Of a stretch of DNA of 52,483 bases, positions 1 through 52,483 are shown piece by piece. The notes under the pieces were generated by a model. That model saw only the letters and a list, made by a program, of their open reading frames with translations, had not been told where the DNA came from and searched no databases. This stretch comes from a virus. Made by a program: the position numbers and the translations under genes. The stretch is taken from positions 1 to 52,483 of the IMG/VR virus record IMGVR_UViG_3300038825_001129, one strand, 5' to 3'. The stretch's first letter is position 1. The number at the start of each line of letters is the position of its first letter.

Positions 1-1150
1 TACTACTGATATGTCTTTAGGAACATCAACATCACATTCATTTTCATTAAAAACTGGAGATACAAGAGCTTTAACAATAGACACATCACAAAACGCAACT
101 TTCGCAGGAGATATTACAGTTTCTAATTCTTCACCTCAGATAACACTTTTAGACACTACCAATAATACTGATGCTCTTATTTATTCTGATGATGCTGGAA
201 GTATAAATATATCTGCTGATGAAAACAACGAGCAAGCTAGTTCTGCAATAAAACTTTATGTTGACGGTGGAGAAAAAATGCGTATTGATAGCTCAGGTCA
301 AGTAGGAATTGGGACTACCTCTCCTGGCACGAAGTTGCACGTTTCCGCAAGTGGCACGACACAATCAGCAGTAAGTATTGGCCAAACAGGCACAAGCACA
401 GCAAGATTATATATGGACGCTTCTAATGGTGATTTTTCTGGTAGTGATTATATGTGGATAGGTCAAAACAATGATTTATCTGGTGAGATTGTAATGACAC
501 AAAACTCAGGTGCTTTCCATATAAAAACTCAACCTTCTGGAACAATAACTTCTCAACTTACCGTCTTGCAAGATGGTAAAGTAGGAATTTCAACTACTTC
601 TCCCGCTGAAAAATTAACAGTTAGTGGTAATGCCAATATAACTGGAAAATTTGCAGTGGGTATAGCTAACGCTCACCCAAGTCTTGATTTCTATAATCAA
701 GGTACAGCTTACTTTAATGGATCTACAACAGTTGATGATAATCTTATTGTTACTAATGGTAGATTAGGACTTGGCACGGCTGCTCCAAGTAGTTTATTAC
801 ATTTATCAGACGCTTCTAGTCCTACTATAAGAATTGTTGACACTACAAACAGCGTAACACTATTAGCATACGCTCAAGATTCTAATGCTCACGTTGGAAC
901 TTTTAGTAATCACGACCTTATTTTTGATTCTAACAGTACAGAAAGAATGAGGATTGCTGCTGGTGGTAATGTAGGAATAGGAACAACATCTCCAAGTGAA
1001 GCTCTTGATGTTAATGGAACAATAAAAGGAACAAAACTTGGTATGGATCAATCTGGTTCATCAACAAGTGATTTAAGCTCACCAGATGGATTTATAGATG
1101 TAGTCGTTGGAGGAACAGCTTATATAATACCATATTATACACCAGAATAA
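1..1150 (+). CDS. Tail fibre/adhesin, C-terminal part (continues from window end)
   Basis: The frame is open from base 2 and the first in-frame ATG (11) is internal: base 1 completes a codon whose first two bases are the last two of the window, so this is the 3' third of the gene starting at 50241. The protein is Gly/Ser/Thr-rich and carries four copies of the motif VGIGTTSP or variants (about nt 300, 577, 757 and 967), each followed by a hydrophobic beta-strand such as TKLHV or EALDV. This is the pattern of trimeric beta-structured phage tail fibres. The last 50 residues differ (ending IIPYYTPE) and may form the receptor-binding tip or a trimerisation cap. The role as receptor-binding fibre is inferred from composition and position. 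Confidence 0.75.
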   Translation, partial: TTDMSLGTSTSHSFSLKTGDTRALTIDTSQNATFAGDITVSNSSPQITLLDTTNNTDALIYSDDAGSINISADENNEQASSAIKLYVDGGEKMRIDSSGQVGIGTTSPGTKLHVSASGTTQSAVSIGQTGTSTARLYMDASNGDFSGSDYMWIGQNNDLSGEIVMTQNSGAFHIKTQPSGTITSQLTVLQDGKVGISTTSPAEKLTVSGNANITGKFAVGIANAHPSLDFYNQGTAYFNGSTTVDDNLIVTNGRLGLGTAAPSSLLHLSDASSPTIRIVDTTNSVTLLAYAQDSNAHVGTFSNHDLIFDSNSTERMRIAAGGNVGIGTTSPSEALDVNGTIKGTKLGMDQSGSSTSDLSSPDGFIDVVVGGTAYIIPYYTPE

Positions 1151-1151
1151 A

Positions 1152-1286
1152 ATGTTTCAAAAATCTACCCCTGAATTAAGAAAAAAGATTGAAGAATCTG
1201 GATTACCTTTGGTAAGAATGACACTAGAAGAATTTAAGGCTTCATTAGGAGAAAAATCAAACAAAAAACCAAAAATAAATAAATAA
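1152..1286 (+). CDS. Small conserved-type protein, 44 aa
   Basis: An ATG one base after the fibre stop opens a 44-codon frame starting MFQKSTPELRKKIEESG and ending in a lysine-rich tail. Its TAA overlaps the next ATG (TAATG), which indicates translational coupling and a real gene. I do not recognise a family. The position directly after the fibre gene suggests a fibre-associated accessory, as an inference only. Confidence 0.6.
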   Translation: MFQKSTPELRKKIEESGLPLVRMTLEEFKASLGEKSNKKPKINK

Positions 1287-1630
1287 TGGCAACAACATAC
1301 GATTGGAATTGCAGAACAGTAGACTGTTACCCTACTGACCAAAGCTACACAGATGTAGTTTATAACGTGCATTGGATAGTAACAGGAACATCTGATCAAA
1401 AAGATTCTGAAGGAAATTTTTACACAGCGACAAGCATTGGTACACAGACAATAAGTACAGATGACATCACTGACTTTACACCTTTTGCTGATCTTACTAA
1501 CGCTGATGTAGTAGCTTGGACTAAAGAAGCTATGGGTGCAGACCAGGTTACAGCTTTAGAAGCTAACATACAATCTCAAATAGATTTAGAAATTACACCA
1601 ACTTCAGTAACACTTACTGTAGCAGAATAA
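1286..1630 (+). CDS. Tail-module protein of a family common in marine phages
   Basis: 114 residues, start fixed by the TAATG overlap with the upstream gene. The layout (MATTYDWNCRTV at the N-terminus, then a beta-rich stretch, then FADLTNADVVAWTKEAMGAD and a short helix ending in QIDLEI) matches a small family I know next to tail-fibre genes of marine phages, often listed as a domain of unknown function. The function is unknown. The operon position after the fibre suggests a structural or fibre-assembly role. It is the last-but-one gene before the terminator at 1985. Confidence 0.6.
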   Translation: MATTYDWNCRTVDCYPTDQSYTDVVYNVHWIVTGTSDQKDSEGNFYTATSIGTQTISTDDITDFTPFADLTNADVVAWTKEAMGADQVTALEANIQSQIDLEITPTSVTLTVAE

Positions 1631-1691
1631 TTTGTGATACTTAAAGTATTTTGTATCTTTAAAAGATATAATTTTATAATATAAAAATGTA

Positions 1692-1958
1692 ATGAAAAAA
1701 ATATCACAAGAACTTTTAGAAGGATTGCAAAAAGCAAAGAATGCTATGCAGTCAATACAGAATGAGTTAGGTTTAATTGTTATTTCTGAGTATCAGAAGC
1801 AAGAATTATTTGATGCGTATAAAAAGAATCAAGAGCAGATTAAAGAGCTATCTGTAAAAATTGAATCTGAATATGGTCCTGGTAATTTAAATATTGATAC
1901 TGGTGAGTTCACTCCATCTGAAAAAGAACCTACTGGAGCTTCAGTTATAGAAGACTAG
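1692..1958 (+). CDS. Small helical protein, 88 aa
   Basis: Residues 1-65 are predicted helical with heptad-like spacing (LLEGLQKAKNAMQSIQNELG and QELFDAYKKNQEQIKELSVKI), followed by an acidic tail (EYGPGNLNIDTGEFTPSEKEP). Small proteins of this shape occur in Bacteroidetes phage tail modules. I cannot name a function. It lies just before a strong rho-independent terminator and closes the tail-fibre transcription unit. A 61-base AT-rich gap upstream shows no clear TAnnTTTG. Confidence 0.6.
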   Translation: MKKISQELLEGLQKAKNAMQSIQNELGLIVISEYQKQELFDAYKKNQEQIKELSVKIESEYGPGNLNIDTGEFTPSEKEPTGASVIED

Positions 1959-1984
1959 TAAAGACAATAGCTTTTAACTTAACT

Positions 1985-2013
1985 AGACCGCTAATAAGGC
2001 GGTCTTTTTTTTT
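1985..2013 (+). terminator. Rho-independent terminator after tail-fibre operon
   Basis: Perfect stem AGACCGC / GCGGTCT with a 7-base loop (TAATAAG) followed by nine T. It ends the fibre operon before the promoter of the transglycosylase gene. Confidence 0.9.
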
Positions 2014-2015
2014 GC

Positions 2016-2023
2016 TATCTTTG
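2016..2023 (+). promoter_or_regulatory. Bacteroidetes -7 promoter element TATCTTTG
   Basis: Exact match to the Bacteroidetes -7 consensus TAnnTTTG, 22 bases upstream of the ATG at 2046 and directly after a terminator. No convincing -33 TTG was seen at the usual spacing. Confidence 0.6.
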
Positions 2024-2045
2024 TTCATATAATATATTATTGATA

Positions 2046-2909
2046 ATGTCTGATAAAGATTTCCTAAAAAAGTACAGCTTATCTGCTTTTAGCAAACCTA
2101 AAAGAACACCTAATCATCCTACTAAAAAAGGAATTGTAGCTGTTAAGATTGATGGTAAGCCTAGAATAATAAGATTTGGAGATCAAAAAATGGGACATAA
2201 CTATAGTCCTGCTGCTAGAAAATCTTTTAAAGCAAGACACGCAAAGAACATAAAAAAAGGACCATCAAGTGCAGCCTATTGGGCAGATAAGTTTTTTTGG
2301 GCAGGACCTAAAGGATCTAAGAAAAGACCACCCGCTTCACAGAAAGTAAAAAAATATGTAGAAGGTGGATCTGTAGGTCCAGGAGATAAAAAATTAATTA
2401 CAAAAGAATTACTAAGAAGACAAGCATATGCAGAGTCAAATTTTAATCCTGAAGCTGAATCTAACAAAGGTGCTAAAGGAATAGCTCAAATAATGCCAAA
2501 TACAGAAAAAGAATTAGTAAGACTTAAACTTTTTAAAAAGGGTGAGTTTAATCCTAAAAACATTAATCAATCACATAAAGCACAACAAGGTTATATGTCT
2601 TACTTAATAGAAAGACCTTGGATAAAAGGAACAGATAAAGTAAAAGTTGCTAAAGCATTAATGTCTTACAATATGGGTGAGGGAAAAACTTTAAATCTTT
2701 TAAATAAATTAAAAGACAAGGGTGTGGATATATATGATTCTTTTGATTCATTTTCTAAATACCTTCCTAAAGAAACTAAAGAATATGTAGAAGATATTAC
2801 TCAAGGTTTTAGAATGAGAGAATCAGATGGTGTCTCTGTAGGTAAAACAGAAGAGTCTTACAAAAAAGATTTAAGAAAATTCTTAAATTCAACCACCTCG
2901 AATTACTAA
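2046..2909 (+). CDS. Two-domain virion protein with lytic transglycosylase (SLT) domain
   Basis: 287 residues from the ATG at 2046; a TTG six bases upstream is in frame but less likely. The N-terminal part (about 20-95) carries IRFGDQKMG and ARKSFKARH, a basic domain seen as a separate protein in marine phages. A linker with YVEGGSV (Y104, G107, G108) follows. Residues 115-230 look like a soluble lytic transglycosylase: AYAESNFNP with candidate catalytic Glu130, GIAQIMPNT at 145-153, and SYNMGEG near 206, the usual E-S, GxxQI-P-T and AYNxG signatures. It would cleave peptidoglycan glycan strands during DNA entry or lysis. Its place among head genes favours a virion-borne role. The enzyme class is fairly sure, the role inferred. 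Confidence 0.8.
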   Translation: MSDKDFLKKYSLSAFSKPKRTPNHPTKKGIVAVKIDGKPRIIRFGDQKMGHNYSPAARKSFKARHAKNIKKGPSSAAYWADKFFWAGPKGSKKRPPASQKVKKYVEGGSVGPGDKKLITKELLRRQAYAESNFNPEAESNKGAKGIAQIMPNTEKELVRLKLFKKGEFNPKNINQSHKAQQGYMSYLIERPWIKGTDKVKVAKALMSYNMGEGKTLNLLNKLKDKGVDIYDSFDSFSKYLPKETKEYVEDITQGFRMRESDGVSVGKTEESYKKDLRKFLNSTTSNY

Positions 2910-2921
2910 CGTAAACTTTCT

Positions 2922-2929
2922 TAAATTTG
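2922..2929 (+). promoter_or_regulatory. Promoter element TAAATTTG, five bases from ATG
   Basis: Exact TAnnTTTG match. Only five bases separate it from the ATG at 2935, so transcription would begin at or next to the start codon, giving a leaderless or nearly leaderless mRNA. Confidence 0.6.
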
Positions 2930-2934
2930 ACATT

Positions 2935-3351
2935 ATGAAAAAGAAACAAGGATACAACGCTCGCCTAGATGAATCTATTGGTATGCGTGACGGAAAAAAA
3001 TCTCAGTCTTTAAAAGATCGAAGAGACGAGAGTAAAGGAATGGAAAAAGCTTCTGGTAAAAGAGCTTACAGCGCAGACAAATCTATGGATCAGATTATGA
3101 TGGGCGGAGGCAAGATGAAGCAAATGTATGAAAGCGGAGGAATGATCAAAGCTATTCTAAAAGACCCTAAGCAAAGAGCAATGGCTCGAAAGTTTATGCA
3201 AGGCTATAATGATCGTTTAGATGAGTCTATGGGAATGCGTGATGGAAAAGCCTCTAGCAAGAAACAATCAATGAAAGATCGTAGAGATGAGAGCTCTGCA
3301 ATGGAGCCTCGTAAATATGGTGCTGTAAGCACAATGAAATACAGAAAATAA
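2935..3351 (+). CDS. Basic protein with internal duplication (RLDESxGMRDGK repeats)
   Basis: 138 residues, highly basic. Two copies of the same unit are visible: YNARLDESIGMRDGK then LKDRRDESKGME (about 7-38), and YNDRLDESMGMRDGK then MKDRRDESSAME (about 91-123). They are joined by a linker with MYESGGMI (Y65, G68, G69). The RLDES-GMR unit occurs in small marine-phage proteins of unknown function. It sits between the transglycosylase and a structural protein, so it is probably packaged in or attached to the head. This is inferred from context. Confidence 0.65.
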   Translation: MKKKQGYNARLDESIGMRDGKKSQSLKDRRDESKGMEKASGKRAYSADKSMDQIMMGGGKMKQMYESGGMIKAILKDPKQRAMARKFMQGYNDRLDESMGMRDGKASSKKQSMKDRRDESSAMEPRKYGAVSTMKYRK

Positions 3352-3354
3352 GAT

Positions 3355-4098
3355 ATGGCTTCTATTAAACTAGATATAAATACAACAAGTGCTTATTCTG
3401 TAATACCTAGTGATACGGTTGATATAGTAAACAAAAACGCTGTTCAAATATCTGGTACATCAGCTAATGTTATTACAACAGGAACAGCAACAGCAACGAC
3501 AGCTAATAAATTAGTAGATACAAGCGAGAACTTTAATAGTCCTACCGCTCAAGTATTAGTGGGAGACACTGTTTCTAATACTACAGATACTACTACAGCT
3601 ACTGTAACTGCTATTGACAGTGATACAGTCCTTTCTTTATCAGCAAACATTATGGCTTCAGGAGAAGAATATTCTATCATCCCCCCTTCTACTGTTGTTT
3701 ATAGCGCACCCCCTTCTGACTTTGGAATAAATACTTATTTTACTCCAGATATGGCTGGTTCAATTGTAGTTAACACTACTGATAGCACAAAGGCTACAGT
3801 TGTAGAAGTTATTAATAGTAACAGAATCAAGATTAGTTCAACAATTCTTGATACTAAAGCTAAGGCTTTTACTGTTTATAGCCCTTCAAGTAATTACCCT
3901 GGATATGCTTTATATGTAAGTAGTTCTTCTACAATTAGTGCAATTGCAGAGCATTATGTAAGTTTTAAAGTTTTAACTGTTGATGGAGATGAAACTACTT
4001 TTACAAACTTCCCTATGGGTCATATGTTACCTGTTCAAGTAAAAAGAGTTTTCTCTACAGGGATAACTAATAATGCTGTATTTTTAGCAATAACATAG
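3355..4098 (+). CDS. Beta-rich virion structural protein
   Basis: 247 residues with low charge and many Ser/Thr/Val. It starts three bases after the upstream stop. Two beta-repeat units are visible: one around 45-108 with LVDTSENF, VGDTVSNTTD and TATVTAIDS, and a second around 125-175 with AGSIVVNTTDSTKATVVEV. A C-terminal part ending in VKRVFSTGITNNAVFLAIT follows. This suits a head decoration or fibre-like structural protein. It is followed by a terminator and lies just upstream of scaffold and capsid genes. I do not recognise a named family. Confidence 0.6.
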   Translation: MASIKLDINTTSAYSVIPSDTVDIVNKNAVQISGTSANVITTGTATATTANKLVDTSENFNSPTAQVLVGDTVSNTTDTTTATVTAIDSDTVLSLSANIMASGEEYSIIPPSTVVYSAPPSDFGINTYFTPDMAGSIVVNTTDSTKATVVEVINSNRIKISSTILDTKAKAFTVYSPSSNYPGYALYVSSSSTISAIAEHYVSFKVLTVDGDETTFTNFPMGHMLPVQVKRVFSTGITNNAVFLAIT

Positions 4099-4121
4099 TC
4101 TTTTCATCTAGACAATTATTA

Positions 4122-4148
4122 AGCCCTCACTCTTAGTGGGGGTTTTTT
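4122..4148 (+). terminator. Rho-independent terminator
   Basis: Stem CCCTCAC / GTGGGGG (one G-T pair) with loop TCTTA, then six T. It separates the 2935-4098 unit from the scaffold-capsid unit. Confidence 0.85.
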
Positions 4149-4179
4149 ATTCACTAACATATTGAACAGTATCTTATTA

Positions 4180-4187
4180 TAATTTTG
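4180..4187 (+). promoter_or_regulatory. Promoter element TAATTTTG for scaffold-capsid unit
   Basis: Exact TAnnTTTG match, 25 bases before the ATG at 4213 and directly after a terminator. A TTG at 4162-4164 is a possible but closely spaced -33 element. Confidence 0.6.
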
Positions 4188-4212
4188 TATTTATAATAAT
4201 AAATATGATTTT

Positions 4213-5376
4213 ATGAATTCAATTGAAGCGAATATGGAACAAGCTGTAAAAGATGCTGGTTTCGAAATAATGGATGGACCTCCTCCAGAGATGGAAGTGA
4301 GTCCTAGTGTTGAAAGCCCTAAACTTACTGATGCTCCCCCTGCCCCTGAAACTCAAGAGGCAGAAGCTCAAGCATCTGAGGAGCCTCAACAAGAACAACA
4401 AGCTGCTCCACAAGAGACAGCTCAAGAAAACATTCAGGAAACTCCTCAACCTGATACTCCAGAAAATGTCGAAATGACTACTGAAGTGCCACAAGGGGAT
4501 GATTCTTTGTATACCCAAGAGGAAGCGGCAGATTTCAATTCTTTTGCAAGTGAAGTTTTTGGCGAAACGCCATCTACACAAACACAAGAACAAGAATCTT
4601 CTGAAGAATCTTACAATCTTGATCCAAGAATTCAAGTGATTGCTGATTTTGTAGAAAAAACAGGAAGATCACCAGAGGACTGGTTTCGCTACCAAGCTTT
4701 AGATCCCGAACAAATGGATGATCAACAAGCAGTGAGACTTTCTTTATCTAGTGATCACCCTAATTTGTCTAACGAAGAGATTGACCTTTTGGTTAGCTCT
4801 AAGTATAAAATAGATGAAGATGTTTATTCTGATGATGAGGTTCGCTTGTCTAAACTACAGCTCAAGATTGATGCAGATAAAGCAAGGGGAAATATGTCAT
4901 CTCTAAGAGAAGGATATATGGCTCCAGAAATAGCTGCAACGTCTGAAGAGTCCTTTGAAAATCCGTTTGATACTGCTTGGCAAAACGATATGTCACGATC
5001 TGTATCTGAACTTGATCAAATAGCATTTGAATTACCTAATGGTAAAGAGTTTAGTTATGGCGTGCCTGAGACTTACCGATCAGAATTGACGAATGACAAT
5101 GCTCGGATGACAGAGTATTTTGACAAATATGTAGATGCTCAAGGAGAATGGGACCACGATTTATGGAATATGCATAGGACAGTTACAGATAACTTGCCTA
5201 ATATTATAAAAAACATATACCAACAGGGCCTTAGCGATGGACAACGTGCTGTAGTCGAAACGGCTGCTAACGTTAAAAACGATGCTCCTAAAGGATCAGA
5301 CCAACCTCAAGATAACTCACTGGCACAACAAGTGATTGAAGCACTTGGTACCAGACAACAAATTCGAATCAAATAA
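4213..5376 (+). CDS. Putative capsid scaffolding protein
   Basis: 387 residues, strongly acidic. Residues 15-135 are a low-complexity Pro/Glu/Gln/Ala stretch. Then comes a helical domain beginning DPRIQVIADFVEKTGRSPEDWFRYQ (about 138-162) with further helices to about 235, and a Gln-rich end. The order (acidic disordered N-terminus, helical core, gene directly upstream of the major capsid gene in the same unit) is that of a phage scaffold. The DWFRYQ segment recalls scaffold-position proteins of other flavophages. No protease domain is visible, so the capsid does not have a fused prohead protease. Confidence 0.7.
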   Translation: MNSIEANMEQAVKDAGFEIMDGPPPEMEVSPSVESPKLTDAPPAPETQEAEAQASEEPQQEQQAAPQETAQENIQETPQPDTPENVEMTTEVPQGDDSLYTQEEAADFNSFASEVFGETPSTQTQEQESSEESYNLDPRIQVIADFVEKTGRSPEDWFRYQALDPEQMDDQQAVRLSLSSDHPNLSNEEIDLLVSSKYKIDEDVYSDDEVRLSKLQLKIDADKARGNMSSLREGYMAPEIAATSEESFENPFDTAWQNDMSRSVSELDQIAFELPNGKEFSYGVPETYRSELTNDNARMTEYFDKYVDAQGEWDHDLWNMHRTVTDNLPNIIKNIYQQGLSDGQRAVVETAANVKNDAPKGSDQPQDNSLAQQVIEALGTRQQIRIK

Positions 5377-5400
5377 TCAATTCTTAAAATAATATAAAGA

Positions 5401-6822
5401 ATGGCACTTACAACACCCCCCGTCTTTAATGACAGCAAACCAGCTGTCTTTAGACAACTAGATCCAGCGAAATATTCTTCGCTTGGAGACTATATAGATG
5501 AAATCAACAAGCCCGATAACAGGGACCAGTTGGTTAAAACCTACGGATATCAGCAGATTTCTGGAGGTATCACAGGATTCCTAAATCTTACTGGAGCTGT
5601 TCGCGCAAGCGGATCTGCTGACCAAGTACAGTATTGGGAAGAAACTAGATTACATAGCTATGCTACAGGTAATCCAGCTATTACAGCTACTACTGCTTCT
5701 ACTTTTGTTTTCTCAAAAGCTGCAGGCGTTGCTTCAGTATTGCGTTTAAATGACGTTGTACTTGTAGGAGGAGAAGATCGATTTATCGTATCTGCTATCT
5801 CTCCAACAGGAGAAGTTGCTTCAGGAGCTACTGCTGACTATACTTTACAAGCTCTATCTGGGAACTTGACTACTGCAATTGCAGCTACTACAGCTGTTAA
5901 CTTGCCAGTTATTGGAAACTTGTTCAAGCAAGGATCTGATCAAAACACTGGATTCCTAGAGAGTAACGTTATCAAGCGAACTAATCCTTACAATATCGTA
6001 AAGGAAGTATTCAAGGTTACTGGTTCTCAAGCAACTAACATTGGTTGGGTTAACGTTGGTAACGGAGACTACAGATGGTACGTTAAGGGAGAGATGGACA
6101 CTCGTGCTCGTTTCTTAGACAAGCGTGAGATGATGATGCTTCTTGGAGAGACTGTTGGTAATACTTTAACTGGAGCTGGCGCAAGCGTTACTGCAGGAGA
6201 AGGTTACTTTGCTGCTCTTGAAGGTAGAGGTATTGTAAACACTGGTGGTAACATCGCTGGTTTTGCAGATATGGATGCTATCATTGCTGAATTAGACAAG
6301 CAAGGAGCTACTCCAGAATATGCTATGTACGTTAATACTTCTCAAGGATTAGCTATTGACGATATGGTCGCTTCTATGAACGGAGCTGCTGGTTTCGCTG
6401 GAAACAAGAATGCAGGACCAACAACTCACAACGTTGGAGCTACTGTCGGTGTTAACGCATTCGGTGGTCGTGATGGTGGTGGAGCTGATTTAGGATTCCA
6501 ATCATTCACTCGTGGAGGTTATACTTTCCACAAGCACGATTGGAAACTTCTTAATGATCCTACATTGTTAGCTGGTTCTAAGTATATCGGAGCTATGATT
6601 CCTATGACTACAGTTGTTGATCCTAAGACTGGCATTCGTGCTAACGCTTTGGAGATGAACTACAAGGATACCAACGGTTACAGTCGTGAGCTAGAGCACT
6701 GGATGACAGGTTCTATCTTAGGTGTTCATAACACTAACGTTGATGATCTTCAGTTCAACTATCGTTCTGAAGCTTGTCTTGTAACTCGCGCTGCTAACCA
6801 GCACGTTTTACTAAAGGCGTAA
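5401..6822 (+). CDS. Major capsid protein
   Basis: 473 residues, neutral, with balanced alpha/beta composition and no transmembrane segment. Codon use is visibly biased to fewer, preferred codons (GTT, GGA, AAC, ATC, AAG) compared with neighbours, as expected for the most highly expressed gene. It lies directly after the scaffold gene and is followed by a very strong terminator. The N-terminal arm (MALTTPPVFNDSKPAVFRQL), the QYWEETRLH stretch near residue 80 and the length fit an HK97-fold capsid protein such as those of crAss-like and related Bacteroidetes phages. The fold assignment is inferred. Confidence 0.8.
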   Translation: MALTTPPVFNDSKPAVFRQLDPAKYSSLGDYIDEINKPDNRDQLVKTYGYQQISGGITGFLNLTGAVRASGSADQVQYWEETRLHSYATGNPAITATTASTFVFSKAAGVASVLRLNDVVLVGGEDRFIVSAISPTGEVASGATADYTLQALSGNLTTAIAATTAVNLPVIGNLFKQGSDQNTGFLESNVIKRTNPYNIVKEVFKVTGSQATNIGWVNVGNGDYRWYVKGEMDTRARFLDKREMMMLLGETVGNTLTGAGASVTAGEGYFAALEGRGIVNTGGNIAGFADMDAIIAELDKQGATPEYAMYVNTSQGLAIDDMVASMNGAAGFAGNKNAGPTTHNVGATVGVNAFGGRDGGGADLGFQSFTRGGYTFHKHDWKLLNDPTLLAGSKYIGAMIPMTTVVDPKTGIRANALEMNYKDTNGYSRELEHWMTGSILGVHNTNVDDLQFNYRSEACLVTRAANQHVLLKA

Positions 6823-6835
6823 TTGTTTTTAATTT

Positions 6836-6867
6836 GGGAGGGAGCTTTGCTCCTTCCCTTTTTTTTT
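6836..6867 (+). terminator. Strong rho-independent terminator after capsid gene
   Basis: Ten-base stem GGGAGGGAGC / GCTCCTTCCC with one G-T pair and loop TTT, followed by nine T. Confidence 0.93.
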
Positions 6868-6886
6868 AATTTAATACTATTCAATA

Positions 6887-7681
6887 ATGGCTAATCAAGT
6901 CAAAACCCCAAAAGCAACTCCTGCGGCTAAGAAGACAGGATACAAAGTCGTAAAAAAAGAAGCACCTGTTGTGCTAACTAAAATTTACGAGATTCCTAAA
7001 GGTGGAGGTATTGTATGTAAAATAACTACAGAGACCACTTATTATGATGCTGAAACCAGGCAAGTAAGAGCTATTAGATATTGCCCTTCTGAGCCTAGCA
7101 TTTATAAAGATGAACAAAATCCTCAATCCAAAAGAGAACACGTTATGTTTAATGAAGGTCTTTTAATTGTTCCTGAGAACAAGCCTAATCTTCAAGCATT
7201 TCTTGATCGCCATCCTGAAAACAAGGCTAATGGCGGCAACTTGTTTCAACTAGTTGACAGAACAAGAGATACTGAGAAAGAGGTGAAAGATGAGTTCTTA
7301 GCTCACGATGCTATCGCTATGGTAAGGAATAAAGATATGGATGAGCTTTTATCTGTTGCTGTTTCTTTAGGAATAAATATTACTCAAAAGAACTTAGAGA
7401 TAAGAAGAGAACTTTTAAAAGAGGCTAAGGCTAGACCTGAAGCGTTTATGAGAATGTTTGATGACCCTCGTGTAAAATGTCGTTCTGCGGTTATTCAAGC
7501 AACAGAGTTTCAAATAATTGATTGTAAGCCTGATGGTGCTTATTGGTTTGATTCAGGAAGGTTAATTGTTAGCTGTCCTGCAGGCCAAGATTCTAAAGAC
7601 ATATTAGTTCGTTTCTGCTTGACAGATAAGGGTGCACTAGTCTATGAGGAGCTCCTTGCTAGGCTAGAGAAACTTTCGTAA
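6887..7681 (+). CDS. Head-associated protein of unknown function
   Basis: 264 residues. A basic N-terminus (about 1-30, many Lys/Ala/Thr/Pro) precedes a mixed alpha/beta domain with YCPSEPSIYKDEQ and GLLIVPENKPNLQAFLDRHP (about 70-112). A helical segment (EIRRELLKEAKARPEAFMRMFDDP, about 168-192) and a beta-rich end follow. The gene lies between capsid and connector genes in a short unit bounded by terminators on both sides. This suggests a head-completion or inner-capsid protein. No family name is supported. Confidence 0.6.
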   Translation: MANQVKTPKATPAAKKTGYKVVKKEAPVVLTKIYEIPKGGGIVCKITTETTYYDAETRQVRAIRYCPSEPSIYKDEQNPQSKREHVMFNEGLLIVPENKPNLQAFLDRHPENKANGGNLFQLVDRTRDTEKEVKDEFLAHDAIAMVRNKDMDELLSVAVSLGINITQKNLEIRRELLKEAKARPEAFMRMFDDPRVKCRSAVIQATEFQIIDCKPDGAYWFDSGRLIVSCPAGQDSKDILVRFCLTDKGALVYEELLARLEKLS

Positions 7682-7737
7682 GTTTGTAATCTATCTGTTT
7701 TTGTTATGAGTTAGTATTGATTGAGCTAACTCAAGAG

Positions 7738-7761
7738 GAGGCCCCCTGGGGCCTTCTTTCT
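7738..7761 (+). terminator. Rho-independent terminator
   Basis: Stem AGGCCC / GGGCCT around a four-base loop, followed by TCTTTCTTTT. It ends the 6887-7681 unit. Confidence 0.75.
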
Positions 7762-7767
7762 TTTCCG

Positions 7768-7775
7768 TATATTTG
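7768..7775 (+). promoter_or_regulatory. Promoter element TATATTTG for connector-tail unit
   Basis: Exact TAnnTTTG match between the terminator at 7738 and the ATG at 7793 (17 bases downstream). Confidence 0.6.
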
Positions 7776-7792
7776 CTTAAAGGATTATTGCT

Positions 7793-8524
7793 ATGGCAAG
7801 TGTAGAAAGAGTATATAAAGCATTAAAGGATTTGGTCAATAAAGACCAGCGAGGATTCATAACTCCATCCGTATTTAATCAGTTTGCAGGCATCGCTCAA
7901 ATGAATGTTTACAATCGATTGTTTGACAGAATGACTAGGGCTTCTAGAATGGGTCAAAGACCCGCTAGCTCTAAAGAGAGTATGGAAGATCTTTCAACTT
8001 TTGCTAAGAAGGTCACACTCACATTAAGTAATGGAGCTGTTGATAAGCCTGCTGACTTTGCTAGAGCTGTAACAATAAATACAATTACCAATGTAATCTT
8101 AGGTGTTTCAGAATCTAACCTAGTACAAATAGTTTATAATACAGATCATATAGACAGAATCATTAATAGCGATATAATGGCTCCTTCTGATAATGCTCCC
8201 GTAGCTTTAATATCAAACAATATAGAGGTGTTCCCAAACGTAAATACGAATATTACTCAAATTGTAATGCGTTATTATAAGATTCCTCAAGGCGTTAACC
8301 CAACGACACAAGCCAAGACAACAGCTCAACCAACGTTTGGTTATACTTCAGCTGTCACAGGTGTAGAGATATATTCAGCAGCCAATAGTGTTGACTTTGA
8401 ATTACCCGAAATGTACTTTACTGATTTAGTTGATGAGATTGCAGAGCTTGTTGGAGTTAGCCTCAGAGACAAAGATGTGTTTAGTTACGCTTCTTCTGAA
8501 AACGAAAAAACATCTATTAGCTAA
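7793..8524 (+). CDS. Putative head-tail connector/ring protein
   Basis: 243 residues. Helical N-terminus (VERVYKALKDLVNKDQRG, then FNQFAGIAQMNVYNRLFDRM), a beta-rich middle with VMRYYKIPQG near 160, and a helical end (FTDLVDEIAELVGVSLRD). Helix-beta-helix of this size is typical of ring/adaptor proteins that sit under the portal. Its stop overlaps the start of the next gene by one base (TAATG), so the two are coupled. Position between capsid and the giant tail protein matches ring-protein genes of crAss-like phages. The exact counterpart is uncertain. Confidence 0.6.
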   Translation: MASVERVYKALKDLVNKDQRGFITPSVFNQFAGIAQMNVYNRLFDRMTRASRMGQRPASSKESMEDLSTFAKKVTLTLSNGAVDKPADFARAVTINTITNVILGVSESNLVQIVYNTDHIDRIINSDIMAPSDNAPVALISNNIEVFPNVNTNITQIVMRYYKIPQGVNPTTQAKTTAQPTFGYTSAVTGVEIYSAANSVDFELPEMYFTDLVDEIAELVGVSLRDKDVFSYASSENEKTSIS

Positions 8525-9267
8525 TGGCACAAAATTATATAACAGTAGACCAAGTAATAAACAACTATATGATTAGTCAAACAGAAGATGACTATGGTTA
8601 CACTTCTGCAGACTATCAATTAAGACAACACGCTTTACTAGGAATTAGAGAGTTTAATTTTGATATAGCTCACAATATAAAGAGCACGTTGCTTACTTAT
8701 GATTCTGCATTAGGAACAGTTCCTTTACCTGATGACTATGTGGATATGGTAAAGATTGGCACGCTAGGTGAAGATGGTTTGGTTTATGTTTTTGGTAACA
8801 ACCCTAATATAAACATATTACCTAATGAGCCAGCTCCTAACTTGCCTGAAGATTTATTAGGATTTGATTCTTATTTGTTTAGAAACTTTGAGTATCAATC
8901 TCAGATGGGAAGACTGTATGGCTTGGGTGGAGGACAGCTAGCAGGTCAGTACAGAATTAACACTGATCAAAACAGAATTGAGCTTTCTATAAATACCGAC
9001 ACATCAAGAATAGTTATGGAATATATTTCGGATGCTGCTAAATGTAGCAATCCTTGTGTTCCTATTTATGCAGAAGAGGCATTAAGAGCTTATATCTATT
9101 ACAAGGTTATTTCTCGTAGATCTAGTGTTCCTTTTAATGAAAAGGCTAGAGCTAGAAGAGAATATTATAATGAAAGAAGATTAGCAAATTCTAGATTGAA
9201 ATCTTTCAACAAGATGGATGCTATATCTACTATACAGAAGAGTTTCAAATTATCTCCTAAAGCTTAA
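8524..9267 (+). CDS. Putative tail adaptor/ring protein adjacent to muzzle gene
   Basis: 247 residues. An N-terminal helical bundle (VDQVINNYMI, then DYQLRQHALLGIREFNFDIAHNIKS) leads to VPLPDDYVDMVKIGTLGEDG (about 68-87), a stretch I associate with tail-tubular or P22 gp4-like adaptor proteins of podoviruses and with the ring protein that precedes the muzzle gene in crAss-like phages. A beta segment and long basic helices (RARREYYNERRLANSRLKSF) finish it. It probably links portal ring and tail nozzle. Confidence 0.65.
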   Translation: MAQNYITVDQVINNYMISQTEDDYGYTSADYQLRQHALLGIREFNFDIAHNIKSTLLTYDSALGTVPLPDDYVDMVKIGTLGEDGLVYVFGNNPNINILPNEPAPNLPEDLLGFDSYLFRNFEYQSQMGRLYGLGGGQLAGQYRINTDQNRIELSINTDTSRIVMEYISDAAKCSNPCVPIYAEEALRAYIYYKVISRRSSVPFNEKARARREYYNERRLANSRLKSFNKMDAISTIQKSFKLSPKA

Positions 9268-9270
9268 TCT

Positions 9271-12200
9271 ATGGCTATTGATAAGCTATTACCACGCTAT
9301 CTGAATACAGATGATGACGAGAGGATTATAACTAGTTTTCAAATGAGTGACGCTCAGAATTTAAGAGTGTCTGTAGATGATGATGGTGATGCTCTTCTTA
9401 TTAAGAATGCTTATGGTAACGAAGATATTTCTGGAACCATAGAAAACGGAACAATGCCAACGGGAACAAATGTAACAATTGGTTCTTTGGCAGATGAAAC
9501 AAAGGGTCAACTATATTACTTTGTATACAACAGTAATGGCAATCATACTATTTTTAGATATGATCAAAATGGTAAAAAGCTTTACATAGTATATAAAGAC
9601 TCAGTTCTTCAGTTTAATGCCACAGACCACGTGCAAGCTTCTCTGCTGACAAATACCAATGAAGACATACTTATATACTTCAGCACCGATAATAGTGCGC
9701 CTAAGAAGATAAATGCCACTTTAGCTGAAGCTTCTTTTACAGGTTCTGGTGGTTATCCAGGTAATTTCTTTTTGAATGGTACTGATGAGCAGAAGTTGCT
9801 TTACATAACAACAGCTAAACAGCCGCCATTGGAGGCCCCCACAATGGAGTTTGTAAATAATCCTTCGGTTCTTGTAAATAATTTATTTGAAGAAAACTTT
9901 CAATTTGCTTATTTATATGAATACATAGACGGTGAAGAATCTGCTTTGAGTCCTTATACTCAAATGTCTACAACTGCATCTCAATTAAAAGATGGTTTTA
10001 TAAATAATGTACAAAGAAACTTTTTTAATCAGATTAATGTAACTGTTAATCATAGTGTTGCTGATGTAAACAGAATCAAAATTGTAGCACGAAGAGGTGG
10101 TACTAAAGCTTTTGAAGTAATAGGTGATATTGCCAACAATGTAAACGGTACAACAAGCACTATTAACTTTAGTGATGATCAAGGATATATTCCATTACCT
10201 GCACAACAAGCAGACAAAGTATATGACAACGTTCCTCAAGTTGCTGACAGTCAAGCAATTGCAAACGGAAGATTGTTTTATGGTGGATATACAGAAGGTT
10301 TCCCTAATACAACTTTAGACTCAGAAGTATTAGCTAACTATAATGAAAAATCTAGTGTTTTTAACATACCAGTAACTCAGAATTCTAATAACGATTCTTT
10401 GATAAATATAGATTTAACTCTTACAGGCTTAACATTTCCCTTAGATAAAGATTATGAGGTTTTTTTAAATTTCTCTTGTAATGATGGAGATGTAACTCTT
10501 TTTAATGATGTAGACCCTCCTACTACTATACCAAACAGAGGAACAAGTTTTGCTTTTGATTTTCAATCAATTTCAGTTCAAGGTCCTAATAATGATGTTA
10601 TAGATGATGTATTTGGATCTATGTCTGGGATGAGATACAATTCCTCTACAGGATTAGGTCCTGAAGTTGATGGACCTATTGTTGGATCTCCAACTATTAA
10701 TTACATAAAACAAAAAGACACATCTGATACCATTGACCATTCCGTTGCAATTACGAAAATAAAAAATGGAGGTATTAAAGTAAATACTAGTGGTATTCAA
10801 GTAAGACAACAAGTTGTTTTACCGCAAGGAACAGTTGACAGAGCGGCAGTTCATAACATAATAGTAAATGCTATTCAAAAAAATTATCCTATACAAGCAG
10901 TTCCACAAGGTGGTTCTTCAGGCTTTAGTGATTTAGATATAAGTAAAGAAACATTATTAGTAACAACAGGAATTGAAAGCGCATCTTTTCAAGGAGAAGG
11001 TTACTCTGCTTTAATAAATAAAGGGTTTAATTCTAGTAGTAATATTTCTACTTTTGAGAAATCTATTCAAAGACTCACTATAAGGGTTAATAAATTTACT
11101 TCTGGAGCACAACAATGTACAGTTATTAATCCTTCTTCTCAAAATTCTTCTTTTGACTTTATAGAGGAAAGAAACGAAAAAGGTCAAAGTAATCAAATAC
11201 CCGCATTCGCATTGGCTGATAACGGAAGGGGAACTGATTTAATCGGAGTAGGGACAACATTTGATATGCAAGGTGTAGTTAATAGAGTTGGAGCAAGTGT
11301 TCAACAGGGCGGAACGTTTATAATGGATAAAAATAAGCTCAATGGAACTAAGTCTTTTAAAGGAGGTTCAACTCATCAATTGGGCCTAGTATTTTTTGAT
11401 AATAGGGGAAGAGCTTCAGGAGTTCAAAAGTTACCTACTGTTTATATTGAGCCTGTTGGTAACAGATCTTCTGAAAATGATTTAGTAGGTTTTTCTGATA
11501 TAACAATTAGGTTAAATCAAATTGGAGCACCGAATTATGCAGAAAGATATTCTCCTGTCTACATAGGAAAAGGAACCAATCAAAATAAAATACAGTACGG
11601 TATTGGTGGAGCTTATTTAGCTTTTAATGATCAAAGTAATCAAGGAGGTTTCTCCTCAACAAAAAACATTTATTTATCATTTAACACTTTACAAGGAAAA
11701 CAAAATTCTTATGTTAACCAAATGGGTGCATTAACCAATTATGGTTTTGCAGAAGGAGATCGTTTAAGAATAGTAAGATATGATGATGATTTAAAATCTT
11801 CAGCAGAATTTAGAGTTGTAAATTTTGTCACCTTGACTGCGGATCCTTTAAAAAACCCATTATTAGATAGAAGCAGTCCAGAAGCTATATTAAATACAAC
11901 GGGAGATTTTATAGTTATTGAAGAGATAAAAAACGAAGCAGGTTTCGATGTTCAATCGATATCAAATGGCATTTCTAATTGGGATAAAAACTGTATAGTA
12001 GAGATATACAGACCTAATCTAATGACAGATTCAGAAGTGTACTACGAAATAGGAACTTCTTTACCAGTAACAAATGGGGTGTATGGGACTCAAAGACCAT
12101 CAACTACAGCTAGCATTAAAATCATAAGTTATGATGCCGCAACAGATGTTGTTGTTGCTCGCTCTAATCAAAAACTATATAAAGGTGATAGAATTGTAGA

Positions 12201-14343
12201 GGATGCTTCACCAAACAGAGCTATAACTGTAGGTAATGTTATGCAAAATACAGATGAGACAGGATATACTTACAAGTTTTATGGAACATCTGTTTCAAGT
12301 TGGACTCCAGCAGAAGTAAAAGCTGTAACTGTAGATAATGCAGCTGGGACTGCTGTTATGACTTTAGATGAGGGTGATTCTTATTTTAGACTTAGAACAA
12401 ATTTTATAGGGGCCGCTCCTCCTTATGGTAACGAAAAGAAAAATCAACTTTTAGCAACAACTCAAAATGCTATAGTAGACTTTATAGAAGACTTTAGGGT
12501 AAGTGATTTTTATCCTTCGGATTATACGTCTAAAGGAAGAATATTCCCTTACTTACCTGACGCTAGAAGAATAAAAAGATATGGTTCAATAACTTATTCT
12601 GATCAGTTTATAACGGGTAGTGAATATTTAGGTTTATCATCTTTCAATTTACAGTTAGTGAATTATGAAGATATGTCTTACGAATATGGATCTATAAGAG
12701 GATTAGTTTCTTACAATGATTCTATGTATGTCATACAAGAAAGAAGAGCTGGTGTTATTTCTGTAGGAAGAAATATAGTTCAAAGTGGAGTCTCAGATGA
12801 TTTAATTACAGCAAGTGAAAAAGTATTAGGCCCTATAAATTATTATATGGGAGATTATGGATGTAATACTAACCCTGAGTCTATTGCAGCATACAGAGGT
12901 GATGCATATTTTGTGGACAATCGTGCGGGTAAGGTATTAAGGATACAACCAAAAACAGGGCTCTCTGTCATCAGTGAGCAACTGGTAGATTCATTCTTTA
13001 CTAGTAGGATGTTCTCTCTATTACCAACAGCTATTAATAGAAGATATATTGGCGGTATTGATAGAGAAAACTATGAATATATTGTTAGCTCTCCTGGACT
13101 TACAACATCTACTCTAACTATTAATGATAGTCTTACAGGAGCATCTGTTAACGCTAAAGTTAAAACTGATGACGCAGTAGGTTTTGTAGAAACTGAAGTT
13201 ATATACGATGATGCTTTAACCTATGATTGGGATACTGACCCTCATACTTTTAATCTGGATCAAGAAAAGTACAATGAGTCTGGGTCAGGCTTGCTTATTG
13301 CAGATACACAAACTAGTAATCCTGTATTGGGCGTGGCAGAAAGTCTATCTCCAACTAATCAACTCACTCAATTAAGCGCGATTCAAGTTACTTTAACTAC
13401 TCAAGCAACTACCGCTTTTGGACAAGGTACTTTAAGTCAAAGTACAAATCAGTTAACGCTAGTTAATGATGATACTACTTTAACATTAACAAACGGTTCT
13501 GTAACATTAGATGCATTTACCATAGCCTATGACCTTAAAAAGCCTCAGTGGAATTCTAGATATTCCTATATCGCTGAAGAAATATGTTCACTTTCCAATA
13601 AGCTTTATACGTTTAAAGCAGGTAAGCTATATGAACACAATCCAACTACTGCAAGAAATACATTTTATGGGGTTGCTGGGCCTAGTATTATTGAATCTGT
13701 TGCAAATGCAGACCCTTCTATGGTTAAGGTTTACGAAGCGATAAGTGTTGAAGGAGATAGTGGGTCTTGGTCTTGCACATTGACCAATTCAGATCAAACA
13801 TCTACTATAGCATCTTCAGTATTTCAAGAGAAGGAAGGTTTTTATTATGCGCCAATACACCAAGATTCAACATTAGCATCGACAGCTATATCAACTACAT
13901 CCACAGCTAGTATTACTTCTGTAAATGGAACTTCAGAGATATTTGGATTAGGTGTAGTAGCAACAACAAGCACTGGAGATGTAACTAAAATAACATTTAA
14001 AAATGCTATTAATACTATAGGTTTTCCTCTTGGTACTTTAGGAGAAAGTGGATCTATAAGTGGAACAGCATTGTATAAAATAAATGGAAATGCTTTAGAT
14101 CCATTAGGACTTTCAGCTGTTAGTGTAAGTGGTGAAAAAGAATTAACTTGTAATGTTAGTGTGATAGGTAAAGTTTCAGCTAATGATGAGGTCGTTTTAA
14201 TATCAACTTCTCCAATAGAAGGAGATCCTATGAGGGACTATTATATTAAAACTAAACTCACATCTAATCTAACTACACCGTTAGAATTGTATGCTATAAA
14301 CTTAATTTTTGCCCAATCTAAACTAGCTAATAATCTACGCTAA
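9271..14343 (+). CDS. Giant tail nozzle ('muzzle'/stabilisation) protein
   Basis: 1690 residues starting three bases after the adaptor gene. Almost entirely beta-strand with few Cys. The N-terminus (MAIDKLLPRYLNTDDDERII) resembles tail-tubular B-type proteins. Residues 1080-1250 contain the most family-like region: LPDARRIKRYGSITYSDQ, then SIRGLVSYNDSMYVIQERRAG, then GCNTNPESIAAYRGDAYFVDNRAGKV, the beta-propeller-like signature of the stabilisation/muzzle protein of crAss-like phages. A Thr/Ser-rich C-terminus follows. Order (adaptor, this gene, internal proteins) agrees with that role: the tail tube end through which DNA leaves. Assigned from pattern, not alignment. Confidence 0.7.
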   Translation: MAIDKLLPRYLNTDDDERIITSFQMSDAQNLRVSVDDDGDALLIKNAYGNEDISGTIENGTMPTGTNVTIGSLADETKGQLYYFVYNSNGNHTIFRYDQNGKKLYIVYKDSVLQFNATDHVQASLLTNTNEDILIYFSTDNSAPKKINATLAEASFTGSGGYPGNFFLNGTDEQKLLYITTAKQPPLEAPTMEFVNNPSVLVNNLFEENFQFAYLYEYIDGEESALSPYTQMSTTASQLKDGFINNVQRNFFNQINVTVNHSVADVNRIKIVARRGGTKAFEVIGDIANNVNGTTSTINFSDDQGYIPLPAQQADKVYDNVPQVADSQAIANGRLFYGGYTEGFPNTTLDSEVLANYNEKSSVFNIPVTQNSNNDSLINIDLTLTGLTFPLDKDYEVFLNFSCNDGDVTLFNDVDPPTTIPNRGTSFAFDFQSISVQGPNNDVIDDVFGSMSGMRYNSSTGLGPEVDGPIVGSPTINYIKQKDTSDTIDHSVAITKIKNGGIKVNTSGIQVRQQVVLPQGTVDRAAVHNIIVNAIQKNYPIQAVPQGGSSGFSDLDISKETLLVTTGIESASFQGEGYSALINKGFNSSSNISTFEKSIQRLTIRVNKFTSGAQQCTVINPSSQNSSFDFIEERNEKGQSNQIPAFALADNGRGTDLIGVGTTFDMQGVVNRVGASVQQGGTFIMDKNKLNGTKSFKGGSTHQLGLVFFDNRGRASGVQKLPTVYIEPVGNRSSENDLVGFSDITIRLNQIGAPNYAERYSPVYIGKGTNQNKIQYGIGGAYLAFNDQSNQGGFSSTKNIYLSFNTLQGKQNSYVNQMGALTNYGFAEGDRLRIVRYDDDLKSSAEFRVVNFVTLTADPLKNPLLDRSSPEAILNTTGDFIVIEEIKNEAGFDVQSISNGISNWDKNCIVEIYRPNLMTDSEVYYEIGTSLPVTNGVYGTQRPSTTASIKIISYDAATDVVVARSNQKLYKGDRIVEDASPNRAITVGNVMQNTDETGYTYKFYGTSVSSWTPAEVKAVTVDNAAGTAVMTLDEGDSYFRLRTNFIGAAPPYGNEKKNQLLATTQNAIVDFIEDFRVSDFYPSDYTSKGRIFPYLPDARRIKRYGSITYSDQFITGSEYLGLSSFNLQLVNYEDMSYEYGSIRGLVSYNDSMYVIQERRAGVISVGRNIVQSGVSDDLITASEKVLGPINYYMGDYGCNTNPESIAAYRGDAYFVDNRAGKVLRIQPKTGLSVISEQLVDSFFTSRMFSLLPTAINRRYIGGIDRENYEYIVSSPGLTTSTLTINDSLTGASVNAKVKTDDAVGFVETEVIYDDALTYDWDTDPHTFNLDQEKYNESGSGLLIADTQTSNPVLGVAESLSPTNQLTQLSAIQVTLTTQATTAFGQGTLSQSTNQLTLVNDDTTLTLTNGSVTLDAFTIAYDLKKPQWNSRYSYIAEEICSLSNKLYTFKAGKLYEHNPTTARNTFYGVAGPSIIESVANADPSMVKVYEAISVEGDSGSWSCTLTNSDQTSTIASSVFQEKEGFYYAPIHQDSTLASTAISTTSTASITSVNGTSEIFGLGVVATTSTGDVTKITFKNAINTIGFPLGTLGESGSISGTALYKINGNALDPLGLSAVSVSGEKELTCNVSVIGKVSANDEVVLISTSPIEGDPMRDYYIKTKLTSNLTTPLELYAINLIFAQSKLANNLR

Positions 14344-14350
14344 TAAGTGT

Positions 14351-14358
14351 TAATTTTG
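14351..14358 (+). promoter_or_regulatory. Promoter element TAATTTTG, four bases from ATG
   Basis: Exact TAnnTTTG match, followed by TAAT and then ATG at 14363. It implies a leaderless mRNA for the internal virion protein unit. Confidence 0.6.
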
Positions 14359-14362
14359 TAAT

Positions 14363-15370
14363 ATGAAAAAGAAAGAGAAAAAATATCAATTAGGAGGATA
14401 CGTTAACCTAGCAACTGGGTTAGGTCAGGCTGCTTTAGGTATAGGACAATTCCGAAGAGGAGGTAGAGACTTAGCTCAAGTTGACTCGTTAGAAGCTGGA
14501 ATGATCAGATCTGAAGCCGCTAGAAAAAGAATGGCTCAACAGCAAACTGATGCAATGAGAGGTATGCAATCCATTACTCGTAATATGGCCACAGGTGTAG
14601 AGGCTTTAGGAAGACGAGGAACTAGGGCTTTAGTTGGTGGTGTTCAAGGTCTTCAAGCCGCTGCAGATAGAGCTACGCAATCTTATTTAGACAAGTATGG
14701 AAGTGCTTCAGCCGCTAGAGATAGACAGTTAGAGCGTGCTGACTTTGGAGAGACAGCTCGAAGAGTTGAAAGAGATCGTCAAAGAGCACAAATGCTTAGA
14801 GATGCTGGTTATCAAAACATTTTTAGAGGTGCAAGTCAAGCTATAGGCGGAGGTTTAGATTTGATTCCTACTAAGAAAACAGAAGATGTTAAATCTTTAG
14901 ATGAAATAAGAGAAGAAAAAAATGCATTGAAGTTAGCGGCAGATGAAAAAAAATTAACTCAAGACACAAAAAGAGAGTTTGATGCTTTAGATAAGTTAAA
15001 AGAAAATTTAGCTCAAGATGTTGAGATTAGTTCTATTCCTAGACCTAAAGTTCCATCTAGTGTTGAAGATGCAGAAATACTAGACGCTATTGCTCTTGAA
15101 GATACAGAGGCTTACCTTGCTGATCCTTCTTTAAGGAGTTTAATGGGATTTAAAAAAGGTGGTAAAGCTAAAAAGACTCCAGGCAAGTTTTCTCACAAAG
15201 AAAACCCTATTGATATAATGCAGAAAGGCTCTAAGATTGGAGAGATGACAGGAGGAGAATACATTTTTAATCCTGATCAAGCAAAACAATTAAAGTCTTT
15301 ATCTAAAAAAGGTAATACACCTTTACACAAGTTTGTAAACAAGATGCTTAATAAATCACAATTTAAATAA
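14363..15370 (+). CDS. Putative small internal virion (ejection) protein
   Basis: 335 residues, helical and charged. Begins MKKKEKKYQLGGYV (Y8, G11, G12), then a Gly/Ala-rich amphipathic stretch (LATGLGQAALGIGQFRRGGR) and long helices with many Arg/Gln. A second Gly-Gly site FKKGGKA (263-269) precedes KKTPGKFSHKENPIDIM and MTGGEYIFNPDQAKQL, a C-terminal segment known from flavophage virion proteins. It is the first of three genes in tandem after the tail nozzle gene, the place of T7 gp14-16-like ejection proteins or crAss cargo proteins. The role is inferred from position and composition. Confidence 0.6.
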   Translation: MKKKEKKYQLGGYVNLATGLGQAALGIGQFRRGGRDLAQVDSLEAGMIRSEAARKRMAQQQTDAMRGMQSITRNMATGVEALGRRGTRALVGGVQGLQAAADRATQSYLDKYGSASAARDRQLERADFGETARRVERDRQRAQMLRDAGYQNIFRGASQAIGGGLDLIPTKKTEDVKSLDEIREEKNALKLAADEKKLTQDTKREFDALDKLKENLAQDVEISSIPRPKVPSSVEDAEILDAIALEDTEAYLADPSLRSLMGFKKGGKAKKTPGKFSHKENPIDIMQKGSKIGEMTGGEYIFNPDQAKQLKSLSKKGNTPLHKFVNKMLNKSQFK

Positions 15371-15373
15371 GAA

Positions 15374-17206
15374 ATGGCAGATCCTAATCCATATGTAATA
15401 GAGCTTGAAGATTTTAGTCAAAGATTTGAAAGAAGTCAAGCTAGAAAAAGAGCGGAAGAAGAAGCGGCAATGGCTTACTATGATAACTTCGCTGAAATAA
15501 ACGGACCTTTTACAGAAGGGGTTAAGGAAGAAATGCAAGAGCTGTGGGGACAGATTGAAGATCAGTTTACATTAGGCAACTCTACTCCTCAAGGTCGCAG
15601 AAAAATAAAACAACTTTATAATGATTATAAAAATCTAGCATCTGATGCTTTGAATTTTAGTCAGCAACTTGGAACTGATATTGCTTTGATTCAACAGAAT
15701 CCTCAAAACTATAAGGACCCCGAAGATTTATTAATGACTCTTAAAGAAGCTCAAACTGAGCCTGTAAATATTTTCTCTATTGCTGAATACGCTAATAAAG
15801 TTCCAAAGGCTTCAGATAATTTAAGATATCAAGTTAATATATTAACTCCAGGCGCAGCAGCAGATGATCTTATAAAGACTTTCAGTAGTGACAGTTTCTA
15901 TGCTAATGGTAAAAGAAAAGAGGAGAAGGACATAGCTTCTTTTGTTGAGGATGTTTTATTAGGTGGCACATATCAACCTCAAGACATAGCAAAAATGATT
16001 GCTTACAGTTATCCCAATAGACAAGAGTTAGAAAGGCTAGGTGGAGAATCTATGTTAATGAGGCTAGCGAATGCTACAGAGGGGGCTGACCTGAAAGAAA
16101 AAGAAGAAGCAATAAAAAAATATAAGGATCAACTAACTAAGGAGCTTATAAACCGTTTAGACACTTTAACTGAGCAAGAAAAAAAGTTCCAAATACAATC
16201 AAGAGTAGATGCTCTAAGAGGATCTTCTAAAAGCAAACCCCTTGACTATAATTTTGGTGATTTTAATGTAACAGATGATGAAGGGAATATTATAACTCTT
16301 CCTTTTTCAATGACATTACCAAAGCCATTTAAAGCTTCATTCACAGAAGGTGAAGAAGATGTAACGATTATAAGAAAGGCAACAGATAAATTCGGTAATG
16401 AAGGGTTCATTGGAACTAAAGATGTTGTTGTAATTGATCCTAGTACGGGAGAAAAAATAACAAAAAATATTGATACTTTTTACACTTCTGATCAACTAAA
16501 AGGCGCAGATGCAGATATGGAAAGGGCTAACAAAGGAAGTCAAAATGCATTTGTTTTACAAAAAGATAAATATTCAAAAGATACAGGCTTCGCTAGTGAT
16601 TTAGATAGACTTAAAAGCACTACAACAAAAAAGCCTAAACCTACAGATTCCCCTACAGAGATTAGTGATGATGATTTAAAATTAGCTAAACAGTATAACC
16701 AAAGAAGAAAAGGTGTATTGGGAAAAACAGTTAAAGAACAAGGTGAATATGATCTATTACCCGAAGAAGATAGAAAAAGAATTTTAAAAATAGCTGATAA
16801 CTTGGTCGAAAAAGAAGAGGCTGAAAAACAACAAAAAGAAGTAAATGAACTAAAAGAGAAAGAGAATAAAATTTTTAGAGGTATACAAAAAAAATTAGAT
16901 ATAAATCCTAAAGGAACTGATGATGAACGAATAGAAGCTTTGGATCTTATATCTACCTATATAGAACAGAAAAAAGAGAAAATACTTAAAGAAGAAGAGG
17001 GAGTATCTCAAGAAGATAAATTAGATGAATTCAATGCATTTAAAAAGGCAATACCTAAAATTCCTGCACGACCAACTTTAGATGAAACAAAAGAGCTTAT
17101 TAAAAAGTTAAACCAACTAACTTATGAGAAGGGTGGTAGAGTTTCCAATGACACCACTCTTGGTAGGATATTTAATAGAGTTAGAAAAGCATTAATACCA
17201 TCATAA
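15374..17206 (+). CDS. Putative internal virion (ejection/cargo) protein, 610 aa
   Basis: Highly charged, Lys/Glu/Asp-rich and mostly helical, with predicted coiled coils at about 225-275 and 470-550. The N-terminus MADPNPYVIELEDFSQRFERSQARKRAEEEAAMAYYDNF is helical. No enzymatic motif seen. Near the C-terminus a Gly-Gly motif LTYEKGGRV (Y584, G587, G588) precedes a short amphipathic tail. It starts four bases after the upstream gene and ends two bases before the next. Probably packaged in the capsid and expelled with DNA. The function is inferred from context. Confidence 0.55.
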   Translation: MADPNPYVIELEDFSQRFERSQARKRAEEEAAMAYYDNFAEINGPFTEGVKEEMQELWGQIEDQFTLGNSTPQGRRKIKQLYNDYKNLASDALNFSQQLGTDIALIQQNPQNYKDPEDLLMTLKEAQTEPVNIFSIAEYANKVPKASDNLRYQVNILTPGAAADDLIKTFSSDSFYANGKRKEEKDIASFVEDVLLGGTYQPQDIAKMIAYSYPNRQELERLGGESMLMRLANATEGADLKEKEEAIKKYKDQLTKELINRLDTLTEQEKKFQIQSRVDALRGSSKSKPLDYNFGDFNVTDDEGNIITLPFSMTLPKPFKASFTEGEEDVTIIRKATDKFGNEGFIGTKDVVVIDPSTGEKITKNIDTFYTSDQLKGADADMERANKGSQNAFVLQKDKYSKDTGFASDLDRLKSTTTKKPKPTDSPTEISDDDLKLAKQYNQRRKGVLGKTVKEQGEYDLLPEEDRKRILKIADNLVEKEEAEKQQKEVNELKEKENKIFRGIQKKLDINPKGTDDERIEALDLISTYIEQKKEKILKEEEGVSQEDKLDEFNAFKKAIPKIPARPTLDETKELIKKLNQLTYEKGGRVSNDTTLGRIFNRVRKALIPS

Positions 17207-17207
17207 T

Positions 17208-20200
17208 ATGGAAGATGAAGAGTTCATTGCTAACCTTGAACAAGCCTCTAAATCCAACAGCTCTGAAGATATAATAGAGTATCTTAGAAATGATGGAAAC
17301 TACAGCGAGGAAGAAATTGTTTTTGCACAAGACTATCTTTCTAAACCTAGAGAAAAATCTGTACAATCATCACCTCAATCTGACATAGGAACAGTTGTAG
17401 GTAAGGTTAAAAGATTAAGTGAGCCTAAAGTTACTGAGCCTAAAGTTACTGATGATAAAGAGTTTGAATCATTTTGGATTGTAGATGATAATCCAAATGA
17501 AGTTCAAAAAGTAATCAATACAGGTATTGCTTCTGGAATTCTAGGTAAATTGATAGATGGTGGCTCGACTGACTATGAAAAGATTGCTTACTATAATAAA
17601 GTTCTTAAAGATAATCAACCTAAAAAGGGAGATGTTTTATATAGTGATAGTCTCATTGGTGGTTTTGCTTTAGATGTTTTAAGAACTGTTCCTCAGTCAT
17701 TTATCAGTATGGCTACAGCTGCTCCTTCTGCCATAGGTGAAGCTGCTGTCGGAGCTGGTGCTGGAAGTTTTATTCCTGTTCTTGGAACATTATCAGGTGC
17801 TTTTGCTGGATTAGCTGGAGGTAGTTCTTATGCTATAGAATATGCTAATTCAATGATGTCCGCTCTTCAAGAAGCTGGTGTAGATACTTCTAATCAAGAG
17901 GCTTTAGAAAACGCTTTTGCTAACCCTGAAGTTATGTCAGAGGCTCGTACTTATGCAAACAAAAGAGGTGTTCCTATTGCTTTGTTTGATGCTGTATCGG
18001 GTGGAACAGGTGGTAAGATAGCCTCTAGTGTAGTTAAAAATGCTAGAAAATCTTTAGGTGAAGAGTTTGTAGGAGCTTTACCTTCGGTTGTAAAAAGAAA
18101 GGCCGCTCTTGCGGAAGTAGGTGCTCAAGCTGCGTTAGGATCTGCTGGTGAGCTATCAGGTCAACTTGTTGCAGGAGATGATATAGATGTTAGAGATATA
18201 TTGTTAGAAGGATTTGCTGAGTTAGCTCCCGCATCTCCAGGTATTATAGCTGAATATGTTAAGTCTAGAAAGACAGAAGGCGAAGCTCCTGGAATTGAAG
18301 CAGAAGTTTTAGCAGTAAAAGAGAAAGTACAAGAAGAAAATAAAAAGCAACCAGAAGGTGAGCGTTTAACTACAGAGGGAGAAGAAGCAGTAGCTGATAC
18401 ATTGGTTAATTCTATAGACGATATAGCAAATTCTATTTTAGCGAGAGATAAAAACTATCAAGATTTAAATAAACGAATAAAAAAAGCAAATGACGCTTTA
18501 GCTTCAAAAGAAAACTTAACAGAAGAACAAATAATAATAGCAAATGATATCATAAGAAATGCTAACAATAAAATATTTAAAATAAATACTCAAGTTAAAG
18601 AACCTATTTACCTTTTACCGATTGAAGATCAATCAAGACTTCAAGAACTTTCTAAATCTTATAATGAGTTGCAAAAATTTCCTAAAGCAGAACTATTTCA
18701 AGAAAGGTCTGATGCTTTAATGACTGAAATGAAGGATATTATTGCTGGTCCAATTAAAGCTAAAGAAACTACAACTGCTGTAGAAACCCCAGCTGTTGAT
18801 GAAGCTCAGATAACTGAGGAAGCTCCTGTCGAAGAAGTCACAACAGAGGCTGTTGAAGAAAGTGTTATTGAAGAGCCAATTGTTGAAGAGGTTACGGAAA
18901 CTTCAGTTTCAGAGGATGAAAAAGTAACAGCTCCTCCTATTGATCCCGACCCAATTAAAGTTGAAGAAAAGGGATCTGTAAAAAGATATTTAACCAACCT
19001 TCAAAGAAAGTTTCAAGATAAGTTTATAGACATTACTAATCTTCAAGCTGCAGTTCAAAATGTAAAAGGTAAACTAGGTTTAAACGAAGACTTTAGAAAT
19101 GCATTAACCTTAATGGATGGTCAAGTTATAAATAAAATAAATAAAGTTCTCAAGCCACAAGTTGAAAAAGTATCAGAGAATTTAAAAAAAATAGGGTTAT
19201 CTCAAGAAAGGTTTGATAATCTGTTACTAGCGTTACACGCTCAAGAACGTAATGCTCACATACTAAAGTCTGATCCTGATAATGTTAAAGGATCTGGTAT
19301 AACAGATGAAGAAGCACAAAAAATTCTTGTAGAAGAATTTAATTTTACTCCTGAACAAGCTAAAGATCCTAAAGTTGCAGACATACAAGACGCTGGAATA
19401 AGAGAATCTGTAGAGTCATATCAAGAGATGTTGAACAATTTAAGAGAGACCTACTTAGAGTCAGGTATAGTTAGCGAAGAAGCTCTTTCAGATTGGAATG
19501 AAATGTTTAACAACTATACTCCGCTTCAAGGCTTTGAAGAGCTTAATGAAGATCAATCTGGTGTCGGAAGAGTAGGTAAAGGGTTCAGAGTATCTTCTCT
19601 CAAGAAAGCTAAAGGAAGAAATAAAAAAGCGGGAGGTTCTTTTTCTGAAACTGTAAACAAGTATCAAGAGGCAATAATACAAGGTGGTAAAAACAAAGTA
19701 TTACAAAAGCTCTATAATTTGATTGAAAAGAATCCAATTATTGGGGCTGATGATAAACCAGTTTGGAATGTTTTAGAGGCTAAAAATAAAGAAAAATTAA
19801 ATGAACTAATAAGAGAATCTAATAAAGAAAACTCAGGTATAATTAAAGTTTTATTTGATGGGAAATATAAGTTCATAAGATTTGCTGATCCAAGAATGGC
19901 AGAAACTATGAAAGGTTTTACTACTAAAGATGCTGGAGATCTTAATCCAATTGTTAGAAATATTTCAGGATTAAATAGATTTTTAAGTAGTATGATAACT
20001 ACTTACGATCCTGAGTTCATATTTAGAAACTTCACTAGAGACGTTCCCGCTGGTCTTGTAAACTTAGTTGGTGAGCAAACCAACAAAGGTGGATTTCTTG
20101 ATGGTGCAGATGTAAAGAACTTAGCTGCTAAGGTTTTAAAAAATGTATTACCATCTGTAAAGGCTATATTTAAAGTAGAAGGTAAAAAGGGAGGGGACCC

Positions 20201-21680
20201 CGCATATGATGCTGATGGAAACCCTATAAATCTAGAAGCTTACTACGCGGACTTTGTTGAGGATGGAGCAAAAACAGGATGGATATATGCTCAGTCTTCT
20301 GAAAGTTTAAAGCAAGATATTGACTCCCTTATAAATAGCAAAGGAGAAAAAGGACTAAAGAAAGCCGCAAAAGCAGGTCAAAGAATTGCAGAGAGGGTTA
20401 ACGGATCTGTGGAAAATGCAGTTCGTCTTTCTGCATATACTGAAGCTAGAAAAGCTGGAGTCCCAAGAGAAAAAGCAGCAGAGCTTGCAAAAGAATTGAC
20501 AGTTAACTTTAATAGAACTGGAGAGTATGGAACTCTTATGAATTCTTTCTATTTATTCTTTAATGCATCTATTCAAGGAACCTCTCGTTTGATTAGAACA
20601 TTAAAACCACAATGGAACATAGATGAAAAAACAGGAAAGAAAAAAGTTAAGATAAGCCCCGCTCAAAAGATGGCATTAGGATTAACAGCTTTTGGAGGAG
20701 TTATGTCTCTTATAAATGAATCATTAAGTGAAGATGATGACGATGGAGAATCTTACTATTCTAAAGTTCCTCAATTTGTAAAAGAAAGAAACATTGTAAT
20801 AATGAAACCTGATGGAAAGGATTATTATAAAATACCTTTGCCTTATGGTCTTAATGTTTTTTATGTTATAGGAAATTCTCTAGCGAATGCACAACAAGGT
20901 ATAACTAAAAAAGGAGAGGTCTTGGGAGATATATTTAATGCATCTGCAGGATCGTTCTCTCCTTTAAATTTTCCTAACAGCTCAGACCCTATTTTATATA
21001 CTACTAAAATGTTGACACCAACAATAGGCCAACCAGTAATTAGTCTAATCGCTAATGAAAATTATTTTGGAAGGACAATATTTAATGAGAATAATCCATA
21101 CAATAAAACACCCAAACCAGAATCTGAGTTAGGAAGAGGTAAGTATGAAAATTTAGAAAGGTGGACTAAAGCTTTAAACAAAGCTAGTGGAGGTTCTGAA
21201 TTTATCCCTGGAGAAGCAGATATAAATCCTGACAAGGCTGGTTTTATATTAGAGTGGTTTACTGGAGGAGCGGGTAAAACAATTAGAAGGGCAAAACAAA
21301 CTGCAGAAGCTGTCAAAAAAGGTGGTGATATAGAAGCTAGAAACATTCCTTTCTACAGAGTATTTGTTGGAGAGACTAATGACTATCAAGATAGAACAGA
21401 GTATTATGACAATCTAGCTTTACTTAATCAATTAATTAAAGAATCTAAAGAGGGTGATTTAAGTCCAAAAGATAAAGCCACAATCAGAAGGATGGAAGCT
21501 ATAAGAAAAAATATAGACGCTCAAATTAGAGACATAAGAAAGCAACGAGATAAAGCTGACAATATAAAAGATGATCAATTAAAAGAAAAGCGGTTAGGCT
21601 TTTTAGAAGACAAAGAAAAGCAACAGATAGTTAGATTTGAAAATGCATTCAAAAAATTAAAGATAGAAGACATAAAGTAA
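17208..21680 (+). CDS. Large internal virion/DNA-ejection protein, 1490 aa
   Basis: Modular. Residues 1-100 are acidic; 145-210 are a Gly/Ala-rich hydrophobic stretch that could insert into membrane (FALDVLRTVPQSFISMATAA onward). About 210-270 carries EAGVDTSNQEALENAF and RGVPIALFDAVSGG, found in large polyvalent phage proteins. A Glu/Thr/Val-rich linker lies at about 525-590, then helices. Residues 925-965 contain ITTYDPEFIFRNFTRDVP and about 1100-1135 FFNASIQGTSRLIRTLKP, like the LPD38-type domain of ejected virion proteins. This is the likely T7 gp16-like counterpart that crosses the cell envelope with the genome. No transglycosylase motif is visible inside it; that activity is at 2046. 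Confidence 0.6.
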   Translation: MEDEEFIANLEQASKSNSSEDIIEYLRNDGNYSEEEIVFAQDYLSKPREKSVQSSPQSDIGTVVGKVKRLSEPKVTEPKVTDDKEFESFWIVDDNPNEVQKVINTGIASGILGKLIDGGSTDYEKIAYYNKVLKDNQPKKGDVLYSDSLIGGFALDVLRTVPQSFISMATAAPSAIGEAAVGAGAGSFIPVLGTLSGAFAGLAGGSSYAIEYANSMMSALQEAGVDTSNQEALENAFANPEVMSEARTYANKRGVPIALFDAVSGGTGGKIASSVVKNARKSLGEEFVGALPSVVKRKAALAEVGAQAALGSAGELSGQLVAGDDIDVRDILLEGFAELAPASPGIIAEYVKSRKTEGEAPGIEAEVLAVKEKVQEENKKQPEGERLTTEGEEAVADTLVNSIDDIANSILARDKNYQDLNKRIKKANDALASKENLTEEQIIIANDIIRNANNKIFKINTQVKEPIYLLPIEDQSRLQELSKSYNELQKFPKAELFQERSDALMTEMKDIIAGPIKAKETTTAVETPAVDEAQITEEAPVEEVTTEAVEESVIEEPIVEEVTETSVSEDEKVTAPPIDPDPIKVEEKGSVKRYLTNLQRKFQDKFIDITNLQAAVQNVKGKLGLNEDFRNALTLMDGQVINKINKVLKPQVEKVSENLKKIGLSQERFDNLLLALHAQERNAHILKSDPDNVKGSGITDEEAQKILVEEFNFTPEQAKDPKVADIQDAGIRESVESYQEMLNNLRETYLESGIVSEEALSDWNEMFNNYTPLQGFEELNEDQSGVGRVGKGFRVSSLKKAKGRNKKAGGSFSETVNKYQEAIIQGGKNKVLQKLYNLIEKNPIIGADDKPVWNVLEAKNKEKLNELIRESNKENSGIIKVLFDGKYKFIRFADPRMAETMKGFTTKDAGDLNPIVRNISGLNRFLSSMITTYDPEFIFRNFTRDVPAGLVNLVGEQTNKGGFLDGADVKNLAAKVLKNVLPSVKAIFKVEGKKGGDPAYDADGNPINLEAYYADFVEDGAKTGWIYAQSSESLKQDIDSLINSKGEKGLKKAAKAGQRIAERVNGSVENAVRLSAYTEARKAGVPREKAAELAKELTVNFNRTGEYGTLMNSFYLFFNASIQGTSRLIRTLKPQWNIDEKTGKKKVKISPAQKMALGLTAFGGVMSLINESLSEDDDDGESYYSKVPQFVKERNIVIMKPDGKDYYKIPLPYGLNVFYVIGNSLANAQQGITKKGEVLGDIFNASAGSFSPLNFPNSSDPILYTTKMLTPTIGQPVISLIANENYFGRTIFNENNPYNKTPKPESELGRGKYENLERWTKALNKASGGSEFIPGEADINPDKAGFILEWFTGGAGKTIRRAKQTAEAVKKGGDIEARNIPFYRVFVGETNDYQDRTEYYDNLALLNQLIKESKEGDLSPKDKATIRRMEAIRKNIDAQIRDIRKQRDKADNIKDDQLKEKRLGFLEDKEKQQIVRFENAFKKLKIEDIK

Positions 21681-21730
21681 TACCCTTACTATGCTTGAGT
21701 TTCACGCTCATTATGTTATTTAAAATGCAC

Positions 21731-21738
21731 GAACTTTG
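21731..21738 (+). promoter_or_regulatory. Promoter-like element GAACTTTG, four bases from ATG
   Basis: One-mismatch form of TAnnTTTG (GA for TA) with the same four-base spacing to the ATG at 21743 as other leaderless candidates. It would drive the lysis cassette. Confidence 0.4.
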
Positions 21739-21742
21739 TCGT

Positions 21743-21970
21743 ATGAAAAAATTCCTAGAGATCTTTAAAGATAGCAACGATTGGAATGAGAAAACCATTA
21801 TTGGATTCCTTTCTTTTGCTGTAATGTTATTCGTTATTTTAGCTGATGTTATCACTGGTTGGGTTGGTAAAGACCTAGTAGTGAATGAGTTTATCTATAA
21901 TTCTTTCCTTCTTATCACACTTGGTTCATTTGGGATTGCTGGATTAGAAAAGTTCGCAGGAAAGAAATGA
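21743..21970 (+). CDS. Putative holin, two transmembrane helices
   Basis: 75 residues from the ATG at 21743; an in-frame TTG at 21695 would add an implausible N-terminus. Short charged N-terminus (MKKFLEIFKDSNDWNEK), a first membrane helix at about 19-38, a polar turn (GWVGKDLVVNEF), a second helix at about 48-68, and a basic tail (EKFAGKK). Size and two-helix hairpin fit a class II holin that would permeabilise the inner membrane. It is the first gene of a tight cassette with three further membrane or exported proteins. The holin call is inferred from topology and context. Confidence 0.6.
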   Translation: MKKFLEIFKDSNDWNEKTIIGFLSFAVMLFVILADVITGWVGKDLVVNEFIYNSFLLITLGSFGIAGLEKFAGKK

Positions 21971-22317
21971 AAAAGAAAAACGATAGCGAAGGAACCCTAG
22001 ATAACATTATAGAAAGCGTTAATAAAAGAAACTTATCTATATTAGGTGAAGAGACTACACTAGGGTTAACTATTAAAAGTTTAGCTACTATCGCTATTGT
22101 AATTGCTTCTTTTGTTGGATTATATTATAATCTAAATGCTCAGATTCAAGAGGCTAAAGAACTTCCAAAACCTGTGGTTTCTCGTACTGAATACGAACTA
22201 AAAGAGGAGCTTGTAAGAGAAGCTGTTATGGAAACTAAGGAAGACATCTCTGAAATAAAAGAGCAGATGACGAGAATAGAAGATCGTCTATATGAAATTA
22301 AGGTTTCTAGAAGGTGA
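21967..22317 (+). CDS. Single-pass membrane protein with coiled coil, lysis cassette
   Basis: 116 residues, start overlapping the upstream stop (ATGA). A basic N-terminal region is followed by one membrane helix at about 31-55 (LTIKSLATIAIVIASFVGLYY) and a long charged helix predicted to form a coiled coil (about 75-112, EDISEIKEQMTRIEDRLYEI). The layout resembles inner-membrane spanin or holin-accessory subunits. As the cassette also has a self-sufficient spanin candidate, an accessory holin or antiholin is equally possible. Confidence 0.55.
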   Translation: MKKKNDSEGTLDNIIESVNKRNLSILGEETTLGLTIKSLATIAIVIASFVGLYYNLNAQIQEAKELPKPVVSRTEYELKEELVREAVMETKEDISEIKEQMTRIEDRLYEIKVSRR

Positions 22318-22655
22318 AACAGTTTTTCTTTATACTACTCTTGACTTTAGGTTTTGAAGCTCAGGATACGCGTAAAGAAAAAGAAATACCAGACGATGGT
22401 TTAATCATAATAGAATATAACGCTCCGTTTAATTTATCTAATAGCTATGAAGGATTTAATTCTTTGTCAGGTGTAAAAAAAACTAAAGTTTGTATAGAAC
22501 AAAATCCTCAAAAAAGAAAAGATCTCAAAATTAAAAATGTGCCTACATTAATATTGTTTTTAGACAATATAGAGGTATATAGATGGAAAGCTGGTTTAGA
22601 TATGAAAATACACGCTTCGACTTCAGATGTTCAAAAAGTAATTGACAGTTTCTAA
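22314..22655 (+). CDS. Secreted thioredoxin-fold-like protein lacking CxxC
   Basis: 113 residues. The GTG start lies in a GTGA overlap with the upstream stop. A signal-peptide-like start (MKQFFFILLLTLGFEAQ) is followed by a strand-helix pattern, and KIKNVPTLILFLDNIEVYRWKAG (about 70-92) reads like the cis-proline half of thioredoxins (VPT, beta hairpin, G). The CxxC active site is missing; the only Cys is in KVCIEQNP. It is therefore probably not a redox enzyme but an exported thioredoxin-fold protein. Its place between membrane and spanin genes suggests a role in lysis or envelope interaction. The fold call is from pattern only. Confidence 0.5.
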   Translation: MKQFFFILLLTLGFEAQDTRKEKEIPDDGLIIIEYNAPFNLSNSYEGFNSLSGVKKTKVCIEQNPQKRKDLKIKNVPTLILFLDNIEVYRWKAGLDMKIHASTSDVQKVIDSF

Positions 22656-23092
22656 TGAAATATTATTTTATATTTTTTAAGGTTTTATTATCTTTGTTTG
22701 TAGTATCATTAAGTAGTTGTTCAACACAATGGCATCTGAAGAAAGCAATCAAGAAAGACCCGACAATTCTAGTCCAGGATACGGTGATTGTCACGGACAC
22801 GGTTGTTACAGAGAAGACTGCTGTGCTGGATACGGTCACCATCTCAAACACGGATACAGTGGAGATAGTAAAGAACAACTTCCGAGTGAAGATTATGCGT
22901 ATCTCAGACACCCTTATAATAGATGGCGGCTGTGATGCTGACACGATTGTAAGGACAGTCAGCGTTCCTTTTGAAAAGATCGTTTATCACGAGCGAGATA
23001 AATGGTATCACAAGCTCTATTTCGGCTCTTTCCTTTTGTTGATTTTGGCTTTTGTTTTAGGACTCTTTAAAAGGCTGTTTAGATACAGCTAA
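22655..23092 (+). CDS. Putative unimolecular spanin (lipoprotein with C-terminal TM)
   Basis: 145 residues. The N-terminus is a lipoprotein signal (basic-hydrophobic MKYYFIFFKVLLSLFVVSLSSC) with lipobox LSSC, so Cys22 would be lipidated and anchored to the outer membrane. Residues 35-105 are a Thr/Val/Asp-rich region of alternating strands. Residues 118-140 form a hydrophobic helix (LYFGSFLLLILAFVLGLF) followed by KRLFR, a C-terminal inner-membrane anchor. Outer-membrane lipid plus inner-membrane helix in one chain is the architecture of T1 gp11-type u-spanins, which fuse the two membranes in the last step of lysis. It is the last gene before the terminator. Confidence 0.65.
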   Translation: MKYYFIFFKVLLSLFVVSLSSCSTQWHLKKAIKKDPTILVQDTVIVTDTVVTEKTAVLDTVTISNTDTVEIVKNNFRVKIMRISDTLIIDGGCDADTIVRTVSVPFEKIVYHERDKWYHKLYFGSFLLLILAFVLGLFKRLFRYS

Positions 23093-23095
23093 AAA

Positions 23096-23119
23096 AAGAG
23101 GGGCCTAAGCCCCTTCTTT
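23096..23119. terminator. Bidirectional terminator at convergence point
   Basis: Stem AGGGGC / GCCCCT with loop CTAA, flanked by seven A on the left and TTCTTT on the right, so it can end transcripts from both directions. The leftward version has the better T tract (CTTTTTTT). Confidence 0.8.
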
Positions 23120-23127
23120 GAGTTTAA

Positions 23128-23151
23128 AAGGGGAGATGTTACACTCCCCTT
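23128..23151. terminator. Second hairpin terminator, leftward and rightward
   Basis: Stem AAGGGGAG / CTCCCCTT with an eight-base loop. Read leftward it is followed by TTTTAAA. Together with the hairpin at 23096 it insulates the two convergent arms. Confidence 0.7.
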
Positions 23152-23156
23152 GTTAA

Positions 23157-23654
23157 TTAGAATGAATATGGCGTTTCTGATTTTTTAAAGTACCCATAAA
23201 CCATTCTCTCATTTGGATATCCACGATGTTTCCGTTGAGGATTGTAGGTATCGTTAATCACTCCATCAATCATTGTGGTAAGGTGTCTTGAACATTTACA
23301 TATAATTCTACCTTTTGGTAATTCACTTGCATCAAGATGAACTTTTTTAGATTGTCCTATTTCATTACAAGTTACCCATTCCCATCCTAGACTTTGAAGA
23401 TAGGCGCGATATACTTGTTTATTAACACCATTTCTAGGGCTAGTACCTTTCCTACGAATTCGTTTAGCAACTCTATCGTTTCTTGTTAAAGAATAATCTT
23501 CAGCCCATTGAGCTAAATCATCATAAACCTCTTGATAAGGTTTTCCTGTTGCTATTGCTATAGCTCTGGTAACACAGTCTCCTGCTTCACCTTTATATCC
23601 CGCAAGCTCTCTGCCTCCGTCATTGTATTTGAAATTATTTATATCTGTTTTCAT
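23157..23654 (-). CDS. Papain-like (cysteine peptidase fold) phage protein
   Basis: 165 residues. The N-terminus reads KYNDGGRELAGYKGEAGDCVTRAIAIATG with Cys27 at a helix start. Residues 70-80 have SPRNGVNKQ; 113-124 have LPKGRIICKCSRH with His124, followed by DGVINDTYNP (Asn134/Asp135). Cys, then His, then Asn/Asp in this order on a helix-then-sheet layout is the papain-like arrangement. This family is common in phages and bacterial genomes without an assigned substrate. It is the last gene of the leftward arm with its own promoter at 23682 and bidirectional terminators after it. Peptidase activity is inferred, not shown. Confidence 0.6.
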   Translation of the reverse strand: MKTDINNFKYNDGGRELAGYKGEAGDCVTRAIAIATGKPYQEVYDDLAQWAEDYSLTRNDRVAKRIRRKGTSPRNGVNKQVYRAYLQSLGWEWVTCNEIGQSKKVHLDASELPKGRIICKCSRHLTTMIDGVINDTYNPQRKHRGYPNERMVYGYFKKSETPYSF

Positions 23655-23681
23655 TGTTGGTTAATTAAATTAATAACCCTA

Positions 23682-23689
23682 CAAAGATA
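23682..23689 (-). promoter_or_regulatory. Leftward promoter element TATCTTTG
   Basis: Reading leftward the bases are TATCTTTG, an exact TAnnTTTG match, 27 bases before the ATG at 23654. The papain-like gene is therefore probably transcribed separately. Confidence 0.6.
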
Positions 23690-23797
23690 TAAACAACTTT
23701 TCAACAAATCCAAATGTATTATGGAAATTTTTTTGCAACTACTTATTTGCCAGTCAGTTACAATCGTAATTTATAATGATTCTAAATAGTGAGGTGA

Positions 23798-23902
23798 CTA
23801 AGATCCACAAGCTTCACAATCATCTGGGTTATCAATATTACAAGTAGGTTGTTCTTTATCTGTAAGGTCTTCTAACCACGAATCAAAGGAATCTTTAGCC
23901 AT
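23798..23902 (-). CDS. Small acidic Cys-rich protein, 34 aa
   Basis: A 34-codon frame begins MAKDSFDSWLEDLTD and ends CNIDNPDDCEACGS. An acidic amphipathic N-terminal helix is followed by three Cys (C-x7-C-x2-C), possibly binding a metal. I know similar tiny phage proteins with the ending CEACGS. It stands alone between the terminator at 23928 and the promoter at 23682. Confidence 0.55.
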   Translation of the reverse strand: MAKDSFDSWLEDLTDKEQPTCNIDNPDDCEACGS

Positions 23903-23927
23903 TTTTTAAGAATAATAAAAAGTAAAA

Positions 23928-23946
23928 CCCCTACGCTTTGTAGAGG
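23928..23946 (-). terminator. Leftward terminator after nuclease gene
   Basis: Leftward stem CCTCTAC / GTAGGGG (one mismatch) with a five-base loop, followed by TTTTACTTTTT. It lies 48 bases after the stop at 23994. Confidence 0.65.
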
Positions 23947-23993
23947 TGAAAGCGAAAATACTACACATAATTTTAACGTAGATAGGCGTGCTT

Positions 23994-24419
23994 TTACTCG
24001 AAGTATTCAGTAATATTTACACCACTTTTTATGTCATAATAACCTACCTGCTTGGTTATCATATAGGTACGATTAAAGTCTGTTTCTCTAGGCATATCTT
24101 TAGTGGTCCAGGAAGGTTCTTCTAAGTCATTTAATCGGAATGCCCAAACGCCAAATGGTGTCGAATTTATGTAAACAGGATCAACTCCAGACGCTTTACT
24201 TTTATTCAACAAACCTTCGTATTTTATTTTCTCAATAACTAATTCATTGTAATGAGACTTTCTACATTTAAGCTCTATATATATCTTATGTTCGTTAGAG
24301 TAACAATCGTACTTAGAAAATTGATCTTGCGCTTTTTCAAGATCAGGAACTAAGTTTTTTTTAAGAGCTTCAAATAGATCTCTTTCTTTGTTAAAGGGAT
24401 TGTTTAAGTAACGAATCAT
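23994..24419 (-). CDS. Putative PD-(D/E)XK nuclease
   Basis: 141 residues. An N-terminal helix (NKERDLFEALKKNLVPDLEKAQDQ) leads to SKYDCYSNEHKIYIELKCRKSHYNELVIEK. Asp38 and Glu49-x-Lys51 on adjacent strands form the D-ExK metal site of restriction-like nucleases, and the following helix EKIKYEGLL fits the fold. The size suits a resolvase or small endonuclease acting on branched replication DNA. Its start overlaps the stop of the glycosyltransferase gene (ATGA). The substrate is unknown. Confidence 0.6.
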   Translation of the reverse strand: MIRYLNNPFNKERDLFEALKKNLVPDLEKAQDQFSKYDCYSNEHKIYIELKCRKSHYNELVIEKIKYEGLLNKSKASGVDPVYINSTPFGVWAFRLNDLEEPSWTTKDMPRETDFNRTYMITKQVGYYDIKSGVNITEYFE

Positions 24420-25375
24420 AACCCTCTCATTCTTAGCTTGTTAATCTTGCTGAGGCTGTAATGTTTCTTGCAGTATTTATATAAATTTTCTCCAAGCTCT
24501 TGAGCTCTTTCTAAAGTCATTTCATCAATAGCTTTTCTCCAATCTCCAGGAGTGCTACACAATATACCTGTTTTGTTATGCTTGATGACTTGCTTATATG
24601 GCGAAACGTTTGAAGCTATTAAAGCTGTCTTTGTATAACCTGCCTCTACCACTTTTAATTCAGACTTACAACGGTTAAACTTATTGTTTAACAGAGGGGA
24701 GATAGATACGTCAAAATGTTTATATAAGGTCCCATATTGATGAACATCTTTAGGCATTAATTTATGCTTGGCTTTTAGTATGTCCATATAATTCATAAGC
24801 CCCATACAATAAGACTCAGTTCCTTCTAATGTAACGTTGCCCATTGCTTTCATATCTTCTTGGTGACCATTGGCTCCAACGTATCCAAACCTAACCACAT
24901 CTGTAGGCTCTTTTTCTACATCTCTCCATTGTTCTTCTTTCTCGTGAAGTGTATTGGGTATAAGTCTATATGTAACATTAGGATTTATTTTTTTCATCCT
25001 ATTAATAAGATACTCTGAAGGACACCATATCTCATCAGCAATTTCAATTGTGTTTTTTATTTCTGGTCCAGCAGTTTTTTCATAATAACTTCTAGCTGGG
25101 TTGTCTTTTGGTAGTTGCCAAAAATCATCATTGTCTAGAATCAACTTGACATTATTGTCCACAAGAAATTTTTTAAAGGCTTTATGATTAGAAACTGTAC
25201 ATCTTCTAGATGTGATTAAGTTTTTAACCTTGCTCATATCAAACTCCTTGAGCTCATTATAGCTTTGAAAAAAATGAATATTAAGATTTTCTTCCGCTTG
25301 CATACGCAAAAACGGAGTCATTAACCTATGGTAATTAATACCATTTAATCCGTCAAGAAATATTAGGGTCATCAT
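24416..25375 (-). CDS. GT-B type glycosyltransferase
   Basis: 319 residues. N-terminal Rossmann-like half starts TLIFLDGLNGINYHRL and includes LILDNDDFWQLP and IADEIWCPSEYLINRMKK (about 108-130), as in GT4-like enzymes. The C-terminal half has FGYVGANGHQEDM (about 163-175) and, at about 230-250, CKSELKVVEAGYTKTALIAS, the nucleotide-sugar binding E-x7-E-like region of GT-B enzymes, followed by VSPYKQVIKHNKTGILC. It probably transfers a sugar to phage DNA, a virion protein or a host surface; the acceptor cannot be told. It overlaps its upstream neighbour by 23 bases. Confidence 0.7.
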   Translation of the reverse strand: MMTLIFLDGLNGINYHRLMTPFLRMQAEENLNIHFFQSYNELKEFDMSKVKNLITSRRCTVSNHKAFKKFLVDNNVKLILDNDDFWQLPKDNPARSYYEKTAGPEIKNTIEIADEIWCPSEYLINRMKKINPNVTYRLIPNTLHEKEEQWRDVEKEPTDVVRFGYVGANGHQEDMKAMGNVTLEGTESYCMGLMNYMDILKAKHKLMPKDVHQYGTLYKHFDVSISPLLNNKFNRCKSELKVVEAGYTKTALIASNVSPYKQVIKHNKTGILCSTPGDWRKAIDEMTLERAQELGENLYKYCKKHYSLSKINKLRMRGL

Positions 25376-25577
25376 AAAATTCTAAAAGAGCAGATCTTAT
25401 CATATCAAACTCAAGCTCTATATCTTTTTTATATTTTCTTATTGTATTATGTAATCTGTCACTATCTACTCTAGGGTCTCCCGAAGTATCGTGCAAACTC
25501 TCATACAGTTCTGTTGCGGAGCTATGCATCCTACTCGTTGTAAAGAAGTATATCTCACTCAATTGTTTTAAATCCAT
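25353..25577 (-). CDS. Small helical protein, 74 aa
   Basis: Helical, acidic. Sequence features: MDLKQLSEIYFF, then SATELYESLHD and HNTIRKYKKDIELEFDMIRSALLEF. It overlaps both neighbours (RusA-like gene upstream, glycosyltransferase downstream), which supports a real operon gene. No family recognised. Confidence 0.5.
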   Translation of the reverse strand: MDLKQLSEIYFFTTSRMHSSATELYESLHDTSGDPRVDSDRLHNTIRKYKKDIELEFDMIRSALLEFYDDPNIS

Positions 25578-25932
25578 AAACTTTTATTTTCACTCTGAAG
25601 GTATTTTTCTCCAGGTTTTCGTTGAAGGTTGTCGACTGTGAAATAAAGTGTTTTGGGTTATCGTCTTTAACATATTCAAACTTTCGTAAATAGTCCGCAA
25701 GAAACTTACTACAACAAATAGCGTTGTCAACATCAAAGCGACAGTTAAAAGAAACATCAAGTGCAAATTTGTCCATATAGAATCTGTCGAAAGATTCAAG
25801 AGCATTTTCAATGTGTTTCCAATAGTCTTCTTTGTATTTCTTACGAACCATAAAATGCCTTCCAGAATAGAACGCATTAAGGCTAGGGGGCTTGGGTAAC
25901 GTAAATTCGATTTCTTCATAATCACTTTCCAC
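25555..25932 (-). CDS. RusA-like Holliday junction resolvase
   Basis: About 125 residues if the GTG at 25932 is used (four bases after the upstream stop); an in-frame TTG at 25950 is the alternative. The motif LPKPPSLNAFYSGRH near the N-terminus is the RusA substrate loop (PP-xxN-xxY). RFDVDNAICCSKFLADYL then VKDD gives the acidic residues (Asp67, Asp69, Asp90/91 in GTG numbering) that bind Mg2+ in RusA. The usual Lys after DVDN is not present (ICC instead), which is unusual. It would resolve four-way junctions made during recombination-dependent replication. Confidence 0.65.
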   Translation of the reverse strand: MESDYEEIEFTLPKPPSLNAFYSGRHFMVRKKYKEDYWKHIENALESFDRFYMDKFALDVSFNCRFDVDNAICCSKFLADYLRKFEYVKDDNPKHFISQSTTFNENLEKNTFRVKIKVYGFKTIE

Positions 25933-25936
25933 CCAT

Positions 25937-27718
25937 CTAAGATAGGTCAAACTCCTTTGAATTTAATGATAATGGAGTAAAATTTTTCTCACCAACAGGT
26001 GATATCCTAAATCCTGTCCTAGAAGCATTCATCTCAAACAAGACGGGACTTTCAAAACTTGTTGGCATCCCTCCCGTTTCTTGACTTCGAACCTTCCTTA
26101 CGTGAACTTCCATTGTGTTTCTAACTTCAAACTCTGGAGCAGAAATTTTTCTGTGAAACGTTAAGAAACAATCACTACGATTCACCATCTTGCCACCCCC
26201 TTCTGTATCCTCTGCATAAGGTGCTGTTTGTAATCCATCCATACCCTTTCTTCGGGCCGCTTCAGTTATTGCGTGAGTGTTTAACCATACAGCTATATTA
26301 TTAGAGTTACTGAAAGTTAAAAGCTCAGAGGCGGCTTCATAATGATATTCGTGTGATGAAAGTGCATTACTATTTCCCATTGTTATCTTTAGAGAATTGT
26401 AAGGGTCAATTAAAAAACCATCATACTTTTTCTGCTTCAAAAGTTTTTCTGCAAAAACTATAAGGTCCGTGTAACTGTAGACTTCATCATTACTTATAAC
26501 TGTAAAGTGATCATTAATCCATTTGTAGGCGGCAATCCTTTCATCATAATGCATTTGATCTATTGGTACGTCTACTAAAAACTCCATTAACTTCATTTTT
26601 ACAGCGGCAGTTTTATTTTCAGAAGAATATATAATCCATTTCCAATCGTGTAGAACTGAGGAAGTTACAATAAGATACATAGCCATAGTTGTCTTACCTA
26701 CATTACTATGCCCATTGATAATGGTAAATTCTTTTTTAAATAAAAAATATTCATCTAGTTTACATCCCGTAGTCAAACCCTTAGCTATGTCTCCTTGAGC
26801 AAACTTATTAATCCAATCCATATCTTGATCGTCAGAAGAAATGAATGACATATCTCCATCATTTATAAGCATCTCTCTTCTGATTCTTCTCTCGTCTTCC
26901 AGAGTTTCTTTAATGGGTCTTCTTCTACCTTCTTCTATACCATCTGTAATTGTTTTCTTGGCTAGACTTAAATCTTCAACAGAAGATATCTTACTTATCT
27001 CTCTAATTAAAACCCTCTCTACTTCTTCTCTTTCTAGCCTACCTACAGCTATGTATCCACCGCACAAAATAGAAGCTCTTAATAAAAGATTATGTTTTTC
27101 CCCATCTTCAGCTTTCCTAATCATCTTAGATGCAATACTTAACTTATCATAGTCTGTGTATGTATCTACACTAGAAGCTGTTTGGTTTTCTGAAGCTTCA
27201 GATAGCATACCACCAAACTTGTCACTAGCATCATTATATGTTAGGTTAGGATCATAACTTTCAAAACAAGCCCTGGACTCATTGATCCCTGAAGGGTCAA
27301 CTTCTAGTCCATAAGTTTTGTCAAAGTAAGTTTGTAAAGCTCTAAAGTGATCTCTATGCCTTTCAGGATTAGTAATTTTAACAAGGACTTTTAGTCCGTC
27401 TCCTGATGGTGATATCCAACAAGCTCTTACAAAATTATCTGTAGAAAGCAAAGCTTGTGAGGCTTCTGTGTCTATATGATCAAAGTCTAAAACAATTAAT
27501 CCACTATGACCTATTATGTCATCATCTTTTCTGCCATTAAATACTCCTGAGAATAATGTAATAGGTAAACTTTTTTTCTTGTCTTTGTTACCAGCTCTTA
27601 TTTCATCAATGATACCCTTAGATTTACCCTCGATAATTCTAGACAAAGAATTTTCCAAAAGGACATAGTGAGGCTTGTCCGTTTTAATAACAGAAGGAAA
27701 CATTGTTATTTTTTCCAT
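25937..27718 (-). CDS. Bifunctional primase-helicase (VirE-N/prim-pol-like plus RecA-like helicase)
   Basis: 593 residues. The N-terminal 170 residues contain LIVLDFDHID (Asp78, Asp80) and SPSGDGLK (103-110), as in the BT4734/VirE N-terminal primase-like domain of Bacteroidetes elements. The C-terminal half has Walker A GHSNVGKTT (about 335-343), Walker B FLIDPY (about 436) and later WLNTHAITEAARRKG and HVRKVRSQETGG, matching DnaB/Twinkle-like RecA-fold helicases. It would prime and unwind at the phage fork. It lies directly after the DnaA-like gene (one base between), a replication-initiation pair. No DNA polymerase gene accompanies it. Confidence 0.75.
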   Translation of the reverse strand: MEKITMFPSVIKTDKPHYVLLENSLSRIIEGKSKGIIDEIRAGNKDKKKSLPITLFSGVFNGRKDDDIIGHSGLIVLDFDHIDTEASQALLSTDNFVRACWISPSGDGLKVLVKITNPERHRDHFRALQTYFDKTYGLEVDPSGINESRACFESYDPNLTYNDASDKFGGMLSEASENQTASSVDTYTDYDKLSIASKMIRKAEDGEKHNLLLRASILCGGYIAVGRLEREEVERVLIREISKISSVEDLSLAKKTITDGIEEGRRRPIKETLEDERRIRREMLINDGDMSFISSDDQDMDWINKFAQGDIAKGLTTGCKLDEYFLFKKEFTIINGHSNVGKTTMAMYLIVTSSVLHDWKWIIYSSENKTAAVKMKLMEFLVDVPIDQMHYDERIAAYKWINDHFTVISNDEVYSYTDLIVFAEKLLKQKKYDGFLIDPYNSLKITMGNSNALSSHEYHYEAASELLTFSNSNNIAVWLNTHAITEAARRKGMDGLQTAPYAEDTEGGGKMVNRSDCFLTFHRKISAPEFEVRNTMEVHVRKVRSQETGGMPTSFESPVLFEMNASRTGFRISPVGEKNFTPLSLNSKEFDLS

Positions 27719-27719
27719 A

Positions 27720-28271
27720 TTACACTACCTCTATCTTGACGAGTTGTCTGTCTGTAAATATTTCTTTGGTGTCCATTCTCATTATAGCATCCGTAAAAGT
27801 TGGAGCTATACATTCAAAAACTATATGACTCGCATCTTCGCTTACTACTTTAATAAAATCTAAATAATTACTAGGTAATACTACAGCTCTTATATCATTA
27901 TTTTTCTTCTTTCTATAAGTCATATTGTAAGATTGATTAGGTCCACCCATACCTCTTAGTAAAGATCTACTTACATCTTGATAATTTCTCGCATAAATAT
28001 CGTTCACAAAGTTTCCTTTTTTATTTTTAGAAACCATCTGTTTATGAATTTTTGTGTGATGAAGAACAGTAGCGTGATCTACATTTAAAATGTTTCCAAT
28101 AGAACTCAATGTCATAGTGCTATGAGAGCGTAGATAAAAACAAACCATTCTTCTAGCGGCTATTACTTCAGCTCTTCTTGATCTGCTTTGAATATCTGCA
28201 ACAGTTACACGATTAACTCTTGAGATTTCATTGAACATAAATTCAATGTTTAGTTTTAAATTCTTTTTCAT
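27720..28271 (-). CDS. DnaA domain IV-like DNA-binding protein
   Basis: 183 residues. Residues 20-75 (VTVADIQSRSRRAEVIAARR, then LSSIGNILNVDHATVLHH) closely follow DnaA domain IV: the basic helix with SRxxxIxxAR, the second helix with SLxxIGxxF, and the DHATVLH signature that reads the DnaA box. The AAA+ ATPase domain is absent. The C-terminal 80 residues are beta-rich and unknown. As the next gene downstream is the primase-helicase, this is probably the origin-recognition or helicase-loading factor. A repressor-like role is the alternative. Confidence 0.7.
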   Translation of the reverse strand: MKKNLKLNIEFMFNEISRVNRVTVADIQSRSRRAEVIAARRMVCFYLRSHSTMTLSSIGNILNVDHATVLHHTKIHKQMVSKNKKGNFVNDIYARNYQDVSRSLLRGMGGPNQSYNMTYRKKKNNDIRAVVLPSNYLDFIKVVSEDASHIVFECIAPTFTDAIMRMDTKEIFTDRQLVKIEVV

Positions 28272-28548
28272 ATTCTGTTTTTTTATAGTGTGATGAGTTA
28301 GATATTATTTTACTGTTATAAATTTTAATTACTCTAATGTTTTGAACTGATTTTGGTAATGACATTATCTTTTTTATGTATTCAATAGTTGCTTCACTTT
28401 TGTTAATGTCTAAAACATTCTTAGCCCTGGTTACAATAGATATAGGTCTTTCTTGCGATCCTCTTCTGTGATTTAAAAAAGACTTACCTCTTTTAGTTTG
28501 CCAAAAAACATTACAGTTATGAATATATATTTCTTGATACTCAACCAT
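28243..28548 (-). CDS. Small basic protein of unknown function, 101 aa
   Basis: Basic and mixed alpha/beta: VEYQEIYIHNCNVFWQTKRG at the N-terminus, a middle with KNVLDINKSEATIEYIKKI, and a lysine-rich tail. The start overlaps the upstream gene by eight bases and the end overlaps the DnaA-like gene by 29. The family is not recognised. Co-translation with replication genes suggests an accessory role. Confidence 0.5.
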   Translation of the reverse strand: MVEYQEIYIHNCNVFWQTKRGKSFLNHRRGSQERPISIVTRAKNVLDINKSEATIEYIKKIMSLPKSVQNIRVIKIYNSKIISNSSHYKKTEYEKEFKTKH

Positions 28549-28696
28549 TCATTGACATTATGTAATTAAAAAATCCTTTGCAAGCAGATTTATCTCCGCT
28601 TAAAATAGTGTTACCTCTACTTTTTAGGTTCCACTCTTTTTTCTTCTTGTCATAGACGATAGAGTATTTAGAACTAAGATTTTTTACCTTCGACAT
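28541..28696 (-). CDS. Small basic protein, 51 aa
   Basis: Begins MSKVKNLSSKYSIVYDKKKK and ends GFFNYIMSMNG. Starts inside the upstream gene and ends inside the downstream one, the usual packing of this operon. The pattern YDKKKKEWNLKSRGNTILSG suggests a short beta hairpin. No function is known. Confidence 0.5.
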   Translation of the reverse strand: MSKVKNLSSKYSIVYDKKKKEWNLKSRGNTILSGDKSACKGFFNYIMSMNG

Positions 28697-28820
28697 ATTT
28701 TCTCCACATCTTTGCTACAACTGATCTACGTTGTGGTTTAAATTTATATTTAGATTTGAGTCTTGCCATAGCTATTCTACAGAACTGATCAAGTTCGGAC
28801 TCGTCTTTATTCCTTTTCAT
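28674..28820 (-). CDS. Small basic helical protein, 48 aa
   Basis: Begins MKRNKDESELDQFCRIAMAR and continues with a Lys/Arg-rich helix (KYKFKPQRRSVVAKMWRKYV). It is very basic and may bind nucleic acid. It lies just after the terminator at 28829 and overlaps the next gene by 23 bases, so it probably heads the DnaA-primase sub-operon. Confidence 0.5.
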   Translation of the reverse strand: MKRNKDESELDQFCRIAMARLKSKYKFKPQRRSVVAKMWRKYVEGKKS

Positions 28821-28828
28821 AATAAAAA

Positions 28829-28849
28829 GGGGGAGGTATAGCCCCCCCC
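28829..28849 (-). terminator. Leftward terminator after SSB-like gene
   Basis: Leftward GGGGG/CCCCC stem interrupted by a short internal loop, followed by TTTTTATT. It separates the recombination genes from the replication-initiation genes. Confidence 0.65.
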
Positions 28850-28857
28850 AATTATAT

Positions 28858-29121
28858 TTAGAATGGCAATGCCTCTTCTGTTTTTACATTGTTCTGACTG
28901 TTATTATATGTGTCAGTAGCACGTGGATTAAAAACGGAAAGGAAAGCTCCACCATCACTTTTCACAACAAAGTCAATATTGACATTACCGCTTTTAGTAA
29001 GGTATTTTTTAAGCTCATCTAGCTGATCAGCTTTTAGGCTTATCCCCCATTTCTTAACACCAGAGTCATACGTCTTCATATCTGAAACATATCCTATATA
29101 AACATTCTTTTGTTCACTCAT
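28858..29121 (-). CDS. Single-stranded DNA-binding (SSB-like) protein
   Basis: 87 residues. A compact beta domain (YIGYVSDMKTYDSGVKKWGISL, then VNIDFVVKSDGGAFLSVFNP) is followed by a polar linker and the acidic tip EEALPF. An acidic end finishing in a hydrophobic Pro-Phe is the hallmark of SSB proteins, which use it to recruit partner enzymes. The domain is shorter than cellular SSB (about 110 residues), as in several phage SSBs. It directly follows the exonuclease gene, completing a recombination set. Confidence 0.6.
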   Translation of the reverse strand: MSEQKNVYIGYVSDMKTYDSGVKKWGISLKADQLDELKKYLTKSGNVNIDFVVKSDGGAFLSVFNPRATDTYNNSQNNVKTEEALPF

Positions 29122-29126
29122 AATTA

Positions 29127-29906
29127 TTAAATTTCCCCTTGTAAATAAAATTTATCAGACGCTTTGTCTTGTTCAAAGTAATCCAGGATTGTTTTTACTC
29201 CTTTCTTAAACTTTGATTCCCCGAACCCAAGAGTTTTGTCCGAGGCTTTGTATACCGCAGGTAAATACGGATACACTTTTTCTTGTACAACCCAATAAAA
29301 ATCAGGTATGTCAAACACTTTAGTGTACAAGTATGCTTGTATATCATAAGAGAAGTTATAGATAGCATCTCTAGGAAAGGACTTACAAGATCGACTGGAT
29401 TTGCTGTCGCTTATAAATCCATCTCCTAAACAATCTAAGAATCCCCTTACTACTATCCCATCATATTCATCGAATAGTTTTATTTCTTCTTTGAACTCTA
29501 TTTGATAGCTTCCTTTTAAATAAATATCTCTAACACCACAAGTATCTAATCTGTCTATCATTTCAATAGCTTGCTTATGATCTTCAGTATTCACTAATAC
29601 CTTTTCTCCTTGCTCTTGATCTTCTCTCCACTCTTTGTAGAGCTTTGTAGATTTAGGCTTTTTACCTCCTATCTCCTGGAGAATTTCTTCTTCATTAAGT
29701 ATTAGAAACCTATCGTTAAACTTGTGAGGCTCAAAGAGTAAGCAGTCATACATTGAACCAAAGGTTAAAGCTGGACTCTCCTTTTTAAGCTGTCCTTTCA
29801 TATACATCTCAAAGAGTTTAACATCTTGAAGAGCATACTTAACTGAGCTGTAGGACAAATAACCTTTACCCGTTCTTTCTTCTAGTAATTTAGATACATT
29901 TTTCAT
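29127..29906 (-). CDS. RecE/exonuclease VIII-like PD-(D/E)XK exonuclease
   Basis: 259 residues. LSYSSVKYAL at the N-terminus, then GSMYDCLLFEPHKF (50-63), corresponding to the GxxxHxxxxEPxxF motif of exodeoxyribonuclease VIII-like enzymes, but with Asp54 in place of His. The nuclease core is RGFLDCL (Asp158), FISDSKS (Asp167-x-Lys169) and YDIQAYLY (Gln190), the D-DxK-QxxxY set. It would resect 5' ends to give single strands for the ERF protein encoded upstream. The His-to-Asp change is notable but the core is intact. Confidence 0.7.
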   Translation of the reverse strand: MKNVSKLLEERTGKGYLSYSSVKYALQDVKLFEMYMKGQLKKESPALTFGSMYDCLLFEPHKFNDRFLILNEEEILQEIGGKKPKSTKLYKEWREDQEQGEKVLVNTEDHKQAIEMIDRLDTCGVRDIYLKGSYQIEFKEEIKLFDEYDGIVVRGFLDCLGDGFISDSKSSRSCKSFPRDAIYNFSYDIQAYLYTKVFDIPDFYWVVQEKVYPYLPAVYKASDKTLGFGESKFKKGVKTILDYFEQDKASDKFYLQGEI

Positions 29907-30073
29907 TCTGTTTGTGTTAAGCTTATGTTTTTTACAGCTACGTTATCGGATATTCTACTGATAAACAATACAGCATCATCTCTATCTGGAAATTCTTTAG
30001 ATATGTGTTTCCAAAAGGAACGCTTGTTTGTTATGTGCCTATCATAAAGATGATAGTTAACTTGAAATAACAT
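29903..30073 (-). CDS. Small protein between ERF and exonuclease genes, 56 aa
   Basis: Begins MLFQVNYHLYDRHITNKRSF and continues FWKHISKEFPDRDDAVLFISRI. Its start overlaps the ERF stop (TAATG) and its stop overlaps the exonuclease start (ATGA), so it is coupled at both ends. The family is unknown. A small accessory to recombination is likely from context. Confidence 0.6.
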   Translation of the reverse strand: MLFQVNYHLYDRHITNKRSFWKHISKEFPDRDDAVLFISRISDNVAVKNISLTQTE

Positions 30074-30651
30074 TACTTTACAGCAACATTCAATTTAGCC
30101 AACTCAATTGAGCTAATTTGATTTCCGTACTTATCCTTAACAGCTTCCAATCTTACTTGGCGATCAGGAGAATTTTTCCCTTCCCTAATATAATGTAGAG
30201 CTTTGTCAAAAACTTTATTATCTGTAGTGGTTTTAGCTTTTGGCTTTTTGATTTCACTCTTATGGTCATTAGTAGCGTCACTATCTTGAGTGTCATCAAT
30301 TAAAAATAGATTACCTAAAGCATATTTCTTACCATAGGAAGATGCTGATCCAAACTTCTGTGGCATTTGCATACCTTTTTGGTCCAGGTCTACACCAACA
30401 ACTGCTGTGCTGTAAATGCTATTTTCTCCATCCGATATTGTTGCTCTTGATTCCAACATAGGAAATGAGCTGTCAAGTTCAACGACTCTTTCGTTTATCG
30501 TAACAGATACTCCTAGTTCTAATAGGTAAGGCTTAGTAGCTTCTAAGATATCTTCTGCTGATCTGAAATAATATTTTCCAAAAGAATTAAATCTGCTCTT
30601 TTTGGACTTGAATTGTGTTTGAATTGTGGCTAACTTTTCATTGATAGTCAT
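30073..30651 (-). CDS. ERF-family single-strand annealing protein
   Basis: 192 residues. YYFRSAEDILEATKPYLLELG (about 28-48) and FGSASSYGKKYALGNLFLIDDTQDSDAT (about 100-127) are the two signatures of the ERF recombinase family (the SAxSYxxRYxL core followed by an acidic DD-D stretch). The C-terminal part is a basic helical tail. It would anneal complementary strands, pairing with the RecE-like exonuclease and the SSB-like protein. It is the first of that set in transcription order. Confidence 0.8.
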   Translation of the reverse strand: MTINEKLATIQTQFKSKKSRFNSFGKYYFRSAEDILEATKPYLLELGVSVTINERVVELDSSFPMLESRATISDGENSIYSTAVVGVDLDQKGMQMPQKFGSASSYGKKYALGNLFLIDDTQDSDATNDHKSEIKKPKAKTTTDNKVFDKALHYIREGKNSPDRQVRLEAVKDKYGNQISSIELAKLNVAVK

Positions 30652-30719
30652 ACTGAATTTGTTTTAAAATTAATTTAATTAAGTGATCAAATATCTACAT
30701 AAATAACGTAACACGCAAC

Positions 30720-31001
30720 TTATTTTGAAGATTGATCGGAGTTTTCTTTGGCGTTTTCTTTAGCAATGATCAATAGGATTAAGTATCCACATAGATCAAA
30801 TAATGTGTCTTCGGTTTCATCCCCAAGACCTCTGTTTTGAATGCGCGACAGCTTATCATCTATCCTTGCACATAATGAATCAACAGCATTCCCTTTTGAG
30901 AATATATTGATTGGGTTTAATGCCGAGTTCCCATAGGCATTATTCTTTTCTGCAAGCATACGATATACCCTTCCAGAAACATCTTTTATTTTATCTTTCA
31001 T
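30720..31001 (-). CDS. DUF1599/nucleotide-modification-associated domain protein
   Basis: 93 residues. The stretch MLAEKNNAYGNSALNPINIFSK (about 15-36) followed by ARIDDKLSRIQNRG and DTLFDLCGYLILL matches the DUF1599 family (nucleotide modification associated domain 1), all-helical and found in many phages beside DNA-modifying genes. The biochemical role is unsettled; a link to unusual nucleotides is suggested by family context only. A glycosyltransferase and a cytosine methyltransferase are encoded in the same arm. Confidence 0.7.
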   Translation of the reverse strand: MKDKIKDVSGRVYRMLAEKNNAYGNSALNPINIFSKGNAVDSLCARIDDKLSRIQNRGLGDETEDTLFDLCGYLILLIIAKENAKENSDQSSK

Positions 31002-31003
31002 AT

Positions 31004-31165
31004 TTAATTGAATTTAGAATTTAAAAGAACTTCTATTGTAGCTAATTTATTTAAGCTGTTTTGGAGGTAGATGGACATTACAGAATAATTCATAGTGTCA
31101 GCCAACATCTTACCCTTTTCAAGTTCTTTATTAAGATCTTTTATATTTTGATGTACGTCTACCAT
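31004..31165 (-). CDS. Small helical protein, 53 aa
   Basis: Begins MVDVHQNIKDLNKELEKGKM and ends IEVLLNSKFN. Heptad-like helix. The start overlaps the upstream stop (TAATG). No family recognised. Confidence 0.5.
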   Translation of the reverse strand: MVDVHQNIKDLNKELEKGKMLADTMNYSVMSIYLQNSLNKLATIEVLLNSKFN

Positions 31166-31383
31166 TATTTTTTAAATTTAAAATCATATCCTTCTACTTC
31201 AGCAACTTGTGGGGAAAACCAGGTTTTCCATAACCCTTTTCTCACAAAGGTTTCAGCTAGTCTTATTGCTCCAAATTTATTTTCAGATACGTGAGTTAAA
31301 AATGGACAATCTTCATCTACAGTTACAACTTTATTTTTGTTATCTATATTTAATTTATTGTAATAAATAATGTACTCTTTCAT
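31165..31383 (-). CDS. Small protein of unknown function, 72 aa
   Basis: Mixed strand/helix: YIIYYNKLNIDNKNKVVTV, then a helix AIRLAETFVRKGLW and a basic end. Coupled to both neighbours by ATGA and TAATG overlaps. The family is not recognised. Confidence 0.5.
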   Translation of the reverse strand: MKEYIIYYNKLNIDNKNKVVTVDEDCPFLTHVSENKFGAIRLAETFVRKGLWKTWFSPQVAEVEGYDFKFKK

Positions 31384-31649
31384 AGCTCGTTTTTAAAGTC
31401 TTCAATTAATAGGTCTTCTAAAAAAGCTACAACATCATCAGGACCTTTAATTGTATGCACATCAACATCTGAAAATGCTTCAAATCCTAATGTCGGGTAT
31501 CCTTCTAGTTGAAATTCAGTTAAGCTTTCTAACACCCCCCCTTCTGAAAGGGTTTCTTGCGTTACAGATATAATTCCTGTTACATATATTTCACCCAAAA
31601 TACTGGGCACTACTGCTCTATGTGGGTATGTACCCTCTTCTATCTCCAT
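31380..31649 (-). CDS. Small acidic protein of unknown function, 89 aa
   Basis: Acidic (MEIEEGTYPHRAVVPSI at the start, DVVAFLEDLLIEDFKNEL at the end) with a predicted beta-rich middle (GEIYVTGIISVTQETL). It stops within the start of the next gene (ATGA). Preceded by an A/T-rich leader without Shine-Dalgarno. Function unknown. Confidence 0.5.
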   Translation of the reverse strand: MEIEEGTYPHRAVVPSILGEIYVTGIISVTQETLSEGGVLESLTEFQLEGYPTLGFEAFSDVDVHTIKGPDDVVAFLEDLLIEDFKNEL

Positions 31650-31666
31650 TTTTGTTATTATTTAAA

Positions 31667-31828
31667 TTAAACTCTCTTATTTTCTTTTTCCCATCTGATA
31701 TCAGACAATTCACGTTTTAAAGAATTGTTCTCGTGTTTAAGAAATTTATTTTCTTCTATAAGCTGTCTGTAATTAAAAGACAAAGCTTCTACTCTTGCTG
31801 ATAAAAAATTAATCTGATCTTTGCTCAT
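31667..31828 (-). CDS. Small coiled-coil protein, 53 aa
   Basis: Begins MSKDQINFLSARVEALSFNY and continues RQLIEENKFLKHENNSLKRELSDI, a leucine-zipper-like coiled coil. Its start overlaps the stop of a 24-residue membrane peptide gene (ATGA). The function is unknown. Confidence 0.55.
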   Translation of the reverse strand: MSKDQINFLSARVEALSFNYRQLIEENKFLKHENNSLKRELSDIRWEKENKRV

Positions 31829-31899
31829 AACGTTGCAATTAAAGCGAATAATATCAGTGCATAACCTACATATTGTAGGATTTCTTTAGTTCTATCCAT
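31825..31899 (-). CDS. Membrane micropeptide, 24 aa
   Basis: MDRTKEILQYVGY then ALILFALIATL: a short charged head and a single hydrophobic helix. It lies between two real genes, overlapping the upstream one by eight bases and the downstream start by four (ATGA). The coupling favours a real gene despite its length. Confidence 0.4.
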   Translation of the reverse strand: MDRTKEILQYVGYALILFALIATL

Positions 31900-32137
31900 T
31901 TTCTATTTGTTTTTGATGCTCTTTCAAGCTTTTATTAAATTCACGATGCACCTCAGTTTCTATACAATCTGAGATATATTTTCTGATATGTACAAGGTTT
32001 CTGCTTATAGCTCCTCGCAGTATCTTTTCTTGTTCCTCTTCAGTAAAAAAGCTTTTCATATTTAAAGCTCTCTGGGCTATCTTATTTACATCTTCAGGAG
32101 TAAACAATCCTATGGAATATTGATTTGTTTTTTTCAT
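31892..32137 (-). CDS. Small helical protein, 81 aa
   Basis: MKKTNQYSIGLFTPEDVNKIAQRAL at the start, then helical segments with EEEQEKILRGAISRNLVHIRKYI and a Lys/Glu/Gln-rich tail. Coupled to the upstream micropeptide gene by ATGA. The family is unknown. Confidence 0.5.
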   Translation of the reverse strand: MKKTNQYSIGLFTPEDVNKIAQRALNMKSFFTEEEQEKILRGAISRNLVHIRKYISDCIETEVHREFNKSLKEHQKQIENG

Positions 32138-32214
32138 AATTCTCTATTTTCCATCACCATATAAATGATTATACATAGGCAAATTCCGTGTAGAAATCCA
32201 AGAATATAAGTCAT
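32134..32214 (-). CDS. Membrane micropeptide, 26 aa
   Basis: MTYILGFLHGICLCIIIYMV followed by MENREL: one hydrophobic helix and a short charged tail. The stop overlaps the next start (ATGA). A possible membrane-active early protein. The only support is topology and coupling. Confidence 0.4.
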   Translation of the reverse strand: MTYILGFLHGICLCIIIYMVMENREL

Positions 32215-32257
32215 CTGTTTTTTTACTAAGATAATAAGTTGTTGATAAATATGCAAG

Positions 32258-32887
32258 TTAAAATAATTTTATTTGTTCAGCCGACTCCTGTTCCATTACT
32301 TTTAGCATAGTTTCAAATATGGTTTTGCCAGCTTCATAGTCAACTAAGTTTCTAGCGATCTTATCTTTGCGTTGCTTACCCTTGTAAGTAGATAGGTCAA
32401 TTTCGTGAAAGTCACATAGCTTAGACACTTCATTATTTTCATTTCCTAATTTAACTTTTCTATTGCTTAGTTTTTTAGGTATATTGAAATTAGTCCAATA
32501 CAAATGCCGACCTCTTTTCTGAGCTTCTATGAGTGGCTTATAGTATGGTATAACATTTTCAACTACATATTTGCCTTTAAAATGCGTATCTAAAAAAATT
32601 ATCTCTTGGTATAAAGACATTTCTGGATAAACTCTATTCGCTTTAGTATTACCAAACCTTGCTCTACTATGAGTAGGACAAGGAGGACTACTCCAGATAA
32701 AGTCAAATTGATTGTAGTTTTCTAACAGATACTGATGTGCATCTGCAACTATTACTTTGTCATTAGGAAACCTTTCTTGATATAGTCTTGCTAAGTCTTG
32801 GTCCAATTCTATCGCAGTAATTTCGTGGTCATCGCCCCATTTATATCTGTTACCACCTAAGCAAGCGTATAAATTTAAAATTCTCAT
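32258..32887 (-). CDS. C5 cytosine DNA methyltransferase (short)
   Basis: 209 residues. Motif I is LNLYACLGGNRY (SAM binding), motif II ITAIELDQDL, motif IV SSPPCPTHS with the catalytic Cys70 in the PPC, motif VI VVENV (109-112), motif VIII GRHLYWTNF, and a motif X-like KIARNLVDYEAG near the end. At 209 residues it is much shorter than typical Dcm enzymes (300-450), with a reduced target-recognition region. It probably protects phage DNA from host restriction. A cytosine-modifying variant activity cannot be excluded. Confidence 0.75.
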   Translation of the reverse strand: MRILNLYACLGGNRYKWGDDHEITAIELDQDLARLYQERFPNDKVIVADAHQYLLENYNQFDFIWSSPPCPTHSRARFGNTKANRVYPEMSLYQEIIFLDTHFKGKYVVENVIPYYKPLIEAQKRGRHLYWTNFNIPKKLSNRKVKLGNENNEVSKLCDFHEIDLSTYKGKQRKDKIARNLVDYEAGKTIFETMLKVMEQESAEQIKLF

Positions 32888-33045
32888 CGTATGTTATTTA
32901 AAAAGTCAATTACTTTATCTCTCTCATCAATGTAGTATTTCAACATTGGATCATCTTTAGTTAACCCTAAAGTTCTTTCACAATAATGTATTGACATATT
33001 GAGATTCTTTTTCTTATCGTTATACTCGTCTTCTTGTGTTCTCAT
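32884..33045 (-). CDS. Small charged protein, 53 aa
   Basis: Begins MRTQEDEYNDKKKNLNMSIH and ends with a helix DERDKVIDFLNNIR. Overlaps both neighbours by four bases (ATGA at each side). Tight coupling to the methyltransferase gene suggests a related function, unproven. Confidence 0.5.
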   Translation of the reverse strand: MRTQEDEYNDKKKNLNMSIHYCERTLGLTKDDPMLKYYIDERDKVIDFLNNIR

Positions 33046-33305
33046 AATCCTAAGTGATATTTAAGTGTTCCTATTGCTCTTTGATCTGTTGCCATCTCTT
33101 GCGCTACTTCTTTAATTAATTTATTAAGTAACATTGGTGATAAAACAAATCTTTCATTGTAAGCGTCTTCAACTCGTTCTTGTAGTTCCATAAAATAGTC
33201 TTGAGCCTCTTCTATATAAGAGCCATCTAAACGACCTTTACCTTCAAACTTGTTGTCGACATATTTGCCTACTGCATCTATAATATCTATTTCTCTATCT
33301 GTCAT
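33042..33305 (-). CDS. Helical protein upstream of methyltransferase, 87 aa
   Basis: From the ATG at 33305: MTDREIDIIDAVGKYVDNKF, then a helix with EEAQDYFMELQERVEDAYNERF and a final KEVAQEMATDQRAIGTLKYHL. An in-frame TTG at 33347 is inside the upstream terminator and is rejected as start. All-helical, no family recognised. It heads the unit after the terminator at 33346. Confidence 0.5.
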   Translation of the reverse strand: MTDREIDIIDAVGKYVDNKFEGKGRLDGSYIEEAQDYFMELQERVEDAYNERFVLSPMLLNKLIKEVAQEMATDQRAIGTLKYHLGL

Positions 33306-33345
33306 AATTTTTAATTTAAATTTTGGCACTATTGCCTTGCACCCC

Positions 33346-33371
33346 AAAACCCCGATGCGTTAACATCGAGG
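33346..33371 (-). terminator. Leftward terminator within early arm
   Basis: Leftward stem CCTCGATG / CATCGGGG (one U-G pair when read as leftward RNA, a mismatch rightward) with loop TTAACG, followed by TTTT. It ends the 36558-to-33438 cluster of small genes. Confidence 0.75.
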
Positions 33372-33437
33372 CAAAGGGAAACCAACAAACAATATTTTAT
33401 TAAAGTTTTGTACCGCATGAGGTACAATTAATTACAA

Positions 33438-33587
33438 TTAGCTTTTTAAAATTTGATATAATCTATAAGGTATAACTCTAGTTTCATTACATACAGAACA
33501 ACATTGATGATCCGAAGATTCAAGTGGTTTTGGATTATGACCAAACCCTTTGAAATAAACGTTGCAAAGGATACATTTATTTTCCAT
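33438..33587 (-). CDS. Small zinc-binding protein, 49 aa
   Basis: MENKCILCNVYFKGFGHNP then DHQCCSVCNETRVIP. Two pairs of Cys (CxxC and CCxxC) about 22 residues apart suggest one zinc ribbon. The CxxC...GxGHNP...CCxxCN...VIP layout is a small phage family I know from other genomes, with no assigned function. Confidence 0.65.
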   Translation of the reverse strand: MENKCILCNVYFKGFGHNPKPLESSDHQCCSVCNETRVIPYRLYQILKS

Positions 33588-33589
33588 AT

Positions 33590-33742
33590 TTATTCTGATT
33601 TAAAATTAACAACATAGTATTCATCTAAATCCTCGTCTTTTGGAAATTTCTGCAATAGAAATTCAAATGCATCTTCAAACGTACTGAAAGTTTTGTTTTC
33701 AAAAATTCTATTTCCTGCCCAATCTTTGATATAATAATTCAT
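33590..33742 (-). CDS. Small protein, 50 aa
   Basis: MNYYIKDWAGNRIFENKTFS followed by TFEDAFEFLLQKFPKDEDLDEYYVV: a beta hairpin plus helix plus strand, with the acidic DEDLDEYYVV end. Similar one-domain phage proteins exist without known role. It starts after an A/T-rich leader and stops three bases before the next gene. Confidence 0.55.
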   Translation of the reverse strand: MNYYIKDWAGNRIFENKTFSTFEDAFEFLLQKFPKDEDLDEYYVVNFKSE

Positions 33743-33753
33743 AGTTTATTTAT

Positions 33754-34188
33754 TTAAATTAAGTTTCCGTTTTCATCAAAGTAATACTCATTAGCATCAC
33801 AAAGTTCCTTATACCCTTCCTCTGATAGTTCATATTCATAATCATCTTTACAATCAATTAAGAATTCCCAAACAGCATCACCTATATCTCTATTCTTATT
33901 CCAAGACTTACTTAACGTATAGTCATAGCCATATCCCGTGAAATATTTTTTTATAAATCTTCCATTATGCTTTCCATCCCATTCTATTTCGCTATGACTA
34001 GGATTTAACCAATCAATACTATAATCTTTAATAGTTAACCCTATCTCATTAAAGAATGATTTAAGACTATTTATCGCATCATCCCCCCAATTATACTCAG
34101 TATTCATTTGATAATTGCTTAATGCGTTTTCTTTTGCTTGATCTGACAGCTCATCAAATTCATAACATTTTACTTCTATTGTTTTCAT
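33754..34188 (-). CDS. Acidic phage protein of widespread unknown family, 144 aa
   Basis: The N-terminus MKTIEVKCYEFDELSDQAKENAL belongs to a common phage family (KVYxFDELSxxAKxxAI) that I recognise without a known function. Acidic, with aromatic-rich middle (FTGYGYDYTLSKSW) and ends in YYFDENGNLI. It is the largest of a group of early small genes. Confidence 0.6.
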   Translation of the reverse strand: MKTIEVKCYEFDELSDQAKENALSNYQMNTEYNWGDDAINSLKSFFNEIGLTIKDYSIDWLNPSHSEIEWDGKHNGRFIKKYFTGYGYDYTLSKSWNKNRDIGDAVWEFLIDCKDDYEYELSEEGYKELCDANEYYFDENGNLI

Positions 34189-34192
34189 TGTT

Positions 34193-34399
34193 TTAAAGTT
34201 TAAATTTCATTAGGTGATTATAATATTCATCGTAAAGCCAATCAAAAGTTTCTTGAGCCTCTTCGTTATAAACTTCAATTCCATTCTCTATCTTGGTCAA
34301 TTCGCCATCTATGGAACAAGAGTCCATATAATTTTCCTCTAAGTAAGTGCAAGCTAAATCTGTTGCTAGTTCTACTATATTAATTTTTATTGTATTCAT
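34193..34399 (-). CDS. Small acidic protein, 68 aa
   Basis: Very acidic, helical: INIVELATDLACTYLEENYMD, then EEAQETFDWLYDEYYNHLMKF. A DNA-mimic-like charge pattern, possibly antirestriction, but no family is recognised. Spaced four bases from its downstream neighbour. Confidence 0.5.
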   Translation of the reverse strand: MNTIKINIVELATDLACTYLEENYMDSCSIDGELTKIENGIEVYNEEAQETFDWLYDEYYNHLMKFKL

Positions 34400-34404
34400 T
34401 TTAA

Positions 34405-34611
34405 TTAGTTTTTATAATTTATGTTATTTAAAAACCCATAAATAGGATTATTTAATATGCTATCAAAATCTCCAATTTCATCAAAACCATATAATATATA
34501 TGCTTCGTTTACATTACCATTTTCGGTAACTACAAAATCATAATTTTTTGGTATAATACCTTCATAGGTTTTTATATTGATTGGGATAAATTCAAGTTGA
34601 TTATTTTTCAT
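34405..34611 (-). CDS. Small protein, 68 aa
   Basis: Beta-rich with LEFIPINIKTYEGIIPKNYDF then FVVTENGNVNEAYILYGFDEIG. The upstream leader has the A-rich motif AATAACCACAAT found before neighbouring genes. No family recognised. Confidence 0.5.
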   Translation of the reverse strand: MKNNQLEFIPINIKTYEGIIPKNYDFVVTENGNVNEAYILYGFDEIGDFDSILNNPIYGFLNNINYKN

Positions 34612-34629
34612 ATTGTGGTTATTTATTTA

Positions 34630-34770
34630 TTAATAATTGTTTTCTACTTTTTTAATTAGTGTTGCGTTCCACATCTCACAAGCCTCCATTGCTTCATTAA
34701 GATTTTTAGCTTGAAATTCAAAAGTTTCTCTTCCCTCTTTAGCTATATAAGTTTCCATAATAATTTTCAT
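34630..34770 (-). CDS. Small protein, 46 aa
   Basis: MKIIMETYIAKEGRETFEFQ then AKNLNEAMEACEMWNATLIK: a strand-strand-helix mini-domain (TYIAKEGRETFEFQAKNLNEAME) seen in many small phage proteins. The leader TTAAATAACCACA matches that of neighbours. Confidence 0.5.
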   Translation of the reverse strand: MKIIMETYIAKEGRETFEFQAKNLNEAMEACEMWNATLIKKVENNY

Positions 34771-34779
34771 TGTGGTTAT

Positions 34780-34953
34780 TTAAAAGTTATTGATAAAATA
34801 ATTTAACAGATCTTTTTTAGATCGAATTTTATTTCTGTACATTGAATCTTGAGTGGAATAGTATTTGCCTAATGAATCGGTAAACTCTACCACGTTTCCA
34901 TCATCTATCCATTCATTGAATGATTTTTTAATTGATTCTATTGAATTTGACAT
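34780..34953 (-). CDS. Small protein, 57 aa
   Basis: Begins MSNSIESIKKSFNEWIDDGN, contains YYSTQDSMYRNKIRSKKDLL and ends NYFINNF. Helical, slightly basic. Leader AAATAACTACAAAA precedes the ATG. No function known. Confidence 0.5.
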   Translation of the reverse strand: MSNSIESIKKSFNEWIDDGNVVEFTDSLGKYYSTQDSMYRNKIRSKKDLLNYFINNF

Positions 34954-34961
34954 TTTTGTAG

Positions 34962-35486
34962 TTATTTAATTAATTTAACATTTGCTATGTTAGCGACTTG
35001 GTCTAATAATACTTTCGTATAGTATCTGTCATCGGATCGCATTTGACTAATCATACCCTCAACCCAAAAATATTCTATTGCATCTTTGCAATCTTTTAGA
35101 ATATTTTTTCTCAAATCATTTTTATAATCTTTTAAAATATATTCGGATATCCATTCTTCATTTTTTCGCGATCGTTCATAATTTTCTTTACGCTTTTTGT
35201 CTAATCTTTTTCTTAGACTTTTAAGGTATTTTTTACCTTCTAATTTATCTAATTTACCAAAGTATAATCCACATTCCGTTAGAATATATTCGTTTCTTCC
35301 TTCGTGTGTCATTAACCCATCATAAATCCAATCTCGGATATTTGTTCCATATTGTATTTTCCTTTTATCAAAGGGGGTTTTATTGCCTTGAGCAATCCAA
35401 ATTGCCTTTTGCAATTCTTGAGATGTAAATGTTCCTAATTCATTTGAACTAAGGATTTCGAATGTTTTATGTTTAATTGACTTCAT
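34962..35486 (-). CDS. Basic protein of unknown function, 174 aa
   Basis: The N-terminal 80 residues (FEILSSNELGTFTSQELQKAIW, then KIQYGTNIRDWIYDGLMTHEGRNEYILTECG) read like a winged-helix domain: helix, helix-turn-helix and a hairpin wing. A strongly basic coiled helix (LKSLRKRLDKKRKENYERSRKNEE) and a helical end follow. It is a candidate DNA-binding regulator of the early arm. The call is by pattern only. Confidence 0.5.
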   Translation of the reverse strand: MKSIKHKTFEILSSNELGTFTSQELQKAIWIAQGNKTPFDKRKIQYGTNIRDWIYDGLMTHEGRNEYILTECGLYFGKLDKLEGKKYLKSLRKRLDKKRKENYERSRKNEEWISEYILKDYKNDLRKNILKDCKDAIEYFWVEGMISQMRSDDRYYTKVLLDQVANIANVKLIK

Positions 35487-35521
35487 ATCTATTTTAATTT
35501 ATTGTTTATTTAGTTTTTATT

Positions 35522-35809
35522 TTATCGACGACCTATAAAATTTAAAATTGTAATACGTTTATCAGATAAATCTCTAAACGTAGTGTGAAACTGACACCAA
35601 GACTCCAAATCTTGGTTATCAATTTCAAAAAATTTCTCATCAATGTTGATCTCCAAAGTACCTTCAGATTCATCAATAAAAAACATATTATCGGTAGCCC
35701 AATCATTGGACAATTTAACAATCTCGATAAATTCTTTAAAATTTTCAATAAGTTGCTTTTTTGCTTTAACTTTTAAAAACTCAAGTGCGGTTATAGTTTC
35801 AATTTTCAT
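35522..35809 (-). CDS. Small acidic protein, 95 aa
   Basis: MKIETITALEFLKVKAKKQL, then FKEFIEIVKLSNDWATDNMFFI and an acidic strand region. Helix followed by beta segments, no family recognised. Leader with AAATAAACAATAAATAAA before the ATG. Confidence 0.45.
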   Translation of the reverse strand: MKIETITALEFLKVKAKKQLIENFKEFIEIVKLSNDWATDNMFFIDESEGTLEINIDEKFFEIDNQDLESWCQFHTTFRDLSDKRITILNFIGRR

Positions 35810-35875
35810 TTTATTTATTGTTTATTTGTTTGACTAAGACGCTTCACAGCGTTTCGATTATTAAAATCTCTTCAG

Positions 35876-36088
35876 TTAGTCTAGCAATCCAAATGGATCA
35901 TTTTGAAATATTTCATCCAAACTTTTCATTGGTTTAGACTTCATATAAACACCTATTCCTTTGAGCGATATACAATCATCATTGAACAGATTTATAAAAT
36001 GGTAGTTACTCCAATCTTTGTGCAAGATTTCTTTTTCACTTAATTTTTGCCATTTACTATATTTCATTTCAAATATTTCTGTTTTCAT
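35876..36088 (-). CDS. Small protein, 70 aa
   Basis: Starts MKTEIFEMKYSKWQKLSEKE and ends SLDEIFQNDPFGLLD. It stops before a 66-base gap containing a short ACGC/GCGT hairpin. No family recognised. Confidence 0.45.
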   Translation of the reverse strand: MKTEIFEMKYSKWQKLSEKEILHKDWSNYHFINLFNDDCISLKGIGVYMKSKPMKSLDEIFQNDPFGLLD

Positions 36089-36090
36089 AA

Positions 36091-36558
36091 TTATTTTGAA
36101 TTTAATGTGTATATAATTTCGTTTGAACTTTCTTTCACAAAAGTCAATTTAAAGCCTATTTTATTTAAGATTGACTCCATACAATTAAAACCGCAACCGC
36201 CATCTACATAAGATTGCGTTTTTGTTGTAGCTCTTTTTAAATGTCTACGTGAATGGCTTTTTGCTTTTGGGTTATAGTGTGTAAGCCCATAAAAACCGTC
36301 TCTTTTTCGGTTTACATTTCCGCCGATATCCGAAGGTAATTTTTTCAATTCCTCATTGAAATAGGTATTTATCAAATCACCAAGAACAGTACCTTTTTTG
36401 TCATATCCGTACCCACTAGCAAAAAATTTTGTCTTGTCGTTTCTTTTGTCATAGATTCGACAGACTCCCGATCTTGACCATTTAAAACATAGTGTTTTAA
36501 GTCTCCAATTCTCATTTAGAAAATCCTCTTTTTGCTTGTTCGTTAATAAAGTTTTCAT
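36091..36558 (-). CDS. First gene of early small-gene cluster, 155 aa, unknown
   Basis: From the ATG at 36558 (an in-frame TTG at 36627 is rejected). The N-terminus MKTLLTNKQKEDFLNENWRL leads to RSGVCRIYDKRNDKTKFFASGYGYDKKG and SYVDGGCGFNCMESILNKIGF. Basic, with four Cys. The GYGYDKKGTVLGDLIN and DGGCGFNCME motifs recur in small phage proteins of unknown role. Upstream there is a CGACTTTG promoter-like string at about 36617-36624 (two mismatches to TAnnTTTG). Confidence 0.5.
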   Translation of the reverse strand: MKTLLTNKQKEDFLNENWRLKTLCFKWSRSGVCRIYDKRNDKTKFFASGYGYDKKGTVLGDLINTYFNEELKKLPSDIGGNVNRKRDGFYGLTHYNPKAKSHSRRHLKRATTKTQSYVDGGCGFNCMESILNKIGFKLTFVKESSNEIIYTLNSK

Positions 36559-36635
36559 ATCTGTTTTTGTTGTTAATATTTTGCTAATGTAGTTAAAAAC
36601 TTGTTGAAAACCTACAAAGTCGCACAATAATTTTT

Positions 36636-36843
36636 TACAGCACTAGCAAAAAATATGCTCAAATCCACAGCAGTAAAAGAACCAACGACACAAAAAAAAT
36701 TTCTAAATAATTTAAAAAATAGAACTTTTGACAGCTCTTAAATAAACTTTTTTAATTACTGCAGTAAAAAATAAACACGTAAAAAACTCTAAAATGACAG
36801 CTCAAAAAATTAGATCATTTTAAAAAAATTACAGCTCAAAAAA
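36636..36843 (+). repeat. Iteron-like ACAGC repeats
   Basis: Short repeats with core ACAGC start at 36637 (TTACAGCAC), 36667 (CCACAGCAG), 36731 (TGACAGCTC), 36797 (TGACAGCTC) and 36831 (TTACAGCTC). The last three share T-rich or A-rich flanks. Intervals are 30, 64, 66 and 34 bases, close to multiples of 32 (three helical turns). TTACAG also occurs inverted at about 36951, 37169 and 37218. Confidence 0.45.
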
Positions 36844-37243
36844 ATAAATCAAGCACGCAACTTTTTTAGGTCATTAAAATCATAGAAAAATAGTAGGGGG
36901 GTTTTTGGGGGGTGATTGTGCGAGGGAAGGTAAGAACTCAAATTAATTTTCTGTAACTGAATCAATGCGAAAATAGCTAAATGTCTGAACTAGGGGCAGT
37001 TAGGTAAGGGTACTTAATGTAATACAGCAAAACTTTTGGCGATCAACTATTTACAAGGACCCCCCTTTGATTTTCTAAGCGTTTTGGTTTTGGAATTCTA
37101 ACAATTATGTATGTATATAGTCCCCACGAAAAACATATCTCAGCACTTTTTTCGAAAGGTATAAGTAGCTGTAAATGAATTACTGGAGTTATAAGTTATA
37201 TAGTCTGTATTAAGTGTCTGTAATTGGATTAATTACGTTTAGA

Positions 37244-37415
37244 GCAGAATATTGTCTGCGGCTAAAAAATTTTAGACAAAATAGTGGCCCTTAGTCCCTG
37301 GCGTCTTCCAATTAAGTTCTAGAGCTTCTTACCAGACGTTTCTTGTGGGGTTTGGGCTGGGGGCCCACCCACTGCGTCACTTGTTCTTATTCTAGTAAGC
37401 TCGTTAAAGTGTGAC
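37244..37415. other. Run of hairpins (structured element)
   Basis: Consecutive potential stems: GCAGA/TCTGC at 37244-37259; CTAAA/TTTAG at 37262-37275; GTGGG plus TGGGC paired with GCCCA plus CCCAC around loop TGGGG at 37345-37372; and nested GTC/GAC, ACTT/AAGT and CTTA/TAAG at 37376-37415. No T tract follows, so these are not simple terminators. Confidence 0.4.
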
Positions 37416-37492
37416 AGTTTTAAAAGAACGGTGTGAAGGTACTACAAAAAAAATGAAAAGTCAATAGTAAAGTAATACTTTAAGTAAACCTC

Positions 37493-37771
37493 TTAATGTT
37501 CCTTTCTGTGACAGTTAGCACATAGCACTCTACACAGTTTAATCTCTTCCATAACCAAGTCAAAAGAACAATCTTTAATTAAATCAGCTATATGTCCTCT
37601 TTTAGTAGAGGGGTCTATGTGGTGGAACTCTAGACATCGAGTATGTGTTTCTCCACATATCTCACATTGTAGTGTTTTCTTATAATCTTCTAGTCGTTTT
37701 CTTTTTCGGTTTCTGTATTCCCTTTTCTGCCTTCGCTTCTTTTCCTTCTTTGTTTCTTTAAGCTCTGACAT
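37493..37771 (-). CDS. HNH endonuclease
   Basis: 92 residues. The first 33 residues are extremely basic (KEKKRRQKREYRNRKRKR). The core has CEICGETHTRC (Cys36, Cys39), LEFHHIDPSTK with His50-His51, and LCRVLCANCHRKEH (Cys84, Cys87, His88): zinc-ribbon plus HNH catalytic motif. Small free-standing phage HNH nucleases act as homing enzymes or in packaging or replication. Located next to the gene-free region; no intron is visible. Confidence 0.8.
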   Translation of the reverse strand: MSELKETKKEKKRRQKREYRNRKRKRLEDYKKTLQCEICGETHTRCLEFHHIDPSTKRGHIADLIKDCSFDLVMEEIKLCRVLCANCHRKEH

Positions 37772-37784
37772 TACTGTTGAAATA

Positions 37785-37862
37785 TTATTCGGATAGAAAT
37801 GTATATAGCGAGAAAGCCCCCGAAAGAAATAACAACGAGAGTATATAGAGAATTAGTAACAT
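37785..37862 (-). CDS. Membrane micropeptide, 25 aa
   Basis: MLLILYILSLLFLSGAFSLY then TFLSE: almost entirely hydrophobic, one membrane helix. It starts three bases after the stop of the upstream gene. Real only if translation is coupled. No homologue is known to me. Confidence 0.35.
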   Translation of the reverse strand: MLLILYILSLLFLSGAFSLYTFLSE

Positions 37863-37865
37863 AGT

Positions 37866-38063
37866 TTAGTAGATCCTGTCGTTAGGGGCCTTTGTTACAT
37901 TGACAGCTTTATAATCCCCTTTATGTTTTATTTCTATGTAATCTTTTAGATCATACTTAGAAGAAACATCCACATTATATGTAGTCCCATCACTTTTATA
38001 ATAGGTGCGGATATGACTAAGAGATATTTCTTCTCCTGTATCCTTATGTTTAAACTTGATCAT
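37866..38063 (-). CDS. Small beta-rich protein, 65 aa
   Basis: Basic: IKFKHKDTGEEISLSHIRTY, then DYIEIKHKGDYKAVNVTKAP. Predicted all-beta, two hairpins. It starts three bases after the DUF5675 gene, so it is in the same unit. No family recognised. Confidence 0.5.
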   Translation of the reverse strand: MIKFKHKDTGEEISLSHIRTYYKSDGTTYNVDVSSKYDLKDYIEIKHKGDYKAVNVTKAPNDRIY

Positions 38064-38066
38064 TTC

Positions 38067-38537
38067 TTAAATATACAACGTACTTGTATCATAATTGACA
38101 TACGTTATGGTAACCTCTTCTCCATTTTCTATGGCAGCAGCAATTTTAGGATATATTCTTTTGTAAGCAGAAACGCTCTGTCCGATAAATCCTTTACTGT
38201 AGTCTGAAGAGTTACCCACCAATAAACAACCTGCGGTATGCTCATCGGTATTCCCTGTATGTATTAATATGTATTCAAATCCAGGAACGTCTTTTACCCA
38301 AAGCATTCCTTTGTGCATATCCTTGTATTTCTCTGAATATCTTTTATGGAATCCTCCGACAGTTCGAAGTTCTACCTTATAGACACCGCTAGGTATTCGA
38401 GTTTCTCCTTTTACTTTCACATCTCTGTGTTCGTCTTCAAGGGTGTATGCTAAAAATTTTGTATCGTATGTAATGTCCATTAGAATTCCGAGAGTTCTAT
38501 CTGGACCGCTATCATATCTTAGGACCTTTAGTCTCAT
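38067..38537 (-). CDS. DUF5675 (L,D-transpeptidase-like) protein
   Basis: 156 residues matching the DUF5675 pattern: TLGILMDITYDTKFLAYTLED, GETRIPSGVYKVELRTVGGF and the signature YILIHTGNTDEHTAGCLLVG with His93 and Cys104, the same His...GC arrangement as YkuD-type L,D-transpeptidases. The family is common in phages near lysis genes and may act on peptidoglycan, but activity is not established to my knowledge. It is the first gene of the leftward arm, divergent from the late arm, which is odd for a lysis enzyme. Confidence 0.75.
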   Translation of the reverse strand: MRLKVLRYDSGPDRTLGILMDITYDTKFLAYTLEDEHRDVKVKGETRIPSGVYKVELRTVGGFHKRYSEKYKDMHKGMLWVKDVPGFEYILIHTGNTDEHTAGCLLVGNSSDYSKGFIGQSVSAYKRIYPKIAAAIENGEEVTITYVNYDTSTLYI

Positions 38538-38567
38538 TTCAATGTATGTTGGTTTGCGTAAAGTTAC

Positions 38568-38575
38568 TAAATTTG
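38568..38575 (+). promoter_or_regulatory. Promoter element TAAATTTG, four bases from ATG
   Basis: Exact TAnnTTTG match followed by TTGT and ATG at 38580. A TTG at 38549-38551 is a possible -33 element. It opens the rightward arm in a 42-base divergent intergenic region; the opposite strand carries TAACTTTA there, a one-mismatch form for the leftward arm. Confidence 0.65.
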
Positions 38576-38579
38576 TTGT

Positions 38580-38741
38580 ATGAGTAAATTCAAGAAACTT
38601 GTAGGAGAACTACAGAAGCAAGGCAAGTCCGAAGAGTCAGCAAAAAAGATTGCTTATTCTATTGGCGCGAAGAAATATGGAAAAGCAGGAATGGCAAGGA
38701 AGGCTGCCGCTGGTAGAAGGAAGAAGTACAGAACCAAGTGA
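38580..38741 (+). CDS. Small basic protein (KKLVxxLxxQGKS...AAAGRRKK family), 53 aa
   Basis: MSKFKKLVGELQKQGKSEES, then AKKIAYSIGAKKYGKAGMAR and KAAAGRRKKYRTK. A helix-turn-helix-like pair of amphipathic helices with a very basic end, a well known short family in marine phages with no assigned function. Basic charge suggests DNA binding, possibly condensation inside the head. First gene of the rightward arm under a leaderless promoter. Confidence 0.7.
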   Translation: MSKFKKLVGELQKQGKSEESAKKIAYSIGAKKYGKAGMARKAAAGRRKKYRTK

Positions 38742-38866
38742 GAAGAGTTCACGCAGTAGCTGTACATATATCTAACAGCAAGAAGCTAGGAAAGCATTCT
38801 AAAAAAGAAAGTAATTCTAAAAGAAGTAAGAATTACAAAAAGAAATATAGAGGGCAAGGAAGATGA
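38738..38866 (+). CDS. Small basic protein (KYRGQGR family), 42 aa
   Basis: GTG start overlapping the upstream TGA (GTGA). RRVHAVAVHISNSKKLGKHS, then Lys/Ser-rich, ending KNYKKKYRGQGR. The ending is shared with short flavophage proteins I know. Extremely basic, disordered. Probably nucleic acid-binding. Confidence 0.65.
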   Translation: MRRVHAVAVHISNSKKLGKHSKKESNSKRSKNYKKKYRGQGR

Positions 38867-38952
38867 AAAAGAAGCTCTGTAAAATAATTAGTAAGATCAC
38901 CTTTGGTAAGGTTTGTTTAGGATATTGTAATTATGAAACTGAAAAAGACTAA
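38863..38952 (+). CDS. Small Cys-containing protein, 29 aa
   Basis: MKKKLCKIISKITFGKVCLG followed by YCNYETEKD. ATGA overlap with the upstream gene and 20-base overlap with the next. Similar tiny proteins (KIISKxTFGKVCLGWC) occur at the same position in related phages as far as I recall. Three Cys could bind a metal. Confidence 0.55.
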   Translation: MKKKLCKIISKITFGKVCLGYCNYETEKD

Positions 38953-39343
38953 AGACAGTATAAAGGTAGAAGCACCAAAAGGTTATCATTGGATGACTGA
39001 AAGCGGTAGACATTTCCTTATGAAAGGAGACTATAAGCCGCACGAGGGTGCTAGTGCTTCAGCTCCTTTTAGGATTGTCACTCACGACAAGACTATGAAG
39101 GCTGATATGGGTATGAAGATAGAAGCTATCAAGACAGCCAAGAAGTATAAAAAAGGCGGCCAAGTAAAAAAAAAATCTAAAGTAAACCAAGCTGGAAATT
39201 ATACTCAGCCTGGAATGCGAAAAAGATTATTTAATAGAATAATGGCTGGATCTAAAGGAGGCAACCCTGGACAGTGGTCTGCTCGAAAAGCACAGATGTT
39301 AGCAAAAGCCTATAAAGCCGCAGGAGGCGGATATAAAAACTAA
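38933..39343 (+). CDS. Two-domain basic protein (AGNYTxPGMRKRLFNRI family), 136 aa
   Basis: Residues 1-70: beta-rich N-terminus (IKVEAPKGYHWMTESGRHFL, then PFRIVTHDKTMKADMGMKIE). A linker AKKYKKGGQVKKKSK (Y72, G75, G76) follows, then a basic C-terminal domain beginning AGNYTQPGMRKRLFNRIMAG and ending ARKAQMLAKAYKAAGGGYKN. That second domain is a known small family in marine phages and large algal viruses without a defined function. It overlaps the next gene by one base (TAATG). Confidence 0.65.
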   Translation: MKLKKTKDSIKVEAPKGYHWMTESGRHFLMKGDYKPHEGASASAPFRIVTHDKTMKADMGMKIEAIKTAKKYKKGGQVKKKSKVNQAGNYTQPGMRKRLFNRIMAGSKGGNPGQWSARKAQMLAKAYKAAGGGYKN

Positions 39344-39612
39344 TGGCACTAAGTAAATCACAACAATCCCTAAGAGACTGGACTAAACAAAAGTGGAGGA
39401 CTAAGTCAGGTAAGAAGTCATCAGAAACAGGTGAGAGATACTTACCTGAAGCTGCTATTAAAAATCTTACAGCTGCAGAATATGCAGCAACCACTAGAGC
39501 TAAAAGAGAAGGAACAAAAAAAGGAAAGCAATTTGTTGCTCAACCTGACTCAATTAGAAAGAAAGTAAAAAAGTACCGATTCACTCCTCTTAACAGCTCA
39601 AAGAAAAAATGA
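39343..39612 (+). CDS. DUF5872-type basic protein, 89 aa
   Basis: SQQSLRDWTKQKWRTKSGKK followed by SSETGERYLPEAAIKNLTAA and EYAATTRAKREGTKKGKQFV is the full signature of the DUF5872 family, seen in marine phages and large eukaryotic viruses. Very basic. No known activity; a nucleic acid- or virion-associated role is likely. Confidence 0.8.
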   Translation: MALSKSQQSLRDWTKQKWRTKSGKKSSETGERYLPEAAIKNLTAAEYAATTRAKREGTKKGKQFVAQPDSIRKKVKKYRFTPLNSSKKK

Positions 39613-39893
39613 ACAACTCAACTAATGGCTTTTTGTTTAAAAATTGGCAAATCATATTGTGGTTTGTTATTGCTGTATTTACATCGGGTGGACTCTTTAG
39701 TGAGTTTACTTCTGTAAAAACAGAATTAACTACTGTTCACGATAGACTAGATCAAAAGGTAAAAGTAATTAATGAGTTGGAAGACAGATTGATAGATATA
39801 GAAAAACAACTAGAATATGAGAGAGGACTTCTTGAGGCTACCATAGAAGAAGTTAACTTCATAAATAATGAACAATTATCTAAGAAACATTAA
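39609..39893 (+). CDS. Membrane protein with coiled coil, 94 aa
   Basis: One membrane helix at about 13-31 (WQIILWFVIAVFTSGGLF) and a long charged heptad region (TELTTVHDRLDQKVKVINEL onward, about 40-90). The topology resembles an inner-membrane spanin subunit or holin accessory. It starts within the upstream stop (ATGA) and its end overlaps the convergent regulator gene by 14 bases. Confidence 0.55.
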   Translation: MNNSTNGFLFKNWQIILWFVIAVFTSGGLFSEFTSVKTELTTVHDRLDQKVKVINELEDRLIDIEKQLEYERGLLEATIEEVNFINNEQLSKKH

Positions 39894-40329
39894 TTGGGTC
39901 AGTCCCTTCTAATTTTCTATATATCTGTTGTACTAATAACCTTCCTTTCTGTGAAAGGGCGTAGCGAACACGATAATTATACTTAGTCTCATCTCTAAAT
40001 ATATGATCTTCCATTGTTTGTGATGGTGTAAGCTTATCAAAGTGTTTATATATATACCCTCTCTTTGCTAAATAATATACTCCCTTATCTGCTTTCCTCA
40101 TTTGAACTGAACTTCTTTTCAATTCTTTTGCTATGTATTCAATAGTAAAAAACTCTAAGTCATATACAAAGAACAAAAGATCTAAATCTGTTTTCGTTAG
40201 ATCGTGGTTCTGTCTCATATCTCTATATACTAGTGATATGTTCTTCAAAAAGTTTTTATTTATATATTTCTTTTGAAGTTTAGAATAATCTCTAAATAAT
40301 TTCTTTCGGCTAACTGTACTTTTAGGCAT
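39880..40329 (-). CDS. MarR-like winged-helix regulator
   Basis: 149 residues from the ATG at 40329 (an in-frame TTG at 40365 would run into the divergent gene and is rejected). After a basic N-terminus come LTKTDLDLLFFVYDLEFFTIEYIAKELKRSS, the helix-turn-helix with IAKELKRSS, then KADKGVYYLAKRGYIYKHF, and after a loop YNRVRYALSQKGRLLVQQIY, the wing and last helix. It is the only leftward gene within the late arm and lies 29 bases from the divergent promoter at 40335, so autoregulation and control of the late structural genes is likely. Confidence 0.6.
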   Translation of the reverse strand: MPKSTVSRKKLFRDYSKLQKKYINKNFLKNISLVYRDMRQNHDLTKTDLDLLFFVYDLEFFTIEYIAKELKRSSVQMRKADKGVYYLAKRGYIYKHFDKLTPSQTMEDHIFRDETKYNYRVRYALSQKGRLLVQQIYRKLEGTDPINVS

Positions 40330-40334
40330 ATTCC

Positions 40335-40342
40335 TATCTTTG
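40335..40342 (+). promoter_or_regulatory. Promoter element TATCTTTG for structural arm
   Basis: Exact TAnnTTTG match inside the 29-base gap between the divergent regulator start (40329) and the ATG at 40359 (16 bases downstream). Confidence 0.65.
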
Positions 40343-40358
40343 CTGTAAAAGTAATAAT

Positions 40359-41363
40359 ATGGCAAGTCTTTCTGGTCAAAAAATTAAAGATAAATACGAT
40401 CTTCTTTTAAAGTTAGAATCTGCACAAGCATCTGCTACTGAACAAGTGGTTGAAGATGGTGCTGGTAATGATACAGCTTTAAAGCTTTCTACAGACACAT
40501 TAGAAACAACAGGAAAGTTAAAAATACCTACAACCACTGCAACATCTAATACAGATGTAAGTGCATTAATGATGGACTCTAATGGAGAGGTTGTTCTTAG
40601 AAATTTATCTACAAATGCAATTGGAGGTAGTGCTATAACAGCGTCATCTCCACTAGCTACTGCAACAGTGGCAGGAACAACAGATGTTAGCGTTGTAGAT
40701 GCAGGAACGCTTAACCCATTAACATCTACCACTTTAGCTACAGCCGACAAGTTCTTGGTGTGGGATGAAACATCTAGTGCTTACTTATATGTAGACGCAG
40801 CTAATCTTTCTACGTTTGTAGGGAACAATTTAGGCGGAGACTCTGGAGGTACAAATCAATCAACATTACTTTTAAGACTAGCGGCATCTCAATCTGTACC
40901 AGTAAGTACAACACCTACTGCTGCAACAACATTAGTTGAGTATACTGCAGCTTCTGAAACACGAAATGATACAGCCGCTACAGGTGATACTAGAAAGTTT
41001 GGTAATACTGTAAATAGTGATTTTACCATTCAAGCAACAGGCAGTGCTTCTAATCAAGTAGTTCTTAGAACTTCTGATGTAAACTGTTTTGAATTTGAAG
41101 CGGTTATAGAGTTTGATGAAAGTGATGTCCATACAGACCTCTATGCACAGATTAGAATAGCTGGAGTAACTATTGCTGAATCTAAGATTACTGCTGCTAT
41201 TAGAAATCTGTTAGGAGAGAAGCAATTAATAGTTAGAGGTTTTTATGGTCCTGCTAGTTCAACAAATAGATTGCTAACATTGACTGTAGGTTCTTCTACA
41301 GGTAATGCCACCATTAATGGAGGTTATTTTAAAGTAACAAACGTTGGTGTGCCCGTAGCATAA
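40359..41363 (+). CDS. Tail/virion structural protein, 334 aa
   Basis: Begins MASLSGQKIKDKYDLLLKLE, then a Ser/Thr/Ala-rich beta region with VEDGAGNDTALKLSTDTLET and FLVWDETSSAYLYVDAANLS, ending in a jelly-roll-like region (TIQATGSASNQVVLRT to YFKVTNVGVPVA). The SGxKIKDxYxxLLKLE start is a conserved N-terminus of flavophage fibre-type proteins, which suggests an anchoring helix followed by a C-terminal head domain. Probably a short tail spike or fibre. The binding partner is unknown. Confidence 0.65.
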   Translation: MASLSGQKIKDKYDLLLKLESAQASATEQVVEDGAGNDTALKLSTDTLETTGKLKIPTTTATSNTDVSALMMDSNGEVVLRNLSTNAIGGSAITASSPLATATVAGTTDVSVVDAGTLNPLTSTTLATADKFLVWDETSSAYLYVDAANLSTFVGNNLGGDSGGTNQSTLLLRLAASQSVPVSTTPTAATTLVEYTAASETRNDTAATGDTRKFGNTVNSDFTIQATGSASNQVVLRTSDVNCFEFEAVIEFDESDVHTDLYAQIRIAGVTIAESKITAAIRNLLGEKQLIVRGFYGPASSTNRLLTLTVGSSTGNATINGGYFKVTNVGVPVA

Positions 41364-41368
41364 AGTTG

Positions 41369-41376
41369 TATATTCG
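41369..41376 (+). promoter_or_regulatory. Promoter-like element TATATTCG, four bases from ATG
   Basis: One-mismatch TAnnTTTG (TTCG) followed by TAAT and ATG at 41381, the same spacing as other leaderless candidates. Confidence 0.4.
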
Positions 41377-41380
41377 TAAT

Positions 41381-41680
41381 ATGAATTACGAAGACCGATC
41401 AGAACTTTTTATTAAGATACAGTCAAAGCTTGATGAGCTTATGGATCTTGTTGATGAAGTAGAGGGGTCTAATGAATTTATGTCACTATATTGTTTTGGT
41501 ATAAACGCAGACGATATAGAAAACCCAAATGGAGATGTTTATGAATACTTCACAGGTTTTTCTGCTGACAATCCAGAGGAAATAAAAATGATGCTCGAAA
41601 CTGTTGCTAAAAACTATTTGAGTTCTTTAGGGCAAAATTCTGAGCCAACAGATTCAATTGACTATTGGTTAAATCTTTAA
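41381..41680 (+). CDS. Acidic small protein, 99 aa
   Basis: From the ATG at 41381 (an in-frame TTG at 41366 is rejected). MNYEDRSELFIKIQSKLDEL, then an acidic helical domain with EEIKMMLETVAKNYLSSLGQ. Acidic overall and helical. Belongs to the run of small genes before the packaging genes. No family recognised. Confidence 0.55.
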   Translation: MNYEDRSELFIKIQSKLDELMDLVDEVEGSNEFMSLYCFGINADDIENPNGDVYEYFTGFSADNPEEIKMMLETVAKNYLSSLGQNSEPTDSIDYWLNL

Positions 41681-41684
41681 TAAA

Positions 41685-41894
41685 ATGGAAACATCAAGAT
41701 ATGCAAGGTGCATAAAATGCAGGAAAAATATTGATTTATATTTACAAGCTGCAGCAAACATATATATGTATGTAGACCATACTCCTGAAGCTAAGAAAGA
41801 AGCTAAGCTTCAAGAAATGGAATTATTAAACAAAATTGCTAAAATAGATCCTGGATTCGCAGAGAAATGCGGTTGGGTTAAAAATAACAATTAA
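41685..41894 (+). CDS. Small protein with CxxC, 69 aa
   Basis: METSRYARCIKCRKNIDLYL gives a CxxC pair near the N-terminus; the rest is helical (LQAAANIYMYVDHTPEAKKE). A lone Cys pair plus C at 62 may bind zinc. Four bases after the upstream stop. No function known. Confidence 0.5.
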   Translation: METSRYARCIKCRKNIDLYLQAAANIYMYVDHTPEAKKEAKLQEMELLNKIAKIDPGFAEKCGWVKNNN

Positions 41895-41908
41895 TAAAAT
41901 TTAAAGTA

Positions 41909-42148
41909 GTGGAATTAATTAGAAAAATAGTAGTGGGTACAAACCCCAAGGATGCAATGGCCTACTTTGTAGGTCAACGTGCTGGCGAGTCAAAAGTAGA
42001 CTCGATAATTTTAGACGAGAGAGCTTTATCTCAGTATGGTGTTAAAAGATATTTAGTTTATTTATCTCACCCTGATGATGGATTAATGTTATGGAAAACC
42101 ATAGACAATATGCCTTGTTTAATTGAACACGATTGCGAATTCAAATGA
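41909..42148 (+). CDS. Small protein, 79 aa, GTG start
   Basis: ELIRKIVVGTNPKDAMAYFV after the GTG, then VDSIILDERALSQYGVKRYL and an end rich in acidic and Cys residues. Mixed alpha/beta. The ATGA overlap with the GroES-like gene indicates coupling. Family unknown. Confidence 0.5.
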   Translation: MELIRKIVVGTNPKDAMAYFVGQRAGESKVDSIILDERALSQYGVKRYLVYLSHPDDGLMLWKTIDNMPCLIEHDCEFK

Positions 42149-42786
42149 AACCCATAAGAAAGTTTATTGTAAAAATCCCCAAGGCTGTAAACGATGTTAT
42201 AAAGCTAGGCGGGAAAGAAATATTTATAGACTCTAAGTTTACTGAGTTTGATCACAGAGCTTATGAGGGTGAGGTAGTTGGAACTCCATTGTTTTATGAT
42301 ACGGGTGTAGAAGTAGGCGATACTCTTTACTTTCATCATCACGTTGTTTTAGGTGGTAATCATTTTATTGCGGGAGACAAGCAATTAGAAGAGCAAGACC
42401 GAAGAGGACAGTTTATATATTCCAATTCTGATTTATACTATGTAAACTACTCTTATCAATTTGATCCATTATGGAATCAAGCATATGCTTATAAGAGTAA
42501 AAGAACAGGAGAGATAAAACTCTTAGGTCATTATGTTTTTCTCAAGCCTGCAGAACAAGAAGATGAATTAAAGTCTGATTTACTAGAATTATTACCTCAA
42601 GAAAAGCCGCCCAATCAATATGGATACATAGAGTTTGAAAGTGAGAAAACTAAAGAGCTCGGATTAAAAAAAGGTGATAAAGTTTATTTTATTAAAAATG
42701 GAGATTACTCTATGGAAATAGATGGACAACATTTATATAGAGTATATTTAGAAAATATTTATGCGAAAATCCCAGAACAAGTATGA
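42145..42786 (+). CDS. GroES-like co-chaperonin (two-domain)
   Basis: 213 residues from the ATG in the ATGA overlap. The C-terminal half, YGYIEFESEKTKELGLKKGD then KVYFIKNGDYSMEIDGQHLY and RVYLENIYAKI, has the pattern of cpn10/GroES: GDKVxF, a hairpin with a polar residue pair, then an ExIxA end. The N-terminal half repeats the theme (VGTPLFYDTGVEVGDTLYFHHH). Phage co-chaperonins (T4 gp31) work with host GroEL to fold the capsid protein. Its place upstream of terminase suits a morphogenesis role. Recognised by pattern, not alignment. Confidence 0.55.
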   Translation: MKPIRKFIVKIPKAVNDVIKLGGKEIFIDSKFTEFDHRAYEGEVVGTPLFYDTGVEVGDTLYFHHHVVLGGNHFIAGDKQLEEQDRRGQFIYSNSDLYYVNYSYQFDPLWNQAYAYKSKRTGEIKLLGHYVFLKPAEQEDELKSDLLELLPQEKPPNQYGYIEFESEKTKELGLKKGDKVYFIKNGDYSMEIDGQHLYRVYLENIYAKIPEQV

Positions 42787-43057
42787 CAATGTAGCTACAG
42801 CTAGAAACCTTATGGAATCTATGCAGATAGCTATTGAAAATATGATTCAAGAAATACAGAAGCCTGTAGATCAAGAATTGTCAGGATCTCAGAGAAAGGC
42901 TGAGTTGCAATCTATAAAACAAACAGCGGTTGACGCAAAAGAATTAATTGTTGAAAGAGAGAAGTTACAGCAGCTCGTAAAAACTCTTGAAGAAAAAGGA
43001 GAACTAAAAGATGCACAAGACTATTCAGGTGGATTTGCAGAACAATATTCCAAGTGA
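42761..43057 (+). CDS. Putative terminase small subunit
   Basis: 98 residues, overlapping the upstream gene by 26 bases. An N-terminal helical part (NVATARNLMESMQIAIENMI) is followed by a coiled coil (QRKAELQSIKQTAVDAKELI, then EREKLQQLVKTLEEKGELKD) and a short acidic-polar tail. Helical, coiled-coil small proteins directly upstream of TerL are typical small terminases, which bind DNA and regulate the motor. No clear helix-turn-helix is visible. The call rests mainly on position. Confidence 0.45.
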   Translation: MRKSQNKYDNVATARNLMESMQIAIENMIQEIQKPVDQELSGSQRKAELQSIKQTAVDAKELIVEREKLQQLVKTLEEKGELKDAQDYSGGFAEQYSK

Positions 43058-43074
43058 TGATTTAATATATTGGA

Positions 43075-45174
43075 ATGATGAGTGGAATAAAAAACATAGA
43101 CGAAGATATAGTAATCAATATATGCCCCGATAACAGTGAAGGGGATATTATTTCTATTTCAAATCTAGATATACAGGTCCCAGCAAAGCCACCTAAGTCT
43201 AAAATATTATTTTACAACAAAAAGAAAGAAGATCAAAAATGGGAAAGACAAGAGCTTCCCGATGAACTAAGAAAAATAAAGTCAATGGATGAATGGCTTG
43301 ATATGCCAGATGTATTCAGAAATAAATACCATAACTATATAACACAAGAATATGAAAGACGCAGAAAAGGAATTTGGTTTTACAATAACGGAGAGCCAAC
43401 TTATATCACAGGAAACCACTATTTCTTCCTCCAATGGTCTAAAATTGACGTGGGATACCCAAGCTTCTTATCCTTCCAACGTGATTTATTCCTACATCTC
43501 GAAGCCTGTATAACTGACAGTAGAAGTTTAGGTCAGATCTATGTAAAGTGTAGACGATCTGGATATACACAAATGTCTTCAGCCTTATTAGTGAACGAAG
43601 GCTCTCAAGTAAAAGATAAACTTTTAGGCATAATGTCCAAGACAGGGGCTGATGCTCAAGAGAATATTTTTATGAAAAAAGTTGTTCCTATTTATAAGTC
43701 TTACCCTTTCTTTTTTAAACCTATTCAAGATGGTACTACTAATCCTCGAATGGAATTAGCTTTTAGAGAACCCTCAAAACGTATAACTAAAAAAGTAAAA
43801 ACATCTGTAAAGGGAGAAGCATTAAACACTGTAGTAAATTGGAAGAGTACAACTAACAATGCTTATGATGGAGAAAAACTACATATGCTTTATATGGATG
43901 AAGCTGGTAAATGGGAAAAGCCCACAGACATAAGGGAGTCTTGGAGAATACATAGGACTTGTTTATTAGTAGGTAGAAGAATTGTTGGAAAGGCCCTTGT
44001 TGGAAGTACAGTTAATCCTCTAGATAAAGGGGGTAAACAATTTAGAACGCTAGTAAGAAATAGCGACCCGAATGAGAGGAATGAAAACGGAAGAACAAAA
44101 AGTGGTTTATACAGCATATTTGTTCCAGCATACGAAGCACTAGAGGGGTTTTTTGATCAATACGGAAAAGCTGTAGTAGATGACCCTGAAACTCCCATTG
44201 TTGGATTAGACGGTGATCTAATTACTATAGGAGCTAGAACATTCTTAAAAAACGAAAGGAAAGCTTTAGTAAATGACAGCTATGAATTAAACGAAGTAAT
44301 ACGACAGTTCCCATTTACTGAAGATGAGGCTTTTAGAGATAGTGCTAAAGCTTCAGTATTTAATGTTCAAAAAATATATGAGCAAGTCCAATATAATCAA
44401 GAGCTCTTTCCATCCCCTGTTGTTCAAGGTAATTTCATTTGGAAAAACGGAGTAGCAGATACAGAGGTTTTATTTAAGCCAGACGCGAATGGAAGATGGA
44501 ATATATCCTGGATGCCACCTATTGAGTTAAGAAATAAAAAAACTCCTGAGAACAATTGGTTAGGTGTAGGTGGTGTTGACTCCTATGATATTGACGCAAC
44601 CGTAGATGGTAGAGGATCTAAAGGAGCTTGTCATTTATACAATAAATTTAATATGACTCATCCATCAAATATGTTTGTTGCTGAGTATGCGTCAAGACCT
44701 CCTCTTGCTAAAATATTTTATGAAGATGTATTAATGGCTGCACGATTTTATGGTTACTCTATATTAATAGAGAACAACAAATATGGTATCGCTAGACATT
44801 TTGAATCTAGAGGCTATTCACATTTTCTGTTAGATAGACCTGATCATTTAGGAACAGGATTTGGTACTAAAACAAAAACAAAAGGTATCCCTTCTAACTC
44901 TCAAGATGTTATACACGCTCACGCTCAAGCAATTGAAGCTTACATACATTCTCACGTAGGGCTCAACGAAGAAACGTTAACTCACGGAAATATGTATTTT
45001 GACAAAACATTAGAAGATTGGATTAATTTTAAAGTAGACAATAGAACTAAATATGACCTTTCTATATCTAGTGGGTTAGCATTACTTGCTGCACAAGGTT
45101 CTTCTGTTAAAAAAGAGAAAACGGACTTTAGTGAAAAAAAGTTTTTCAGAAGTGGTCACGTTATATTACGGTAA
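43075..45174 (+). CDS. terL: Terminase large subunit
   Basis: 699 residues (a second ATG follows immediately). N-terminal part includes GIWFYNNGEPTYITGNHYFF (99-118) and KIDVGYPSF, a signature I know from terminases of crAss-like and related Bacteroidetes phages. Walker A-like KCRRSGYTQ (158-166), Walker B LYMDEAG (272-278), and a C-terminal RNase H-like nuclease with GGVDSYDID (about residue 500), ILIENNKYG and HAHAQAIEAYI. It pumps DNA into the prohead through the portal encoded 38 bases downstream. Longer than the common 450-600 residues, in keeping with the crAss-like group. Confidence 0.88.
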   Translation: MMSGIKNIDEDIVINICPDNSEGDIISISNLDIQVPAKPPKSKILFYNKKKEDQKWERQELPDELRKIKSMDEWLDMPDVFRNKYHNYITQEYERRRKGIWFYNNGEPTYITGNHYFFLQWSKIDVGYPSFLSFQRDLFLHLEACITDSRSLGQIYVKCRRSGYTQMSSALLVNEGSQVKDKLLGIMSKTGADAQENIFMKKVVPIYKSYPFFFKPIQDGTTNPRMELAFREPSKRITKKVKTSVKGEALNTVVNWKSTTNNAYDGEKLHMLYMDEAGKWEKPTDIRESWRIHRTCLLVGRRIVGKALVGSTVNPLDKGGKQFRTLVRNSDPNERNENGRTKSGLYSIFVPAYEALEGFFDQYGKAVVDDPETPIVGLDGDLITIGARTFLKNERKALVNDSYELNEVIRQFPFTEDEAFRDSAKASVFNVQKIYEQVQYNQELFPSPVVQGNFIWKNGVADTEVLFKPDANGRWNISWMPPIELRNKKTPENNWLGVGGVDSYDIDATVDGRGSKGACHLYNKFNMTHPSNMFVAEYASRPPLAKIFYEDVLMAARFYGYSILIENNKYGIARHFESRGYSHFLLDRPDHLGTGFGTKTKTKGIPSNSQDVIHAHAQAIEAYIHSHVGLNEETLTHGNMYFDKTLEDWINFKVDNRTKYDLSISSGLALLAAQGSSVKKEKTDFSEKKFFRSGHVILR

Positions 45175-45184
45175 ATTGAATAAC

Positions 45185-45192
45185 TATATTTG
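45185..45192 (+). promoter_or_regulatory. Promoter element TATATTTG before portal gene
   Basis: Exact TAnnTTTG match 20 bases before the ATG at 45213, in the short gap after the terminase gene. Confidence 0.6.
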
Positions 45193-45212
45193 CATTTAAG
45201 ACTGTTTAAAGT

Positions 45213-47660
45213 ATGTCATACACTCAAACTAGTAATGGAGCTTCATCTTTTCCCGATGCTTTAGCATCGACTGAAGAAAAAATGTCTCTTTCTTACGGAT
45301 TAAAATACGCCAAAGCTATTTATGCTCAGTGGGCGGGCAGCGATTACGAAAATTCATTATATGGAAGAAGGTACAGAGAGTTTCAAATAAATAGAGATTA
45401 TGCTCAAGGTACTCAAGATACTTCTATATATAGACAAATACTTTCATCATTAGATCCTAATAACGGTAGTGGAGCTCTATTAACTTTAGATTATACACCA
45501 GTTCCTATTGTACCAAAGTTTGCTAAAATAGTCGTAAATAAAATATTGTCTAAAGATCCATATCCTCAAGTAGAGGCTGTTGATCCTTTATCAAGGTCAG
45601 AAAAAGAGCAAAAGAAAAATGCTGCTATTCTTAGAATAGAAAATAAAGAAATGATTAAGGAAGCTAAAAGCTTAGGTCTTAATGTAGAAGTAGACCCTGA
45701 TAAACTTCCTGACACTCCTGAAGAAACAGAAATATTCTTAGACACTAATGTAAAGACAGATGCTGAAATAGCTGCACAATTGGGTGCACAGATGACTCTT
45801 GAGTGGAATGACTTTAATGACAAGATATACAGAAGATGTGTCAACGATTTAGTAACAGTAGGAATGGCTGTTGTTAAAAGAAACAATGATCCAAATTATG
45901 GAATCACAGAAGAGTATGTTGACCCAGCTTTCTTTATTCACAACTATACTGATGATCCTTCTTTATCAGACTTAACCTATGCTGCTCATTTTAAGAAGAT
46001 CACAATTATGGATCTTAAAAGAGTTGCAAGAGATCAATTTACCGAAACTCAATATGAGGAGTTAGCTCGTACAGTTATGAATAAGTATGGTAACGACCCT
46101 CAAAATTTCTTAACACAATACACTCCTTATCAGCTTGATGGAAGCACATACAGATATGGATATGATGATTACAAGATTGAAATATTAGAGTTTGAGTTTA
46201 GATCTGTAGATAATATTATATATGAGAAGAAAGAGTCTATGTTTGGTAACATTGGATTCTATCACAAAGGAACTGAATATAATGCTCCTCAACAATCTGT
46301 ATATGACCGCAAGGCTGTTTATATGCCTAACGCAACTATTTATGGAGGTAAGTTTATTGTGGGAACTGATTATGTTTATGATTATGGAGTTCAAAAGAAC
46401 ATACCTAAAAATGTACACGATATATCTAAAGCACAACTATCTTATTCTTGCGTAGCTACAAACTTGCGTAATATGCTTCCTAAGTCTTTAGTTGGTAGTG
46501 TGGTTGGTTTTGCTGATATGCTTCAGATTACTCATTTAAAGATTCAGCAGTCTATTGCTAAAGCAAAGCCTGATGGTCTTATTATAGATATTGAAGGGTT
46601 AGAAAATGTACAGCTAGGTAAAGGGGGAGAGCTACAGCCTTTAGAAATACAAGACATCTACGAACAGACAGGTGTTTTTTATTATAGATCTAAGGACCCA
46701 GAAGGTTCTTTTCAAAATCCTCCAGTTAGAGAGATTGGTAATAGAATAAGAAATATACAAGAGCTAGTTGCTATTTATAATCATTACCTAAGAATGATTC
46801 GTGACGCTACAGGAATTAATGAAGTTGTAGACGGAACTACTCCAAAAGGCGATGCTTTAGTTGGTGTAAGAGAACAAGCAATTAGCGCAGCAAATAATGC
46901 TCTTTATGATATTACAAATGCATCGATGGTTCTTTATAAAAAGGTATGCTCTGATATTGTGAAATGTTTGCAAGTATTACCTCCAAAAAGCATTATATAT
47001 AAAACATATACAAACGCGATTGGAGAAACTAATATGGCGGTTTTATCTTCTTTCAGTAATTTGTCAATGTATAACTTTGGAATTAAAGTAGTTTCTGAAC
47101 TTAACGATAGTGATCGTCAATACTTAGAACAAAATATTCAAATAGCTTTAGCTCAAAAAGAAATAGACCTTGAAGATGCAATTGCTGTAAGACAGTTAAG
47201 AGATGTTGAGCAAGCAGAAAGATTATTAGTTGTTAGAAGAAAGAAAAGAATTAAAGCTCTACAAGCTCAAGCTCAAGAAAAAGCTCAAGTCACTGCTCAA
47301 ATAAATGCTCAACAAGCAGAAATTTCAGGTCAAGTAGAAATGCAGAAAAAGCAATTTGAAGCTCAATTAGAGGCTCAAAAACTAGAACTTGAAACTGCTT
47401 CTAAAATGCAATTGATGGAACTTCAATATACTTTTGATATGCAATTGCTACAGGCTAAAGGACAATTTGACGTTGTTGAACAACAAATAGAAAGTGGTGT
47501 CAAACAACAAAATGACACAATGAAAGAAGATAGGAAAGATGAGCGAATTGAACTCTCTGCTATAGAGCAGTCTAAGCTCATTGCCCAACGTAAAGGAGAA
47601 ACGGGACCCATTACTGAAGGCGAAGAAGACAGTCTCGTAGACTTGATCTTAAATCAGTAA
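45213..47660 (+). CDS. Portal protein
   Basis: 815 residues. The middle (about 90-640) mixes helices and strands with the typical portal features DYTPVPIVPKFAKIVVNKIL, MTLEWNDFNDKIYRR and NYGITEEYVDPAFFIHNYTD. The last part (about 660-800) is a very long coiled coil rich in Gln/Ala/Glu/Lys (QAQAQEKAQVTAQINAQQAE onward), which would form the barrel or crown inside the head. The length of 815 fits large podoviral portals. Position directly after TerL agrees. The dodecamer forms the DNA channel at one capsid vertex. Confidence 0.85.
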   Translation: MSYTQTSNGASSFPDALASTEEKMSLSYGLKYAKAIYAQWAGSDYENSLYGRRYREFQINRDYAQGTQDTSIYRQILSSLDPNNGSGALLTLDYTPVPIVPKFAKIVVNKILSKDPYPQVEAVDPLSRSEKEQKKNAAILRIENKEMIKEAKSLGLNVEVDPDKLPDTPEETEIFLDTNVKTDAEIAAQLGAQMTLEWNDFNDKIYRRCVNDLVTVGMAVVKRNNDPNYGITEEYVDPAFFIHNYTDDPSLSDLTYAAHFKKITIMDLKRVARDQFTETQYEELARTVMNKYGNDPQNFLTQYTPYQLDGSTYRYGYDDYKIEILEFEFRSVDNIIYEKKESMFGNIGFYHKGTEYNAPQQSVYDRKAVYMPNATIYGGKFIVGTDYVYDYGVQKNIPKNVHDISKAQLSYSCVATNLRNMLPKSLVGSVVGFADMLQITHLKIQQSIAKAKPDGLIIDIEGLENVQLGKGGELQPLEIQDIYEQTGVFYYRSKDPEGSFQNPPVREIGNRIRNIQELVAIYNHYLRMIRDATGINEVVDGTTPKGDALVGVREQAISAANNALYDITNASMVLYKKVCSDIVKCLQVLPPKSIIYKTYTNAIGETNMAVLSSFSNLSMYNFGIKVVSELNDSDRQYLEQNIQIALAQKEIDLEDAIAVRQLRDVEQAERLLVVRRKKRIKALQAQAQEKAQVTAQINAQQAEISGQVEMQKKQFEAQLEAQKLELETASKMQLMELQYTFDMQLLQAKGQFDVVEQQIESGVKQQNDTMKEDRKDERIELSAIEQSKLIAQRKGETGPITEGEEDSLVDLILNQ

Positions 47661-47665
47661 ATTTG
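47658..47665 (+). promoter_or_regulatory. Promoter element TAAATTTG, four bases from ATG
   Basis: Exact TAnnTTTG match overlapping the portal stop, followed by TATT and ATG at 47670. It starts the tail-fibre operon. Confidence 0.65.
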
Positions 47666-47669
47666 TATT

Positions 47670-48062
47670 ATGGCTACCTGTAACACATCTTCTCTTTCTG
47701 TTGACTTAGATATCTCCCAACAAGTAAATGTTACTTGTAGAAAAGGAGATTCATTTGATTTACAATTTACCGTAAAGAACTCTAGTGGAGCTTTAATTGA
47801 CCTTACTTCTTATACTTTTAATATGCAAGTAAGAACTAGCGATAATGCATCTTCACCTACAATTCAAACTACAGGAGATGTAGCAACAGGATTTAAAATT
47901 ACTGGAACCGCCTCTGGGGTCGTTACAGTTGAAAGTTCTGCTTCATTTATGCAAGGCATAAGTGCTGCGACCTATGTGTATGACTTGGTAGCAACAGTAT
48001 CAACTACAGTTCAGACTTGGTTCTTTGGTACTTTTGTTGTTAACCAAGACATTACTCAATAG
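47670..48062 (+). CDS. BppU-N-like fibre adaptor, 130 aa
   Basis: All-beta: SQQVNVTCRKGDSFDLQFTV, then IDLTSYTFNMQVRTSDNASS, and AATYVYDLVATVSTTVQTWF ending FGTFVVNQDIT. The order (KGDSF, two strand pairs, then T-x-x-FGTFVV) is like the N-terminal domain of baseplate upper proteins that anchor fibres. It heads the tail-fibre operon and probably attaches the fibres to the tail. Its stop overlaps the next GTG by one base. Confidence 0.55.
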   Translation: MATCNTSSLSVDLDISQQVNVTCRKGDSFDLQFTVKNSSGALIDLTSYTFNMQVRTSDNASSPTIQTTGDVATGFKITGTASGVVTVESSASFMQGISAATYVYDLVATVSTTVQTWFFGTFVVNQDITQ

Positions 48063-48721
48063 TGGCCGATTCATTAAACATAGTAATCAATGAGGATCTT
48101 AACAATGTACTTGTTACAGTTCCTTCTACATCGCCTGTAACTTCTGTAATACAGCCACAAAATAATATATCTATAATTACCGCTGCTAACTCTGGATCTT
48201 TTGTTTCAGATGTTTTAGCTGGACTAGGAATAGCTGTAACTCAGTCAGGAAGTTCATCAACGGTTTCTTTAAAAAATGCTGCAAATTTTACAAACTCGAC
48301 AATACTAAAATGGAACACTAGCAATGGTGAATTTAGTGACAGTATAATTACTGATATTGGGACAAAGATTGGTATTAATCAATCTACACCTACAGCTAAC
48401 TTACACGTTGAAGGAGATTTACGTTTAACTGAAGAACTTTATGATTCTACTAACGCTGCAGGAACAAACGGTCAAGTATTAACAAGTACAGGAAGTGGTA
48501 TTGCGTGGAGTGATTCTGTAGCTGATAAAACTCAAGTTTTTAATGTTACTGTTGCTGCTACCGTTTGGGATTTAACTCACTCACTAAATAAATATCCTTC
48601 AATAACAACAGTTACAGGAACTGATGATAATCAAGTTTATGGTGTTGCAGAGTACGTCTCAACAACAAGAGTTAAAATAACATTTTCAACTGCCATAACA
48701 GGCAAAGCATTTTTAAACTAA
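48062..48721 (+). CDS. Short tail fibre protein, 219 aa
   Basis: GTG start overlapping the upstream TAG by one base (TAGTG). Beta-rich with DVLAGLGIAVTQSGSSSTVSL and the fibre motif IGTKIGINQSTPTANLHVEG (around 100-120), the same repeat type as in the large fibre. C-terminal domain has FNVTVAATVWDLTHSLNKYP, ending VKITFSTAITGKAFLN, shared with other small fibre proteins. Probably a short side fibre. Confidence 0.65.
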   Translation: MADSLNIVINEDLNNVLVTVPSTSPVTSVIQPQNNISIITAANSGSFVSDVLAGLGIAVTQSGSSSTVSLKNAANFTNSTILKWNTSNGEFSDSIITDIGTKIGINQSTPTANLHVEGDLRLTEELYDSTNAAGTNGQVLTSTGSGIAWSDSVADKTQVFNVTVAATVWDLTHSLNKYPSITTVTGTDDNQVYGVAEYVSTTRVKITFSTAITGKAFLN

Positions 48722-48727
48722 GAAACT

Positions 48728-50218
48728 ATGGCAATAAATTTTTTAAATAACGTAGACTTTAATCTTAACCAGTTAAAAAAACTGGTTATAGATAATGAGA
48801 TAAATGACGCTGCGGCAGGGTCTGGTGTTGCGGGTCAAATATATTATAACAGTACAAGTAATATAATTAAATTTTATAATGGATCCTCTTGGTCAGAAGT
48901 AGGCGGTGGTGTTACTACTGTCACAACTACAGATGGTACTTTTATTAATTTAACACCTAATACCGCAACCTCTGGAGCTGTAACGGTAACTGCAGATCTT
49001 TCTGCAACAGGTACAGCTGGTAATACAACTTTTCTACGAGGTGATAACGCTTGGGCAATACCCGCTGGAACTTATAATTTTGAAATAAAAGGAGATGCGG
49101 TTGGAACCACAACTGTAGAGTCTGGACAAACAGTAGCTATACTTGGCGGAAGTAACATTACAGCTACTCTATCTACTAGAACAGTAACTATAGATTATAC
49201 TGGTGGAACAGGATCAATGTCTACTTGGAGACTTGCTGCAGATGGTGGAACAACTAAAACTATTGACGATGGTGAAGTTGTTTCTATAGATGGAGGAACG
49301 CATATAGACACCGAAGTTGGAGGAAGTGATACAGCTCCAACAATTACTATATCTACAGATGCTACAAGCGCAAGCACAGCTAGCAAATTAATGTCAAGAG
49401 ATGCTAGTGGTTTTAGTAATGTAGCGACACCAGCTTCAGGAGATAGCTCTACTAAAATAGCTACCACAGCGTTTGTTCAAGCTGCACTTACTGGTTTATT
49501 AGAGTTTAAAGGTGGTTTTAATGCTAACACTGGTGCTATAGTTGGTGGTGGTAATCTAACAAGTGGTGCATCAAGAGTTGCAATTGCAGTTGGTGATTAC
49601 TATGTTGTAACGGTTGCTGGTAATTTTTTCGGAAACACTGCAACACCATTAACACCAGGAGATTCAGTTATAGTTCAAACAGCTGCGGCTGAAGGAGCTT
49701 CTACTGAAAGTGATTTTATAGTTGTACAGTCTGATACTGATTTAGCTACACTTACAACAGTTGGTATAGGTAATGTGAACGCATCGGCAACTTCAGGTAT
49801 AGATGTTTCATACACTTCAGGTACCGCAAATCTGGTTATAGATGTAAACGAAGTTTCAGCTTCTACAGATACTCCAAATAAAATATTAGGTACAGATCAA
49901 AGCAACAATACTAAAACGTTTACAGAAGCAGAGTTTTTTCAATTTAGATTTAAAAAGCTTTCTTTAGATTCATCAAATGCGGCAATAACAAGAACTACTC
50001 CTGTTGGATTAACAGAATACACTATAGATCCAAGTAATGCTGCTGCTTTTGGTGGTACTGCTTCCGCTTTAAATATATCTGTTGAAGTGTTAGACAACAG
50101 CGATGGTCGTACTGTATATGCTGATATAACTAGATCAGATGCTGCAGAGTTAAAAATTATATTTACTGGAGCAGTAACAGATGGATCTTACGATGTACTT
50201 TTGACTAACTTAGGATAA
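48728..50218 (+). CDS. Tail fibre protein, 496 aa
   Basis: Starts MAINFLNNVDFNLNQLKKLV, then GSGVAGQIYYNSTSNIIKFY. Mostly Gly/Thr/Ser beta, with GDNAWAIPAGTYNFEIKGDA and repeats such as TATLSTRTVTIDYTGGTGSM. The middle has KIATTAFVQAALTGLLEFKG, known from fibres of marine phages (TTAFVxxAL). The end is a beta domain with LTEYTIDPSNAAAFGGTASA. N-terminus MAINFLNN is the same as in the large fibre, so both probably anchor at the same site. Confidence 0.75.
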   Translation: MAINFLNNVDFNLNQLKKLVIDNEINDAAAGSGVAGQIYYNSTSNIIKFYNGSSWSEVGGGVTTVTTTDGTFINLTPNTATSGAVTVTADLSATGTAGNTTFLRGDNAWAIPAGTYNFEIKGDAVGTTTVESGQTVAILGGSNITATLSTRTVTIDYTGGTGSMSTWRLAADGGTTKTIDDGEVVSIDGGTHIDTEVGGSDTAPTITISTDATSASTASKLMSRDASGFSNVATPASGDSSTKIATTAFVQAALTGLLEFKGGFNANTGAIVGGGNLTSGASRVAIAVGDYYVVTVAGNFFGNTATPLTPGDSVIVQTAAAEGASTESDFIVVQSDTDLATLTTVGIGNVNASATSGIDVSYTSGTANLVIDVNEVSASTDTPNKILGTDQSNNTKTFTEAEFFQFRFKKLSLDSSNAAITRTTPVGLTEYTIDPSNAAAFGGTASALNISVEVLDNSDGRTVYADITRSDAAELKIIFTGAVTDGSYDVLLTNLG

Positions 50219-50240
50219 TAATTTAATAAAATAAAGCTAT

Positions 50241-52483
50241 ATGGCTATCAATTTTTTAAACAACCCCAAGGTAGGAGATAACGTTAAAATTGAAGTTGGT
50301 GATTCATCGGATTTAACAATATTCCACGATGGAAATAGTATTATAAGAAATACTGTTGGAGATTTATATATTGATAATTATGCAGATGATAAAGATATAA
50401 TCTTTAGAAGTGATGATGGTTCAGGAAGTCAAACAGCGTATATAACAATAGATGGTAGTGATGTTTTAACTAAAATGCACAAGAGTGTAAGGCATTTAGA
50501 TGGTGTTAAGGCTTTGTTTGGTGCTTCTGATGACCTACAGATTTATCACGATGGAAGTAATAGTTACATTTCAGATGTAGGTACAGGAGAATTGTTAATC
50601 AGAAGCAATTTAGTTGCAATACAAAACGCAGCAGGAACAGAAAATATGGCGAAGTTTGATGATGATGCAGGGGTAAAACTTTTCTATGATGATTCACAAA
50701 AATTTGAAACCACAAGTTCAGGGGTTAAGGTTACTTCAGAAGGTTATCAAATAAATATAGAAGATAGTAGTAGTGGAAATATAAGCGAAATACTTACATC
50801 TAATAATGCTATGGGCTTTTTTGCAGACAGAGCAAATTCTGTAGCAAGTACATCAATGATATTTAGCGTTGATAATACAACAGCATTAACTATTGATGAT
50901 TCACAAAACGCAACTTTTTCAGGAGCTGTAACGATAGATTCTTCAACTGCAACTTTAAATATAAAAGGTTCAGATACAGGCGCAAGTTTAATAAACTTTG
51001 CAGATGCCTCTGATGGTAATGTTGGTAGAATTTATTATGACCATACAAGTAACTTTATGCAGTTTAAAGTTAATGATACTGAAAAAATGCGTATTACCAG
51101 TGCGGGTAATGTAGGAATTGGAGAAGCTAGCGTTGATGCAAGGTTACACATTACAACAGCAACTGCAGGTTTAGTAAATCAAAAGTTTGAAAGTGCTGGT
51201 TCAGCAGCTTGGAGACTTGGTATACCTGCTAGTCAAACTTATTTTGCTTTTGACAATGCTAATGATAATTTATCATCACCTAAGCTTATTATCAGTAGCT
51301 CAGGAAACTTAGGTATTGGAACTACATCTGCTACAAACAAGCTTACGATTTCAGACAACTCAGCTCAAATTCTTTTAATAGATACTTCTACAAGTAACAA
51401 AGGAGAAATAGAAATTGGCGATGCTGATTTTACTTTTAATTTAGACAGAGACGGTGGTATATCTAGTGGTAAGTTTGCTTGGAGAATAGATGACATAACT
51501 AGGATGGAACTTGGTCTTGATTCTGGTGACTTAGGTCAATTAAGATTAAATGAATACGGATCTGGAAATATAACAGGTACAGCCACTAAGCTTTTGGGTG
51601 TTGATGAAAATGGTTATATTATAGAAGAAAGCACTTCTGGCGGTGGTACAGTAACTGGAACAGGCGCTGCTACAAGGGTTGCTTTTTGGTCAGGCACTTC
51701 AGCGTTGTCAAGTGATGCAAATCTTTATTGGGATAATACTAATGATAGATTAGGAATTGGGACTACTAGTCCTGACACTTTGCTTGAGTTAAAAGGAACA
51801 AATCCTATATTGACAGTTAGAGATAATACTACTGCATTATCAGATGCTAATGCAACTTTAAGACTTGCTGAATCAGGAGCTAATGACACTTTAGGTAACT
51901 ATTGGGATTTAAAAATGGCACCTGAAGCAGTAGGAGGAAGTACAAATTTTGCTATTACAAATAGCACGATAGGAAATGCTTTTTATATAAATTATGAAGG
52001 CAACGTAGGAATTGGTACTACTTCTCCTACAGTGAAACTTGCAGTAGAACAAAATGTCAATTCTTCAGCAAGTATACTAGTAAGTAATCCTAATACTGGA
52101 ACAGGAGCAAGGTCTAACTTAATTCTTACATCAGACGCTGCAAGAATTGATATGTATGCTACTTCATCAACTTACAATGGAGTTTCAAGCTGGACAGACG
52201 CGGGTGTAATAACTACAAGTAGTGCAACAAGCGGTGGTTTAATATTAAATGCTCAATCTGGTGATATTAAGTTTCAACAAGGAACTTCTGAAAAGATGCG
52301 TATCAACAGCTCAGGAAATGTGGGAATTGGAACTACTTCTCCTAGTTATAGATTAACTGTTAACGACTCAACTGCAAACGGAAGAGGTATTCAAGTAGTT
52401 CAAAGTGCAACTTCAGGAACTAACTATGGTATTCAAGGTGGTGCTTATGGTTCAGGAGCAACAAAAAACATAGGATTATCAAT
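50241..52483 (+). CDS. Large tail fibre/adhesin, N-terminal part (continues at base 1)
   Basis: ATG at 50241 opens a frame without stop to the window end: 747 codons plus two bases, which join base 1 to make ATT and continue to the stop at 1150, total 1130 residues. Starts MAINFLNNPKVGDNVKIEVG, followed by repeated strands of the DLQIYHDGSNSYI type. Contains five copies of the G-N-V-G-I-G-T-T-S-P type repeat here (about nt 51107, 51300, 51750, 52006, 52314) and four more in the left part. EKMRI precedes several of them. Typical trimeric receptor-binding fibre of a marine phage. Confidence 0.8.
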   Translation, partial: MAINFLNNPKVGDNVKIEVGDSSDLTIFHDGNSIIRNTVGDLYIDNYADDKDIIFRSDDGSGSQTAYITIDGSDVLTKMHKSVRHLDGVKALFGASDDLQIYHDGSNSYISDVGTGELLIRSNLVAIQNAAGTENMAKFDDDAGVKLFYDDSQKFETTSSGVKVTSEGYQINIEDSSSGNISEILTSNNAMGFFADRANSVASTSMIFSVDNTTALTIDDSQNATFSGAVTIDSSTATLNIKGSDTGASLINFADASDGNVGRIYYDHTSNFMQFKVNDTEKMRITSAGNVGIGEASVDARLHITTATAGLVNQKFESAGSAAWRLGIPASQTYFAFDNANDNLSSPKLIISSSGNLGIGTTSATNKLTISDNSAQILLIDTSTSNKGEIEIGDADFTFNLDRDGGISSGKFAWRIDDITRMELGLDSGDLGQLRLNEYGSGNITGTATKLLGVDENGYIIEESTSGGGTVTGTGAATRVAFWSGTSALSSDANLYWDNTNDRLGIGTTSPDTLLELKGTNPILTVRDNTTALSDANATLRLAESGANDTLGNYWDLKMAPEAVGGSTNFAITNSTIGNAFYINYEGNVGIGTTSPTVKLAVEQNVNSSASILVSNPNTGTGARSNLILTSDAARIDMYATSSTYNGVSSWTDAGVITTSSATSGGLILNAQSGDIKFQQGTSEKMRINSSGNVGIGTTSPSYRLTVNDSTANGRGIQVVQSATSGTNYGIQGGAYGSGATKNIGLS

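What the first reader, a model, noticed from the sequence alone, without database searches (positions are those of the whole stretch)
47658..47672. Recurrent TAnnTTTG-N4/5-ATG: leaderless late mRNAs
Exact -7 elements lie only four or five bases before the ATG at 2935 (TAAATTTG, 5), 14363 (TAATTTTG, 4), 38580 (TAAATTTG, 4) and 47670 (TAAATTTG, 4), and one-mismatch forms at 21743 (GAACTTTG, 4) and 41381 (TATATTCG, 4). As transcription in Bacteroidetes starts a few bases after this element, the mRNA would begin at the start codon. Each case begins a transcription unit. The same spacing six times is unlikely to be accidental. Other units (2046, 4213, 7793, 40359, 45213) have 16-25 bases between, so two promoter classes exist.
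Basis: partly seen in the sequence, partly recalled or inferred. Interest (0 to 1): 0.6.

Follow-up and report, generated by a model that had tools for sequence, protein, structure and literature searches.

The report
Phage promoters starting mRNA at AUG
This virus of Flavobacteria-type bacteria places several promoters exactly four or five letters before a gene's start codon, so the messenger RNA should begin at the start codon itself; distant relatives keep the same spacing, although the trick is already known as a minority habit in the host bacteria.

Summary
All reported sites exist at the stated coordinates. Four exact TAnnTTTG elements lie 4-5 nt before a gene's ATG; shuffled upstream regions give 0.13 on average and never 4 in 1000 trials. 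The two one-mismatch sites are not individually significant. Across 1.37 Mb of related phage DNA, the distance from TAHHTTTG to the next gene ATG is bimodal: 65 cases at 4-5 nt (control motifs 1.4), background level at 7-11 nt, a second peak at 16-27 nt. The class is gene-specific: all 22 homologues of the 47670 gene in which an element was found have it at exactly N4, down to 35-50% protein identity. Flavobacterium data place the transcription start 4-5 nt after this element (PMC6847099), so the ATG is predicted to be +1. Corrections: three of the four are internal promoters without a terminator in front, packed into 9-25-nt gaps; the two classes share one -7 element and differ in leader length. 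Leaderless mRNAs are already known in the hosts (5.5% in F. psychrophilum); here they make up about one third of -7-linked starts versus about 17% in host DNA by the same method. No transcript has been mapped.

The parts
47658..47672 (+). -7 element TAAATTTG (47658-47665), spacer TATT, ATG of the 47670 gene; the TAA is also the stop codon of the portal gene 45213-47660
   Evidence: all 22 homologous contexts found with an element have TAHHTTTG-N4-ATG
2922..2937 (+). -7 element TAAATTTG, N5, ATG of the 2935 gene
   Evidence: kept as TAAATTTG-N5 in L096, protein 81% identical
14351..14365 (+). -7 element TAATTTTG, N4, ATG of the 14363 gene, 19 nt after the stop of the 1690-aa structural gene
   Evidence: 7 of 8 family members leaderless with the upstream stop 7-12 nt before the element
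38568..38582 (+). -7 element TAAATTTG, N4, ATG of the 38580 gene (first gene of the rightward run)
   Evidence: kept in L001, L003 and L082
38559..38566 (-). divergent -7-like element TAACTTTA (one mismatch), 21 nt before the ATG of the DUF5675 gene 38067-38537; 1 bp from the + strand element
   Evidence: L003 has an exact TAACTTTG there; relatives have exact back-to-back pairs
41369..41383 (+). weak -7 form TATATTCG, N4, ATG of the 41381 gene
   Evidence: kept in L001, L081, L003; exact TAAATTTG-N4 in L004
21731..21745 (+). weak -7 form GAACTTTG, N4, ATG of the 21743 gene (75 aa, hydrophobic, holin-like by inspection)
   Evidence: conservation mixed
2016..2023 (+). leadered promoter TATCTTTG, N22, ATG 2046, after terminator 1985-2005
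4180..4187 (+). leadered promoter TAATTTTG, N25, ATG 4213, after terminator 4121-4145
7768..7775 (+). leadered promoter TATATTTG, N17, ATG 7793, after terminator 7734-7759
40335..40342 (+). leadered promoter TATCTTTG, N16, ATG 40359; gene family leadered in 28 of 28 classed members
45185..45192 (+). leadered promoter TATATTTG, N20, ATG 45213 (portal); family leadered 44 to 2
   Evidence: portal by PHROG 6547
47670..48062 (+). gene directly after portal, 130 aa, PHROG 1084, probably a virion (head) protein by position
   Evidence: leaderless start kept in relatives

Best explanation
The elements are ordinary promoters of the host's primary sigma factor (sigma-ABfr type) placed so that the transcription start falls on the A of the ATG. 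Host RNA polymerase recognises TAHHTTTG and starts 4-5 nt downstream, giving an mRNA with no leader whose 5'-terminal AUG is bound directly by the ribosome. No Shine-Dalgarno sequence is needed, which fits hosts that hardly use one. Within the rightward, mostly structural gene run these promoters are squeezed into gaps of 9-25 nt, so a gene such as 47670 can also be read, with a leader, on transcripts running through from the portal gene. A second set of genes uses the same -7 element with a leader of about 12-21 nt. Which mode a gene uses is conserved. Shown by sequence: exact spacing, statistical excess, bimodality, conservation and ATG-only use at N4. Inferred: the start site itself, translation without a leader, and late timing.
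For: Window: 4 exact N4/N5 cases against 0.13 expected, 0 of 1000 shuffles. Relatives plus window (1.37 Mb): 52 at N4 and 13 at N5 against 1.4 for control motifs, background level at N7-11, 155 at N12-31 against 25.5. The cases span 20 protein families, and class is homogeneous within families (1765 same-class pairs against 1100 shuffled, 0 of 1000). All 22 homologues of 47670 with an element have N4 while the proteins drop to 35-50% identity. Other relatives keep the same Met as start but have no element there and sit directly behind the portal stop, so the motif is not part of the start context. At N4 there are 52 ATG and no GTG or TTG. Base -1 is T in 77% of cases at N4 and N5 against 56% in leadered genes. 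Published: -7 to start-site distance of 4-5 nt and consensus TAHHTTTG with no clear -33 motif (PMC6847099); both match the logos here. Terminase relatives include phages of Flavobacterium, Cellulophaga, Maribacter and Tenacibaculum. In isolates the same N4 arrangement coincides with annotated starts (Panino 68090 and 71067, MW202828 39733, elemoA 30242).
Against: No 5' ends have been mapped in this virus or its relatives. The host is inferred from homology, not known. Published leaderless fractions in the hosts are low (5.5%, PMC9723704; 3.7% under 10 nt, PMC7366714), so efficient leaderless translation there is not demonstrated at scale. A few homologues have elements 7-8 nt from ATG (L160, L163). 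Loci overlap and homologues are not independent; with family weighting the N4-5 class is about 15 of 77 weight units. The ORF-based count gives higher host fractions than published start-site maps.
Confidence: 0.85

Rival explanations
1. Compaction by-product: the promoters are real and the mRNAs leaderless, but the N4 spacing merely reflects short intergenic gaps in a dense phage genome, with no benefit from having no leader.
For: Leaderless sites lie mostly in 9-25-nt gaps and leadered ones mostly in gaps of 32 nt or more; at 47658 the element overlaps the portal stop codon.
Against: Compaction alone should give a spread of 0-12 nt leaders; instead N6-N13 is nearly empty while N4-N5 is strongly enriched. 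The divergent 38580 case has 42 nt of room and still uses N4. A longer leader could be had by moving the element into the upstream gene.
Confidence: 0.35
2. The motif is a translation signal (a Kozak-like or AT-rich start context), not a promoter.
For: It sits in the ribosome-binding window; Bacteroidota use A-rich contexts such as A at -3 (PMC6847099).
Against: It matches the sigma consensus; the fixed G lies at -5, which is not a favoured context base; the same 8-mer occurs with strong excess 16-27 nt upstream of other genes; homologous starts in another clade lack it.
Confidence: 0.04
3. Chance matches in AT-rich DNA.
For: The window is 34% GC and holds 60 TAnnTTTG sites; the two one-mismatch sites are within chance individually.
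Against: Shuffles, control motifs and recurrence across 20 protein families.
Confidence: 0.01
4. The annotated ATGs are not the true starts; translation begins at a downstream start, giving short leaders.
For: Start codons were not determined experimentally.
Against: Homologues align from this Met; 47670 homologues begin at the same point in both promoter-bearing and promoterless clades; only ATG occurs at N4.
Confidence: 0.05

Closest known systems
Leaderless mRNAs of Flavobacterium and Bacteroides (F. johnsoniae, F. psychrophilum, B. thetaiotaomicron)
   Same: Same -7 element TAHHTTTG, same predicted 4-5 nt to the start site, leader of zero or nearly zero length (PMC6847099, PMC9723704, PMC7366714)
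   Different: In hosts a small minority (5.5%; 3.7% under 10 nt); here about one third of -7-linked starts by the ORF-based method (17% in host DNA by the same method), tied to particular gene families and to short gaps in the structural gene run
Sigma-ABfr (primary sigma of Bacteroidota) promoters, -33 TTTG / -7 TAnnTTTG
   Same: -7 element identical
   Different: No -33 TTTG visible here, as also reported for F. johnsoniae
Leaderless phage mRNAs such as the lambda case (cited as the first leaderless mRNA in PMC3160421)
   Same: Transcription start at the AUG
   Different: Here several, mostly structural, genes read from Bacteroidota-type promoters
Pseudo-symmetrical bidirectional promoters of E. 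coli (PMC12825309)
   Same: Two back-to-back sigma elements drive divergent genes; one polymerase excludes the other
   Different: In several relatives both divergent genes are predicted leaderless, with about 27-29 bp between predicted starts, against 18 bp as the commonest distance in E. coli; in the window only one side is leaderless

Membership tests
Sigma-ABfr promoter | -7 element TAHHTTTG | tested here: met
   Four exact leaderless sites in the window; excess over control motifs in relatives
Sigma-ABfr promoter | -33 TTTG element | tested here: not met
   No such motif in logos of 20 leaderless and 53 leadered families; PMC6847099 found it weak in F. johnsoniae too, so it is not a reliable criterion there. 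Filed as 'works like', by the -7 element
Sigma-ABfr promoter | host uses this sigma factor (Bacteroidota) | tested here: inconclusive
   Terminase and portal relatives include isolates from Flavobacterium, Cellulophaga, Maribacter and Tenacibaculum; the host of this virus itself is unknown
Leaderless mRNA | 5' end at the start codon | not testable with these tools
   Predicted from the 4-5 nt distance in PMC6847099; no transcript data
Leaderless mRNA | AUG start codon | tested here: met
   52 ATG, 0 GTG or TTG at N4
Leaderless mRNA | translated without upstream ribosome-binding sequence | not testable with these tools
   Would need a reporter or ribosome profiling
Late genes | expressed late in infection | not testable with these tools
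   Gene content is structural (portal, terminase, virion proteins) but timing is unknown

The most novel reading that the evidence does not exclude
Leaderless initiation is a conserved, gene-specific expression mode of these phages: the same virion genes are kept leaderless, and others leadered, over large protein divergence, which could let the phage tune protein output when ribosome or initiation-factor balance shifts during infection. In some relatives a compact bidirectional promoter of about 28 bp drives two leaderless genes as a mutually exclusive switch.
Probability: 0.25. Interest if true: 0.65.

Novelty: new member of a known kind. Interest (0 to 1): 0.4.

Why it matters
That gives gene-finding a start-codon signal for viruses of hosts without Shine-Dalgarno sequences, and offers a natural set of leaderless and leadered genes for studying initiation on Bacteroidota ribosomes.

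Tried and rejected
Sigma-70 type promoters: no excess over shuffles. Rfam: no hits. tRNAs: none. Nucleotide similarity to isolate phages (megablast, window 42000-52483): none. A -33 motif: absent. Back-to-back exact -7 pairs in the window: none (the minus element has one mismatch). The 2935 homologue set (L097-L175) was of little use, as many are preceded by Shine-Dalgarno-like AGGAG sequences and probably infect other hosts. phi13:2, phi14:2 and Gundel_1 gave no N4/N5 case in the 50 kb sampled of each; phi38:1, crAss001 and FCL-2 gave one each, so the trait is not equally strong in all Bacteroidota phages. Searches of the held papers found none describing leaderless mRNAs in phages of Flavobacterium or Bacteroides; that library lacks most subscription journals.

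Full report
Setting. The window is most of a 53.9-kb IMG/VR virus record. Genes run rightward from about 38.6 to 52.5 kb and from 1 to 23 kb (terminase, portal, virion proteins, tail fibre, endolysin-like), and leftward from 38.5 to 23.2 kb (primase/helicase, exonuclease, many small genes). Terminase and portal match phages of Flavobacterium, Cellulophaga, Maribacter and Tenacibaculum at up to 41% (terminase) or 31% (portal) identity among named isolates, so a Flavobacteriia-type host is likely but not proven.

Observation. Every coordinate, sequence and spacing in the finding is right. For 73 gene starts, an exact TAnnTTTG at 4-5 nt occurs four times; dinucleotide shuffles of the upstream regions give 0.13 on average and never four in 1000 trials. 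Allowing one mismatch gives 9 against 2.7. The four exact sites are therefore firm and the two mismatched ones are not, although 41381 gains support from relatives.

Relatives. Loci were collected with the terminase and the genes 47670, 14363 and 2935 and extended. Counting from each TAHHTTTG to the next ATG that opens an ORF of at least 50 codons gives 52 cases at N4 and 13 at N5, 6 at N7-11 (controls 6.6), and a broad peak at N16-27. Eight scrambled motifs give 1.4 at N4-5. The N4-5 cases belong to 20 protein families. Class goes with family: 47670 homologues 22 of 22 leaderless, 14363 homologues 7 of 8, portal 2 against 44, the 40359 gene 0 against 28. The 47670 case is the most telling: the proteins have diverged to 35-50% identity, yet the element, its distance of exactly four bases and the ATG remain, while another clade has no element and starts the same gene directly behind the portal stop codon.

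Mechanism. In F. johnsoniae the start site lies 4 or 5 nt after TAHHTTTG (PMC6847099). N4 and N5 are thus exactly the spacings that put +1 on the A of ATG. At N4 only ATG is used, never GTG or TTG, as expected for 5'-terminal AUG recognition, and the base before the ATG is a pyrimidine in 85-92% of cases against 64% in leadered genes. The scarcity of N6-13 means that leaders of about 2-9 nt are avoided. The same -7 element serves both groups and no -33 motif is seen in either, so these are two leader classes of one promoter type.

Architecture. Leadered promoters in the window at 2016, 4180 and 7768 follow strong terminators at 1985-2005, 4121-4145 and 7734-7759. Leaderless ones do not: in relatives 1 of 62 leaderless against 14 of 151 leadered sites has a terminator within 110 nt (random positions 2 of 300), and leaderless gaps to the upstream gene are mostly 9-25 nt while leadered ones are mostly 32 nt or more. 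At 47658 the TAA of the element is the portal stop codon, and the same overlap occurs in 10 of the 22 homologous contexts. So 2935, 14363 and 47670 are internal promoters, and their genes are probably also carried on longer transcripts. Only 38580 begins a run, at the single divergent junction of the window, where its element lies 1 bp from a near-consensus element on the other strand.

How special. The same count on 0.88 Mb of Flavobacteriia host DNA gives 26 at N4-5 (controls 5.2) and a corrected leaderless fraction of 0.17, against 0.33 in the phage group (odds ratio 2.4 on raw counts, p = 0.0007; homologues not independent). Published start-site maps give 5.5% in F. psychrophilum (PMC9723704) and 3.7% under 10 nt in B. 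thetaiotaomicron (PMC7366714). The phenomenon is therefore known in the hosts and about twofold enriched here; the new part is its conservation by gene in this phage group. Other Bacteroidota phages sampled show it weakly or not at all.

Verdict. Observation confirmed. Leaderless interpretation likely (0.85) but unproven without 5'-end mapping. 'Begins a transcription unit' and 'two promoter classes' need correction, and 'late' remains an inference.

Noticed in passing
L014, L017, L019, L031, L033, L043, L044 (divergent junction); compare window 38535-38582: Two back-to-back -7 elements (for example CAAAGGTA-CCC-TATATTTG) make up nearly the whole 26-28-nt gap between divergent genes, both predicted leaderless or nearly so; one gene is always the DUF5675 family, the other differs. 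Looks like a mutually exclusive bidirectional promoter.
   Followed up: partly
window 36628-37492: About 865 bp without a convincing ORF, containing G and C runs and repeats of 'acagctcaaaaaa'; no Rfam match. Could be an origin or regulatory region.
   Followed up: no
window 23157-38537, minus strand: Of 37 leftward gene starts only one has an exact TAnnTTTG within 60 nt (23682-23689, N27, gene 23157-23654); the replication genes probably use long transcripts or another promoter type.
   Followed up: partly
window 1985-2005, 4121-4145, 6836-6858, 7734-7759: Strong terminator-like hairpins with T runs separate units of the rightward structural genes; three are followed at once by a leadered promoter.
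   Followed up: yes
window 2935-3351 and L097-L175: Repeat-bearing basic protein (MKKKQGYNARLDES...) with relatives in many phages; elsewhere its start is often preceded by AGGAG-like sequences, in this lineage by a -7 element.
   Followed up: partly
MT497087.1 57477-57902 (elemoA): The annotated start at 57477 may be wrong: a TATCTTTG-N4-ATG places a leaderless start at 57495, right after the 1470-aa structural gene, the same position as window 14363.
   Followed up: partly
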